From positions 1 through 64,000 of the forward strand of contig JAOBSW010000193.1 in the NCBI GenBank assembly GCA_026214975.1: a stretch of 64,000 nt of DNA, given 5' to 3'. Source of the stretch: Gentiana macrophylla. Lineage: Eukaryota > Streptophyta > Magnoliopsida > Gentianales > Gentianaceae. Under the pieces are notes generated by a model. That model had not been told where the DNA came from, searched no databases, and worked only from the letters and a program-made list of their open reading frames with translations. Positions 1-64,000 of this stretch are shown one piece after another (the stretch's first letter is position 1; every line of letters begins with the position of its first letter). Made by a program: the position numbers and the translations under genes.

Positions 1-1198
1 TCACGTTCGGTCACCCAAGCCTAAGTTGATAAATGCATGTCAATCTTTTGGATTCTCCTATGTCGGCTACAACTCCTATATAAACAAAGCACCACGATCT
101 TGAGAGAAAGACACACCACTACAACACAAAACAATTTATACAATTTGAGTTTTAAGTTTTAGTTTTCTTTTCTTTTCTTTATGTTCGTTCATTGTGGATT
201 CATTGGATTCTCCGATTAGGAGCGCATTAAAAAGTGGGAGTCACTCTGCCGTCTTGGTATATGACTATTCAATTATGCAATCTTTATTCATAGATCGATG
301 TATTTTATTATGGAGTAGTTTTATTTGTATTGATTGCGTGATGTAGATTTATTTACGAACCCATGTGTTTAGGTTAGGATCGTTAAGAAGTAATCATGAT
401 TTGTTCCGACACAAAACTGTGTTCGGTCGACCAAGACATGTCATTCGGTCACCCGAGTGCTGTCGTTCGGTCGACCGAGCATGGTGATATGTAGGGCAAT
501 ATTATGATCGGCTTCGACTACGTCAGATTCTCTGATTTGGAATTAAAACGAGTAATTAAACCTGATCAACTTAATTATTTGTCATCATAATTTAACATGA
601 AACCCAAAAAGTGATTGTTACTTAGGATATAGATTGAATCGGCATCTAAGAAGTACGCCTTACCCTAGGAATGTTGCTTAGATGAGGTTACGGTTTATAC
701 CGGCATCCCTAGTCTCGTAATTGTGTCAGAAGTTATATGAGATGGAGGCATTAAAAAGAGAAGTCACGTAATTGAGGCACGGTGATTTATATGGCCTAAC
801 CGGAGCTAAATCTACCTTAGGGGATGACTCCCGTAGTCATCATAATTAATCTTTAACGTTTGTTTTATCTCGTTATCATCCTAATTCACATGGGGGAGTT
901 ATAATCTACTAGCGTAATCAATACTATTTGTTTAGATAATATCAACCGTATTATCCGTGTTTTAGTAGTCTTTAGTTTGTCTTCGTGGTCTTTTGTGTCT
1001 TGTGGTTGTCACTATTTTATTTACTGCATTTAGTTGGTCGTAGACCGCCCTTTCAATTTAGTTCTAATAGGATAAAGTTGTGTTTTATTTGTGCCGAGTC
1101 TCTGTGGGATCGACCTCGACTCTATCCGACTATACTACAATTGAACCTAGTTCTCTTGCTAGTGTGTTAGTAGGCATCGAGTTAATAATTTAACTTCA
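1..1198 (+). repeat. Athila-type gypsy LTR, 3' part, cut by window start
   Basis: I see a TATA box at 77-84, no long ORF, and an end region (about 1080-1198) laid out like the end of the complete Athila LTR at 51040-51180: a 'gtgggatcgacct' block, then 'tactac', then an AT-rich tail ending in CA. To the right the sequence changes abruptly to copia A, so this is probably the 3' LTR, or a solo LTR, of an element inserted in copia A. Four copies of a CG-rich motif (TTCGGTC.ACC.AG) flank the promoter. The start of the LTR is outside the window, so no target duplication can be checked. The lineage is inferred from layout, not from a coding domain. Confidence 0.6.
77..84 (+). promoter_or_regulatory. 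TATA box of the first LTR
   Basis: TATATAAA in the context 'ctcctatataaacaaagc', followed about 30 bp later by an A/C-rich stretch typical of a plant transcription start. It is the expected core promoter at the U3/R border. Confidence 0.6.
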
Positions 1199-1502
1199 CC
1201 TCCATCAATAGGTGGGATATTCTGGCGGTTGAATGGTACAACTTTTCAAATTCCATGATGGTTTTGATAATGGATACATGTCTTGCTTTCGACAATCGTG
1301 GGGTGTACACACGAAGTCTGGCAAAAGAAGCTGTGGCAATTTAATGCGATATAACATTTGTTGATTCTATCTTATCAACTTTTGACCAAATTTTAAATAA
1401 AATGAAAATCGATGCCGAGGTCGGGTTTTAAAGATAATCGATTCTTGTCAAGTTCTTGATTTTGTCAAATTCTTCCAATTTGTCGATTTGAGATTGTTGA
1501 TG

Positions 1503-3110
1503 TCAATGACTAGTCTCATTAAGAGCGCACCCAAAGATAACAAAGATTAATCCCTTGGCGAATCTCGGCTTAAGCGACTTTGATATTCCCAACTCGATTC
1601 TTAGTTTTGCAAATCTCTCTTTGTCCGGTGGCATAGTGAAGATGTCTCGCAACCGATCTTCGATGAGTACATAAAGAAGCATTATATCCTTCTTCTCTGC
1701 ATGATCTCTAATAAAGTGGTGGCGTACATCAATGTGCTTTGTTCTTGAATGTAAAGCTGGATTATCGATAATTGCAATTGCACTTGTGTTATCACACATT
1801 ATGGGAATTGTTCCTTCTTCTATCCCATAGTCTCTTAATTGTTGTCTGATCCATAAAACTTGAGCACAACAACTTCCAGCTGCTATATATTCAGCTTATG
1901 CGGTTGAAGTTGAGATTGAGTTTTGCTTTTTGCTAAACCATGACACAAGTCTATTTCCTAATAACTGACATGTGCCTGATGTGCTTTTTCTGTCCACTTT
2001 GCAACCAGCATAATCTGAATCTGAGTAAGAAATTAGCTTGAATTCTCCTTCTTTTGAATACCAAATACCAACTCCTTCTGTATCTTTTAGATATTTCAAA
2101 GTTCTTTTCACAACTGTGAGATGGCTTTCCTTTGGTCTTGACTGAAATCTTGCACAAACACCAACTGTAAAAGATATGTCTGGCCTACTTGCTGTAAGAT
2201 AGAGTAAGCTTCCAATCATTCTCCTGTAGAGTGTTTGATCAACATCTTTACCTTCTTTATCTTCATCTAGTCTGACGTTCGTCCCCATTGGTGTGGAAAT
2301 TCCAGTAGATTTCTCCATACCAAACTTTTTGATAAGTTCTCTTGTATATTTGGTTTGATGAATGAAGATTCCATCCGCTAGTTGTTTAACTTGTAATCCT
2401 AGGAAATAATTTAATTCTCCCATCATACTCATTTGAAATTTGCTTTTCATCAAACTTGCAAATTTCTCACATAATCAATTAATTTTCTCGATCCAAAGAT
2501 GATATCATCAACATAAATTTGAACAAGTAGAGTATCTTCTCCATTCTTCATCCTGAACAATGTTTTGTCGATTGTTCCTTTGATAAATCCGTTATCTACT
2601 AAAAATTGAGATAGAGTTTCATACCAAGCTCTTGGTGCTTGTTTAAGTCCATAAAGAGCTTTCCTTAGTCTGAAAACTTTATCAGTTTGATCCTTGATTT
2701 CAAATCCCGGTGGTTGTTGAACATATACTTCTTCTTCAAGAATTCCATTTAGAAACGCACTTTTAACATCCATCGATAAACTTTGAATTTCTTATGAAAT
2801 TTGCATAAGCAAGAAAAAGTCGATTGCTTCTAGTCTTGCAGGCAAGTGCGTAAGTTTCATCAAAGTCTATGCCTTTCGCTTGAGAGTATCCCTTGGCTAC
2901 TAGTGCGGCTTTGTTTCGATGACATTTCCATCTTCATCAAGTTTATTTCGAAAACCCATTTGGTTCCAATGATATTGACATGAAGCTGGTTTATCTACCA
3001 GTTCCATACTTGATTTCTCTCAAATTCATTTAGTTCTTCTTGCATAGCTAATATCCAACTGGATCTTTCAAGGCTTCTTCAAGTTCTTTAGGTTCGATTG
3101 AAATAGAAAG
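1503..3110 (-). pseudogene. pol: Copia A reverse transcriptase and RNase H
   Basis: RNA-dependent DNA polymerase plus RNase H for cDNA synthesis in the cytoplasmic particle. The RT shows [10 protein letters not shown], the [10 protein letters not shown] block and the catalytic YVDD ([10 protein letters not shown] near 2500), then [16 protein letters not shown]. RNase H shows [23 protein letters not shown] and [10 protein letters not shown] with [14 protein letters not shown], which is typical of the SIRE/Maximus lineage. The frame is broken around 1800-1900, at 2453 and between 2773 and 3000, so the module is read in several pieces. The region between 2773 and 3370 reads as the RT N-terminus and the integrase-RT linker with several breaks. 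Confidence 0.85.
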
Positions 3111-3372
3111 CATGCTATCATCGCATCTAGTTGATGTCTTGTTCGAACTCGGCTTGAGTATCACCAATAACTTGTTCTTGAGGATGATCTTTCATCCATT
3201 GATGTGTGTGAGTTTGTATCGGTGATTTGTATTTTGTTCAAGCTGATTCTTCAAAAGCGGTTCTTGAATTTGTTCAACCGAGTCGATTGAGGTTGTTCAA
3301 GTTGTTGAGTAGTTGGAAAAGCGAGGTGATCTTGATCTCAAAATTCTGAAATTTGTAGTCTTCCAACATCAA

Positions 3373-4568
3373 TCAAGCAGGTTTCGTGTGATTGGTAAGC
3401 GAGACCGAGGCGGTTCTCAGTCGGTCTTCAGTTGTTTCACCAGGAAAATTTAGCTCATCAAATACCACATGTATTGATTCTTCATGCTTGAGTGTCCTTT
3501 TATTCAATACTCTGAATGCTTTGCTGACACTTGAATATCCTAGGAAAATTCCTTCATCAGCTTTGGGTTGAAAAACATGAAGTTGATCTTTTCCATTATT
3601 GTGTATGAAACATTTGCTTCCAAACGCGTGAAAGTATGAAACATTTGGTTTTCTTCCATTCCAAATTTCATAAGGAGTCTTTTCATGTCTCTTGTTCATG
3701 AGAGCTCATTGCTCGAGTGTAACAAGTCGTGTTTTTATACGCCCAATATCTTTCGGTAGTTTAGCTTCACGAGATCATAGTCCTTCCAAACTTCTTTGAG
3801 CGCCCTGCTTTTCTTCTTTCGGCTACACCATTTTGTCGAGGTGTTCTGTGGCGACAAGTTGGTGTAAAACACCATTTTCTTCACAATATTCAATAATCAC
3901 CTTTGTTGAGGAATTCGGTTCCTTTATCAGATCTTATTTTTACAAGCTGAAACTCCTTTACGATTCAAGTCTCTAAGAAGTTACGTGAGTTTTTGCTTGG
4001 TTTCACTTTTCTTGGTTAGAAAGATTACCTAGGTATATCTTGAAAAATCATCTACTACCACCAATGTATACTTCTTTCCAATGACATTGATTGGTGTAAT
4101 AGGTCCAAATAAGTCCATATGTAGCAATTCTAGATGTCTGGTTGTTGAATGCTGAGACTTAGTCTTGAAACTTGCCTTTGTTTGTTTTCCCTGTTGACAC
4201 GCATCACATAAGCTGTCCTTCTTATATGAAATCTCTGGTAGTCCAATGACTAGCTGCTTCTTAACAAGTGTATTAATGTCATCAAAGTTGAGATGACTCA
4301 GTTTCTTGTGCCATAGCCAACTGATTTCTGATTTGGTATGCACAAGCAAACAAGTTTCAGCGACGGCTGTTGTCCAATCTACCACATACATGTTTTCTTT
4401 CCTTCTTCCGGCTAGGACAACTTGATAAGCTGATTCGCTGATGACAACACAAAATTCTTTATCAAAAGTAACTTTGTATCCCATATCACAAAATTGACTT
4501 GTGCTGAGTAGATTGTAGTGTAGTCCTTCTACATAGGATACATTTTTGATTGTAAGTCCATTTCTGAT
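3373..4568 (-). pseudogene. pol: Copia A GAG-pre-integrase and integrase
   Basis: The open part at 4029-4484 contains a GAG-pre-integrase zinc motif (WLWHKKLSHLN, then CDACQQGK) followed by the first catalytic Asp of the integrase (MDLFGPITP) and VVVDDFSRYT. Further down the minus strand I can read the second Asp (SDKGTEF near 3915) and the Glu context (GVAER near 3830), in shifted frames. The C-terminal block 3373-3699 shows the YEIWNGRKPN, GYSSVSKAFRVLN and HVVFDE motifs of copia integrases. All three D-D-E positions are traceable, but frameshifts separate them. Confidence 0.85.
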
Positions 4569-4570
4569 TT

Positions 4571-4927
4571 AGGGTAGATCACAGAGAAGATCACCGTGAG
4601 GAGCGTAGCAAAGTAACAATCCAGGACCGCGAGATCAAGAAGCTAGTTAAGTTCAATGAGGCTGATTACATCCCTCTGAACACCCCTGCAAAATATATCG
4701 TTATGGAAATTCGTGACAGAATTGAGAAGCTGAGGCCTATGAGGGCCGACACTGACATACAAGACAACACAAAGTTTTGTGACTTTTATGAGGATCATGG
4801 GCACATCATAGAGGAAATTTCCTCACTAAGAAATATCATTGACAAAATGATCAAAAACAGAGAGTTGGACAAATACAAGAAAAACAACTGGGCCAAGAAA
4901 CGACAGACTTCCGAGAAAATATACTAA
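4571..4927 (+). pseudogene. gag: Tat gag C-terminal part
   Basis: It is open in one frame from the junction to a stop at 4925-4927. It starts with a charged stretch, then 'YIPLNTPAKYIV', and later FCDFYEDHGHIIEE, which corresponds to the modified zinc-finger-like end of Tat gag (consensus style YC.FH...GH.TEEC). A Lys-rich tail follows. Gag forms the particle that packages the element RNA. The N-terminal two thirds are absent because the element is truncated at 4569; there is no start codon. Confidence 0.75.
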
Positions 4928-5099
4928 TGAAATCTGGGTAATCTTGGAAGAGTTCACAACACATAATCAGCTCAAAAGCCAGATTAATTCCATCAATATG
5001 CGAGAGTACGAAAAGCCGATCCTCTTGGGTCCGTCAGAGTAGGATATCTCTATCACAAGAAGTGAGTTAGCCATCCCACCAGGAGCGATCGAGCTCTCA

Positions 5100-5790
5100 A
5101 TCGCAATTCAGATCAGAATCAATGACACCGGAGTCATCTGAGTCCTTATAGATACTAGGGCTGGAAGGGACATTATGTACTTGGATACTCTCAAACAGCT
5201 AAAAATTGGAACTTCCAGGTTAAGGCCTTATTCAGGGATGTTGGAAGGTTTCTCAAATGACAAAGTCTCGGTCATGGGGATGATCGATCTCGATGTTGAA
5301 ATTGGTGACTATGAGCCATATCGTAAAGAGAAGGTGAGATTTCTTGTGGTAGATCTGTATTCTCATCGCTGCCATCCTGGGAATCTTGGCACAGAGAAGA
5401 TTTCAAGTGGTCATCTCAACGCCTCATCAGCGGGCCAAATTTTACACCGATCAAGGAATAGGGCTCGTTGTCAGCCGACCAAGTTTCCTTTTAGACCATA
5501 TTACCGTAAATCGAGCAGATTATCAAGAGCGAGGCACTTTCAAAAAGATCAAAGTCACTGATGTAGGCTCCTCAGTGAATGCAAAACGCATCGATGGAAC
5601 TTATGAGGTCGGACCCGAGGAAGGTCGGGACCAAAGGATGGAAATAATTGAGAATAAAGGCGGATCGAGGCTTACGCCCAGCGCGAAAAAAGATGACATC
5701 GGACCCAAGAAGGTCATCTACGACACACGAGAAGTCAAAGACGGTCTAGAGTTCACCTTGCAAAAAATAATCGATAGAGGTAGTGATTAA
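5100..5790 (+). pseudogene. pol: Tat aspartic protease region
   Basis: The polyprotein-processing protease is recognisable by 'LIDTRAGRDIMYLDTL' near 5145-5190, where the family normally has LVD.GSS.D. The active-site triad is therefore altered: Asp and Thr remain, the Gly is Arg. It continues with LRPYSGMLEGFSND and VRFLVVDLYS. The downstream part 5386-5790 (HQRAKFYTDQGIG) corresponds to the conserved segment after the protease, in a shifted frame. Stops and a frameshift near 5385 separate the two halves. Confidence 0.7.
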
Positions 5791-5879
5791 CGAGGAATTT
5801 CTGAACAAAAACTCAAGATAGGGATTGATTGTCCACAAGGCGAAATGGAAGAGCTAGTTAAATTGCTAACTTAGATGCC

Positions 5880-7030
5880 TTTGCTTGGAAGGTGAAAGAC
5901 ATGAGGCGTGGAGCCGAAATTACCTTGCATCACTTGAGCGTTGATCCAAATTCTGAGGGCCATCCAGTGGTGGCCACATCAATTTTCCCAGGGAGAAGGA
6001 AGTAGCAATCAAGGCTAAGGTTGATAAGGTGGTATAGGCCGGGATCATCGAGGAACTTCAATACCCTCCTGGCTCGCCAATGTCGCCACGGTGAAGAAAA
6101 GCAAGCGAGAAAATGGCGTATGTGCGTCGACTTCACTGAGACTGAATAAGGCATGTCCTAAGGATCCCTATGAGCTACCACGAAGTGATCGAATGGTTGA
6201 CCGGATCGCCGAATTTAAAGACTAAGCCTCTTTGGCGTGTATTCGGGCTATTACCAGGTTAGGATGGCAAGCGATGAAAAAGATATGACGGTATTCGGGG
6301 GCATGGGCGAGAATGTACTTCTACGAAATGATGCCCCTTTGGTTTGAAAAATGTTGGCTTAATAATCGAGAGAATGGTCAACATAGTGTTTGGTAATCAG
6401 ATTGGAAGGAACATGGAAGCATACATCGATGACATGGTAGTGAAATTGGACAGAGGGAACCACACGGAGGATCTGCAAGAAACCTTTGACAATGTGAAAG
6501 GACATTCCATGAAACTAAATCCGGCTAAATGTACATTTGGGGTTTAGGCTGTAAAATTTCTCGGGTTCATTGTCACTCAGAAGGGAATCGAAGCAAATCC
6601 AGAAAACATTCAAGCCCTCTTAAACATGACAGAGCCAACGACTCTCAAGGAAGTACAGAGACTGAATGGAAGGATCATCGTCTTGGGAAGATTTATATCG
6701 AAATCTGCTGATAAATGCTTGTCATTCTTTAAAGTGCTAAAAGGAAGCAAATGATTTGAGTGGATGGAGGAATGCTTGATGGCTTTCGAAGCCCTGAAGA
6801 AATATCTAGTGGATCCCCCACTTCGGGTTAGCCCGAATGTGAGGCGATGAACTTTTCTTTATCTGGTGGCTTCAGATCGGGCTATAGCCGCGGTTCTTGT
6901 CAGGAGGACCGCACCTCTCAAAATCTTGTTTTTCTGTTTCCAAAGATCTCAGTCCCGTCGAGAGCCATTATTTTAATCTAGAAAAGTTGGCTTACTCGCT
7001 TGTTGTTGCGGCTCGTAAACTAAGGGCTTA
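5880..7030 (+). pseudogene. pol: Tat reverse transcriptase and first RNase H
   Basis: I can follow MCVDFTE (near 6120), GVYSGYYQVRMA (near 6240), the catalytic box AYIDDMVVK (near 6420-6445; Y-I-D-D form), KLNPAKCTFGV, then KFLGFIVTQKGIEANPENIQ and FEWMEECLMAFEALKKYL. The RNase H that follows (about 6850-7030) is recognisable only by weak blocks. Several stops and frameshifts occur (for example near 6030, 6340, 6548 and 6750). The catalytic aspartates of the RT are still present. Confidence 0.75.
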
Positions 7031-7133
7031 TTTTTCCTCTCATAATACTCTTTGTGCTAACTAATAGTCCTCTCCGCCAAGTGCTTCATAAGCCTGATCT
7101 ATCGAGGTTAAACTTCTGCGATGGGCAAATGAA

Positions 7134-7763
7134 ATGACCGAGTTCGATATTCAATATCATTCCAGGAAGGCTATAAAAGCTCAATCTCTAGCAGACTTAG
7201 TAGTGGAAAAAAGCTTTAGTGAGGAACAAGCCGCCAAACATCATAGCTCACAACCCATCGACAAGCAAAGCTCTCTAACAGCAACCGCACCAATAAGGCC
7301 AAATCATTGTTGGCAACTATACGTTGATGGTGCAGCATGCCGAAATGGCTATGGGGCAGGAATAATATTGTTAGAGCCTGGTACATCAGAAGAGATTGAA
7401 AAGGTATTAAGATTTGACTTTACTGCATCAAACAACCAGGTTGAATATGAGGCAGTGATAGCGGGTCTGGAACTCGCCAAAGCAATGAATGTGGAAAACG
7501 TAAATGTCAACTATGATTCGCAAGTAGTGGTCTATCAGATAACTGGCTCGTTCGAGGAAAAATATGACACACTGAGGCGATATCCAGATCTAGTCAAAAA
7601 GCTAAGAGGCACCTTCAAATACTGTGAATTCCGCAACATCCCCCACGAAGAGAATCATCGGCGTACTATCTGTCAAAGCGAACATCCAAGGACGAATTTA
7701 GTGACCTGTCTATCATGTTTGAATACCTCAGCGAGCCTGCCATCAAACGGTCATAAATCATGA
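7134..7763 (+). CDS. pol: Tat archaeal-type RNase H (second RNase H)
   Basis: A 209-residue open frame. Residues about 60-175 match the additional RNase H of Tat elements: WQLYVDGAACRNGYGAG (first Asp), ASNNQVEYEAVIAGLELA (Glu) and NYDSQVVVYQITGSFE (Asp), so the catalytic acids D-E-D are all visible. The frame breaks after about residue 178 (NIPHEENHRR), where the family continues with a final Asp (conserved N..AD.LA). The enzyme would remove RNA from RNA/DNA hybrids. It is the best preserved domain of this element and the firmest basis for the Tat assignment. Confidence 0.85.
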   Translation: MTEFDIQYHSRKAIKAQSLADLVVEKSFSEEQAAKHHSSQPIDKQSSLTATAPIRPNHCWQLYVDGAACRNGYGAGIILLEPGTSEEIEKVLRFDFTASNNQVEYEAVIAGLELAKAMNVENVNVNYDSQVVVYQITGSFEEKYDTLRRYPDLVKKLRGTFKYCEFRNIPHEENHRRTICQSEHPRTNLVTCLSCLNTSASLPSNGHKS

Positions 7764-7799
7764 ACATCCAACCCTTAGCTCCATGTTGGATAGATGAAA

Positions 7800-9018
7800 T
7801 CAAGGCTCATCTCGAAACATGAATGCTATGCACATATCAGAGAGAGGCTCGGGTCTTGAGAAAAAGGTCAGCGTGCTACACAATCATAGATAGATTTCTA
7901 TACAGAAGATCTTTCTCGAAAAACCACTGCAGCGGTACGAACAGCCCGAAGAGGTCAAAGGAATACTCAAAGAACTCCACTAGGGAGTGTGTGGGGGCTA
8001 TCCGTCAAGCCACATATTGTCTCAAAAAGTCCTATTGGTGGGATATTATTGGCCAAAACTAGCGGAGAACTCTCAGAAATATGCTAAAGTCGTGACCAGT
8101 GTCAACGCTTCGCCGATATACCAAGACTCCCTTCAGTTGAGCAAAGCATTATTGTCGTCACCTGGCCTTTCGACATGTGGACAATTGACCTCATCGGACC
8201 ACTAAGAAAAAGGTGATCCGGATGCGAGTACATAGTAGTCGCAGTAGACTACTTCACAAAATGGATCGAGGTGAAAGAACTGGTGAAATTTTTTGCCAAA
8301 GACATTATACATTTCTTGCTGAACAAAGTATGGACTCGGTTCGGGGTCCCTAGAGCGACGGTGTCAAATCATGGGCCACAGTTCCGAGAAGAATTCACAG
8401 AATTCTGCAAGGAAGATAACGTCAAACATTGGCAGTCATTTGTGCTATCCGTAAGGAAACGGACAAGCCGAGAACACCAACAAGCATGTTCTGATGGTGC
8501 TGAAGAAAAGTTTAGATGATAATGGGGGAAATTGGGTGGATCACTTACCAGAAACTCTGTGGTCACTACGAACATCCTGCAAAACAACCATGGGCGAGAA
8601 ACCATTTTCCTTAACATACGGTTCGGAAGCCAAGGCTCCAGTCGAAATGGCCTGCCAAGCATAAGGGTCTCGCACTTCGACGAGGTTGAAAACATCACAA
8701 ATTGACAGGCGGAACTCAACCACGTAGAAGAAAAACGATTGAAATCTTATGCTCAGCTCGAAAATCACAAACAGGCCGTGAAAAGGCATCACGATAAGTG
8801 AGTCCGCAACCACTTTTTTGTTGTGGGGGATTTCGTCCTGCGCAAGAGGAAGGCCGCCGGTCATGAGGTGGTCAAAGGCAAGTTGTCTAAAAATTGGGAG
8901 GGTCCGTTCCAAGTATCAAAGATATTGATAAAGGGAATCTATATCCTGAAATATAAAGAAGACCGAGAATTCAACAGACCTTGGCATGCGAACAACCTAA
9001 AAAGGTATTACATGTGAA
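7800..9018 (+). pseudogene. pol: Tat integrase
   Basis: Pieces of the zinc-binding N-terminal domain lie at 7987-8110 (LVGYYWPKL). The core is visible from 8240 (AVDYFTKWIE) through GVPRATVSNHGPQF near 8345-8385. The family has VSDNG or ISDNG there, so the second catalytic Asp is replaced by Asn. The C-terminal domain 8823-9018 is open and well preserved (GDFVLRKR, KLSKNWEGPFQV and a final HANNLKRYYM before the stop). Frameshifts lie near 8200, 8520 and 8800. Enzymatically this copy is dead. Confidence 0.8.
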
Positions 9019-9371
9019 TGTGCTCTTTTCCCGTTACCCCGGAATTTTTTAAAAAGAACCATGTACCCAACCTTTTGAAATCAATTCAAATGAAATTTTC
9101 ATATTTTGTGAAGCAATTTCCGAGCTTGTAGCAAAAAGAGAGAGAGAGAGAAAGAGGGAGAGATATATGATTCATAAATGCAAAAGACGACAAAGCGTCA
9201 GATACAAAAATCAACAAAAACTATAATACACATCCCTAGGGGTGAAAGGCATTCCGGACGTACTACTGTAGAGATTGGAGATCATCCAAGCGAAAGGCAT
9301 CGTGCGGACAACTTCTATCAACGTCGCAAAATCAACGGCCTCGTGATGGATTATTTTTCCCCAGTTGACAT
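9019..9371 (+). other. Non-coding stretch after Tat integrase, with a long purine tract
   Basis: No convincing ORF. The notable part is an uninterrupted purine run at 9133-9163 made of GA repeats. It could be the polypurine tract that primes plus-strand synthesis, which would put a 3' LTR immediately after it, or a simple repeat. No second LTR copy exists in the window to decide. Confidence 0.5.
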
Positions 9372-9990
9372 TCAGCTGCGGGATGATAATAACGTGAAGG
9401 AGAATGGCCTCATCATCAGTAAGCCTTTCAAAGTAATTACATGGAAGGGCATGGGGATTAATGAACCGTTTCCATGGCCGGCCCCCCTAAGACAAAACCG
9501 AAAAGGCATTATCAGGAGTAATGACAGGTCTACCACGGAAAAAAGCCTATGTGCTGCAGCAAAACGGGCATAAAAAGGCTCTTCATCATCAAGCGCCCAA
9601 ACCAATTCATAGTCGGCAACTGGATCGAACACTGGGAGATGATAGAAATCATTAATGACCGGCGGCGTAAAAGCGGCGGCAACTCCCGGATGGAAAGCAG
9701 AGGTGGTGTTGGTAATAGAAGCGGTCTCTCGATAAGATGAATAAAACTCACTCACCGAGTAAGATTATACCTTCCACAGGTGCCACGATAAAACCTCCCG
9801 AGCCACCAAATTCCACCCGAAACTTGGAAAAATGATCGTGGATCTTGTTCAAATTCAAGGCTTTCTCTGTAAAATGTTGCTGCGTATTGAAATACGCCAA
9901 ATAGTTGGCCTTGGCAACCGGAGAGGCTATGTAAAAGAAAGGGGACAAGCCTAAATTGGCAGTTGATCCCTTGGAAGATTCAGAAGACAT
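9372..9990 (-). pseudogene. Tat antisense ORF, copy A
   Basis: Read on the strand opposite to gag/pol, from an ATG at 9990. The first part (9990-9748) begins MSSESSKG and contains LSPFFYIASPVAKANYLAYF and EKALNLNK. After a frame change near 9750 it continues with SEFYSSYRE, PPVINDFYHLPVFDP and LDDEEPFYARFAAA. The FY...IN..L pattern recalls the 'putative plant transposon protein' domain found beside plant retrotransposons; this is a judgement by eye. No enzyme motif is visible. It has its own TATA box 75-80 bp upstream and a G-box further up. Copy B (10827-11238) is a diverged duplicate. Confidence 0.6.
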
Positions 9991-10064
9991 GATTAGGAGA
10001 AGAAATGGAATTTGAAGCTTGTTAAAATATATAGTTCAGATGAAAAAGAAAGAAGAAAGTTCCC

Positions 10065-10074
10065 TTTTTATAAA
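10065..10074 (-). promoter_or_regulatory. TATA-like box of antisense ORF A
   Basis: On the minus strand this reads TTTATAAAAA, about 75-80 bp upstream of the ATG at 9990. The spacing is that of a plant core promoter with a short leader. Copy B has an equivalent box at 11311-11320. Confidence 0.5.
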
Positions 10075-10246
10075 GGAAGGACAACCCAAAAGTCGCATTA
10101 ATCACCCCACGCTTATCAAGGCCAGATCAATGCAATACGGATTACACGCCCGCCGAGGAGTTAGCGAAACGCGACGGAATTAATGCGCTTTGACCTAATA
10201 GAGATCTCAGATACTGAGTCAAACATGGTGAAACTAGAAGAACCGC

Positions 10247-10252
10247 CACGTG
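10247..10252 (-). promoter_or_regulatory. G-box upstream of antisense ORF A
   Basis: A palindromic CACGTG core, about 175 bp upstream of the TATA box of antisense ORF A. G-boxes bind bZIP and bHLH factors in plants. One six-base match alone could be chance; it gains weight because G-boxes also precede ORF3 of copia C and copia D. Confidence 0.35.
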
Positions 10253-10599
10253 CTGAATTCGCCCAAGGGAAGCAGGACTGCCCGCAAGAATTTTGAGCCG
10301 CGAGAGGATAATTACGGATTATCCAAAAAAAAGAAGAGAAAAGGGCTTCGCTGCCGGTTAAATCAAAAATGGAGAAACAAATACAGAATGACTTCATAAA
10401 AGGGAAAGTTACAAGCGTAAAACAGAAAGACATCGAAACCACAATGCCACATGATCAAAACTGAGACCCTTTGATGCGGTACCGATCACGGGAATGAACG
10501 GCAGACCTAGAAATGTCAGTATAGAGGCAAGAAATCGCCCAAACGAGTGCAAGGCGATGGTCAGGATCCATAGGAGAAGGAAAACTTCACGGCCTCACG

Positions 10600-11238
10600 G
10601 TGAATCAAAATTCCCCAATCAATGTTTACCCATGGAGCAAGAATGGCATAAAAAAGGAGAGCTTCATCCTACGTGACCTCTTCAAAATCTGCAGAAGGAA
10701 GAGCTCGAGAGTTGACAAACCGCTTACACTCCCGGTTTCTCAGGGACAATTCAGAAGCAGGGAGCAAAGTACGAGGGTGTCTCCGGTTAGGGAAAAGGAT
10801 GCGAGTCGTTAAGACCCTAAGCCACCTCATAATGAGTAGAGGATCGATAGCGAGGAATGCAAATGAGTTTGTTGATAGCCTCCGGGTGAAGGTGATGAAA
10901 TGCCCGGAGCGGAATAGAACTGATGGCTTCTTCCCAAAAACTTAGGATATATGAGAATAAAATTCTTTGACCATGGTAACATTAAAAGTCTCAGAGGGCT
11001 AGCAATAATATCCCACCTTACGGAAAGTTGAACTCGAAGCAAAGAACCTCCCCCCCTCAACCTTTTTCTCATTCAAAGCCCTCTCTCTCAAATGCTCCAC
11101 CACGTCAAAATTAGCCCAAAAATGGGACTTAGCAGTAAGAGAGGCGGTAAATAAGAAAGGAGAAACATCGCGCATGGCATGGGCTCCAAATATCTTGGAA
11201 GAAATACCATCTCCAGTTCGGGAGGACATGATGATCAC
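10600..11238 (-). pseudogene. Tat antisense ORF, copy B
   Basis: A second antisense ORF, starting at an ATG at 11229 (or 11238). It begins MSSRTGDG and continues VSPFLFTASLTAKSHFWANF and RERALNEKK, matching copy A block by block. After a stop near 10999 a shifted frame shows TMVKEFYSHI (10944-10976) and EAINKLI (10862-10884), the same FY...IN pattern as copy A. Further left the similarity fades. The start of copy B lies 1.24 kb from the start of copy A, so a tandem duplication within the element is likely. The function is unknown. Confidence 0.55.
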
Positions 11239-11310
11239 TTAGAGAAAGGAGATTTAATCCGAGTATTGATAATATTCTTTGTGATGGTACCCTGGAAAAA
11301 AAACCGCACC

Positions 11311-11320
11311 TTTTATAGGA
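11311..11320 (-). promoter_or_regulatory. TATA box of antisense ORF B
   Basis: On the minus strand it reads CTATAAAAGG, a strong TATA consensus, 80-90 bp upstream of the copy B start codon. Its spacing matches that of the box before copy A. Confidence 0.55.
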
Positions 11321-11448
11321 GGAAGCATGGTAATCCCACTGTCAGAATTTAAGATGATCAAAGGGTTTAAAATAGAGCGGCCTATTCAAATTCAAATTTT
11401 GAATTACCATTTAAACCAATGTTGTTATCAAACCTCCGCCACTAAGTA

Positions 11449-13265
11449 TGTTGGAAATAAAATTGATGTTTTGATGATGATTCATCAGTTATTCAGTTAT
11501 TATTTTAAACTCCATTGATGAAGTGTCATAACTAGTTGTTATAGTGAAAAGCTAAAAGATGTCTAGAACAGAATGTATAGGATTTATTAGAGTCTGATAA
11601 TTGTATAGGTTATATCAGACAAGCACTGCAATAGTTAGAGAGTCATAAAACTGAGAACTAGAAATCATCTGGAAAACTAGATATTAACTAAAACTGAAAG
11701 TATCACTCAGAACCTAAAAACTGAAGTTTACTTAGAACTGAAGAAGGTAAGTTCACTGAGGGACATACACTCGGTTGACTTAACTAGAAGAAGAAGAACT
11801 GAGGGAACAAACTCAGTGGATGAAGAACTGATGGACACATACTTAGTTATTGAAGAATGAATAGTTGAGGGAGCAAACTCAGTAATGAAGAGTAAAGCTG
11901 AGACTGTAAATTTAGAATTCAGGTAGGTCTGTGATGGCCTGAACTGACCTTATGGATCTTGTATCAAGACCTAAGAATCATAAGGACAATGATATCTTAG
12001 ATGATTTATTAAGGATATGGTGTACTCTGATTAAGTCATATGAAATCAGATGAATAGAGTACTAAGTTTTGAAGAAGTGTAAAAACTCAGTTAATGCTCT
12101 AAGTCAGTTGACAAACTAATAACTGACATACTCAGATTAAAATAGATCAAGATACACAGTTTTAAAGTCAGTCATCCAAAGAACTGAACTTACATTTGAA
12201 CTTTGCAAATCAAGAAATATTATTGGATGAAGCACTGACATATCAGAACGGTCAATGACATATGACATCTGAAAATTTAGCCATTGATAGAATTCAAAAT
12301 TCAAACATGATGAATGTTGGACCTCACACTATAAATAGAGGACTTCGCATGAATGATCAAAGACACAACAACGCGAGAATACAAGTATTATTGTGCCCAA
12401 GTCTTGTTCATCTGAATTGCTATCAATCTTTGCACTCAACAAGATCATATCCAGAATTCTTCAAGTGTTCAAGCTACAAAGACTCTATCCAGATTTTGAC
12501 ACTTAAAAGAACCACAAGCAAGAATCAATTTTTTGATTCTCAGCCCAACTTTGATTTTTATCAAAGGTTTATACTGTGAAGCAATCCGGTTTAAGATTTT
12601 CCAAGGGCGATTTATCGTTTTTGCGATCCACGTGTTTGTGTTTGTGGTGGAGCTGGAGAAGAGGCAATACAACCCTCTAAGGACCAGTGTTTCAAGCAGT
12701 TGCAGAGCAGCAATCACACCTATTTTATAGTTGTTTAGATAGTGAAGCTAGGGATTAGTCAAGGCCTATCAATTATGACTTTTTGTAACCGGCTACCTCA
12801 AAGAGTTCTAGTGAAAATTTTCTCCTACATCACAGGGGAAGAGTGGATTGATAGGATTACACCATCTAGATCATCTATAATTCTTACCTTACTTACTTTA
12901 CGCATTACTTTCTATTATTTAGTTTATCAAGTATTTATGATTACTTTTCATATAAAATTTCCATCAAAGATAAGCCGAACAAAGCGATTGATATTCACTC
13001 ACAAATCACAAAGCGACATTAACCAAAATTCAGTTTTACATACTCATCGACTTTTCTTAGACACAACAAGATCCGCATAAAGGCTAAAACTTATCATTGC
13101 CCGGTTGACTCAGTTTCAACATAAGTCAGTTTTGATTTATACTCAGCTAAGTCAGCTCAACTCCACACAAGTTTAAACTAACCTAATAGACTTAGAATCT
13201 AGATTTTGGTGACATGTTTTTTCACCCCCCTCTAAACTTGTGTCAGCCTTTCCAAGGGACCAACA
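11449..13265 (+). repeat. Copia B 5' LTR (1817 bp)
   Basis: It starts TGTTGG and ends CCAACA, a perfect 6-bp terminal inverted repeat, directly followed by the primer-binding site. A TATA box lies at 12330-12338. U3 contains four degenerate copies of a 'ctgaggga.caaactcagt' motif at 11755-11890. The 5 bp before it are AAGTA; the matching right flank is lost with the 3' LTR. Confidence 0.85.
12330..12338 (+). promoter_or_regulatory. TATA box in copia B LTR
   Basis: TATAAATAG about 880 bp into the LTR. The same TATAAATAG core occurs in the LTRs of copia C and D. It marks the U3/R border. Confidence 0.65.
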
Positions 13266-13266
13266 A

Positions 13267-13280
13267 TTGGTATCAGAACA
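13267..13280 (+). other. Copia B primer-binding site (initiator tRNA-Met)
   Basis: TTGGTATCAGAACA begins two bases after the LTR end. It is complementary to the 3' end of plant initiator tRNA-Met (TGGTATCAGAGC) with one substitution. Confidence 0.8.
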
Positions 13281-13387
13281 GTGTTCTTTAAGAAGCCCTT
13301 ATTAAAAGCTCACATGTTTTGATTATACTCTCTCGTTGTTCTTCTGAAAAAGCTCGGTTTTAGTTCTTGCATAAACTCACTCACACT

Positions 13388-15510
13388 ATGGATAACAATC
13401 AGTATGCCAGATCGATGCTCATGTGTAACATGGACCGCTTTGACGATTATAGACATCGTTTGCAGGCTTTTCTAGCTGCCACTCATGATGATTTGATTTA
13501 CGTACATACTGATGGACCTATCCAAATCACTCACATGCAAACTATTAATGGTGATCAAGTCAGAGTCCCAAAGCCCAAAAGCAATGGAACAGTGATGATC
13601 GAAAAAGAAACAATCTCAACAATGTTGCCATGGATATCATCATCAGAACTCTCGATAGTAAGATGTATCTTAAAGTCAAAGATTGCACTACTACAAAAGA
13701 AATGTGGGAGAAACATCACCGGTGTGTGAAGAAGGCTGATTCCATCAAAGGAAACAAGATCTCGTTGACAAGCGAAGTTTGAGAATTTCAAGATGAAATC
13801 CGGAGAAAATATCGAACAAATGGAAACAAGATTCAAGCGCAATAATGGATGAACTAGAACTACTCAAGATTGAATATACCAAGAAATAAATCAACACCAT
13901 AATCTTGAAAGCTTTACCTATGTGCTGGAAAATGATATAGAAGAGTCAAGAAGACTTGATATAGAAGACTCCTTCAAAATCTTCTCAGATCTGAAAGCTT
14001 ATGAATTCAACGAGGATTTCAGAGCCACAACAGTAGTGATCAAAGCTCTGGAGAAACCCAAAAAACAGATCTTGCAGCAGCATCCAATGACAATCAAGAA
14101 ACTTCCTCTAGAAATCTTCAACAATTAGATGAAATGGAAGAACATATGGCACTCATGATGAACAGAATTCGAAGAATGAAAAGTGGGCATCCATTCACTC
14201 AGAAGTACATCAAAAAGACTCCTAAGAAAAGGAAAGATGATGAATATCTTTGCTTTAACTGCAAAAATCCTGGACATTACAAAGCTGAATTTCCCGAACT
14301 AAGCGTAAGAAGACTCAAAGCAATGAAGAACCGTAGGATGGCTCTCGTAAATTTGGAGATGAGTCGACTATGAAGGTGTAATCGAAAGACTCTTAGATGA
14401 TCTGACTCGATGGCTCATATGGAAGATTCAAATGAAGTATGTGAATCAATTCTAATTATACCTCAGCACAGGTTTCCATGCAAAATGCTTGTTCTTCAAC
14501 TGCTGATTCCAATCCAAGAAATCCAGAATTAAAGCAGAAAAAGAAGTTCTGATTCTAGAAGTCGAAAGATTGAGGCTGAATTGAACATGTTGAAAATGAC
14601 CAGAACTGACAAAGAAAAGAATCAATATTAGCCTCTCTTGCGTCAGAAGCAAAGAATCGAATCTTTTGCTCAATCAAGTTCATACTAGATTCAAATCTAA
14701 AAAGCCATATAGAAACAGAACTGGCCTAGGATTTGATACATAGGAAACTTCAAAGCAAGGAACGAGCAAAGCTGCTGGACGTAATGTCAAAACTTGCATT
14801 AAGTTTGTAGCTGAGCAATTTCCAAAAACTGAGAAGCATGCTGAACCAATAAAACCAGTTCCACATGAATAAACTCAGTATCAGTATCAGTTTTCCAAAA
14901 AGTCAGCTGCGTCGAAATAACAAAAGAACATCTAAAGGTAAATTAGCTGCACATCAAGGAAATAGGAATGGTAGATCAACTGCCAGATCTACAAAAGTTG
15001 ATCATGTCAAAAATAAAAAACTCGATCGAGTAAATCCAAGAATGTTAATCATTCAAAGATTCACAAAGTTAGAGGGAAATGCAGATTATTTCCCACTGAT
15101 GATGATTGCAATTTCTCTGAAACTATTATCAAAACTGATAGAGGCAATAATTCAAGACAGAAAACTTATCACAAGTTTCAGTCTAAGACTCAGCAAAGGA
15201 CTTACCCCAGTCCTCAGCAGAAGCCTCAGTAAAGAAGTCAGCACAGACCTCAGTACAGACAGAATGATTGTTATTACTCAGTCTTTAATAATAGAAAGCA
15301 TCTTGGAAACCAATTTCAGCCAAAAGACTTGAGAGATCACATAAATAAAGCATAATCCAGAAACAAATACTATGGGAGTGTAGCTTATATATATGAAAAA
15401 AAGTGCAACAATTTCCAAAGAAGACCTTATGGAAATATCCCCGAGTTGTACTTACAACTGACCCGTATGGACCCAAATAGAGTTGGGTACCTAAAATCTT
15501 TTAAATTGTC
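13388..15510 (+). pseudogene. gag: Copia B gag and gag-protease linker
   Basis: The start at 13388 (MDNNQYARSMLMC) matches the gag start of copia C (MDNTQDARTMLMC). The capsid part is open to 13729, then breaks several times (13730-13920, 14127). The zinc knuckle at about 14250-14300 reads CFNCKNPGHYKAEF, so the final Cys of the CCHC set is Phe. 14380-15510 is a Ser/Gln-rich linker in several frames, ending with the RMDPNRVGYLK block that precedes the protease. Gag would coat and package the RNA; this copy could not do so intact. Confidence 0.75.
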
Positions 15511-17030
15511 TTGCAGGATATTTGGTATTTTGACAGTGGATGCTCAAGGCACATGACAAAGAGCAAAGAGTGTCTGTTTAACTTTGTTGCCAAGGATGGA
15601 CCAAAAGTCTATTTTGGAAGTAAGGACAGACCTGGATATACAAAAGGTTATGGAACCCTGATCAGAAATTGACTTACAATCAAAAACGTATCATATGTTG
15701 AAGGACTACACTACAATCTTTTCAAAGACACTCAATTCTATGACATAGGATACTGAGTCACATTTGATAAAGAGTTTTGCATCATTGTCGAGTGAAATAG
15801 CATATCAAGTAGTTCTTGTTGGAAGAAGAAAAGAGAATATGTATGTTGTAGAATGGTCAACGGCAGCCAGAGAGACTGTTTGCTTGTGCATACCAAATCA
15901 GAAGTCAATTGGCTATGGCACAAGAAAGCGAGTCACCTTAACATTGATGACATCAACACACTGGTCAAAAAGCAATTAGTAATCGGATTACATGAGATTT
16001 ATTACAAGAAGGATAGCTTATGTGATGCTGGCCAAAAAGGAAAGCAAGTAAAAGCAAGTTTCAAGACAAAATCTCAGCATTCAACTTCAAGAGTCTTAGA
16101 ACTTCTACTCATGGACTTATTTGGACCAGTCACACCTATCAGTGTTAGTGGAAAGAAGTACACATTGGTAGTGGTGGATGATTACTCAAGATATACATGG
16201 GTAATCTTCATGTGAAAGAAAAGTGAAACCAAGCAACAACTCACAGAACTTCTCAAGAGACTCCAAAACCAGAAAGGTGTAACAGTTGTCAAGATTAGAT
16301 CAGATAAAGGAACTGAGTTTCTCCATAATATAATCATTGAATATTGTGGAGAAAATTGTGTGCTACATCAGCTTGCAGTCACAACAACACCTCATCAAAA
16401 TAGAGTAGCTAAAAGAAGGAATAGAACTCTCAAAGAGACTAGGAGAACCATGATCATTGAATCAAAGCTACTAGAAAGGTATTGGGCAGAAGTAGTGAAC
16501 ACAGCTTGCCACACATAGAACAGAGCTCTCATGAACAAAAGACATGAAAAGACATCTTACGAGATTTAGAACAGAAGGAAACCAAATGTCTCATATTTTC
16601 ATGCCTTTGGAACCAAATGTTTTATCCACAATAATGGAAAAGATCAGCTCAAGAATTTTCAGCCTAAAGCTGATGAAGGAATATTTTCGGGATATTCAAG
16701 TGTCAGTAAAGCGTTTAGAGCATTCAACAAATGGACACTCAAGCATGAAGAATCTATACACGTATTTTTTGATGAACCAAACTTTCCTGGTGATATAACT
16801 GATGATAAACAATCACCAGTTTCTCAGTTTCAGTTACCAAAAATACCAGAATCAGTTTTTGTCGACATTGAGAGATTTAGAATTTCAGAATCCTCAGATC
16901 AGGATCACCCTCAGTTTCCAACAGTTGAACGACCTACAGCTGAACAACATGAAACTCACCAGTTCAAGATAATCAAGCTCAAGGAAATCAAGAAAAAGCT
17001 CATGAAGATCCAGTTCAACCGAATCAAGAC
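15511..17030 (+). pseudogene. pol: Copia B protease, GAG-pre-integrase and integrase
   Basis: Protease: WYFDSGCSRHMT near 15520-15560, with the active-site DSG intact. GAG-pre-integrase: WLWHKKASHLN and CDAGQKGK, where the first Cys of the usual CDAC pair is kept and the second is Gly. Integrase: MDLFGPVTP (first Asp) and SDKGTEF (second Asp near 16300), then NRVAKRRNRT at 16399-16428, where Lys (16411-16413) replaces the catalytic Glu. In-frame stops are frequent, several explained by single C-to-T or G-to-A changes (a TAG before NRALM near 16518, a TAG in place of Trp near 16566). The integrase cannot be active. Confidence 0.8.
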
Positions 17031-17035
17031 CTCTT

Positions 17036-18720
17036 ATGCAACCCCCTGTACATCAATGGATGAGAGATCACCCTGAAGATCAAGTGATTGGAGATTTTCA
17101 ACAAGGAGTTCATACAAGAAAACAGTTAGATGCAATGATTGCTTGCTTTTTATCTCAAACTGAACCTAAAGAGATAGAAGAAGCACTGAAAGATCCAAAT
17201 TGTATACTAGCCATGCAAGAGGAACTCAATGAATTTGAAAGAAATCAAGTATGGGAATTGGTGGATAAACCGAGATCATGTCAACATAATCGGCACCAAA
17301 TGGGTCCTTAGAAATAAGCTTGACGAAGATGGAAATATTGTGAGAAATAAAGCAAGGCTTGTAGCCAAAGGTTACTCACAAGCAGAAGGGATAGACTTCA
17401 ATGAAACTTATGCTCCAGTTGCAAGGTTAGAGGCAATTAGATTATTTCTTGCCTTTGCAGCTCATAAGAAATTCAAAGTATACCAAATGGACGTTACGAG
17501 TGCATTTTTGAACGGGATACTTGAAGAAGAAGTTTATGTACAACAACCACCAGGTTTTAAATCAAAGATCAAGCTGATAATGTCTTCAAACTGAGAATAG
17601 CTCTTTATGGAGTGAAGCATGCACCAAGAGCTTGGTATGAAAATTTATCTCAGTTTCTAGTAGACAATGGATTTATCAAATGAACCATTGAAAAGACTAT
17701 ATTCAGAATGAAAGTTGAAGAAAGTACTCTCCTAGTCCAAATCTATGTTGATGATCATATTTTTGGATCAGAAAATGAACAACTTTGTGAAAAAATTGCA
17801 AGTTTGATGAAGAGAAAATTTCAGATTAGTATGATGGGAGAATTCAATTACTTTCTCGGTTTACAAGTGAAACAACTAAATGAAGGAATATTCATTCATC
17901 AGACCAAGTATACAAGAGAATTGATCAAGATGGTTGGAATGGAAAATAGTGCTAGGCATTGCAACACCTATTGGAACCTACATCAGATTAGATGAATACA
18001 AGGATGGCAAGGATATGGATCAAACTCTCTATATAAGAATTATTGGAAGTCTACTCTACCTCACAGCAAGTAGACCAGACATATCCTTTACAGTTGGTTT
18101 TTGTACCAGATTTCACACCAGACCTAAAGAAAGTCATCTTACAATTGTCAAGAGAACCTGAAGTATTTAAAAAACACAGCAGGAGTAGGGATATGGTATT
18201 CAAGAGAAGAATAATTCAAGTTGATATCCTACTCAGACTCTGATTATGCTAGATGCAAGGTGGATAGAAAAAGTACTTCAGGCACATGTCAGTTACTAGG
18301 AAATAGAATTGTGTCATGGTTCAGTAAGAAACAAAACTCAATTTCAACATCAATAGTGAAAGTGAGTATATAGCATTTGGAAGCCGTTGTGATCATGTTT
18401 TATGGATAAGACAACAATTGAGAGATTATGAGTACGGAAGAAGGGTGATTCTTATTATGTGTGATAATACAAGTGCTATTCTCATAGCGACAATCGAGTT
18501 TTGCACTCAAGGACAAAGCACATTGATGTGACACATCACTTTATAAGGGATCATGTAGAGAAAAGGGCGTTCTGATTCTCTATGTCCCAACCGAAGATCA
18601 GTTGGTGACATATTTACAAAACCCTTTGGACAAAGAAAGGTTTTCAAAGCCGAGGCGAATTGGGAATTATCAAAGTCGATTAAGTCGGTTTAAGCTTAGA
18701 GATTCGTCAAGGGATTGATC
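17036..18720 (+). pseudogene. pol: Copia B reverse transcriptase and RNase H
   Basis: It starts with the linker HQWMRDHPEDQVIGD, then [40 protein letters not shown], and the catalytic box IYVDDHIFGS near 17740 (usual form [10 protein letters not shown]). [16 protein letters not shown] follows. The RNase H blocks SDSDYARCKVDRKSTSGTC and [12 protein letters not shown] are near 18235-18350, and NTSAI with a degenerate HIDV block near 18465-18530. The frame changes near 17260, 17580, 17960, 18160 and 18480. The domain order and sequence are SIRE/Maximus-like. Confidence 0.8.
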
Positions 18721-19154
18721 TTTTCATCTTTGGGTGAGCTCACTTGGCGGATCGAGTCATTCACATGAACAATCTCAAGCGAATCTGAAATTGAAGAAAG
18801 ACGATCTTGAACTCAACTAGAAACCGATCTCGCCATGGTGTTTATCCGATCAAAGAAAGTTAAAAGATAAAAGGATAAAACCGGCCAATGGTTACATCGC
18901 ATTTACTTACCGCCCGTTTTCTCGAGAATTTGTAGCGTGTACACCCCCACAAATGTCAGATAGTACATGCATCGTTTACACAACCACTCAGTAGAATTTG
19001 AAAAGTTGGTACAAAATCCTCAGAAGATCGTGGATTCAAATCAGAAACCATCAGTCCTATCTATACACTCTCTATATAATTCCTTATTATCATATCTCCT
19101 CTATACCCAAAATTCAAATTTCCTCCCTCACGAAACCAGAGAAAAATTCTTACA
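18721..19154 (+). other. Copia B region between pol and ORF3, with putative promoter
   Basis: No supported ORF. The first 300 bp match the post-pol stretch of copia A (1199-1500 on the minus strand), so it is a conserved part of this family. A TATA box at 19073-19080 lies 75-82 bp before the ORF3 ATG, with a C/T- and A-rich leader between them, as in a plant core promoter. Confidence 0.55.
19073..19080 (+). promoter_or_regulatory. TATA box before copia B ORF3
   Basis: TATATAAT in 'actctctatataattcc', about 80 bp upstream of the ATG at 19155 (context acaATGGcc). The same arrangement is found before ORF3 in copia C and D. Confidence 0.55.
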
Positions 19155-21655
19155 ATGGCCGCCTCTAAAGCACTTTGGATTCCAAATTAATCACTGTTGT
19201 AGAATGCCTCTCTTTTGAAGAATTTGAAGAATTTTGCCACAATACTCTTCTCGCTAGTCATATATGCGAAAAGATCAAGAATACACAAGGCTTGAGAAAC
19301 CATTTGGAAGTAAAATGGCTAAAAGATCTTGACTTGGAAGGGATATTGCAATTCTAGGAAAATATGAAGATGGTGAAAAACTCCCTGATAACAAAGGTTC
19401 GTGGAGAAAAGGTTGTTATCACTGAAGATATAATAAGGCATCTATTCGATTTCAAAAAACCACTCGTGGAATCAATAGACCTAGCATGTTTAATGCTCAA
19501 GCGTGAAGCTTTTCTCAACTAGATTTCAGCAACCGATCAACCTGCCACCTTAATACGAAGCTCAACAGTCTCAAGCGAGTTTGCCTACTCGGCCAGATGG
19601 ATCGACAAGCATGTCATAGGACATTTAAGCGGGTTGGATAATCTATCGAAGATGGGATATATCTAAAGAACATCTTATGGGATGAACTTGAATTCAAGCA
19701 GGCGGGATATATGTTCAAAGCAGATCAAGAAACAACACATTTCTGAGTTAGCATGTGTTAGCAAAACCATAGCTGGAGGAAGACGGTTAGTTGGCAGATT
19801 TTGGTTGAAGAAATCACTCAGCATTATTTGGAAAGACTCAGTGAAGGTAAAAAGGCATAACAAACTACTGTTGCGTCTACAAACACTGAGAAAATTGCAG
19901 CAGTGGTAAGTTCAAAGGTACAGACTTCCCAACCTGAAGCCAATAAGAAAACTGTGACTCAGCAAATAGCTCAATAGAAAGGAGTTAAGCGGAAAGCCGA
20001 CTCATAGAAAGTTAAGTCAGTTGGTAGGCATTTGTTCCCAGGTAGTACATCAAGAGAGATAGCACAAACTTAGGGGGAACAATAGCTGACAACTGAAGGC
20101 AGTTAGTTTGCTAAAGATGTTTCTCAAACGAAACAGAAGATTTCAGAAAAACAAGTTTCTGCTATGGATATCAATCAAGAGCAACAGCAAATTCAGCAGC
20201 AACAAACTCAACTACAATCAGAATGGATTTTTTAACCTGAAAGAATCATCAAAATGATGAGGATAAAGCTCAAGACTAAAGATTCGAGAGAATCTATCAA
20301 GGATGTCTTATAAAGTGAAGAGAAGCTATTTTTGGATAAACTTGAAATATAAGACTTATATGCATTGTTTCCTGTGGACGATTTTCTCACCAAATGCTAT
20401 AAGAAAATCAAAAAAATAGCTCAGAGAAAAGAATTAGTTACATCATCTATTCCGAAGGATGTTTTAAAGAAGAAAGATGATGATAAAGATGATGATTTAA
20501 GGAACGAAATAGAACATAATCTGATTTCTGACCATGCACGCACTACACGAAGGTCAAGAAAGGCAAACTGAAACTCAGCAGGAAGAATTGCCAGTTGGAG
20601 ATCAGACAACTGACAATCAAAAGGAAGCACAAAAAGCTGATAATCAACGACTGATGGTGATAGAAGATGACACTCAGTCTATTCTCAAAGAAGAAGAAGA
20701 TCCAACTGAAAGATTGACAGCTGAAGAACTGAACAAGGTCCAATCCCTTGGACAGTATTCTCAATTAAAAAGAAGAGTACAATGCTCTACTTTCAAGGAT
20801 TTTTGGATATTTGGATTACAGGAAACAGACTGATGTCTCAGTTCATACAAAGCTAGACACTATCAAGAAGACAACTACTAGCTCAGTTTCCGAAATTCTT
20901 AAACTAAAAGAAAACTTTGAAGTCACAACCATGGAGGATCGTGAAACTCAAGCTAAAGCAAAATAGGACTTGAATCAGAGAATTTGTGGCCTAGAAACAC
21001 AGCTCAAAGCAGTTATAACTTCTCAAAAAGGCATAGCAGAAATCAGAAAGTAACTCATCTCTTGATCAATCAAATGTATGATGCCAAAAAAGGGGAAGTA
21101 GAAGAAGAAGAAAAGCTGAAGTTACAAGAAGAGAAACTGAAGCTAGAAGCTGAATTGACAAACTTGAAGAATGGAAATCATCAGCAACCGAATCCTATAT
21201 TAAACAAACTGAAGAACTCGGTGATGAGCGGCTCATCTTGAAATCTGACCAACTGGAGATAAAAGAGCTACTCATACATAGGATTTGTGGATGAAATTTG
21301 CCAAAGATTACAATCATACCAAGACCAAGTACAAGTACATGAATTATGAAGAATCTCTTAATTACTTCTTGTCAGATGAATTTCATAACCAAAAAAGGCA
21401 AACTACAAGAAGACAAAGAAGATTGAAGAAATAATACAGATCAAAGACAAGAGAGATCAAATGAAAGTAGACATTGCTGAATTTGAAGAATACTCCAGTC
21501 ATGAAAGTAGTCTTCCTAAGGTTATTCTTTGGAGAAAATGGAAGTCAAGTTGATTATCTCAAGGCCTTCTCCAAGGAAGATACAAACTTGGAGAATGAAT
21601 ATCATTTCCATGAAAAACAAAGAAAATTCATTCTAGTTACACAGAAAGCTACCTA
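19155..21655 (+). pseudogene. Copia B ORF3 (SIRE-type accessory / env-like ORF)
   Basis: An ATG at 19155 opens MAASKALW; a frameshift near 19175 leads into LSFEEFEEFCHN. The best conserved block at 19396-19455 reads VRGEKVVITEDIIRHLF and matches ORF3 of copia D (VNGKDVVITEKVIRKHL). Later parts are Gln/Lys-rich (19870-20230), then acidic (KKKDDDKDDDLRNE near 20470), then a Glu/Lys/Leu heptad-like stretch (EEKLKLQEEKLKLEAELTNL near 21105-21165) that should form a coiled coil. SIRE elements carry an extra ORF here, often called env-like; I see no convincing signal peptide or membrane segment. The right end is cut by the chromovirus LTR. Confidence 0.6.
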
Positions 21656-22253
21656 GCTTATTTTTCATGCAGACGCCCGTCCGCCTGGGTTTTTCCCAAA
21701 ACGCTAAGATCATCAAAACTTGATTTCTGAACCATTTCTAACTTAATTAACATCGAATTAAACATAGAAAAACATAGAAAAACCTATCCAAACATTCCAA
21801 GATTCCCTATGATCATTGGTCAACGAAAAAACACACATCTTTCTAGCATCTACACATCTCAAAAGCATGATCTAAACTTTACGAATAATAATCGAGATCA
21901 TAGGAAGAGTTTCTTACCTAATTGCAGCCAAAAACCAGATTCAAAAGCCTCGAAAAACATCGCACTTCCTCCAACTGATCTCCAAGCGATGTGCTTCTCA
22001 CAACGGTTCCAATTCTCTCGTCCGATCCAAAACGATCAAGAAGCGCTTGAGATATCGTGAAAACTCTCTTGGCCCCTTTCTTCCTCCAAATTGCGTAGAG
22101 AAGAGGTGAAAAACTGATTTACGATTTTGTGTTTAGGTTATGGGATTAATGTGTATTAATTTCCTTAAATACCAATTTCAATTAAATCCCTTTTCCATAA
22201 ACACCCTTAATTACCAAAATCAGAATAATCCATTTAAATCATATACATATTTG

Positions 22254-22306
<53 letters not shown>

Positions 22307-22401
22307 CAATTAAATACTTAACTCCCATAAAAGAAAAGAAATAATAATATTTCATTTTCACAAAATGACACGTCCTGCCTTTCGAAAATCGGAATATTAC
22401 A
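21656..22401 (-). repeat. Chromovirus 3' LTR, first ~745 bp
   Basis: On the minus strand it starts TGTAATATTCC directly after a polypurine tract. It runs left through a (TA)n array and a leader-like stretch to about 21656, where copia B begins. The boundary is placed where ORF3-like sequence gives way to the CG-rich 'agacgcccgtcc' motif (21671-21682). The left limit is good to about 15 bp. Confidence 0.7.
22258..22304. repeat. (TA)n microsatellite
   Basis: About 23 uninterrupted TA units inside the chromovirus LTR. Such arrays vary in length and are prone to assembly error. Confidence 0.95.
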
Positions 22402-22412
22402 TTTCCCCCCTT
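22402..22412 (-). other. Chromovirus polypurine tract
   Basis: On the minus strand AAGGGGGGAAA, immediately before the LTR start TGTAATATTCC. It is the expected plus-strand primer site. Confidence 0.75.
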
Positions 22413-22429
22413 AAAAGGAGTTTCGTCCT

Positions 22430-23920
22430 CGAAACTAGAACATACACAGTAAATCCACGAACTCTTGGAATTCCTTGAACATATCATCTTCAACTTCCCA
22501 GGTTGCCTCCTCGGGTGAATGATTGCTCCATCGAACCAAAACCAATGGGATCATCCGTCTCTTAATCATCTTTTCCTTCTGTCCAAAATCTTACGGTCTC
22601 TCATCATAAGCAAGCTTGTCACGAAGAACTTCCGGATCAATTGTAGTTTCAACATCATTCTTCGTCGGACACTTCTTCAACATTGAAGCGTGAAACACTT
22701 GTGGACCCTTGACATCGATTCCGGTAACTTAAGCTTGTAAGCCAACGGTCCAATCCTTTCCAGAATTTCAAATGGTCCAACATACCTTGGACTTAGCTTT
22801 CCCTTTTGTCCAAAGCGTTTCACTCCCTTCATCGGCGAAGCTCGTAGATACACTCTATCACCGACTTCAAACTCAAGTGGTCTTCTTCTAACGTTAGCCC
22901 AATTTTTACTCGCTGTCTTGTCTTGTGCCTTGATTCTTCTTAACCAATCGAACCCTTTCCTTAGCTTGTTCAACCATTTCCGGCCCTGTGATTTGCCTCT
23001 CCCGACTTCATCCCAAAAAGCAGTGGCGTTCGACATCTTCTCCCATACAAAGCTTCAAGCGGTGGCATGCCTATACTTGCATGATAACTGTTGTTGTAGG
23101 CAAACTCTGCTACCGGTAGGTAATCATCCCATGATCCACCTACTTCCAAGACAGAAGCTCTTAGCATGTCCTCGAGTGTTTTGATGGTCCTCTCAGATTG
23201 TCCATCACATGCGAGGGTGAAAGGTTTGTACTCAAATCCAAGTTAGTTCCAAAGGCTTCTTGTAAACTCTTCCAAAACCGATCGTGAACCTCGAGTCACG
23301 ATCCGAAACTATCGAGATAGGAACTCCGTGTAACTTCACTATATTATCCAAGTATAGTGTCGTCATCTTCTTCAAAGGCATATCAACCTTATACGGTAAG
23401 AAATGGGCAGATTTGGTCAATCTATCCACAATTACCCAAATTGCATCATGTCCACCTCTTGTCCTTGGTAAACCGGTGATGAAGTCCATCGTGATCTTAT
23501 CCTATTTCCATTCGGGGATATCCAAAGGCTTAAGCATTCCTCCTGGTCTCTTATGCTCTGCCTTCACATTTTGACAAATATCACATTCTGCCACAAACTT
23601 GGCTACCTCTAACTTCATCGAGGGCCACCAAAACCTTTCTTTCAAGTCCCGATACATCTTAGTAGCACCTGGATGAACTGCAAAGGCAATCCTATGTGCC
23701 TCTTCCATAACTCTCTGTCTTAAGTCGCCAACATTAGGCACACACAGACGATCCTGGTACCAAAGGTTTCCATTCTTATCCAGGACATAACCCACTGTAG
23801 GCTTCTCTCTAGCAACTCGCTTCAGATCGACCAAAACCGGGTCTTCGTCTTGCTTTTCCCGAATATCATCCATCAACTCTGACCTTGCTAACAACGGCGC
23901 CACAAACTGTTGATCCTCAA
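22430..23920 (-). pseudogene. pol: Chromovirus integrase with chromodomain
   Basis: N-terminal zinc domain: AHRIAFAVHPGATKMYRDL, FWWPSMK and CDICQNVKAEH (23560-23700). Core: MDFITGLPRTRGGHDAIW (first Asp), IVSDRDSRF (second Asp, near 23300) and GQSERT (Glu, near 23205), so all three acids remain. The GPY/F module is SPRYVGPFEILERIGPLAYKL (about 22750-22805). At the C-terminus, in a shifted frame near 22440-22560, the minus strand reads RWSNHSPEEATWEVEDD, a chromodomain that in this clade steers insertion toward heterochromatin. A stop at about 23501, frameshifts near 23230 and 23030, and breaks at 22590-22680 interrupt it. Confidence 0.85.
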
Positions 23921-25099
23921 TCTAATCAAACCTGCTGATTTCCAGCCTATCTAACCTTTCTGCCACATCTTCGATGCTTGAAAGCGCAAACACCGGTTTC
24001 TGGCTTAAAGCATCAGCCACTACATTGGCTTTGCCCGGATGGTACTAAATATCCAAATCGTAATCCTTTACGAACTCCAGCCATCTCATCTATCTCATGT
24101 TCAGATTCTCTTGTGTAAAGAAGTACTTCAAACTCTTATGATCGGTGAAGATCCTGGCCTTAACTCCATACAAGTAGTGCCTTCAAGTCTTTAGGGCAAA
24201 CACTACTGCTGCCAACTCTAAGTCATGTGTCAGGTAATTCTTCTCATGCACCTTCAATTGCCTAGATGCATAAGCAATCACTTTCCCCCTTGCATCAACA
24301 CACAACCTAAACCACGTCTGAAGCATCTGTGTAGACATCGTAATTATAAAAATCTCCGGGCGCAAACACTTGGGGCCGTAGTCAACCTATACTTCAAGGT
24401 ATGAAAAGTGCATCACACTCATTTGGTCCATTCGAACTTCACAATCTTCTATGTAAACTTAGTGAGTGGAGTAGCTATCTTCGAAAAGTCTTGCACAAAC
24501 TTCCAATAGTAGCCAGCCAAACCAATAAAGCTCCTTACTTCTGAAACTGTTGTAGGTTTAGGCCAATTCTCAACTGCTTCTATCTTTCCTGGATCAACTT
24601 GGATGCCATCTCCATAAATGACATGTCCCAAGAAACTGACTTGCTTCAACCAAAAGTCACACTTAGAGAACTTAGCAAACAAATGATTCTCCTTCAAGGT
24701 ATCCAACACTATCCTTAAGTGTTCCTCGTGTTCCTTCTCATCCTTCGAGTATACTAGGATGTCGTCTATGAACACTATCACAAACTTATCCAAGTATGGC
24801 ATGAAAACTCGCTGCATCAAATCCATAAATGCAAATGGAGCATTAGTGAGTCCAAAAGGCATAACTAAGAACTCATAATGTCCATACCTGCGTACTAAAA
24901 GCCGTCTTGGTATATACGCCACCTTGATCTTCAACTTATGATAACCGGACCTAAGATCAATCTTAGAGAACACTTTCTTCCCTTGCAACTGGTTGAACAG
25001 ATCATCTATTCTCGGTAAGGGGTACTTATTCTTGATGGTAAGGTTATTCAACGCCCTGTAGTCGATACACATCCTCATGCTACCATCCTTCTTCTTCAT
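23921..25099 (-). CDS. pol: Chromovirus reverse transcriptase and RNase H
   Basis: 216 residues are open at 24449-25099: [48 protein letters not shown], then [19 protein letters not shown], the catalytic FIDDILVYS (near 24750) and [20 protein letters not shown]. RNase H follows at about 24420-23930, recognisable by [31 protein letters not shown] (in two short frames). Breaks lie near 24440, 24365 and 24180. The RT domain is complete and its catalytic aspartates are present. Confidence 0.85.
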
Positions 25100-25827
25100 T
25101 TAACAAAAGCAGGGGCTCCCCAAGGCAAAGTACTAGGCTGAATTATATTCCTCTCAAGCATATCCTTAAGTTGAGCTTTTAATTCCTTCAACTCAGCCGG
25201 TGCCATTCTATAGGGTGCCTTAGCAACTGGTGCCGCTCCCGGTATCAACTTGATCTCAAACTCGATTTCTCTATCCGGCATGTTTCCCGGTAACTCTTCC
25301 GGAAATACCTCAGGGTACTCTCTCGCTACCGGAGTTTCCTCTAGCTTTGGCTTCACTTGTTCCACATCCACTGCATACAACAAGTAGCCTTCACAACCCT
25401 TTTGACAAGCTCGGATTGCCTTGACCGCTGAAATTATCGGATGTCGCTTCTTACTCGGCTTGTACACATTGCCCTAATACGTCTTGTCTGACTTCCCGGG
25501 TATCTTGAAAGTCACTTTCTTTTCTCGGAAATCTGGATAAACAAAATTCTCGTATAGCCAATCTATTCGAAGGATCACATCAAAATCTAAAAAGTCTAAA
25601 ACAGTGAAATCACTCTTGCATCTATGAGGTCGAACTCGAACTTCCACATGAGGTATCATCCTAGTTACCTTAGTTACCTTCCCTAATGGTGTAGTTATAT
25701 CCAGGGTGTTTCTTAAAGGTTCCGAAGGTAAACTCAACTTTATTAGCTACATTGGTCGACACAAAAGTGTTAGACGCTCCCGTATCGAACAAGGCTCTGA
25801 CCACTAGGTTATCTAACATTATCATAC
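25096..25827 (-). CDS. pol: Chromovirus aspartic protease and protease-RT linker
   Basis: The protease active site [15 protein letters not shown] is at about 25755-25800 on the minus strand. After a frame change near 25737 it continues with [39 protein letters not shown] and [13 protein letters not shown]. 25096-25467 is the conserved linker to RT ([43 protein letters not shown]). The domain begins directly after the 92-bp intron-like insert, which separates it from gag. Confidence 0.8.
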
Positions 25828-25919
25828 CTTGGAGGCATATTCATTCATTTAAATAAAATTACAACATGAATAAACGCACCATAAAAATATCTTAATAAAA
25901 TAAATTAACAACAAGGTAC
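25828..25919 (-). other. Intron-like 92-bp insert at the gag-protease junction
   Basis: On the minus strand the open frame ends ...DVISG and runs into an AT-rich stretch with in-frame stops, then resumes at [15 protein letters not shown]. The stretch begins GT (after CAG) and ends AG (before GTATG). Removing 25919-25828 rejoins the two sides in frame with nothing missing. That is what a phase-1 spliceosomal intron would do. Alternatively it is a small insertion with partly duplicated ends (GTACCTTGTTGTTA against GTATGATAATGTTA). No transcript is available to decide. Confidence 0.45.
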
Positions 25920-27330
25920 CTGAGATAACATCAACCTCTGGGTCTACATCTCTAGCATCAGCTGCAAAAACTCGGACTGGTCGGCTTGGGTCGCTTCTAC
26001 CGTTTCCCTGGCCCGAATTGCCATTGTTTCCCTTTGTTTGGACACGCTCTAGAAAAGTGCCCTGGCTCTCCAAGCGTAGCAACCATTAGTATTTTGCTTG
26101 CACTCCCCTGAATGATTCTGTTGCACTTAGGACAAAAGGGTGCTTTGTTTGGGGCCTTAATTTGCCGTGGAAGTTGTTGTCTTCTTGACGTTCTATTGCG
26201 GCGCTCCCGATAACTACCCCGACTAGTCCCAAAGTTCCTCTTATTTCCAATCACAATCGTAGCCTTCTTCCTGAAGGTCTCAACCTCAAGGCTTTATTTC
26301 AACAACTCCGCCATGTTCCTCATTGTAAATACCAACATGCCGATGAATCTCATAAGCCAATCCTTCCTTGTAAAGGGACATCTTTCTTTCTTCCACTTTC
26401 ATCATTTCGGGATAGAACCGTCCCAACTCATTGAACTTGTTAGTGTCTTGAGATCTTTGTCAAGTAGTTGCCTTGCTTATGTTTTAAGAACTAACTTGCC
26501 TTATCCTCTTGCACTGTTTCCGGGAAGTACTCATTGAAGAACATAGCTTTGAAAGCTTCCCAGTCTGTGACCTTGTCATTGCTACTCTGTATAGCATCTA
26601 TCCAAGCTTCTGATGCGCCCAAAAGAAAACTAACTGCCAGTTGTGCCATCTCGGTCTCAGGCACATGTATATTCTCGCATGCCTTTTGAAGCTCCTTAAC
26701 CATTCCTCAGCCTTTGAAGGTTCCGTATTCCCAAAGAAATCCTGAACTCGGTTTCTCCTCAGTCTTGTATACCAATCAACTGGCTACGCTTGCTCAAAAA
26801 CTGGTCTAACCGGTGGAACTGGTGGGTAAATCGGAGGGGTAACCAAAAGGTACTTGTTCTTTGGTATTCTTTGTTCTTGAGGTAAGTTGGATTCACTTGA
26901 GGTTCAGGTGAAAGGGTAGTATCACGATGGTAATTCTTGTGTTCTTTGTGGAGTTGGCTAAGGTTCTTTGGAAACCAAAAGGTGGATAACCAAAACCTTG
27001 TTGATGGTCGAACCGCGGTGAAAGTGGTATGGTAGGTCGAGGGGTATGACTTGCAGGAGGTTGGTAGAAAGTCTGCGGTTGTTGGTGAAATACTAGTGGT
27101 GAGGGTGGCTCCTGGTGGAGGTATGGCGCTAAGCGGTGGAGGATAAGCGGTTTGTTGGTGTTGAGGGTAGCTTACGGTGGCGGTACCAAACCGGTGGAAC
27201 ATCACTTACCAACGAAAAGCGGGCGAACTCCCCACGTGCCATCGTGGAGGTTGCTCGATGCGGTCGCGCGACAAACCCAGTTGAGACCTTGGCGTGGGTG
27301 TCGCAGTGCGAGGTGGTGGTGATAAACTCC
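25920..27330 (-). pseudogene. gag: Chromovirus gag
   Basis: The retrotransposon gag core is open at 26491-26703 (AQLAVSFLLGASEAWIDAIQ, TDWEAFKAMFFNEYFPETV). A Pro/Gln/Thr-rich N-terminal region lies at about 26760-27330 (in pieces). A basic stretch and zinc-knuckle remnants are at 25997-26254 (CPKCNR, GEPGHFSRACP). Frames break near 26750, 26490-26260 and 26000. The ATG cannot be fixed because the N-terminal region is garbled; it is low-complexity and rich in CAG/CCG contexts, where this assembly seems unreliable. Confidence 0.7.
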
Positions 27331-27521
27331 ACTGAGGTGGAGGAATCTGCCTCACAACTCCGCCCCTACTACCGGTGTCGGACTTTCCCGTCGAACTCTA
27401 GAAGTCTCTGCGCCGCTCAGGTTCTCGTGAACACCATCCACGATGATCAAAGAAAACCATAACGTTACTAAAGGATCTAGAGAAACTTATCTTAAAAGAA
27501 AGGAAGCCTAAAAGGCGCTTA

Positions 27522-27533
27522 GCTCGATACCAA
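27522..27533 (-). other. Chromovirus primer-binding site
   Basis: On the minus strand TTGGTATCGAGC. The site complementary to initiator tRNA-Met is TTGGTATCAGAGC; the difference is the loss of one A within CAG, the same change as in copia C. Confidence 0.7.
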
Positions 27534-28519
27534 CCGCACGTATAAAATAAAAATAAATTCACTTTATACGTAAGCCTCTACTACGTCGTATCAAAAACAA
27601 GCAAGCGGAAGCAAAAGACTCGGGTATAAAATTTCCAAACATCCAAGAATACAAACAACATCTAAAGGTGGAAATGTAACTTATTACATTAAAGGAAAAT
27701 ACGATATCCAAATGAAATATACGATATTCTCAAAGAAAGCGTAAAAAGTACTACAAGTCTCGAAAGGCGAAAAGTCTAACAACTGTCTAATGAAGAATAA
27801 CAAAATAATAAAAGTAAAGTCTTCAATGAGGCGTCTTCAAGCGTCATCATTGAACTCCTCCTCATAAACATTATCGACATGTTCGTCTTCTCACCCCCAA
27901 ACACATAGAAAACATGCATTTGAGGTAAGTACAACATACTTAATAAGAAAGAGAAGCTATGATCACAATTATAGTTCTTAAAGAAAAGATAATTTAAAAG
28001 TTTAGTTGTTTAAGTGTGACCGACTCAATCTAGGGTTCATTCCATGTCCATCAACATGAATTGACTAAACGTTTCTACTTAACTCATCTATGCTACAACC
28101 GCACTCAAGGGCACTACGCGTATCCACTTTTGGGACACTCTTGGCAACATATTAGTGGATCACACCAATATCCACGGAGTCTAGAATAGGTAAACCCCGA
28201 TAGTATGCACACCTCAGTGGAGTCCTTCCGTACTTAGGGTTTTTTTGACCTACGGAGTTCTTCCACCTTCAGAGGTAGCACACACATCGCGATATAGATT
28301 GGTGCCTATCCAAGAGAGACATGTTGTTTAATCTTCTACTAGTCATGTACGTATTTATTAGAATGATTAACTAACCACCTAAGTGTTTTCAATTAATCTC
28401 CCACACAAATACTACTCTCTACCTAGACCACTAGACACGGACAAGGCCTAGCAATTACACAGACATTGATGAATGTTAATTCATCAAGGCACAAACCTAT
28501 CATGCTCTTCTGACGGATC
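27534..28519 (-). repeat. Chromovirus 5' LTR, last ~985 bp
   Basis: No ORF of significance. The end next to the primer-binding site defines one boundary. The other is the junction with the copia D LTR at 28519/28520, where the expected LTR start (GGAATATTACA on the plus strand) is absent. Copia D therefore probably inserted inside this LTR and the missing piece should lie beyond the window. Confidence 0.65.
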
Positions 28520-29221
28520 TGTTAGGAATATTTTATTATGTTTTGATGATGGCCATACCAGATGTTATAGCAAGCCTGAAATAAGTTAGAATTCTCTGTA
28601 TAAGTCTTTACTTAGAGTCTGACATGTTGTATAAGTTGAGTCAGACAAGTATTGTACTAGTTGGTAGAACGGCAAAGTAAAACAGGCATTCGGCAGAGTG
28701 AAGCCAGCCAAGCACCAGCAGAGATACAATGAAGACTTCATGGTCTGACTTATAACCAAGGAAGTCTGTGATGACCTTGGATAAGTCTAAGTTATGTTTC
28801 AAGTGATGAAACTTAATATTCAAATATGGTGTACACTGATCTCAACCCAATCAAGGATCAGTGAAGTACAAAGATTCTCCTTAAACTAAAGCAAAAGGAA
28901 AGCATTGAATCGGGTGAGTAAAGCGACTTTCGGTGAGTCAAGACAAAGCGGTGAAGAAAGAACCAAAAATGGCTAAGTCGGAAGGATCACTCGACCGTTC
29001 GAAAACGTTGAAGTAATACTTACGGATCGATTTAATATATGTTGAAGATTCGAAGATCATGCATTAAATAGAGGATCAATCAAGGATGGATTTTACGCTA
29101 TACGTTTGAAGAAAAATTCGATCATCGAAAAAAAGGAGAGCGCAATTAAGGGGAATCAAGAATAAAATGAAGGATTATTCCCTCATTAATATAGCCAGCA
29201 GGCGAATTTCAAAATCAAGGC

Positions 29222-29230
29222 TATAAATAG
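29222..29230 (+). promoter_or_regulatory. TATA box in copia D LTR
   Basis: TATAAATAG in 'aaggctataaatagaagg', about 700 bp into the LTR and identical in core to the copia B and C boxes. Confidence 0.65.
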
Positions 29231-29757
29231 AAGGCATTGTGAGACAAACAAAACAACGATTCGAGAAAGAAAAATTAAGCGAAACTGTCAATTTAAAAGC
29301 CTTCTCACGAACTTACAAGGACTTATCTAGAGATCAACTCGGACATCGAACTACAAAGTCATATTCGATGATCGAGATTGATCAAGCAAGTTGGTGAATC
29401 TTATTCACATCAAATTGAAGCAACTGAATCAGAAGCAATCTGAGAAGGAGTTGTGTGTGTGATAGCTGCTAAAGGATTTTGATCTCAAGGAGCAGTGAAA
29501 GAGACTGAATCACTGAAGCTGTTGCAATCAATGAGTGATAGTCTTGTAGATTGTGAAGCTTGGGAAGTCAAGGACAATCATACTATGTATCTGTGAAAAC
29601 AATAGTGAATTCCTCCAATCATCACAGGAGAAGAGTGGATTAAGGGATTACACCACCCTAAACCACTATAAGCCTTGTGTCAATTTACTTAAATTCAAAT
29701 TTACTTAAATTTCCTACTTCATAACTTATATCTGTGACTGCCTAAACTGATTTGAAA

Positions 29758-29762
29758 ACAAC
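29758..29762. repeat. Target-site duplication of copia C, left
   Basis: ACAAC, repeated at 43461-43465 on the other side of copia C. A 5-bp duplication is normal for copia integrases. Confidence 0.9.
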
Positions 29763-31478
29763 TGTTGGTCCCTTGAAAAGGCTTTAGTTAAGTTTAGAGG
29801 GGGTGGTGAATAAACTTAACACTTAAAACTTTGGAGTTAACAAATTCTGCAACTTCAAAGGCCTGCGATATTTGATGTCTGCTTTGAGACCTCGTGTGCC
29901 TCTTTGATAAGCGATAGAGTCATCGACAGATTGAGCTTTGCTGAATTTGTGCAGCGGAATAATATCAAAATTAAGCCTTGTTACTTGTTGTTAAATATGT
30001 TACCAAGTATTAGATACTCAGTAGTGTATGTGTGTGATTTCAGTTTCTAGATTCAGCAGGTTGATATGAATAATAACTAAGTGCAGAAAGTAAATGCAGT
30101 AAGTAAGTAGAGAGATTTTTATAGTGGTTCCAGGTGATGTAATCATGTACGTCCACTCTTCTCCTGTGATGTTGGAGGAAATTCACTAGAGATCTTTGAG
30201 TTATCTATTACAAAGAATCCTAGGTTGCTTGTCCTTCACCAATAACTATGGCTTCACAAGCTGGCCAGGAGCAGGTAGGATTGCTTTGCTCCTGAGTCTT
30301 CCACTTTGGTCCTTGAAGGTAGAATTGCCTCTTCACCAGCTCCACCACAAACCAACAGTCTTTCACACCTAACGAGATGCTTCACTTGTCTTCAAGAGTT
30401 CTTTATAAAATAAAGAATGAATCAATTAAATGATTCGATTTGGGTGAGCTTGATTAGGATGATATAATCAGCAGCTTGCAGTCTTCAAGTGTGTATGCTT
30501 GATGCAGCTTGAACACAGAATTCACTTGAAGAAAATAACTAGATCAGCAGCCTTAAGCTCAGTAAGTTCAGCAGGGTGTTTTTCAGCTCAGTGTTATCAC
30601 TTGAAGTTTATTCCAAAATTCATCCTGTTCTTCTTGAGTTGAAAGTCCTCTATTTATAGGTAGGAATGCATGTGACTTGAATTTGAAATTCAAATGTGAC
30701 CGTTTCTTGTATTTGTCCCATCCTCACTGCATTCTGTCACTATTCATAGGACTGACACTGTCAGGATTACTTTTTGACAGATCTGATCATCCACCCTTTG
30801 ACTTGTATCCAATGGATAAAAATATGGATCATCCAGCGTCTTTTAATCTCAGCCTTTGATTTGCTTGATAAGTCGAGAGGTAGTTGGGTATTCTTATCCA
30901 TGTAACTTTCAATAATCTTGAATTAATCGAGGTATATATCAAGAGAGTTCATTAGTCTCTGTTGTGTAAAACTAATCGATCTCTTTGAACATCATATTTT
31001 TGTCTCAGTAAAATATAATGCGGTGATTCCTTTATGCAACTTTTATTTGTGAAGTTAGATTACATCATTTTAAATATAACTAAGTTCCAAACATCATCCA
31101 ACTTGTGGAACTTAGACCTTCTACACAAGGTATATGTAATCAGTTTAGGTCATCACAGACTTGCCTAAATACTGATTCCATATCCTTGACATTAAATACT
31201 AAGTTTGATCCCTTAGCCTTCATTTACTGAGTTTGAACCCTCAGCCTTCAGTCTTCAGTCTTCAGCAGGTTCCTGACAAGTCTACTGACCTATTTACCCT
31301 ACTGACCTAGACCGATCTGGCGATAAGCGAACACCTTTTTAAAGGATGCTTGTTTGATCAAACCTATTTATGAATCAAACTCTAATAAACCTATACATTT
31401 TATCTAGACATCTTTTTGCCTTTGCACTATAACAGCTAGTATGGCACTCATCATCAAAACTAAGAAATAAGTCCAACA
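29763..31478 (-). repeat. Copia C 3' LTR (1716 bp)
   Basis: On the minus strand it starts TGTTGGACTT after the polypurine tract and ends CCAACA. The TATA core (minus TATAAATAG) is at about 30650-30659. Near 31198-31260 two copies of a 'ctgagggttcaaactcagt'-like motif recall the repeats in copia B U3. Confidence 0.9.
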
Positions 31479-31492
31479 ATTTCCCCCTTTTT
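31479..31492 (-). other. Copia C polypurine tract
   Basis: On the minus strand AAAAAGGGGGAAAT, directly before the 3' LTR start TGTTGG. It is the plus-strand primer site. Confidence 0.8.
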
Positions 31493-31744
31493 GGTGATGA
31501 TGCCACTACCCTCACCTAATCAGCAAAGCAAAAAGATAAAAACACAAACAGAACAAATTCAGTCAATTCTCATTATAAATATTTGTTCACAGTTATTACA
31601 ACTAGATACAGCAAAAATAAACAGTGAAAAGTAGCTGATCTATTGTCTCTTCTCTCTTTCTTGTCTAGCCTTCTCAGCTTGCTCTTGATAAGCTCTGATC
31701 TCTTCTATCATTTCAATCATCCATTCATTCTTAATTAGTGTAAA

Positions 31745-34700
31745 GTCAATATAAGAATTGACTTATTTCCACCAATTCCATGCTTCAGGCAGGACAAGAT
31801 TGATCTGATTCACCCTGAAGCCAAACTTCATATACAGCTCCTTAAATTCATTCAGTGAATCTTTTGCTTTTGTAATTGGCAGCACCTTTTCACCTTTGCT
31901 ACTTCTTCTACCTCTGGTATTTGCTCTTAAAGCTCTAATCCTTGCCTCCCAAAACTTCAAACTCAAGAAGGAGTTAAGACCTTCATGAAATCCCATGTCA
32001 CGATAGGGTCTCCTTCTGTTATGGAACTCTTTCTTGTACTGTGATAGGAGATCATCAGTGAGTTGCACTCTGCCAGGTGCAGGTTGCCTAAAAGCATTTG
32101 TATCATCAGTCCATCTCTTCTGTGCAAAGAGTCTAGCATCCTCCTTTCTTTGCGGTGATTGGCCCTCTTCCCCTTAGTGACATCATCAACAAAGCGTGAG
32201 ATGAGGCCATGAATAGCTTCTGTGATACTATCACTCTGTGTAATTGACCGCCATTGTTCGATTCTAGTATCAAGTGAAGTAATCCTTGATTGCAGGGTCT
32301 CTTCCAGTCTGTTGATCCTTTCAGTGAGTTTGGGATCAGGCATAGCAGGTTGTTGTGCAGCAGCAGGCTCAGCAAGTTTGGGAGCTTCAGCAAGCTTGTC
32401 AAGTTTCTCATGTATAGAGACAAGTTGATCTTTTAGAAACTTGTCTTTGGCTTTATTTCCAACTTTGATACCATTGACATCTAGTATCAAATTATTCATT
32501 GCATTTTGAGTAGATGCAAATTTTGAAGCAACTGTATCAGTAGATTGTTTATTATCATTTACTATCTTTATCAGTTCTTCAAATCTACATTCTTACTGTC
32601 CAATTGAGTTCTTAAGCTGTTGCATGTCATTTCTTGATTCTTAACTCATTGACAACTTCAATTGGCACTCCATGGCCATTCTCTCTGTCGGTAGATCCAT
32701 GGTGAGCTCCTCAACTCTATATTGTGCCTGTTGTCTGGCGATGACCATGGCTCTACTCATATCTCTCCCAGCAGGGGGAGGTCCTTCCTCAACCATTGCA
32801 CCAAGAACATCTTCAAGGATAGGATCTTGTGCAGGTTCTTCAACAGCTTCTTCTTCTCCAAAAATTTGAAATTCTTCATCATTGTAGTCATAGTCCAAGA
32901 TTTGCTCATCCTCGTAACAATGCTGATCTGTGGCTATCCTTCCTACTGATGACCTTGGCTCCAGCAGGCTCTACTACAGCAGCCTCATCAACAACAGGGG
33001 TTTCCTCCATACCCAACTCTGGTTCCAACCTTTGTCCAGTCTTTGTTTGAGACTCGTGCTGCACTGCACCTCTGTTCCAACCTTTGTCCAGGTGCTGTTT
33101 GTACCTCAGCAACCTGTACCTCCTCTTCAATTTCCTGTGGATTAAATATAGCCTCATTATCCACTTGGAAACCTTCTGCATGACCAATCTTGGTCAGAAT
33201 CATGGCAGTTTTGGTGAGAATCCCTTCAAAGTCAAATCCACTTTGATATTCAATGGATTCCTCAGAACTAACACTTGGTTCATGAAGTCGGTGGTCTTTT
33301 CCACATCCAAATCAAGATTGCGTACATCTTCAAGGTTGTGCGAAGAGGCTCTACAACATGAAATGTGCTTGGTTCATCACCTGACCTACCAAAGACTCAA
33401 TGTAATTCCCTCGGTGATTAGTGCTTTAGGTCATCCATGGTGAGATCTTGTAGATCCTCATCCATTTCTCCGATCTGTGACCTCAAGCAAATCTACCAAA
33501 GATCGGTGGAATTTGTTATGCAGATGGTACATGTGTTAGTGCAGCCCCACTTGATTTCTCCTGGTCCAGAGGAAAATCTCTATACTATCGATGATGATGA
33601 AGAATCATCGGGACCATCTCTTGGATCTCTAAATTTGATACCCTCCTCTTACATTTGCTCATCAAAGCAGATCCGTCGATCTTGATTGCAGCAAGGTTGT
33701 ATCAATCAGATCCAGCAAGTTTTCCACTCCCAACTTGTCAAAAACCCATTCTTCAAAATCTGTCATTGGTTGAGCAGCTGGTTTTTGTCTTTTGTAGAAC
33801 CCAAACTTCCACTGGAAGTAATCAGCAATTTGCTGAAGTTTGGGATCCACATACTCTTGATTTTCTTGCTCTTTTTCACATGCCTTTCAAATGGCATAAA
33901 AGATCTCTGGAGCGACTCAGGTAGCTTGTTGACCTCCAAAGGTTCCAACAAGCGATTCATGGTATCTTCTAGATGTTTGAAAGTCATGAGTTCTTTGTGA
34001 TTGTACATTTGTACCTACTACTTCCATCTGTATCACACTTGGTTCCCCCTGACTTACATGCTCATCAGCAGGGTTAGCAGCAGACTGCTCTTCCCCCTGA
34101 ACTATTGCCAAATTTGCAGGGTCTTCAACCAAGTCTCCAATCACCTCGTCAACCACCACAAAGAGTTCGAGTTCGGTGGTTTCTTTGTGGTTCTTGATGG
34201 ATACTACAAGAGAGCTCGGGTCGATGGATCTGTTGTACATCCTCTCTGATTGCTCAAAAACAACATGTTCGACATCATCGTTAGACTTGATAACTTCTTC
34301 ATTTGAGGAATCACTTGATAACAAGCTGGTGGAATGATAGTTAGAGGCTCGGCCTCAACGACCTCTTCTTCCTCTTCTCTCTGGTGCTTCCTCTTGGACT
34401 CTTTGAGCTTCCAAGTTTTTAACTCTTTCCCTTGCCATATTTCTTCTTTTTGGTAACCTCCTTCATCCTCTTGGATAGCGGTTCATCATCATCAACTTTT
34501 CTAGTCAATTTTCTTTTTCTACTAGCTTCCTTCTGTTGTTCTCTAAAAATTTCTCCAACAGTTTTTCTTGAAGCCACAGCAGGGTTAGTAACCTCCACTT
34601 GACCCTCAAGTGAGACTCAACGATGCATCTTTGTTTTCCTTCTTGTTCTTTTTGATTTCAAGACTTACGTAGTCTTTCTAACATCGATACTCTTTCTCTT

Positions 34701-35550
34701 TCAGTGATTTTCTTTGGTGCAAAGAGTTTGATAGATATCTTCTTAGTTTGTTGAACACCGCTCACCACCGATATCACCATCATCTCCATCATCATTATCA
34801 TCAATGACCTCTCGGCCAATCTCTTCATCATCATCAAGTCCAGAATTGCATAATCAATCTCCTTTTTGTATACGGGTGATTTATGTCAATCTGGTTCAAG
34901 GTCGGGAACCTCAAGTGATTCAGAGGTGCGAATCATCAAACCTAAAGGTAAGGCCTTTGATTTCCTTTTCCTAGTTTGTCCTCCTTCGCAACTTTCTTCA
35001 TATAATGAATAAAGTACCCGGCCTGATCAAACTTCATGCTCCTGAGATGATAATCATCGACTCTATCTTGGGTCACGATAGAGTATCCATCACGCCAACT
35101 AGCCCAAGTATGTTCTTTGCAATGAGCTTGCTCGCCAGACTATATTCAATACCAATGTTTTTGTAGTTGATGCCAGTATCGATTTGATAGTTGCTTCATC
35201 TTGATCGATCTACAAAAGCCATCTTGTCCAATCCCATAGCTTGAGGATTGGTGAACCATCAACAACTTCTTCAAAACCAAACACTTGTCTCAAAGATTTG
35301 GAGGAGATTACAAGCTCCTCACCATTCTGATGGGTTTGAAGGCTTGATTCTTCTTCTATAACCATATTCTTCCGAAATCAATAACATTGGTGTATGATAT
35401 CGTTTCTAATCGATGTTGAGTATATTCTCGGTCTTGCAAATCTTCTTATTCTTCGACCTATATTAATGGCGGCTCTGTTTGATTTGCATCAACAACATAG
35501 CCTCTTACACTTTGGCTTGATTCGATTTGAACCTCAATCTTTTCCGCCAT
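31745..35550 (-). pseudogene. Copia C ORF3 (long accessory / env-like ORF)
   Basis: The ATG at 35550 (ttcaATGGcg) opens MAEKIEVQIESSQSVRGYVV. The conserved block at 35265-35327 reads NGEELVISSKSLRQVFGFEE, the counterpart of VVITE..IR in copia B and D. Near 34400-34500 there is a basic, possibly nuclear-targeting stretch (SKRMKEVTKKKKYGKGK). At 32250-32430 LTERINRLEETLQSRITSLD has coiled-coil spacing. The C-terminal part (31763-32068) ends NLVLPEAWNWWK. It is split into more than ten short frames. The function is unknown; I see no catalytic motif and no clear membrane segment. Confidence 0.6.
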
Positions 35551-35663
35551 TGAAATAAGAAAAGGATGAAGAAAATTGCTCTTAAATCTGTGTTCACACG
35601 ATGTAGATTTTGCAGAAATAAAGCAGAAATTGCAAGTGGTGAATCTGCTATGTAACAGTCTGA

Positions 35664-35673
35664 ATATATAGAC
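35664..35673 (-). promoter_or_regulatory. TATA box before copia C ORF3
   Basis: On the minus strand CTATATATTC, about 115-120 bp before the ATG at 35550, with a T/C-rich leader between them. A G-box (CACGTG) lies at 35747-35752, about 75 bp further upstream. Confidence 0.55.
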
Positions 35674-35746
35674 AGTGGGTAGTTGAAACTGTCACAGCAC
35701 GTACATTAAGGTAACCACGATTAAATCTGATTAAATGATGTCTTGA

Positions 35747-35752
35747 CACGTG
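35747..35752 (-). promoter_or_regulatory. G-box upstream of copia C ORF3
   Basis: CACGTG within 'gacacgtggtcc'. Copia D has two CACGTGGA sites upstream of its ORF3 promoter. Confidence 0.45.
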
Positions 35753-36180
35753 GTCCATTACTCCTCCATAACGTTTGTAACCGTTGGATGGTTTAACTGT
35801 GGTAATAATGGATAAAATAAATATCCCGCCAAACTGCTTTTTGACCTAAATAACTTTGACTGAGTAACGTTCCATTCAAAGCAGGTATCCTTCGGTGGGC
35901 TGGGCTCTGATCTGGCGATAATGTGCTTCAAATGCTCGACTTGACGAAGTGACTCTCTTGATCCTTGTTTTCTCCTTGTTTTGTTCAATTGATAATACAA
36001 GATGAAGTTTAATACCAATGACCGATCATCAAGTGAGCTCACCCAACATGACAAAGACCAATCCCTTGGCAACCTCATTTGCTCAATTGTTCAAACATAA
36101 GTACATGGAATTGTTGATACCAATGACTAATCGCTAAGTGAGCTCACCCAACATAGCAAAGACTAATCCCCTTGGTGAAT
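35753..36180 (-). other. Copia C spacer between pol and ORF3
   Basis: No supported ORF. Two short segments resemble each other ('tgagctcacccaacat.acaaagac' near 36035 and near 36140), a local duplication at the end of pol that is also recognisable in the other copia copies as the sequence after RNase H. Confidence 0.4.
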
Positions 36181-37860
36181 TCAATTAATCGTTGATTATC
36201 AGTCAATCTTTATAATTCCAAGTTCGAGTCCTTAATTTAGCAAATCTTTCTTTGTCAAGTGGTTTAGTGAAAATATCAGCAAGTTGATCTTGATAGGAAT
36301 GTATAGAACCACCACATCTTTCTTTTCAACATGATCTCTTATAAAATGATGTCTCACATCAATGTGCTTGGTTCTTGAATGCAAAACAGGATTTTCTGTG
36401 ATTGCAATTGCACTTGTGTTGTCACACATGATTGGAATTTCCCTTTCTTCAATTCCATAATCCCTTAATTGTTGTCTTAGCCAAAGTACTTGTGCCTGCA
36501 GATTCCAAAGACAATGTATTCACCAAAGAGTGGAAGTTGAGATAGAATTGCATTTCTTGCTAAACCAGAGACCAGTCTATTTCCCATTAAGCGACGAGGT
36601 TCACGAGGTGCTTTTTCTATCAATCTTGCATCCAGCATAATCAGAATCTGAGTAGGATATTACTTTGAAGCTTCCTTCCTTGGAATACCATATTCCTACT
36701 CCCAAGGTCTCTTTAAGATACTTGAGAATTCTCTTAACTGCACCTATATGACTTTCTTTAGGTTTAGATTGAAATCTTGCACAAACACCTACGACAAAGG
36801 ATATATAAAGTCTCTTTGGCGGTGAGATACTGAGAGACGCCTATCATCATACAATACAAAGTCGATCAACATCTTTGCCTTCTTTATCTTCATCCAATCT
36901 GATGTTTGTACTCATAGGAGTTGAATTCTTAGTGCTGTTTTCCATACCAAATTTCTTCAGCAACTCTTTGGTATACTTGGTTTGATGAATGAAGATTCCA
37001 TCCTTCATCTGTTTAACTTGCAATCCCAAGAAGTAATTCATTTCTCCCATCATACTCATTTGGAATTTGCTCTTCATTAGATTTGCAAACTTTTCACAAA
37101 GTAAATCATTCTCAGAACCAAAAATTATGTCATCCACATAAATTTGTACCCAGTCTTTGTCCCTTCATCGATTACGAAAAGTGTCTTGTCAATGGTCCTT
37201 TTGTAAAACCATTGTCCACCAAGAATTGAGATAAAGTCTCATACCATGCTCTTGGTGCTTGTTTCAATCCATAAAGTGCTTTGTTGAGTCTATACACTTT
37301 ATCTTCTTGATCTTTAACTTCAAATCCAGGAGGTTGCTGAACATACACTTCCTCCTCTAGGATACCATTCAAAAATGCACTCTTGACATCCATTTGATAT
37401 ACTTTGAAGTTCTTGTATGCAAAGCATGTGCCAAAAATAATCGATAGCTTCCAATCTTGCAGCAGGTGCATAAGTCTCATCAAAATCTATTCTTACCTTG
37501 AGAATAGCCTTTTGCAACTAGTCGGCCTTATTTCTAACAATGGTACCAGATTCATCAAGTTTATTCCTGTATACCCATTTAGTACCAATGATATTTGCAT
37601 GACTTGGCCTTTCAACTAGTGTCCAAACTTGATTTCTTTCAAATTCATTTAATTCTTCTTGCATAGCAATTATCCAATCTGGATCTGAAATTGCTTCTTC
37701 AACAACTTTAGGTTCCATTTGAGATAGGAAACAAGTAAACATAGCTTCCAGTTGTCTTCTAGTCCTCACACCTTGCTGTACATTGCCAATTACTTGTTCA
37801 GCAGGGTGATTCCTTAACCATTGTGGATTTTGGTTATTTTGATTTTCAGGAATATCATCT
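36181..37860 (-). CDS. pol: Copia C reverse transcriptase and RNase H
   Basis: RT blocks in order: [34 protein letters not shown], the ARLEAI block, [51 protein letters not shown] (catalytic Asp pair near 37125) and [20 protein letters not shown]. RNase H: SDSDYAGC region near 36630-36650, then [20 protein letters not shown] and [17 protein letters not shown] (36232-36429). Frame changes near 37510, 37170-37140, 36850, 36480-36600 and 36270 break it. Many of these fall on CAG/CTG positions and may be sequencing error. Confidence 0.85.
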
Positions 37861-39345
37861 TGGTAGGGTCCTTGTAGTTTCTTCTCTGAGGGGTCGTGAG
37901 ATCCTTGAATTGCTTGATTGTTGCATCGGTAACATTGTCACAGGTGTTAAGTGAGGCGATGTCGAAACTTTTAAGTCATTGAATCTTTCCAAAACTTCAA
38001 CACAATCTGGATCAGTGACTTGTTGATTCTTAGCGGAGTTCATGATCTTCATCTTCCATTCCGATAAACTTAGGTTCATCAAACACAACATGGATTGTTT
38101 CTTCATGTTTTAGTGACCTCTTGTTCAGTACCCTGAATGCTCTGCTGACTGAAGAATATCCCAAGAATATGCCTTCATCTGATTTTGGTTGGAATGTCTT
38201 CAAATGAACTTTGTGATTTAGAATAAAACATTTACTTCCAAATGGATGGAAATAGGATATGTTAGGTTTCCTTCCATTCCAAACCTCATAAGGTGTCTTC
38301 AATGACTTCTTGTTTCTTGATGTTCTATTTTGTGTATAGCATCTTTGTATTCTTGCTTCATTTAATATCTTTCAGGTAGCAATGCTTCACAAATCATTGT
38401 TCTTCCCTGCTTCCTTTAATGTCCTGTTTCTTCTTTCAAAGAACCCCATTTTCTTTGAGGTGTACCAATGAGCAAGAAGTTGATGAAGTACACCATTACA
38501 TTCACTATATTCTCTTATAACTTTGTTGAGAAATTCGAGTACCTGATCGATCTTATCTTTTATGGTATTAAACTTTTCTCATTTTGTAATCTCTTCAAAA
38601 GATTAGGCATGCTTTGGAGTGTCTCACTTTTCTTGTTCATGAATATCACCCAAGTGTATCTAGAAAAATCATCCACAACCACTAAGGTGTATTTCTTTCT
38701 GTCACACTTGTTGGAGTTATTGGTCCAAAAGATCCATGTGCATAAGCTCCAACACTCTGTTAGTTGATTGTTTAGTCTTTGACTTGAAACTTGACTTTAT
38801 CATTTACCTTGGCGACATGCATCACGGATAGCATCCTTCTTGAATGTGATCTCGGGTAAACCAACCACTAACTTCTTCTTCACTAACTGATTAATATCAT
38901 CAAAATTTAGATGATTTAACTTCTTGTGCCATAACCAATTGTGTTGATTTGGTATGCACAATCAGCAGTGTTTCGAAGGCTATGATGAGACCAATCCACA
39001 ACATACATGTTCTCGTTTCCTTCTACCGACAAGTACAACTTGATCACCTCTTTCACTAATGACAATACAATTGTTTTTGTCAAAAGTGACCTTGTATCCC
39101 ATATCACAGAATTGTCCAGTGCTCAGCAAGTTGTAATCCAGTCCTTCCACATATGCAACATTCTTGATTGTAAGTCCATTTCTGATAAGTGTGCCATATC
39201 CTCTTATATAACCAGGTGTATTTTTGTTGCCAAAATTTACCCTTGGACCATCTTTTGCCACAAAGTTTGATAGCAGTGCTTATTCTTTGTCATGTGTCCG
39301 GAACATCCTTTGTCAAAGTACGGACACCCTACAAAACAAAGTTAA
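37861..39345 (-). CDS. pol: Copia C protease, GAG-pre-integrase and integrase
   Basis: The protease active site near 39300-39320 reads YFDKGCSGHMTKNK, where copia B has YFDSGCSRHMTK. The Asp is kept; the Ser and Arg changes fall on CAG-type trinucleotides and may be artefact. VAKDGPRVNFGNKNTPGYIRGYGTLIRNGL and the GAG-pre-integrase follow (39261-38850). Integrase blocks are visible near 38700-38640 and 38570-38400, and the C-terminal part TPYEVWNGRKPN, GYSSVSRAFRVLNKRSLKHE and HVVFDE at 38030-38302 is open. The three catalytic acids lie in different frames. Confidence 0.8.
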
Positions 39346-40039
39346 TGCATTTTAGGTACCCAAACTGTTTGGGTCCATAGTGGTCGATGGCAAGCATGAC
39401 CCTTGGTATGTTTCCATAAGGTCTTCTCCTAAATGTGTCATACTTTGGTTCATACTTTGGTTCATACATGTATTCCACACATCCATAAGTTCTAACAAAG
39501 AGTGAGGTTGTGTAGGAACCACATATGTTTTACGGCCTTTTGGTACATAATCTTTGTTTGAAATGATTCTTGTTATTAGAAACATTTGCATAACCATAGG
39601 TGTCTTTGTCTATTAGAAGACGATACAGTAATATGGAGTCTCTTTGAGGTCTTGTGTAAGTCCCACTTTGATTCCATTGCCTAGGTTTTACCCTAGTAGT
39701 ATGGTTATCTTGATTGTTTCTAGCATTAGATGCAGGAATATTCCAATCATTATCAGATGGGAGCAGTCTACCTTTCCCCCTAAGATAAGTATCCCTTGAA
39801 TGATCAACAATTTTGGATTTAGGATTCTTATTCTTGGAATATTTTTGTTTCTTTCCTTACGTGGTCCAGCGAGACTTGGTGTGAGTCCGCTATCAGTGAC
39901 TTAAGGCACAATGAATCCTATTTTTGGATTTATTCTTTTACTAGAGTGTTGACTTCGAGACTTCCGATTTTGCTTCCTTGAGGCATTCTCATTTGGTTTT
40001 CTTGCTTGGCTGACCTTCTTGGGAGATGGATCTAGTGCG

Positions 40040-41646
40040 AGGCACAAACTTAGGACAAATTCTCAGTACTAGGTTGATAACTTTCTTTGGATCCACTCTT
40101 GTTAGATTCTTTGAGTTCCAAATCCAAGCCCGATTCTATCTCCATAAGGCTTTCCGATTTGTATGCGTGATTGGAACAAGATGGTTCAAGTAGATTCAGA
40201 GGTCTTTGGATGTTCAAAGTGATCTTATCTCGATTCTGTCCAACATCTTTTTCCTTACCTTTGAAAACCCTTAATTCAGCTTTCAATCTTCCAACTTCTA
40301 ACTCAAGAGCCTCTTTTTCAGCCTTCACAATCTCATAACCAGATTGTATTATCCTTAGTTGATTAAGGATGGCATCCAAAGTCTCATTGTTGTCAGAATT
40401 TCTAGGATTTGAACCACAGGTTGATTCACAATCACTTCCAGCAGGAGTGTTTATAGATACAGTGTTGTATACCTCCTCAGTTTCATCCATGTTGGCCATC
40501 AAAGCATAATCCTCCATATCAGCAACCAGTGCTGTGTCATCTGATTCATTTCCTTTTTCAGATTCCACTTCATATCCTGATTCATCTTCAGCAACCATAG
40601 CCTTCTTGCCATGTCTCCTTTGTTGACTCTTGGTCTTCAGTAGGTCTGGACAATCAGGTCTAAAATGTCCAGGCTTCTTACAGTTGAAGCAAAGATAATC
40701 AGGTTCCTTGCCTTGTTTCAACTCAGGACAATCAGGTCTGAAGTGTCCTGGTTTCTTGCAATGAAAGCATAGATAGTCATTATCTTTCTTTGGTTCTTCT
40801 TTCCTTCTTCGGTAGGCCTCTTTGTGAAATTTCTTGTAGGGGCCTTTCCGGTCTTCATCATTCGATTTTCTTGCTCAAGTAGGGCAATTTGCTCTTGCAT
40901 TTCATCTAGCATATCATCCTGTCCTCCCGATGTTTCTTCATGATGTGAAGCAGCCAATGCTGATGGTCTTTGGCTCTTCTTTTCGGCCAGCACTAGCTTC
41001 TTGCTAAATTCATAGGCCTTAAGATCGAGAGAACAGTTTGAAGGTGTCTTCTTCATGCAGCATTCTCATTTCTTCAATTGCAGTCACCTTCATTTTCCAA
41101 ACATCTCTTGCAGGTAAAGCTTCCAAGATTTTGGTGTTTACTTCCTCTTTTGAATAACTTACACTCAAGCAGAGTAAGTTCATCTAAGATTGCATTGAAT
41201 CGGACTCCATTTGCTCAATGGTTTCATTAGGTAGCATTTTGAACTTTTGAAACCTTTTACGGCCACACCGATTTTGTTCTTCTTTATTGCATCGGTGCCT
41301 TCACAGATTAAGTGGATCTTATCCCAAAGTTCTTTTGCGATCTTGCAATCTTTGACTTTCATGTACATATTGCTATCCAAGGTTCTGTAGATGATATCAA
41401 TAGCAATGTTGTTGAGGTTTGCTCTTTTCCTGTCTTATGCATTCCATTCTCTCTTTGGTTTAGGAATGTACTCAGATTCATCACCCACTATTATACGCCT
41501 TTGTAATCTTGGTGGTCCTTGATTTAGTACATCCATCATCTCATTATGAGTAGCGAGCAAGATATGCCACGCATTCGACGTTTATACTCATCAAATCTAT
41601 CAAGAGAGCACATCAACATGGTTCTAGCATCTTGTGTGTTATCCAT
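40040..41646 (-). CDS. gag: Copia C gag with two tandem zinc knuckles
   Basis: The start at 41646 (MDNTQDARTMLMC) matches copia B. Blocks: LDSNMYMKVKDCKIAKELWD, then LKAYEFSKKLVLAEKKSQRP, EMQEQIALLEQENRMMK, and two CCHC knuckles 78 bp apart (YLCFHCKKPGHFRPDCP and YLCFNCKKPGHFRPDCP at about 40780-40645). 40050-40721 is open for 223 residues and contains KAEKEALELEVGRLKAEL, a coiled-coil stretch. The linker to the protease (about 40040-39345) is in short frames. Gag packages the RNA through the zinc knuckles; most other plant copia gags have one. Confidence 0.85.
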
Positions 41647-41734
41647 GATGCAAGTCTTGAAAATCGGTAACTTGAAAGAAAGTTTTAAAGAATTTTCACA
41701 AGCACAACAAGTAGGATTCCTTGAGCGAAGCCTT

Positions 41735-41747
41735 TGCTCGATACCAA
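41735..41747 (-). other. Copia C primer-binding site
   Basis: On the minus strand TTGGTATCGAGCA, one base after the LTR end. Relative to the initiator tRNA-Met complement TTGGTATCAGAGCA one A of CAG is missing. Confidence 0.8.
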
Positions 41748-41748
41748 T

Positions 41749-43460
41749 TGTTGGTCCTTGAAAAGGCTTTAGTTAAGTTTAGAGGGGGTGAATAAACTTA
41801 ACACTTAAAACTTTGGAGTTAACAAATTTGCAACTTCATGACTCTTGATATTTCGAAGAGTCTGTTGAGACCTCGATAAGCTCTGGCGATAAATGATGAG
41901 TTCATCGGTGATTCGCTTTCTTTGAATTTGTGCAGCGGAATAATATCAAAATTAAGCCTTGTTACTTGTTGTTAAATATGTTACCAAGTATTAGATACTC
42001 AGTAGTGTATGTGTGTGATTTCAGTTTCTAGATTCAGCAGGTTGATATGAATAATAACTAAGTGCGAAAGTAAATGCAATAAGTAAGTAGAGAGATTTTT
42101 ATAGTGGTTCCAGGTGATGTAATCCTGTACGTCCACTCTTCTCCTGTGATGTTGGAGGAAATTCACTAGAGATCTTTGAGTTATCTATTACAAAGAATCC
42201 TAGGTTGCTTGTCCTTCACCAATAACTATGGCTTCACAAAGCTGGCGGGAGCAGGTAGGATTGTTGCTCCCGAGTCTTCCCACTTTGGTCCTTGAAGGGT
42301 AGAATTGCCTCTTCACCGGCTCCACCACAAACCAACGATCTTTCACACTAACAATGGATGCTTCATTTGTCTTGGCAGAGTTCTTTATAAAATAAAGAAT
42401 GAATCAATTAAATGATTCGATTCAAAAGCGGCTTGATTAGGATGATATAATCGCCAGCTTGCGGTCTTCAAGTGTGTATGCTTGATGCGGCTGAACACGT
42501 AATTCACTTGAAGAAAATAACTAGATCGTGACCTTAAGCTCGAAGAAGTTCAAAGAGGTGTTTTTCACTCAGTGTTATCACTTGAAGTTTATTCCAAAAT
42601 TCATCATGTTCTTCTTGAGTTGAAAGTCCTCTATTTATAGGTAGGAATGCATGTGACTTGAATTTGAAATTCAAATGTGACCGTTTCTTGTATTTGTCCC
42701 ATCCTCACCGCATTCTCGTCACTATTCATAGGATCGACCTTTGTCAGATTACTTTTGTGACTGGCATCTGTCCCACCCTTTGACTTGTATCCAATGGATA
42801 AAAATATGGATCATCCCAACGTCTTTTAATCTCACCTTTGATTTGCTTGATAAGTCGAGGTAGTTGGATGTTCTTATCCATGTAACTTTCAATAATCTTG
42901 AATTAATCGAGGTATATATCAAAGAGGTTCATTAGTCTGCTTTGTAAAACCAATCGATCTGCTTGAACATCATATTTTTTGTCTCAGTAAAATATAATGC
43001 AAATTGATTCCTTTTATCCAACTTTTATTTGTGAAGTTAGATTACATCATTTTAAATATAACTGAGTTCCAAACATCATCCAACTTGTGGAACTTAGACC
43101 TTACACACAAGATATATGTAATCGGTTTAGGTCATCACAGACTTGCCTAAATATCGATTCCATATCCTTGACATTAAATACTAAGTTTGATCCCTTAGCC
43201 TTCATTTCTTGAGTTTGAACCCTCGGCCTTCGGTCTTGGTCTTGGTGAGGTTCCCGACAAGTCATCGACCTATTTACCCTCATCGACCTAGACCATCATT
43301 GATAAGCGATCAATGACCTTTTTACAAATGCTTGTTTGATCAAACCTATTTATGAATCAAACTCTAATAAACCTATACATTTTATCTAGACATCTTTTTG
43401 CCTTTGCACTATAAGAGCTAGTATGGCACTCATCATCAAAACTAAGAAATAAGTCCAACA
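41749..43460 (-). repeat. Copia C 5' LTR (1712 bp)
   Basis: TGTTGG...CCAACA on the minus strand, TATA core near 42631-42640, followed by the primer-binding site. It is paired with 29763-31478; the two are collinear along their whole length. Confidence 0.9.
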
Positions 43461-43465
43461 ACAAC
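43461..43465. repeat. Target-site duplication of copia C, right
   Basis: ACAAC, identical to 29758-29762. Confidence 0.9.
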
Positions 43466-43585
43466 ATAGTAAGAAGGGACTTATCCGCTGCCCAAAAGCT
43501 TTTAAACATAAGAAAAGTTTTTGAAACTCCACTATAGTCATTCACCCCCCTCTGACTATAGTTTCACCCTTCTCTGGGACCAACA
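43466..43585 (+). repeat. Copia D 5' LTR, part 2
   Basis: It continues the LTR interrupted at 29762 and ends CCAACA immediately before a primer-binding site, which fixes its identity and orientation. Confidence 0.8.
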
Positions 43586-43586
43586 A

Positions 43587-43600
43587 TTGGTATCGGAGCA
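43587..43600 (+). other. Copia D primer-binding site
   Basis: TTGGTATCGGAGCA. The initiator tRNA-Met complement is TTGGTATCAGAGCA; the single difference is CAG read as CGG. Confidence 0.8.
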
Positions 43601-43724
43601 GTGTTCCTAGTATCAGAACCTGTTCGGATCTAATTTCTGGTAACAAGGAGATCACGTATTTTCAAAATAGTTTTCAAATCTGAGCTTTCCGTTAATTCAC
43701 ATATAGATCTATTATTTTCAACTT

Positions 43725-45848
43725 ATGAATTCCTCAAACTTTTTGTCAAAAGTACCTGTTTTAATGTTAATAATTTTGATGAATATAAAATAAGAATGAT
43801 GTCTCATCTTGCAGCAACTCATGAAGAGATGCTGGATGTAATTAATGATGGACCAATCATAATCACTACTGTGGTAGGCACAGGAGCAGATCAAGGGAAG
43901 GAAATTGATAAACCTAAAAAGGATTGGACCAAGGATGACAGGAGAAGAGCAAATCTGGACTTTGTTGCAAAAGACATGATTTTGAAGACCCTAGATAGCA
44001 ATATGTTCATGAGAATCAAAGACTACAAAATAGCAAATGAGATGTGGGACAAGCTATCATTGATAAATGAAGGATCTGAAGCAGTTAAAGAAAACAAATT
44101 ATCTGTTGCAAAACAGAAATTTGAGAACTTCAAAATGAAGGCTGGTGAATCCATTGATCAAATGGACAACAGATTCTCAAGCATTATCGATGAATCGCAA
44201 TGACTTGGACACATATCCCGAGAAAGAAGTATGTTTGATGATTTTGAGAGGATTACGAAAAATGGAAGATCATAACATCGATGAATTAGAGGAACAACAA
44301 ATCTTGCAAACACAGACACCACGACCACGATGTCCCAATTAAAAGCTCATGAATTGAATTGAACGGTGAAGATGGTGCTCCGGCAGAGACACAAAAATCA
44401 TCGCACTTGGTTGCACGCCAAACAAAGTAACTTTGCCGATTATATCGTGAGAGAGACACAAGAACTCAAAGAACAGTAGCTTTATTAGTCAAGCGTTTTG
44501 TGAGTTTAGCAAAAAGAAGCCATTCAAGGGAAACTCATCATCAAACAAGAGTTCAAGCTCAAACAAAGACATGAAGAAGAAAGATGATGAATACAGGATG
44601 CTTCAACTACAACAAGAAAGGCCACTTCAAGGTGATTGCCCTCAAGAAAATGATAAAGATGACAAGAAGAAGTACAAGGCATTTGAAAAGAGAAAAGGCA
44701 AAAAAGGCACTCAAAATTTGAATCCAAAGAAAGTTGAAAAGAATGAAGATTCATCGATAACGATTCGGATGATAGTGATGAAGAAGACAAATTTCGAGAA
44801 AATGAAAAAGCATGCCTATGTCTCATGACCAAAGAATTAAATGAAGATGAAGGCGACGGCTCAGTATTAATCGATTTATGTCTAATGACCAAATAATCAA
44901 ATGGCGAGGTATCATCTAGCTCTTACTCTTCATCTAATGCATCCATATCTGACACTGCACAATCTTCTGCTCTCCCATTAGATACAGCAGACCTAGTCCA
45001 AAATCTCATGACCAAATTTGATGAAATTGAAATGAATCATGAAATTCAGGAAAAGGAATGCAAGGATCTAAGAAAAGAGAATAAGAGATTAAAGAAAGAA
45101 CTGGATAAAGCAAAAGTTGAATTAACTAGTAAGGAGACCTACTTAATTGATCAACAAAAAGAAGATGATCATACATCTGTTATTGACAGATCAGTTAAGA
45201 AAATCTCCCCTCCAGTAAAGGTAACCACTGCACCACTAAATGCACCAGCTTACAAACCCTCAAAAAGGTTTGGATCCAGATCTGGTCTTGGCTACAACAG
45301 TTAGGATGAGAGTAGGAATAATGGTCAACACAACTCTAAATTCAGGACCAACAATGGACCAAAATTTAGAAAGGGAGAGACCATAGTTCCAACAAATCAT
45401 CCTGCTCCGGTGAAGTCAAAACCTAGTGTAGTGAAACAGCAGACTAAATCCTCATTCCAGTCAACCAAAAACAAAAGCCTTCTGAAAGGTAAAGGAAGAC
45501 TTTACCCTTCAGAAGATGATTGGAATGTTGCACCTCCAAAATACAAGAAGAAACCATTCCATAATATGCATCATGTGTTTAAGAAAAACCAATCTAGATA
45601 TGTTCCTAGACACATGAAGCAAGAAAGGTTTCCTACTGCGTATTGGAAAGTGAAGAAGGATGTAAATGCACCAAAAGGTAGAGAAAAGTATCAGAATACC
45701 TTCAGCAAAAATATTAGAAGCTATTCTGCCATGCCTTATACATATGAAGTTGATGACTTCAATTATCCAAAAAGAAGGACTTTTGGATATACACTTGGTA
45801 TGGACCCAAACAGTGTTGGGTACCTAAACTTAATTAATTTGATTTGTA
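43725..45848 (+). CDS. gag: Copia D gag and gag-protease linker
   Basis: An ATG at 43725 starts MNSSNFLSKVPV; one base appears lost near 43762 before the open part 43796-44203 (HLAATHEEMLDVINDGP, LDSNMFMRIKDYKIANEMWD, FENFKMKAGESIDQMDNRFS). A degenerate knuckle (CFNYNKKGHFK, then DCP in another frame) lies near 44590-44640. A coiled-coil stretch is at 45008-45130 (KRLKKELDKAKVELTSKE). The linker 45410-45848 is open and basic (KGRLYPSEDDWN, RRTFGYTLGMDPNSVGYL). Frames break near 44203, 44340-44570, 44825 and 45303. Confidence 0.8.
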
Positions 45849-47330
45849 GGATGTCTGGTACATAGACAGTGGATGTTCCAGACACATGACAGGAAATAAG
45901 AAATGGCTCACTGACTTCAAAGCATTTGATGGACCCAAAGTCACATTTGGAGGCAAAGAAAACCCTGGCAAGATTAAGGGGGAAGGCACAATACGCAAGA
46001 ACAATTTGAAGATTCAAAATATAGCATATGTTAGAGGACTTAACTTCAATCTGGTGAGCATCAGTCAATTCTGTGACAAAGGCTACAATGTACATTTCAA
46101 TAAGGAAGGATGCAAAGTGATTCATAGCCAAACCAACATGAGAGTTCTTGCAGGAAGAAGACAAGATAACATGTATGTGGTGGATTGGAAAACAACCAAA
46201 AGCGAGAAACATGTGCGCTTGTCAAAAGTAAACAATCAACCAAATTGGATTTGTACGAGAAGGTTAAATCACTTGAATTTCAAGACCATTAACAAACTAT
46301 CAAAGAACAAGTTAGTTGAAGGTCTGCCAGAGATCACATTCAAGAAAGAAAGTCTATGTGATGCATGTCAGAAAGGAAAACAAATCAAAAGTTCATTCAA
46401 GTCAAAGCCCTATCAATCTACAACAAGAGTTCTACATACATTTACACATGGACTGTTTGGACCAGTCAGACCAGAAAGTGTAAGTGGTAAGAAATACACC
46501 CTAGTGGTGGTGGATGACTTTTCAAAATACACCTGGACCATTTTCATGAACAAGAAGAAAGAGACAATCAAAAAGTTGCCAGATTTGCTGAGAAGACTCC
46601 AAAATGAAAAAGAACTGAAGATCATCAAGATCGAGATCGAGATAGAGGCACCGAATTTCTAAATGAAATCATCAGAACCTCATTGTGAAGAAAATGGAGT
46701 GTTACATCAACTATCTCTGGCAGCAGAACTCCACAACAAAATGGTGTAGCAGAAAGAAGAAAGCGGAACTCTCAAAGAAGCGATTAGAACAATGATTTGT
46801 GAAGCATGCTTACCAAAAGATTTTGGAAAAGCAAAGAATACAAATCTGACATGCCATACACAAAGCAGATCAACCATCAACAAGTATCATGGAAAGACTC
46901 CATATGAAATATGGAATGGTAGAAAACCTAATATCTCATATTTTCATATGTTTGGATCGAAATGTTTTGTTTTGAGCAGAACCATTGCATACCTTTGATG
47001 AAAAAGGTGATGAAGCAATCTTTATGGGATACTCAGACACCAGCAAAGCATTTAGAGTACTCAACAAAAGAACATTGGTGAATGAAGAATCAATACATGT
47101 AGTTTTTTATGAACCAAATACAAATGGTGAAGATCTTAAAGAGGAAGCAGCACAAAGAGAAATCTATACAAATGCAACCATACCAGCTTCTATCCTGAAT
47201 CATCATCTTGAAAATCAAGAGGAGCCACATATCAATTCAACAGAAGAAGCACCAGAATCTCAAGTTCATGCTCAGCATGAAGGTATGGAAGCACCAAGTG
47301 AAGAACAACTTCAACCTGATCTAAATTGGC
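45849..47330 (+). CDS. pol: Copia D protease, GAG-pre-integrase and integrase
   Basis: The protease active site WYIDSGCSRHMTG (45855-45893) runs straight into an open frame to 46662. That frame contains KVTFGGKENPGKIKGEGTIR, the GAG-pre-integrase (RRLNHLNFKTIN, SLCDACQKGKQ), and GLFGPVRP, where the usual first catalytic Asp (MDLFGP) is Gly. The second acid lies near 46640 in a segment where two CAGs appear as CGAG, shifting the frame. The Glu context GVAER... is near 46745. The C-terminal part (YHGKTPYEIWNGRKPN, GYSDTSKAFRVLNKRTL, HVVFYEPN) is in two frames. The His/Gly differences may be real or artefact. Confidence 0.85.
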
Positions 47331-48960
47331 TAAGAGATCATCCTGAAGAACAAGTCATTGGAGATATTCACACAGGAGTTAGAACCAGAAGACAACTAGA
47401 GCACATGCTAACATGTTTCCTATCACAAGTGGAACCCAAGACCATAGATGATGCAATCCAAGATGCAGATTGGATCACAGCCATGCAAGAAGAACTAAAT
47501 GAATTTGAAAGAAATGAAGTGCAGGCGGTTGTGAGACCGGATATGGCCAACATCATTGGAGCAAAATGGGTATTCAGGAACAAGATGGATGAGCAAGGAA
47601 TCGCTGTCGAGAAACAAAGCAAGGCTAGTTTCAAAAGGCTACTCTCAGCGAAGGATAGATTATGATGAAACATTTGCACCAGTAGCAAGATTGGAGGCAA
47701 TCAGACTCTTTCTAGCATTTGCTACATTCAAAGACTTCAAAGTCTATCAAATGGATGTCAAGAGTGCATTCCTAAATGGAATTTTGGAAGAAGAAGTATA
47801 TGTAGAACAACCTCCTGGCTTTCAAATCAAAGGAAAAGAAGACAAAGTATACAAACTCAAGAAGGCCCTCTATGGACTCAAACAGGCACCTAGAGCCTGG
47901 TATGAAACACTATCACAATTTCTGATCAAGAATGGATTCAACAAGGGAACTATAGACAAGACCCTATTCAAACTAGAGGAAGGAACAAGTACATTGCTAG
48001 TACAAATCTATGTTGATGATATCATCTTTGGATCAGAGGATGAAAAGCTATGTGAGAAATTTGCAAACCTGATGAAGAGCAAATTTCAGATGAGCATGAT
48101 GGGAGAATTAAATTATTTCCTTGGCCTACAAGTAAAGCAAATGAAGGATGGTATTTTCATTAGTCAAGCCAAGTACACAAGAGATCTAATACACAAGTAT
48201 GGGATGGATACAAGTGGCACAGCAGATACACCAATGTGTGCAAGAGTCATTCTTTGGAAAGATGAAACATGAAAAGATGTTGATCAGAAAATGTATAGAT
48301 GAATCATTGGATCCTTACTATACTTAACTGCAAGTAGACCTGATATAGCATTTACAGTAGGTGTATGTGCAAGATTCAAGCTCAACGAAAAGAATCACAT
48401 CTTCTAGCAGCCAAAAGGATAATCAAATACTTGAAAAACACTATAAATGTTGGAATTTGGTATCCAAAAGATGGAGGATTTAAATTGATATCATATTCAG
48501 ACTCTGACTATGCTGGATGCAAAATAGATAGAAAAAGCACCTCTAGAACATGTCAAATTCTAGGCACCAGACTAGTCTCCTGGTTCAGTAAAAAGCAAAA
48601 CTCCATATCTACATCAATGAAAGGCGAGAATATATAGCAGCAAGTAGTTGTTGTGCACAAGTACTATGGATCAGACAACAACTAAGGGATTATGGAGTGG
48701 AGGAGGAAACAATTCCAATCATGTGTGATAACACAAGTGCAATATCTATTACTGAAAATCCAGTGTTGCATTCAAGAACAAAGCACATTGATGTAAGACA
48801 TCATTTTATCGAGACCATGTTGAAAAGGGAGATGTCATTCTAAAATACATACCCCTTTGAAGATCAATTGGATGACATCTTCACCAAACCACTCGACTAT
48901 GAAAGATTCAAACATGTTGAGAGGCGAGTTAGGAATGATTGAAATTGACTAAGTACCAAA
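47331..48960 (+). CDS. pol: Copia D reverse transcriptase and RNase H
   Basis: After the linker [17 protein letters not shown], the RT is open for 238 residues at 47556-48272: [59 protein letters not shown], the catalytic [18 protein letters not shown] and [20 protein letters not shown]. RNase H follows: [20 protein letters not shown] and [14 protein letters not shown] (48365-48637), then [20 protein letters not shown] near 48720-48780. Breaks near 47640, 48290, 48380, 48640, 48809 and 48905. The RT core is the most complete of the four copias. Confidence 0.88.
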
Positions 48961-49201
48961 AGCGGCTAATGGAGTAATCGGCTAAGTAACTTCATCAATG
49001 GTTCAACCTTTGCCGTTACTGAGGGATGTAGCAGGTAAGGCATCGGTATCCAGTGAAGTTAACTTAAGCGATTGTTAGAACGGTTAAATCTAGCATGACT
49101 CGAGTGAAGAAATCACTATATCGGCTAAGTGACCAGCCAAGGCACTTCACCGAATTAAAGACTTGGACAAATTAAAGTGTGAACAAAATCAATTTTTACT
49201 A

Positions 49202-49256
49202 CACGTGGAGAATAAGGAAATTATGGAGGGTTATTCTGTGGAAGATTACACACGTG
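49202..49256 (+). promoter_or_regulatory. Pair of G-boxes upstream of copia D ORF3
   Basis: CACGTGGA occurs at 49202 and again at 49251, 49 bp apart, 200-250 bp upstream of the TATA box. Plant bZIP/bHLH factors bind this core, and paired sites are common in stress-responsive promoters. Confidence 0.5.
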
Positions 49257-49451
49257 GAGATCAACTTATAATTATGGAGGTAACCATATTTTTTTCAAAT
49301 TACAATTGCCTCGATTCCTGGGCTCTATCATTACTTACCTCAAACCACTCCCCCATTACGCTCAAATATCGCGATTTACATATACAAAATCACGCCATTA
49401 TCTCACAAAATCCTTTCACATTCAAACCACGTTCACACTACCCAAATCACC

Positions 49452-49460
49452 CTATATAAG
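49452..49460 (+). promoter_or_regulatory. TATA box for copia D ORF3
   Basis: CTATATAAG in 'caccctatataagcaag'. About 110 bp separated it from the ORF3 ATG before Athila inserted. Confidence 0.6.
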
Positions 49461-49565
49461 CAAGACTCAGGGATTTCCAGAAATCTTTACACTCTTTTGC
49501 AAAACACAAGCCCTACTTTTGATTTTCTCTACTGCAAATTCAAGTTCACCCTCAAACTTCTTTTA

Positions 49566-49570
49566 ATTTT
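49566..49570. repeat. Target-site duplication of Athila, left
   Basis: ATTTT, repeated at 61122-61126. It is the normal 5-bp footprint of gypsy integration. Confidence 0.85.
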
Positions 49571-51180
49571 TGTTAAGGCCATATTTATATGATTATTAAG
49601 GGTGTATTTCATTATTATTTTCCCCACATTTGCACAATTTACATGAGGATTAAGGTTTTAAGTGTAATTATTTAATAGAGATGATTTTAAGAGGGTTGTA
49701 TGCAAAATTGATGATTTTAAGTGTTGATTTAATGGAATTATTATTATTTGGATTTTATTACATTTTTGCATTGTTTATTTATCATGTAGGTGTTGATTTT
49801 CGAGTGCCATAAGTGGATAAATAAAGCTCAAGTCGAATTATAAGAGATAGAGTTGGAATTGGCTTGAAGAAATTGGATAAAGATGATGAAATCCGACCCT
49901 CAGCATCTTGGACGAGCGTTCGTGCAGCGTCCATTCCAGACGGGCGTTTGATAAAGTGGACGAGCGGCGTCCGGAATTGTGTTTTACATTGAGAGAGAGT
50001 TCAGACGGAGGATGAAGCGGCGTTTACTCAGCGTCCAGGCATTACGGGCGGGCGCCCACAAGACAGGCGGCGTCCGTTGCCGACTTAACCCTAACCGACT
50101 TGAAGCTCTATAAATAAAGCGGCAGCCCCAACCCTAATTCATATACCACATAATTGAGATCGAAAATTCACCAAAAAGCTGCGGCCAGAGAACCCTAATT
50201 TCACGAGAGATGCAAATCTCCCAACCAACAATCATCTCCAACATGATTGTTGGCTAGAAAGCTGCTGCGGTGAGTCGACGGAGGAAGCCCATCATCAACG
50301 CAACCAACTAGAGAGTTCGATGCTTTATGTTAGTGAGTTTAATTTATAGTTTTTCATCACTTTGGATGTTGTTTTGTATTGATCATGTTTCGTTGGAATT
50401 AACGATTTGATGAAACGATTTATCTATATCTACATGCTTGGATCTATGTATGAAAATATATTGGTTTAAGTTTTATTTCGTTCAAGTGATGCAATTATTC
50501 GTGTTTAAGAGATTATGCATGATTAGTTGAGTGAGAGTTTGGAAACAACCTCGTGATTTCGTGTTGATTGTATGTTTAGTTTATTTGAAAAGATAAACGA
50601 AACCCTAGAATTTGATTGAAGATATTTAATTGGATTCATGAATAAATCGCTACTAAAAACTACATCTTAGATCACCATCTAGTTGGGGTTGTTGGTTGAT
50701 GGGTGGATTCGTTGCCTCGCTGTGTTTTCCTTTATTGTTTATTAATCGAATCATTAGTTAAATCGTTTAGATTAAGTTTAGTTTAAGTTTTAGTTTTATA
50801 AACCCTAATTTCCTGCATATCTTCTGCATATTTTCTGTTCCAGCCAGTAGTTGGACGCCGTCGCAATAGCGCACGCCCGTCCGTTAGGTTTAGTTTTGAC
50901 GCGCTCGTTCACTTTAGTGAGCGCCGTCTGGCTTTTTGTTTTCTTATTTTCTGTTTGTTTTTATTTCCTGTTTTAATTTTAATTCTTAGGTTTAGGTTTT
51001 AGTTAGTTTCAGCCTTAGTTTAGTAGTTTAGTTAATAATTGTGACGTAATCAATAGAATAATTGTCCCTTGATCCGATAAACATTCCACTCCCTTAGGAC
51101 GACCCGTAAACACCCTATACTACGATCCTTATACTTGGGGTGTTTCGGTTTATAAATTTAAAACTAGTTTTTACCGAACA
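49571..51180 (+). repeat. Athila 5' LTR (1610 bp)
   Basis: It starts TGTTAAGG and ends ACCGAACA. TATAAATA is at 50109-50116. Copies of a GGACG..CGTCC-like near-palindrome lie at about 49909-50075 (before the TATA box) and 50855-50930 (after it). Confidence 0.92.
50109..50116 (+). promoter_or_regulatory. TATA box of Athila 5' LTR
   Basis: TATAAATA in 'gaagctctataaataaagc', preceded by the CG-rich motif cluster and followed by an A/C-rich start region. It is duplicated at 60048-60055 in the 3' LTR. Confidence 0.7.
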
Positions 51181-51182
51181 AG

Positions 51183-51205
51183 TTTTGGCGCGCCGTTGCG
51201 GGAGT
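51183..51205 (+). other. Athila primer-binding site (tRNA-Asp type, damaged)
   Basis: Right after the LTR the sequence reads 'ttttggcgcgccgttgcgg'. The tRNA-Asp complement used by Athila begins TGGCGCCGTTGCCGGGG. The differences are an extra CG and a lost C, both in CCG/CGG contexts. Confidence 0.65.
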
Positions 51206-52020
51206 CGGTAACGGTTGTCGGATTCTATTTAGGACAATTTTACGAGTCAAAGGATCGCTTTTAGCACGCAGTGAGTATTTTGGCCGTAACTTTCGCTCGA
51301 AAGTGTCGTTTGGAACGCAGGACCCCAATTCGAAAGCTCGTTCCGACGCCGTGAGGCCGTTCGATCGCGTTTTCGAGGTCAAAATCCACTGTTTTCCCTT
51401 CCTTTTGGCCTAGAAGATTTCAACACGCTTTTTTTTACCGTCTTAGTGTTTTTCTTGTTTTTAAACTTTTCGTAGGTAGGTTTCTTTTCCAGTTTCGTTT
51501 AATTTTAGGATTACGTTTATTACTATTTTATTTTATTTGATTTTCTTTCAATTATCTTCCTTATTTTTTTAGATCTGTTTCCGTAATTATAGATTTGTTT
51601 GATTTTGTTTCCATAAGTCTTTTCTGCTTTTATTTTTTTTTTATCTCGTTTTTAATTTCTGGTAACCTTAGTTTTTAGGTTTTCAGATTCAACGAGCAGG
51701 CGTTCAACAACTTGAACGCCCGTCCACCTCAGTTTGTCTTACGACGCGCTTGTTCGTTGATCTCAACAGCGTTCATTCGAACGAACGTCCATTCATCTTT
51801 GGGCCTTGATTGATCTCTCAAATCATCACTTCTTTTCTATTTTCTTTTCTCCTCTAAACCATCTAATCTTTTCTAAACTGTTCTAATCAACCCCAAAGGG
51901 TTGATTTCTTCTTTTCCTTTCTTACGGTTTATGCAAGCGAGAAGTAAGAAGGACTTCGATCTTTGATCCCGAGCACGAACGATCTATCCTTAGAAGAAGG
52001 CTTCTCACGATTTGGACAAA
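51206..52020 (+). other. Athila leader between primer site and gag
   Basis: No ORF. T-rich stretches, and near 51700-51800 further copies of the CG-rich motif found in the LTR (for example 'gaacgcccgtcc', 'gaacgaacgtcc'). It probably contains the packaging signal, which I cannot identify. Confidence 0.5.
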
Positions 52021-53999
52021 ATGGCGGATCAAGATCCACCAATTCCAAATCGACCCCAAGCTCAGTTAAATTTACTCCTTCAACAGATGCAAGCTCTGCA
52101 GCAACAACAGAATCAGCAAGCTGGCATAACTCAACAACTTCAACAATTTAGACAAAACCAGCTTAATCAACTGAACCAGGACCCCTACACTCCATATCTT
52201 AATCAAGATTTTCTCGAGGGGCATAGACCTATTCGTCCTCCCGACATGGGAGGAGCGAACTTTGATCTAAAGAACGGAGTAGTTGCTCTAGTTCAGAATA
52301 GCTCTTTCCATGGTACTGCTCAAGAAGATCCACACGACTTCTTGTCCACATTCGTACAAATCTGTGAAGCAGGCCATTATCCTGGTGTTGATTCTGAGAT
52401 CGTAAAGTTGAAGCTATTTCCTTTTGCTTTAAAAGGTGAAGCAAGCAGATGGTTTAAATCGTTAGCACATCATTCCCTCCATACATGGAATGATGTCAAA
52501 AGAGCCTTCGCTCTTAAGTGGGTTTCACCAGGCAAGATTATGGAAATGAAACGGGAAATAGCTACGTTTGAGCGAGATGGAGGATGAGATCATTGGCAAG
52601 GCTTGGGAGAGATTAAATCTGTTGATGAGGAAGTGCCCCAATCACGGATATGACAGTACATGAGTTCTTTGGAACTATTTTACAGAGGAGTCTCTCAACC
52701 TAATAGAGATTATCTTGACTCCACAGCTCATGGATCCTTCTTAGGGGGAGGTGATGAGACTGCCTATAGAGTGGCTGAGACCATCGCCAAGAACAATATG
52801 TGGTCGACTCCTAAGAAGACCAATATTGTTAAGAAAGAAGGTACTGCAAGCAATCCTGATACACAACTGTTGGTTGCTCAGATGGAATTGATAAGCAAGC
52901 AGTTGGCCAATCTTCAGATGCTGACCTTACGATTCAAATTATCTTGAACCACAGGCAGGGACTGAGATGACGGAAGAAGTGAACTTAATGGATAATCAAA
53001 ACCAACCCTTCCGAAACTTCAATCAAAGCCAAAACTACTCAGGGTTCCAACGACAAAACTTCAATCAAGCCAAGCTACCACCTGGCCCTTCAAATTCAAA
53101 TTCTTTCAACTCGAACTATCAAAGGCCGTTGAGAACTCCCAAAGGCCCCAAGGTGGCTGGAATCAAACTCGAACAATAATCATACCACCTCATGTGTCCT
53201 CAACACAAATTCGATGAGCTGGTAGACATGGTGAAGACTTTGTCTACTAGTGTTAAAGCAATTGAGAGACAAGTTGGTCAGATGGCAGACCAGCAAGCAA
53301 GCAGACCTCACGGTAAACTTCCGAGTTATACCGAGAGAAATCCGAAAGCTGATGTGAATGTTTGCCTTTGCCATTACACCACAATGGGAGTATGGGCAAG
53401 AAGAGGAGTTGAATGAAGTAACTTTGAGAAGTGGTAAAAAAGGCTGGACCCGGCAAGATGTCGGAAGCGAGTAGCCCCTCCCGACGCCATGAGTTCGGGG
53501 AGGGAAATCGAAATCACATGCCGAAGAAAGCAATGATGAGGAGGAGCTTAGTGACAATTCTTCGGAGGATGAAAATAATTCTGATAATGAGGAAAGGAAG
53601 GAAAGTCAAGGGGCAGTACCCCTGACTAACAAAAAGGAAGAGAAGTTTGTGAGATGGAAGGATAAGGAGGATGAGGCGATAAAGAATCAGGCCACGAAGA
53701 ATGATAAAGCCCTTCCTTATCCCCCAAAAAGGAAAGAGAAAGCCCTCACTAATGACAAGCAGTATGATGGGGTGAGGAGGATACTTAGGGACACTAAAGT
53801 GAGTATGCCCTTAGCTGAGGTATTGTCTGAAATGCCTAAATGTACTAAGTATCTTAAAGAATTCTGTGGGAGTAAGAGAAAACTTCAGGGGATGGCTGAA
53901 GAAGTGCTTCGCGAGGATTGCGCGATGGTTTCACAGAAAATTCTTTCATTAAGCGAGGTGACCCTGGCAGACCTTCAATCTCCTGCGAGATTGAAGGCC
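52021..53999 (+). CDS. gag: Athila gag
   Basis: The ATG at 52021 (MADQDPPIPNRPQAQLNLL) opens a Gln-rich N-terminus, then the gag core QEDPHDFLSTFVQICEA, LKLFPFALKGEASRWFKSLA and AFALKWVSPGKIMEMKREIA to 52587. Frameshifts near 52585 and 52650 lead to LELFYRGVSQPNRDYLDSTA and WSTPKKTN (to 52947), then Asn/Gln-rich NQSQNYSGFQRQNFNQAK. From 53192 it reads MVKTLSTSVKAIERQVGQMA, then a charged Lys/Glu-rich end (53430-53999). No zinc knuckle is visible, as is common in Athila gag. Five frame changes break it; the element is otherwise young. Confidence 0.88.
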
Positions 54000-54871
54000 A
54001 TTTGTTCGAAAATGTTTTATGCGACTCGGGGCCTCCATCAATGTGATGCCATTAAATGTATGCAAGAAGCTCGGGCTAGACAAAGAATGCGAGAACGCCC
54101 CATTTCCCTTCGGATGGTAGACAAATCTAGTAAATCTCTGCAGCCGGTTGTGTAGCTAATGTTCTCCTTCAAATTGAACATTTAGTCTTCCCTACCGACT
54201 GGGTTATTCTAGACTATCCACCTGATAAGGAGATGCCTCTAATTCTAGGCCGAACCTTTTTAGACACTTCTAACGCTCTCATCGACTTCTGCAAAGGACA
54301 GATTACTCTAAGAGTCGGTGACACATCCGTCACCTTCACACGAGGGACACATCCTGAAAGAGCCGTAATTGATGAAATATCGTTTGTCGAAGCCATATAT
54401 GAGGACGGAGGAGATGCCTATTATGAAGATGCAATGGAGCTTACAGAGATAGGTGTTTTTGAAGTCATGGACATTGAGGATCCGGCTGACTGCGGACCAT
54501 CTTCTAATTCATTTCCAGCCGTAGGCATTGACGAGTCATCTTCACTCGCTCATACTGAGCCTGTTATTGAGTTGGAAGCATGGAGATGCCCAGCAACAAA
54601 CGATGATCTCAAAGAACTGAGTCAGGAAGACTTCATCCCTGGTGAAGAAGAAGCTCTGATGGGTAGTTGGGACGAGGTAGAGTTTTGGAGAGAAGCTACT
54701 CATTGGGAAGTAGATGATTGGGAAGAGCTGGCAGAAGAGCTTAAAGATGAAGAGTTAAGAAAAATGATCGATCACAAGAAAAAGGAAGCAAGTGTTGACC
54801 GGAGGATTCCGATGGATGATTTGATCCAGCACTTTTCTGGGGTTGAGCCTCGGGAAGATGAGGTGTTCTAA
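54000..54871 (+). CDS. pol: Athila protease and acidic linker
   Basis: The catalytic CDSG is at 54020-54031, followed after a one-base shift in a G run by ASINVMPLNVCKKLG. The flap/C-terminal part is LILGRTFLDTSNALIDFCKG with QITLRVGD (54233-54330). From 54370 to 54871 a long acidic stretch (many Glu/Asp, EDGGDAYYEDAMELTEIG, WDEVEFWREATHWEVDDWEE) links to RT. 212 residues are open at 54233-54871. The protease cuts the polyprotein in the particle. Confidence 0.82.
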
Positions 54872-54887
54872 CACAACCACTTCAAGC

Positions 54888-56470
54888 TCATAGGGAGAAA
54901 GGTGGCCCGTTAAAATCTAGTATTGAGCAACCACCTACTGATTTAGAGCTCAAACCGCTTCCAAAACACCTTAAGTATATCTTTCTTAAGGATGGAGATA
55001 AATTGCCTTTGATCATTTCTTCGAAACTCGACCCTGAGCAAGAAGCACAGCTGATAGAAGTGCTTAAGAAAAACATCCTCGCGTTCGGTTGGCAAGTGGG
55101 TGATATCCGAGGGATCAGCCCAGACATATGCATGCATAAAATCCGAACGGAGGAGGGAGCTAAAAAGGTAAGACAACCTCAGCGAAGGCTGAATCCGCAT
55201 ATGCAGGAGGTTGTCAAGAAGGAGGTTATAAAGTGGCTCGACATGGGAATCATCTATGCAATCGCCGATAGCGAGTGGGTCAGCCCTACTCAAGTTGTGC
55301 CAAAGAAGGGCGGAATCACAGTTGAAAAGAATGAAAAAGGGGAGGAAGTTGCCTTACGTCTCGTGACAGGCTACAGAGTCTGTATAGACTATCGTAGACT
55401 TAATGAGGTTACTGCCAAGGACCACTTTCCCCTACCCTTCATTGACCAGCTTATTGAACGACTGAGTGGTCACAAGTATTATTGTTTTCTCGATGGATAC
55501 TCTGGTTATTTCCAGATAGCCATCGACCCCAATGACCAAGAGAAAACCACGTTTACATGTCCATCTGGTACTTTTGCTTTTCGTAGAATGCCATTCGGTC
55601 TATGCAATGCACCCGCGACTTTTCAACGGTGTATGTTGGCCATTTTTGATGGACTTGTTGAGAAATGCATGGAGGTCTTCATGGATGACTTCTCAGTCTA
55701 CGGCGATAGCTTTGATGAAATTTTAAAGAACCTAGATATGGTACTCCAACGTTGTGTTGAGAAGAATCTGGTGCTTAACTGGGAAAAATGCCATTTTCTA
55801 GTAGACGAAGGAATCGTTTTGGGACATAAGGTGTCCAATCTTTGGTATTCAAGTTGATAAGGCTAAGGTTGAAGCCATCGAAAGGATGACGTACCTAAGG
55901 CAAAGTGAAAGAGGTACGAGGTTTTCTAGGACACGTTGGCTTCTACAGCGGTTTATTCGAGACTTTTCTACCATCGCCAAGCCTTTATCAAATCTCTTGA
56001 AAGAAGATGTAGATTTCTTGTTCGATCGCGAAGTGCAAAGAAGCTTTCAATTGTCCGAAAGATAAGCTTATCGCTGCCCCTATTTTAGTAGCTTTGATTG
56101 GACCAAGCCTTTCGAGTTGATGTGCGATGCCTCTAATTACGCCGTAGGCGCAGTTTTAGGTCAAAGAGTTGATAAAAGGTTTAGGCCCATTTATTATGCG
56201 AGTCGTACCTTGAACCCGGCTCAATGCAATTATACTACAACTGAGAAGGAATTCTTAGCCGTCGTTTTTGCCATTGACAAGTTTAGAAGCTATCTTCTAG
56301 GGTCTCAAGTTGTTGTTTGGACAGATCATGCAGCTTTACGCTACCTTATGGATAAAGCAGATGCCAAACCAAGGTTACTTCGATGGATTTTAATTCTACA
56401 AGAGTTTGACCTTGTGATTAAAGATAAGAAAGGTAGTGAGAATATTGTGGTGATCATTTATCTCGCTTAG
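54888..56470 (+). CDS. pol: Athila reverse transcriptase and RNase H
   Basis: RT is open for 284 residues at 55003-55857: [98 protein letters not shown], the catalytic FMDDFSVYG (near 55680), and [16 protein letters not shown] shift near 55840-56115 breaks the connection (SNLWYSS against the family's GHKVS..GIEVDKAK). RNase H at 56117-56470: [37 protein letters not shown] and [13 protein letters not shown], with the catalytic Asp, Glu and Asp visible. Confidence 0.9.
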
Positions 56471-58122
56471 TAAATGAGGGTGCGAAAATCACAATGATAT
56501 AGGCATTGATTTTCCGGTCGAGCAATTGATGAAGCTTGAAACGGTTAGGCCGTGGTATGTCGACTACGTCAACTATTTAGCGAGTGGTCATTTAGAGGAT
56601 ATGACGTATCGAGAAGAAAAGTTCTTTCGACCTTAAATATCTCGTATGGGAAGATCCTTATTTGTTCAGAATCTGTAAAGACGGGTTGCTTCGACGGTGT
56701 GTTCCTGAGCATGATCAGTGGGATATTTTGGAACAATGCCATAGCGGTCCTACCGGAGGTCACTATGGAACACCGAAGACGGTTGCAAAGATTCTTCAAG
56801 CTGGATTCTACTGGCCGACTCTGTTTAAAGATGCAGAAGCCTTTTGTAAAGGTTGTGATAGGTGCCAGAGAACTGGACGGCAGAGTAGTCGGATGGAAAT
56901 GCCACTTAAGCCCATTCTTGAATGCGAAGTTTTCGATGTATGGGGCATAGATTTTATGGGACCCTTTCCATCCTCATGTGGTAATAAGTATATCCTCGTC
57001 TGTGTGGATTATGTTTCAAAGTGGGTCGAGGCCATAGCTACTCAAACTAATGATCATAAGGTGGTAAAGAAATTCTTGCAAAAGAATATCTTTACTAGAT
57101 TCGGCTGTCCGAGAGCACTCATTAGTGATGAAGGTACTCACTTTTGCAATGCGCCGCTTGACAAGATCCTTGAGAAGTATGGTGTCAAACATAAGATTGG
57201 TACACCATATCATCCTCAAACTAGTGGCCAAGTCGAGGTAAGCAACCAGAGCTTGAAAAGAATTTTGGAGAAGACCGTGAACAATAATCGATCTAATTGG
57301 AGTCTTAAGTTGGATGACGCGTTGTGGGCTTATCGTACTGCATTTAAAACCCCGATGGGCACGTCACCCTTCCAAATGGTCTATGGCAAAGCTTGTCATT
57401 TACCTGTCGAACTTGAACACAGAGCTTTCTGGGCAATTAAATTCTTAAATTTTGATAGCCAACTCGGGGGGAGAAAAGGTTGTTACAGGTTGAACGAGCT
57501 CGACGAATTCAGACTCCGTGCATACGAGAATGCTAAGCTCAGCAAGGAGAGAACTAAGATACTCCATGACGCTAAGATCAAGGACCGAGAATTCAAAGTT
57601 GGTGACATGGCTTTACTCTATAATACTAGACTTCATTTGTTTCCTGGTAAGCTCAAGTCTAGATGGTCTGGTCCCTTTGAGATTCTCGAGGTTAATCCAA
57701 GTGGAGTAATTACTCTGAACGGGTATGGTAATCAAGCTTTCAAAGTGAATGGTCATAGACTTAAGAAATATTTTGGGCAACCAAAGGAAAAGCCTGAGAT
57801 TCTTTATTTCCAAAGCAGAGATGAGAGTACAGATGTCCTGATTTGTGAGGAGATTCCATCTTATTTCTTTGAGTCAGATGACGATGACGTTCCTATATCC
57901 ACCCGAAAGGTACCTTCTGCTGAAACTTCTGATCATACCACTGTGTCTATGCCTATCATCCGCAAGAACAAGAAGAAGAGAGTCAGTGTCGTTTGGAGAG
58001 AAAAGTTTAATGATCTTATAGCGCACTTGACTTGTTGTTGTGGTGAAAATCATTTCCGCCCAATACTTGATTTCGATCATCGAGGTGGCGGTAGTCAAAC
58101 CGAAGTGGCCCGATCCGGTTGA
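56471..58122 (+). CDS. pol: Athila integrase
   Basis: The 56662-58122 frame is open for 486 residues. N-terminal zinc domain: [19 protein letters not shown] and [11 protein letters not shown]. The catalytic core is complete: [15 protein letters not shown] (Asp), [11 protein letters not shown] (Asp) and [16 protein letters not shown] (Glu). The C-terminal domain follows: [36 protein letters not shown] and [15 protein letters not shown]. The tail of about 110 residues is acidic, then basic ([13 protein letters not shown]). 56471-56661 carries the RNase H-integrase linker in broken frames. It inserts cDNA into the genome; no inactivating change is visible. Confidence 0.92.
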
Positions 58123-59516
58123 TCTTTTGAACTTTGTGTCAAGCTATTGACATTAAAAGAGCGCTCCTAGGAGGCAGCCTAGTTTTCTTTGTTTGTTTCT
58201 TTTCTTAGGTTGTTTTGTTTTATTGTGTTAGAAATAATACTTTAGTTGATTTTGTGTTGATGGTTATTCCTCTTACATTCGTTGTGAGTGTTTTGTGTTA
58301 TGTGTTGCTCATATACCCCGTGTACCCCGAGATTATATGGTATGTCGAGTGTTGCAGATACTTTTGAGCAGGTTTTCGAGTTACTACTATCCAGTGTTGT
58401 CTATTCGAGTTGTTGCGGTATGTTCATGCTCCGGCCTGACCTCTGCCAACTTTCATCCGACAACCACCTTTGAAACCAGCTAAGTTTTCTTTTCTTTTAT
58501 ATTGGCACATTCTGAGGACATAATGTGATTTAAGTGTGGGGGGGGTGTTTGGGTATGTTTTTATGCTGTATCCTTTGAAATATGAGTGAATGTTGAATTT
58601 TCTGCGAAATTTAAAATTTTTTGTGAGTCTCGAGCATATAATTGGAACTAGATGCTTGCTAGTTGTAGTTTTCTAACGATGATTTTATGTGGCTTAGTGA
58701 GATAATTATAGCATGTTTTACTTTTATGGAGATAGTTTCGTTTTTCACTCACGAAAGCCTTTGATTTTGAAGCATGACTTTTGAATTATATCCTTTCATT
58801 ATTTTTAATGATTCATCTTAGGAAGGTCGGTATAGTTACACCTAAGTTAGACCGTGTGCTGTGAATATCATAAAGTTTGAATGTGATAGGTGAGATGTAA
58901 CTTATGACTTTGAAAAGTGAATAAATAAAGTGAGTGAGCAATTATTAATAAATACGTTTGTCGGAAGCTGGTTTATGATTTGAGTGCGGTAGGGTATACC
59001 TCGTATGTCCTATACCACTATGATGACCAAAAGCTCACGACAGTCAGTTTATAGCTACCTTATGATTTGAGTAAGGTAGGGGGTTATCTCGAAACATCCT
59101 ACTCTACTATGATGGGTAAGAGCTTATTCTGATATGCGTCAAATTTGAAAATTTCGAAAATGATGAGTAAAAATAAAGTAGAGTCTTTGTTATCATGGAT
59201 CTTATACCCAGTAGAACCGCATGATATGCTGTAGGGATTATCCTACTGAGTGCGTGGGAAGGCTTTGAGTGGAGCTATATTCGTCTGCACTAGGATAGTC
59301 ATTGGAATTTTTGAAAGGATATTTCTTTGAAAGGCTTGCTATATTGAGAATGGCTTGTCACACTTACACCGAATCTATCTCTGTGTTGGTATTATTTGCT
59401 ATAGTTGTTGTATCTTTTGTTACGTGAGTTAGAGATCTATGTGGATTGCATGAAAGTTGAGCTATAGTTTTGATTGTTTTGTCCGAGGACGTACAAAAAG
59501 CTAAGTGTGGGGGTGT
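58123..59516 (+). other. Athila non-coding tail with two polypurine-like tracts and a tandem repeat
   Basis: Athila elements often have an env-like ORF here; no ORF above about 70 residues looks real. It holds a G-rich tract 'taagtgtgggggggg' at 58531-58545, two ~70-bp tandem units at 58971-59040 and 59059-59128 (sharing tatgatttgag and ctatgatg), and the true polypurine tract 'taagtgtgggggtg' at 59502-59515 just before the 3' LTR. Confidence 0.7.
59502..59516 (+). other. Athila polypurine tract
   Basis: 'taagtgtgggggtgt' immediately upstream of the 3' LTR start (TGTTAAGG at 59517), the plus-strand primer site. Confidence 0.75.
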
Positions 59517-61121
59517 TGTTAAGGCCATATTTATATGATTATTAAGGGTGTATTTCATTATTATTTTCCCCACATTTGCACAATTTACATGAGGATTAAG
59601 GTTTTAAGTGTAATTATTTAATAGAGATGATTTTAAGAGGGTTGTATGCAAAATTGATGATTTTAAGTGTTGATTTAATGGAATTATTATTATTTGGATT
59701 TTATTACATTTTTGCATTGTTTATTTATCATGTAGGTGTTGATTTTCGAGTGCCATAAGTGGATAAATAAAGCTCAAGTCGAATTATAAGAGATAGAGTT
59801 GGAATTGGCTTGAAGAAATTGGATAAAGATGATGAAATCCGACCCTCAAGCATCTTGGGCGGCGTTAAATGCGGCGTCCATTCCAGGCAGGCGTTTGATA
59901 AAGTGGGCGGCGTCGGAATTGTGTTTTACATTGAGAGAGTTTGAGACGGAGGATGAACGGCGTTTACTCAGCGTCAGGCATTCGGACGGGCGCCCACAAG
60001 ACCAGGCGGCGTCCGTTGCCGACTTAACCCTAACCGACTTGAAGCTCTATAAATAAAGCGCAGCCCCAACCCTAATTCATATACCACATAATTGAGATCG
60101 AAAATTCACCAAAAGCTGCGCCGAGAACCCTAATTTCACGAGAGATGCAAATCTCCCAACCAACAATCATCTCCAACATGATTGTTGGCTAGAAACCTGC
60201 GTGTTGAGTCGACGGAGGAAGCCCATCATCAACGCAACCAACCAGAGAGTTCGATGCTTTATGTTAGTGAGTTTAATTTATAGTTTTTCATCACTTTGGA
60301 TGTTGTTTTGTATTGATCATGTTTCGTTGGAATTAACGATTTGATGAAACGATTTATCTATATCTACATGCTTGGATCTATGTATGAAAATATATTGGTT
60401 TAAGTTTTATTTCGTTCAAGTGATGCAATTATTCGTGTTTTAAGAGATTATGCATGATTAGTTGAGTGAGAGTTTGGAAACAACCTCGTGATTTCGTGTT
60501 GATTGTATGTTTAGTTTATTTGAAAAGATAAACGAAACCCTAGAATTTGATTGAAGATATTTAATTGGATTCATGAATAAATCGCTACTAAAAACTACAT
60601 CTTAGATCACCATCTAGTTGGGGGTTGTTGGTTGATGGGTGGATTCGTTGCCTCGCTGTGTTTTCCTTTATTGTTTATTAATCGAATCATTAGTTAAATC
60701 GTTTAGATTAAGTTTAGTTTAAGTTTTAGTTTTATAAACCCTAATTTCTGCATATCTTACGCATATTTTTTACCATTTCAGCCAGTAGTTGGACGCTCGT
60801 CCGCAATAGCAGACGCCCGTCCGTTAGGTTTAGTTTTCAGACGCTCGTTCACTTTAGTGAACGCTCGTCTGGCTTTTTGTTTTCTTATTTTCTGTTTGTT
60901 TTTATTTCCTGTTTTAATTTTAATTCTTAGGTTTAGGTTTTAGTTAGTTTCAGCCTTAGTTTAGTAGTTTAGTTAATAATTGTGACGTAATCAATAGAAT
61001 AATTGTCCCTTGATCCGATAAACATTCCACTCCCTTAGGACGACCCGTAAACACCCTATACTACGATCCTTATACTTGGGGTGTTTCGGTTTATAAATTT
61101 AAAACTAGTTTTTACCGAACA
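59517..61121 (+). repeat. Athila 3' LTR (1605 bp)
   Basis: TGTTAAGG...ACCGAACA. Collinear with the 5' LTR and identical over its first ~330 bp and other long blocks. Differences cluster near 59847-60000 and 60765-60865. TATAAATA at 60048-60055. It ends 11 bp before the ORF3 start codon of copia D. Confidence 0.92.
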
Positions 61122-61126
61122 ATTTT
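61122..61126. repeat. Target-site duplication of Athila, right
   Basis: ATTTT, identical to 49566-49570. Confidence 0.85.
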
Positions 61127-61131
61127 CAACA

Positions 61132-62725
61132 ATGGAATCATCTTCCTCAAACACCCAAGCTGGGTATGAAAAATCGTTTGCCACTGGATCATTCTTTCAA
61201 GAAGAACACTACTTGAAACTGTGTGGAAATGACGAGGATGCCAAACGATTGGCAGCAGGCTGCGAAAACCTAAAATTATCAACCTTTCTCAACCCTCCAA
61301 TAACCGAGGTTTTCTATGAAAATCTCATCTCTTTCTGGAAATCTGCAAAATGCGAATCTGGGCTCCCTGCTGAAGAAGGTGACAAGTGGGAAGAAGACAA
61401 GATCGTTGCATCTGTCAATGGCAAAGACGTGGTGATTACAGAAAAGGTAATTCGAAAACATCTCAAACTTTCAAATAAAGGAAGCAAAAGTGACATTGGT
61501 ATCACAAAACTTGGACGATTTCTGGGCAACAATTGCCAAAGCGGCAAACCCAGGATCTACAAAAGTCAAGCTGTCTTAGATCTCGCTTTTAAAGAAACCG
61601 TTCAATGAGTTTAGTGCCTAATTGGCAAAACCATTGAAGGAAAGTTGGGAGCAAATAATGCCATGATAGAAATTAGAATGCGGCTAATGGGAATCATATA
61701 CAACAATCTACAATTCAATTGGCCAAAATACTTCTTTCTAAGAATCAAAGAGCAAATCCAAGGTGAAGTAAAAGCAGCAAATAAGGGGACAAAAGAAGGA
61801 AAGACAAAGAAAGGACAATTCTGGGTGAAAAAGTCATATGGGATTCAGTTACACTATCTGTTGCAATGTCTAAAAGTCCCTACTGTACAACTCCACAAAC
61901 TGCATGAATCCAAAGTCATGTTTACCTATGTTAAACAACAAAAGAAGGCAGGAGAAGGTAAGAGAAAGAAATCCACACAACACACTACCAGTCAAAGAAA
62001 TAAGCAAAAGGTTCAGCGAAATCTGGACAAGACAGACTTTGGCAAATTAATTAATGAAGATGAAGAAGAAGAGGAGTCTGACGCTGAGGCAGACCAACAA
62101 GAAGAAGAAAATGTCAGTGAGGATGTACAACATCCTAATAAAGAAGACACTGGAGATGATGAGGAATCTCCAGAAGAAGTCTAACAGCAAATGTGCGCAA
62201 AGCGATATAGATGATCGAATTGCGAGAATACCTTGAGTGGAAGGAAGGTGATTCCCGACAATAGCTTCAAGACTCTAACCGCATGCTTGCAGAAGAGGCA
62301 TGGCTATTTGATTTTCTGGGAATCACAACTCTGGTTGGTGTACTTGATGAATCACCTCTATGGGAATTGGTTGATGCAGCCAAGGGAAAATCGCCCAGAT
62401 CTCTCGGCGCAGCAGTGATGACTCAGAAGATGGTGGAGATGATCATGATCAAGATGATGGTGACGATCATGATGACAATGATGATAATGATCATCATAAT
62501 GATGATCTTGATAAAGACAGAGAAGAGAAACTCCTACACGGATGCAATTGATGATACCACTCTTCTCCGTACATTTTAAACCAACAAGCATCCAAAAGTC
62601 CACAACTCCAACAAAGACAGCCACTCAACGCTGTCTGTCAATATTCCAGCCGACGACACAAACATTGTGGACACTGGTTCAGCTGTTGCCACTCCAGTCA
62701 AGGCAACCCCCGGAACAGAGAAAGG
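61132..62725 (+). CDS. Copia D ORF3 (SIRE-type accessory / env-like ORF)
   Basis: The ATG at 61132 (aacaATGGaa) opens a 158-residue frame: MESSSSNTQAGYEKSF, ITEVFYENLISFWKSAKC, then VNGKDVVITEKVIRKHLKLS at about 61415-61475, the block shared with copia B and C. A shift at 61606 leads to NAMIEIRMRLMGIIYNNLQF and WVKKSYGIQLHYLLQCLKVP (61645-62184), a Lys-rich stretch, then a long acidic run. 62185-62540 is in short frames and includes an Asp/His/Asn-rich tract (62429-62527). The last readable frame ends in the polypurine tract. The function is unknown. Its own promoter now lies on the far side of the Athila. Confidence 0.7.
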
Positions 62726-62730
62726 GGGAA
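62717..62730 (+). other. Copia D polypurine tract
   Basis: 'agagaaagggggaa', like the copia C tract (aaaaagggggaaat). The copia D 3' LTR should start here, but Athila-type LTR sequence begins at 62731. Confidence 0.65.
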
Positions 62731-64000
62731 TGTTAAGGGTGATTTTATACGATTTATAACGCTATATTTTATGATAATTTCCCTTATATTTGTATAATTT
62801 GCATAAGAAACGGGTGTTTAATGGAAATATTGAGTAAATGAGGTTCTAAATGAGTTAATTGCAAAATAAGTTAATTTTGGTGTTTTAATTGTGATTTTAT
62901 GACTATTTGGACGATATTACATTTTGCGATGTTTTGATGTGTTATAGATACATATTTAAGGCTCAAGAGATGATCAAAAGAAGATAAAAGACGAATTTTA
63001 TGATGAAGAAGAGATAATGATGGATTTGGATTGAATTAAAAAGAGATATAGATGAGGCAATCAAGTTTTCAAAGTCACCGAATCAGCGGCGCCCAGTTAG
63101 CTTGAATCAAGCGCCCAGCTTGACGGGCGTTGATCCAAAGTGGACGAGCGTCGAGGATGATATTTTTGATTCGAGTTTGGATGAAATTGCTGGACGAGCG
63201 TCCAATTTAAAGAAGGACGGGCGTCTGATCATGACTCGGCCCGATTCGAAGTTTGTATGGAAGAGTGGGCGGGCGTTCAAGGATTAAGACGGGCGTCCAG
63301 TAGCCGACTTAGCTAAACCGACTTGAAAATCTATATATAGGCGGCAGTTTCTCAACCCTAGAGAGACGATTTACACAATACTCAAAAACCCTAATCCTAG
63401 GGGCGGCTTAGGCTGTGTTTTTTTCCAGTTTTCATCAACTTTTATGTTCTTAAATTCCTAGATTAGATTAGCTACTTTTTTATGTCTTTCTATACAATTC
63501 GAAGTTTCAAGAGGATGCTAAGAGGCTAGACCTCCATTGAACGAGCGTTGTGAAGCCATCCGATCAACAATTCAGTTTCTTTTTGTGATTATTTTGTGAG
63601 TATCTATTACGAGTTGTTTCTTTTATCATGCTTTATGTTGTTTATTGCAAATTTATATCGAAAGATGTTTGCTTTGTTGATCGTTTATTTGATGAAAATC
63701 ATGTTAGACTTTAGATCACCATGATAAAGAATAGATATTTGATCTAAGTAACGAAAGTTATTAGGTTAGATTTTTAGGTTGGAAACATTTAAAGTTTACA
63801 CCTTTGTTAGAAAAGCGTTAATCTTTAGATCGAAAGATAGAGATTAATAGACGAACTTGCCTAAGAAATTAGGGTTCATACCTTTGATCAGGTGATTCAC
63901 AACTTGATTAGTAATCACGAAATAATCTGAATTGAAATGGAATGTTGATAGGATAGGTGGATCAATTGCTTGTTCGTTCGTAACTTATTGATTTAAAACC
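62731..64000 (+). repeat. Second Athila-type LTR, cut by window end
   Basis: It starts TGTTAAGGGTG and is laid out like the Athila LTR: 'ttcccttatatttgtataatttgcat' near 62777 against 'ttttccccacatttgcacaattt', a cluster of GGACG..CGTCC-type motifs at 63078-63300, 'ccgacttagctaaaccgactt' then TATA at 63331-63340 and 'ggcggcagttt'. It differs too much from 49571-51180 to be the same subfamily. The 3' end is outside the window, so it may be a 5' LTR or a solo LTR. Confidence 0.75.

Follow-up and report, generated by a model that had tools for sequence, protein, structure and literature searches.

The two long terminal repeats (LTRs) of copia C, an LTR retrotransposon of Gentiana macrophylla, differ from each other mainly in short pockets. 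The same kind of difference is concentrated at CAG/CTG and CG sites in two unrelated retroelement families, is hardly inherited by the two LTRs of one insertion, and carries a recognizable substitution signature. We consider the differences to be mostly consensus errors at methylated CHG and CG sites, and put the probability of this reading at roughly 93%. Below we describe the elements, the sequence context of the differences, their recurrence in the assembly and their inheritance, and we weigh other explanations where the evidence bears on them.

Two retroelements with pockets of LTR differences

Copia C is a minus-strand Ty1/copia element in the window, the stretch of 64,000 nucleotides analyzed here. 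It has an LTR pair with TG...CA ends and a 5-bp target duplication (ACAAC), with a primer site adjoining the right LTR and a polypurine tract adjoining the left (Table 1). A short reverse transcriptase (RVT_2) piece within it scored 22.5 bits, below the cut-off of 31.6, in a broken frame (37521-37937). The DNA at 36078-39379 could be aligned with 45799-48959, where the frame 47535-48269 is an RVT_2 match (4.7e-70). The second element (49571-61121) belongs to the Ty3 type and has, downstream of its 5' LTR, RVT_1 in 54862-55854 and Integrase_H2C2 and rve in 56605-58119; tblastn with relatives placed its coding pieces in frames 1, 2, 3, and 1. Its LTR pair has difference pockets of the same kind as those of copia C. 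Exact words from the LTRs gave no matches to viral contigs (0 for each).

Table 1. Features of the copia C and Ty3 elements in the window.
Feature	Position	Strand	Evidence or remark
3' LTR of copia C (left copy)	29763..31478	-	LTR pair, TG...CA, target duplication ACAAC, adjoining internal polypurine tract
Pocket 1, garbled differences	29858..29941, opposite 41839-41922		LTR alignment
Pocket 2, garbled differences	30441..30575, opposite 42423-42557		LTR alignment
Extra pocket, absent from the earlier note	30752..30793		LTR alignment
Extra pocket, absent from the earlier note	31226..31345, opposite about 43208-43327		LTR alignment
tRNA-Met primer-binding site of copia C	41736..41746	-	Canonical word minus one base at its CAG; ambiguous evidence
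5' LTR of copia C (right copy)	41749..43460	-	LTR pair; departs more often from family members
5' LTR of Ty3 element	49571..51180	+	LTR pair, target duplication ATTTT
Ty3 reverse transcriptase and integrase, pieces in differing frames	54862..58119	+	Domain matches, tblastn
3' LTR of Ty3 element	59517..61121	+	Pockets like those of copia C

The alignment of the copia C LTRs (run on 29763-31480 and 41749-43461, 1-2 bases over the true LTR ends) had 1732 columns, with 178 substitutions (106 transitions, 72 transversions) and 33 gap columns. The longest identical runs were 143, 114, 102, and 87, while a random scatter of 211 differences gave a mean longest run of 45. These 211 columns fall in 46 clusters, compared with 75 under random scatter, and 37 of the 66 blocks of difference span several bases. 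An earlier note on this DNA had described stretches of identity interrupted by pockets at CAG and CTG. This description was borne out; its coordinates are right and both of its quoted examples are present.

CAG/CTG and CG sites are preferentially disrupted

The same note proposed counting the differences by trinucleotide on the aligned LTRs, and the count showed the enrichment at CAG/CTG. The right LTR disrupts 45 of the 58 CAG/CTG sites of the left LTR, against a background of 368 of all 1716 trinucleotides, and none of 1731 circular shifts reached 45. Conversely, the left LTR disrupts 11 of the 24 sites of the right, a count that 16 of 1731 shifts equaled or exceeded. CGC/GCG is equally struck in the left LTR (6 of 7). 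With both of the window's LTR pairs pooled, CAG/CTG had the highest disruption of the 32 strand-symmetric trinucleotides (67 of 123).

When the differences were regressed on local context and the left LTR served as reference, z was 4.2-5.5 for the CG and CAG/CTG terms, and CHH gave no clear term (z 1.9 and -0.5). Taking the right LTR instead left CAG/CTG without significance (z 1.2 and 1.3); loss of motifs from a bad copy would lead one to expect this, but the result does not independently prove the case. GC content correlates with the copia C LTR differences about as well as CAG/CTG context does.

Recurrence in other copies and in a second family

We searched the window's own assembly (1.79 Gb, 1264 contigs) with the left LTR as the query. 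The best-scored 40 of 11,900 candidates resolved to 30 loci, one being the window's own LTR, and this selection makes the copy set favor likeness to the left LTR. The assembly thereby added 29 more copia C LTR copies and 11 more LTR pairs to those of the window. Mates were sought for 15 of the 30 copia loci and found for 12 pairs, the window's own included; none was found for L016, L024, or L011, and the stretch fetched for L011 did not reach its mate. The partial pair L013/L040 was used in the near/far and signature counts and excluded from the mate test and bootstrap, and the LTR found in L048 was excluded from the analyses. On visual inspection, allowing for a shift of 0-2 bases, target duplications match in nine of the 12 pairs (L027, L012, and L020 being not clear).

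In the 31-copy alignment, columns in which 10% or more of the copies have CAG/CTG, a rule by which variable columns enter this class more easily, had a diversity of 0.338 at the site and of 0.152, 0.081, 0.060, 0.045, and 0.032 at distances of 1-2, 3-5, 6-10, 11-20, and >20. When the motif had to be present in half of the copies, the values were 0.266 for the site itself and 0.143 for distances of 1-2, with 0.08-0.11 further out. Other motifs under this rule had at-site diversities of 0.13-0.17 (GAC, GCA, AGC) and 0.05-0.06 (CAA, CAC, CAT), and only CGC stood above CAG (0.362, 12 columns).

Among the 12 copia pairs, mates differ at 1251 of 4465 columns within 2 bases of CAG/CTG (28.0%), compared with 302 of 10749 columns that lie over 5 bases away from both CAG/CTG and CG (2.8%). 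The near/far ratio was 5.15 for CAG/CTG and 2.46-2.73 for GCA, GAC, and AGC, and this two- to threefold excess at motifs of the same composition counts against the error reading. Ratios for CHH motifs were 2.63 (CTC), 1.45 (CAC), 1.38 (CAA), 0.95 (CAT), and 0.48 (CTA). The differences thus gather at the symmetric methylatable contexts, CHG and CG, and not at CHH, with CTC/GAG as a partial exception. CAG/CTG sites were disrupted in 566 of 920 cases, the third of the 32 classes after the rarer CGC (154 of 204) and CCG (135 of 191), and the heavier damage to these two also counts against the error reading. CHG had been named as the affected context; CAG/CTG is indeed struck, but CHG is not affected alone, since CG sites are affected too.

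The three Ty3 pairs, including the window's, behave in the same way, with 115 of 573 columns differing near CAG/CTG (20.1%) and 19 of 2688 far from it (0.71%). Away from CAG/CTG and CG, the window's own pairs differ at 30 of 915 columns (copia C) and 3 of 899 (Ty3), and these are upper bounds because pockets may extend further.

Mates hardly share the differences at CAG/CTG

Both LTRs of an insertion are made from the same template, which means that mates must have inherited variation in common. This was the case in far columns, where the mate distance was 0.0167 compared with 0.0374 between elements (ratio 0.45) and the mate was nearest in 13 of 22 cases. In CAG/CTG columns the distances were 0.364 and 0.384 (ratio 0.95), and the mate was nearest in 2 of 22. 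When only variable columns were taken (bootstrap, 11 pairs), the ratio was 0.94 at CAG/CTG (0.89-0.99, an interval that ends just under 1) and, depending on the threshold, 0.44 (0.35-0.54) or 0.49 (0.39-0.59) in far columns. All four gamete combinations occurred in 0.911 of 1084 CAG/CTG site pairs compared with 0.557 of 454 far pairs. Because mates are hardly closer at CAG/CTG than LTRs of different elements are, the differences there are not inherited. The changes arose copy by copy, either after insertion or during sequencing.

These results bear on whether the LTRs could be mosaics of diverged subfamilies, formed by real family polymorphism and gene conversion. Pockets between identical flanks do resemble conversion tracts. 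Moreover, left and right differ at 244 columns of the 31-copy alignment, where at least 80% of the 29 other copies match the left at 57 and the right at 35, and the remaining 152 are mixed among those copies, as polymorphism would have it. We nevertheless regard this origin as very improbable: mates share variants far from CAG/CTG and hardly at CAG/CTG, the four-gamete fraction is high at the CAG/CTG sites, and the excess is bound to one trinucleotide in two unrelated families.

Signature of the differences

The 12 pairs contained 146 isolated substitutions. Exchanges between CAG and CGG, on either strand, were the commonest isolated CAG/CTG change (40), and the remainder paired CAG with CAA (11), CAT (7), TAG (3), CTG (3), and GAG (1). 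The other 81 did not involve CAG/CTG, which counts against error. Isolated 1-bp indels numbered 142, with 33 in CAG/CTG (base rate 6.8%) and 38 in runs of at least 3 (17.6% of bases); the 71 outside both (75.5% of bases) were counted against the error reading. Multi-base blocks made up 448 of 736 difference blocks, and the length of the polypurine run varies in six of 13 copies.

Coding sequences gave results in both directions. In coding paralogs, CG is what remains after five of 26 isolated 1-bp deletions (chance 2.5%, P 0.0004), which supports error weakly. On the other hand, diverged coding copies had no CAG to CGG change at 26 cells unanimous for CAG/CTG, a result against error. On the expectation that consensus error spares unmethylated host genes, actin was the one gene family covered, with 44 matches; nine of the 12 that span at least 170 profile positions are free of internal stops when introns are read through.

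When 5-methylcytosine deaminates in transposons, CAG becomes TAG or CAA and CpG becomes CpA or TpG; the sites struck are the same CG and CHG sites as those of the differences seen here. The earlier note set deamination aside on the ground that it would give TAG or CTA. This argument is incomplete, since a change of CGG to CAG or of CCG to CTG is CpG deamination, so we tested whether the left LTR could have lost methylated CpGs in this way after insertion. Some of the evidence is as expected: the right LTR has 36 CpGs and the left 17 (observed/expected 0.62 and 0.29), and 20 right-LTR CpGs stand opposite CpA or TpG. However, the next base is G in all eight isolated CpG-type transitions, compared with 15 of 72 right-LTR CpG contexts. 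A related LTR of the window (11400-13320) matches the left at 11 such columns, the right at 4, and neither at 7; as an outgroup it is very diverged, with 160 columns dividing into 73 for the left, 33 for the right, and 54 for neither. The next-base bias, this column split, and the multi-base blocks (37 of 66 in copia C) together argue against CpG decay as the main cause. Decay should also make both LTRs of one insertion lose CpG alike. CAG at such sites in family members irrespective of age, which would speak against decay, was seen in part. Unlike in deamination, most changes here are indels, multi-base blocks, and exchanges between CAG and CGG that follow no CpG rule, and we give CpG decay as the principal source only a minute chance.

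Consensus error at methylated sites, which the earlier note had suggested for CNG, is in our view by far the best explanation: the excess recurs in 12 copia and three Ty3 pairs, mates are at those columns nearly as unlike as different insertions, and the main isolated substitution at these sites is of a published CWG type. In plants, the CHG (CAG/CTG) and CG sites of retroelements generally carry methylation on both strands. We infer that the sites are methylated in G. macrophylla as well, and that the assembly was built from nanopore reads and unevenly polished. A 5-methylcytosine would shift the pore signal across adjacent bases, and a basecaller untrained on it would read mC-A-G as C-G-G and mC-T-G as C-C-G, or alternatively drop a base or garble sites that are clustered. 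Short-read correction would then miss repeats copy by copy, so that LTRs identical at first would end with different errors.

The closest known system is the Dcm-methylated CC(A/T)GG motif of enterobacteria. Passages of a nanopore study of two E. coli isolates give A to G as 68.0% and 72.3% and T to C as 29.7% and 20.8% of the discrepancies, nearly all at methylated CC(A/T)GG (PMC6703438), and a passage of another report attributes about 70% of consensus errors to Dcm sites with the Oxford Nanopore basecallers of that time (PMC6591954). As far as these passages go, both systems share A to G and T to C changes in a CWG core, beside what is 5-methylcytosine there and presumably here, and errors that gather at such motifs; homopolymer errors are the next class in enterobacteria and may be so here (PMC6703438, PMC6591954). 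The present case differs in its plant host, in its CHG and CG motif within retroelements, in that methylation is presumed, and in the multi-base garbling that is common where sites cluster.

For plants, passages of two papers note that basecallers were not optimized for native plant DNA (PMC7501810, PMC9749173). In the nanopore assembly of maize A188, about 96.4% of potential errors were placed in transposons or other repeats despite short-read polishing, as is likely here; the passages concerned give no breakdown by cytosine context, and it is this context and the LTR-mate signature that our analysis supplies (PMC8188678). A further paper, which uses nanopore scaffolds polished with HiFi reads, contributed no evidence on the question (PMC10027222). 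We found no description of a CWG error in plant assemblies in the literature searched.

Polishing may also have acted in another manner, by moving real variants between copies through mis-mapped short reads. Such shuffling is expected in repeats, would likewise leave mates as unlike as unrelated copies, and may add to the basecalling error. As a replacement for that error we find it hardly credible, since it leaves the CAG/CTG concentration and the CAG/CGG signature unexplained. Old variation at methylated sites would moreover appear as TAG or CAA, which account for 14 of 146 isolated changes compared with 40 for CAG and CGG. Also very improbable is a new process by which silenced retroelements undergo real hypermutation (A to G and small indels) next to methylated CHG cytosines; such a process agrees with the sequence context and the copy-by-copy pattern but has the signature of a known sequencing error and needs 36% mate divergence at CAG/CTG columns against 1.7% elsewhere, that is, a rate at which mates come to differ there like LTRs of unrelated insertions; we know of no enzyme that alters bases beside methylated CHG cytosines.

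Consequences for dating and annotation

LTR divergence in the 12 copia pairs is 10.8% over all columns and 2.8% away from CAG/CTG and CG, and in the three Ty3 pairs it is 4.2% and 0.71%, respectively. Should this excess be error, ages derived from LTRs are inflated about four- to sixfold here, and the copia C and Ty3 elements are probably not as old as their LTRs make them look. Young elements would then appear old and broken, and CAG/CGG variants could be mistaken for polymorphism, making ages and broken genes inferred from such elements in this assembly untrustworthy. The LTR pockets are nothing new as biology and matter as a caution. Two safeguards work without reads: excluding columns at or near CHG and CG from LTR dating, and comparing mates with unrelated copies at CHG columns.

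Primer-binding sites and tRNA-Met isoforms

Primer-binding sites were considered as a ground truth for error and dropped, because a matching tRNA-Met isoform makes them ambiguous. We compared them with what we take to be the canonical tRNA-Met sequence, to which one tRNA-Met gene of the assembly corresponds at 72 of 72 positions. A primer site lies beside 17 of the 31 copia C LTR copies: 11 have CGG for CAG, three are one base short, one has TCG for CTG (other strand), one is CTCTGCTA, and one is canonical. Genome-wide counts (reversed pattern in brackets) were 5300 (6) for the canonical site, 9453 (22) for the CGG form, and 1050 (36) for the shorter form, and the deamination forms with TAG and CAA reached 376 (28) and 768 (16). 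In a passage on jatropha copia families, nine of nine had the canonical tRNA-Met complement (PMC3852365). The primer site of the Ty3 element was likewise compared with a tRNA complement and set aside as too thin, the word being present in one passage on peanut (PMC5904367).

ARAGORN identified 13 tRNA-Met genes at the 17 places examined, which were taken from 40 matches, and 12 of these genes were aligned. The stems were ATCAGAG/CTCTGATA in six genes, AGCAGAG/CTCTGCTA in four, and ATCGGAG/CTCCGATA in two. The last of these is a compensated stem and the exact complement of the CGG primer site, so this site may be real and primed by the matching isoform. The AGCAGAG/CTCTGCTA isoform fits the primer site of copy L013.

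tRNA-iMet Stems and Primer Sites

The least frequent tRNA-iMet type among those examined, with the acceptor stem ATCGGAG/CTCCGATA, is complementary to the most frequent primer site counted, the genome-wide counts being 9453 for the CGG form of the tRNA-Met primer-binding site and 5300 for the canonical CAG form. Either a genuine isoform with this stem serves as primer for most of these retroelements, or the CAG-to-CGG misreading proposed for the LTRs has also affected both stem arms in two tRNA copies.

The tRNA-iMet acceptor stem occurs in three types within this single genome, every one compensated.

Copia C and Its Surroundings

The copia C element (29763-43460) seems to be inserted inside a second copia element. 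Directly past it lie the terminal part of a different LTR and then a primer site at 43588, beyond which plus-strand gag/pol pieces reach ~48979. The additional copia copies have a pol similarity of 67-76%, and reading frames are broken in all of them. For the Ty3-type fragment no LTR pair was found within the window; a word resembling a primer site lies at 27532. The RNase H-like frame is perhaps part of a non-LTR element.

Coordinates of the features discussed
Feature	Position	Strand	Content
Copia copy	1239-4568	-	
RNase H-like frame	7098-7760		RVT_3, RNase_H matches
Copia copy	11400-19008	+	
Ty3-type fragment	23505-27532	-	RVT_1 24452-25099, integrase H2C2 23505-23921
Primer sites tied to the stem question	43588 and 41746		
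Apparent second copia element around copia C	43588-48979	+	primer site, gag/pol pieces
Copia copy	45799-48979	+	
tRNA-iMet entry L064	C2:20068024-20068095		
tRNA-iMet entry L063	C2:20074992-20075063		

The polypurine tract flanking 13 copia LTR copies varies in run length, with 3-6 bases in its C run and 4-6 in its T run; 7 of the 13 share the most frequent form.
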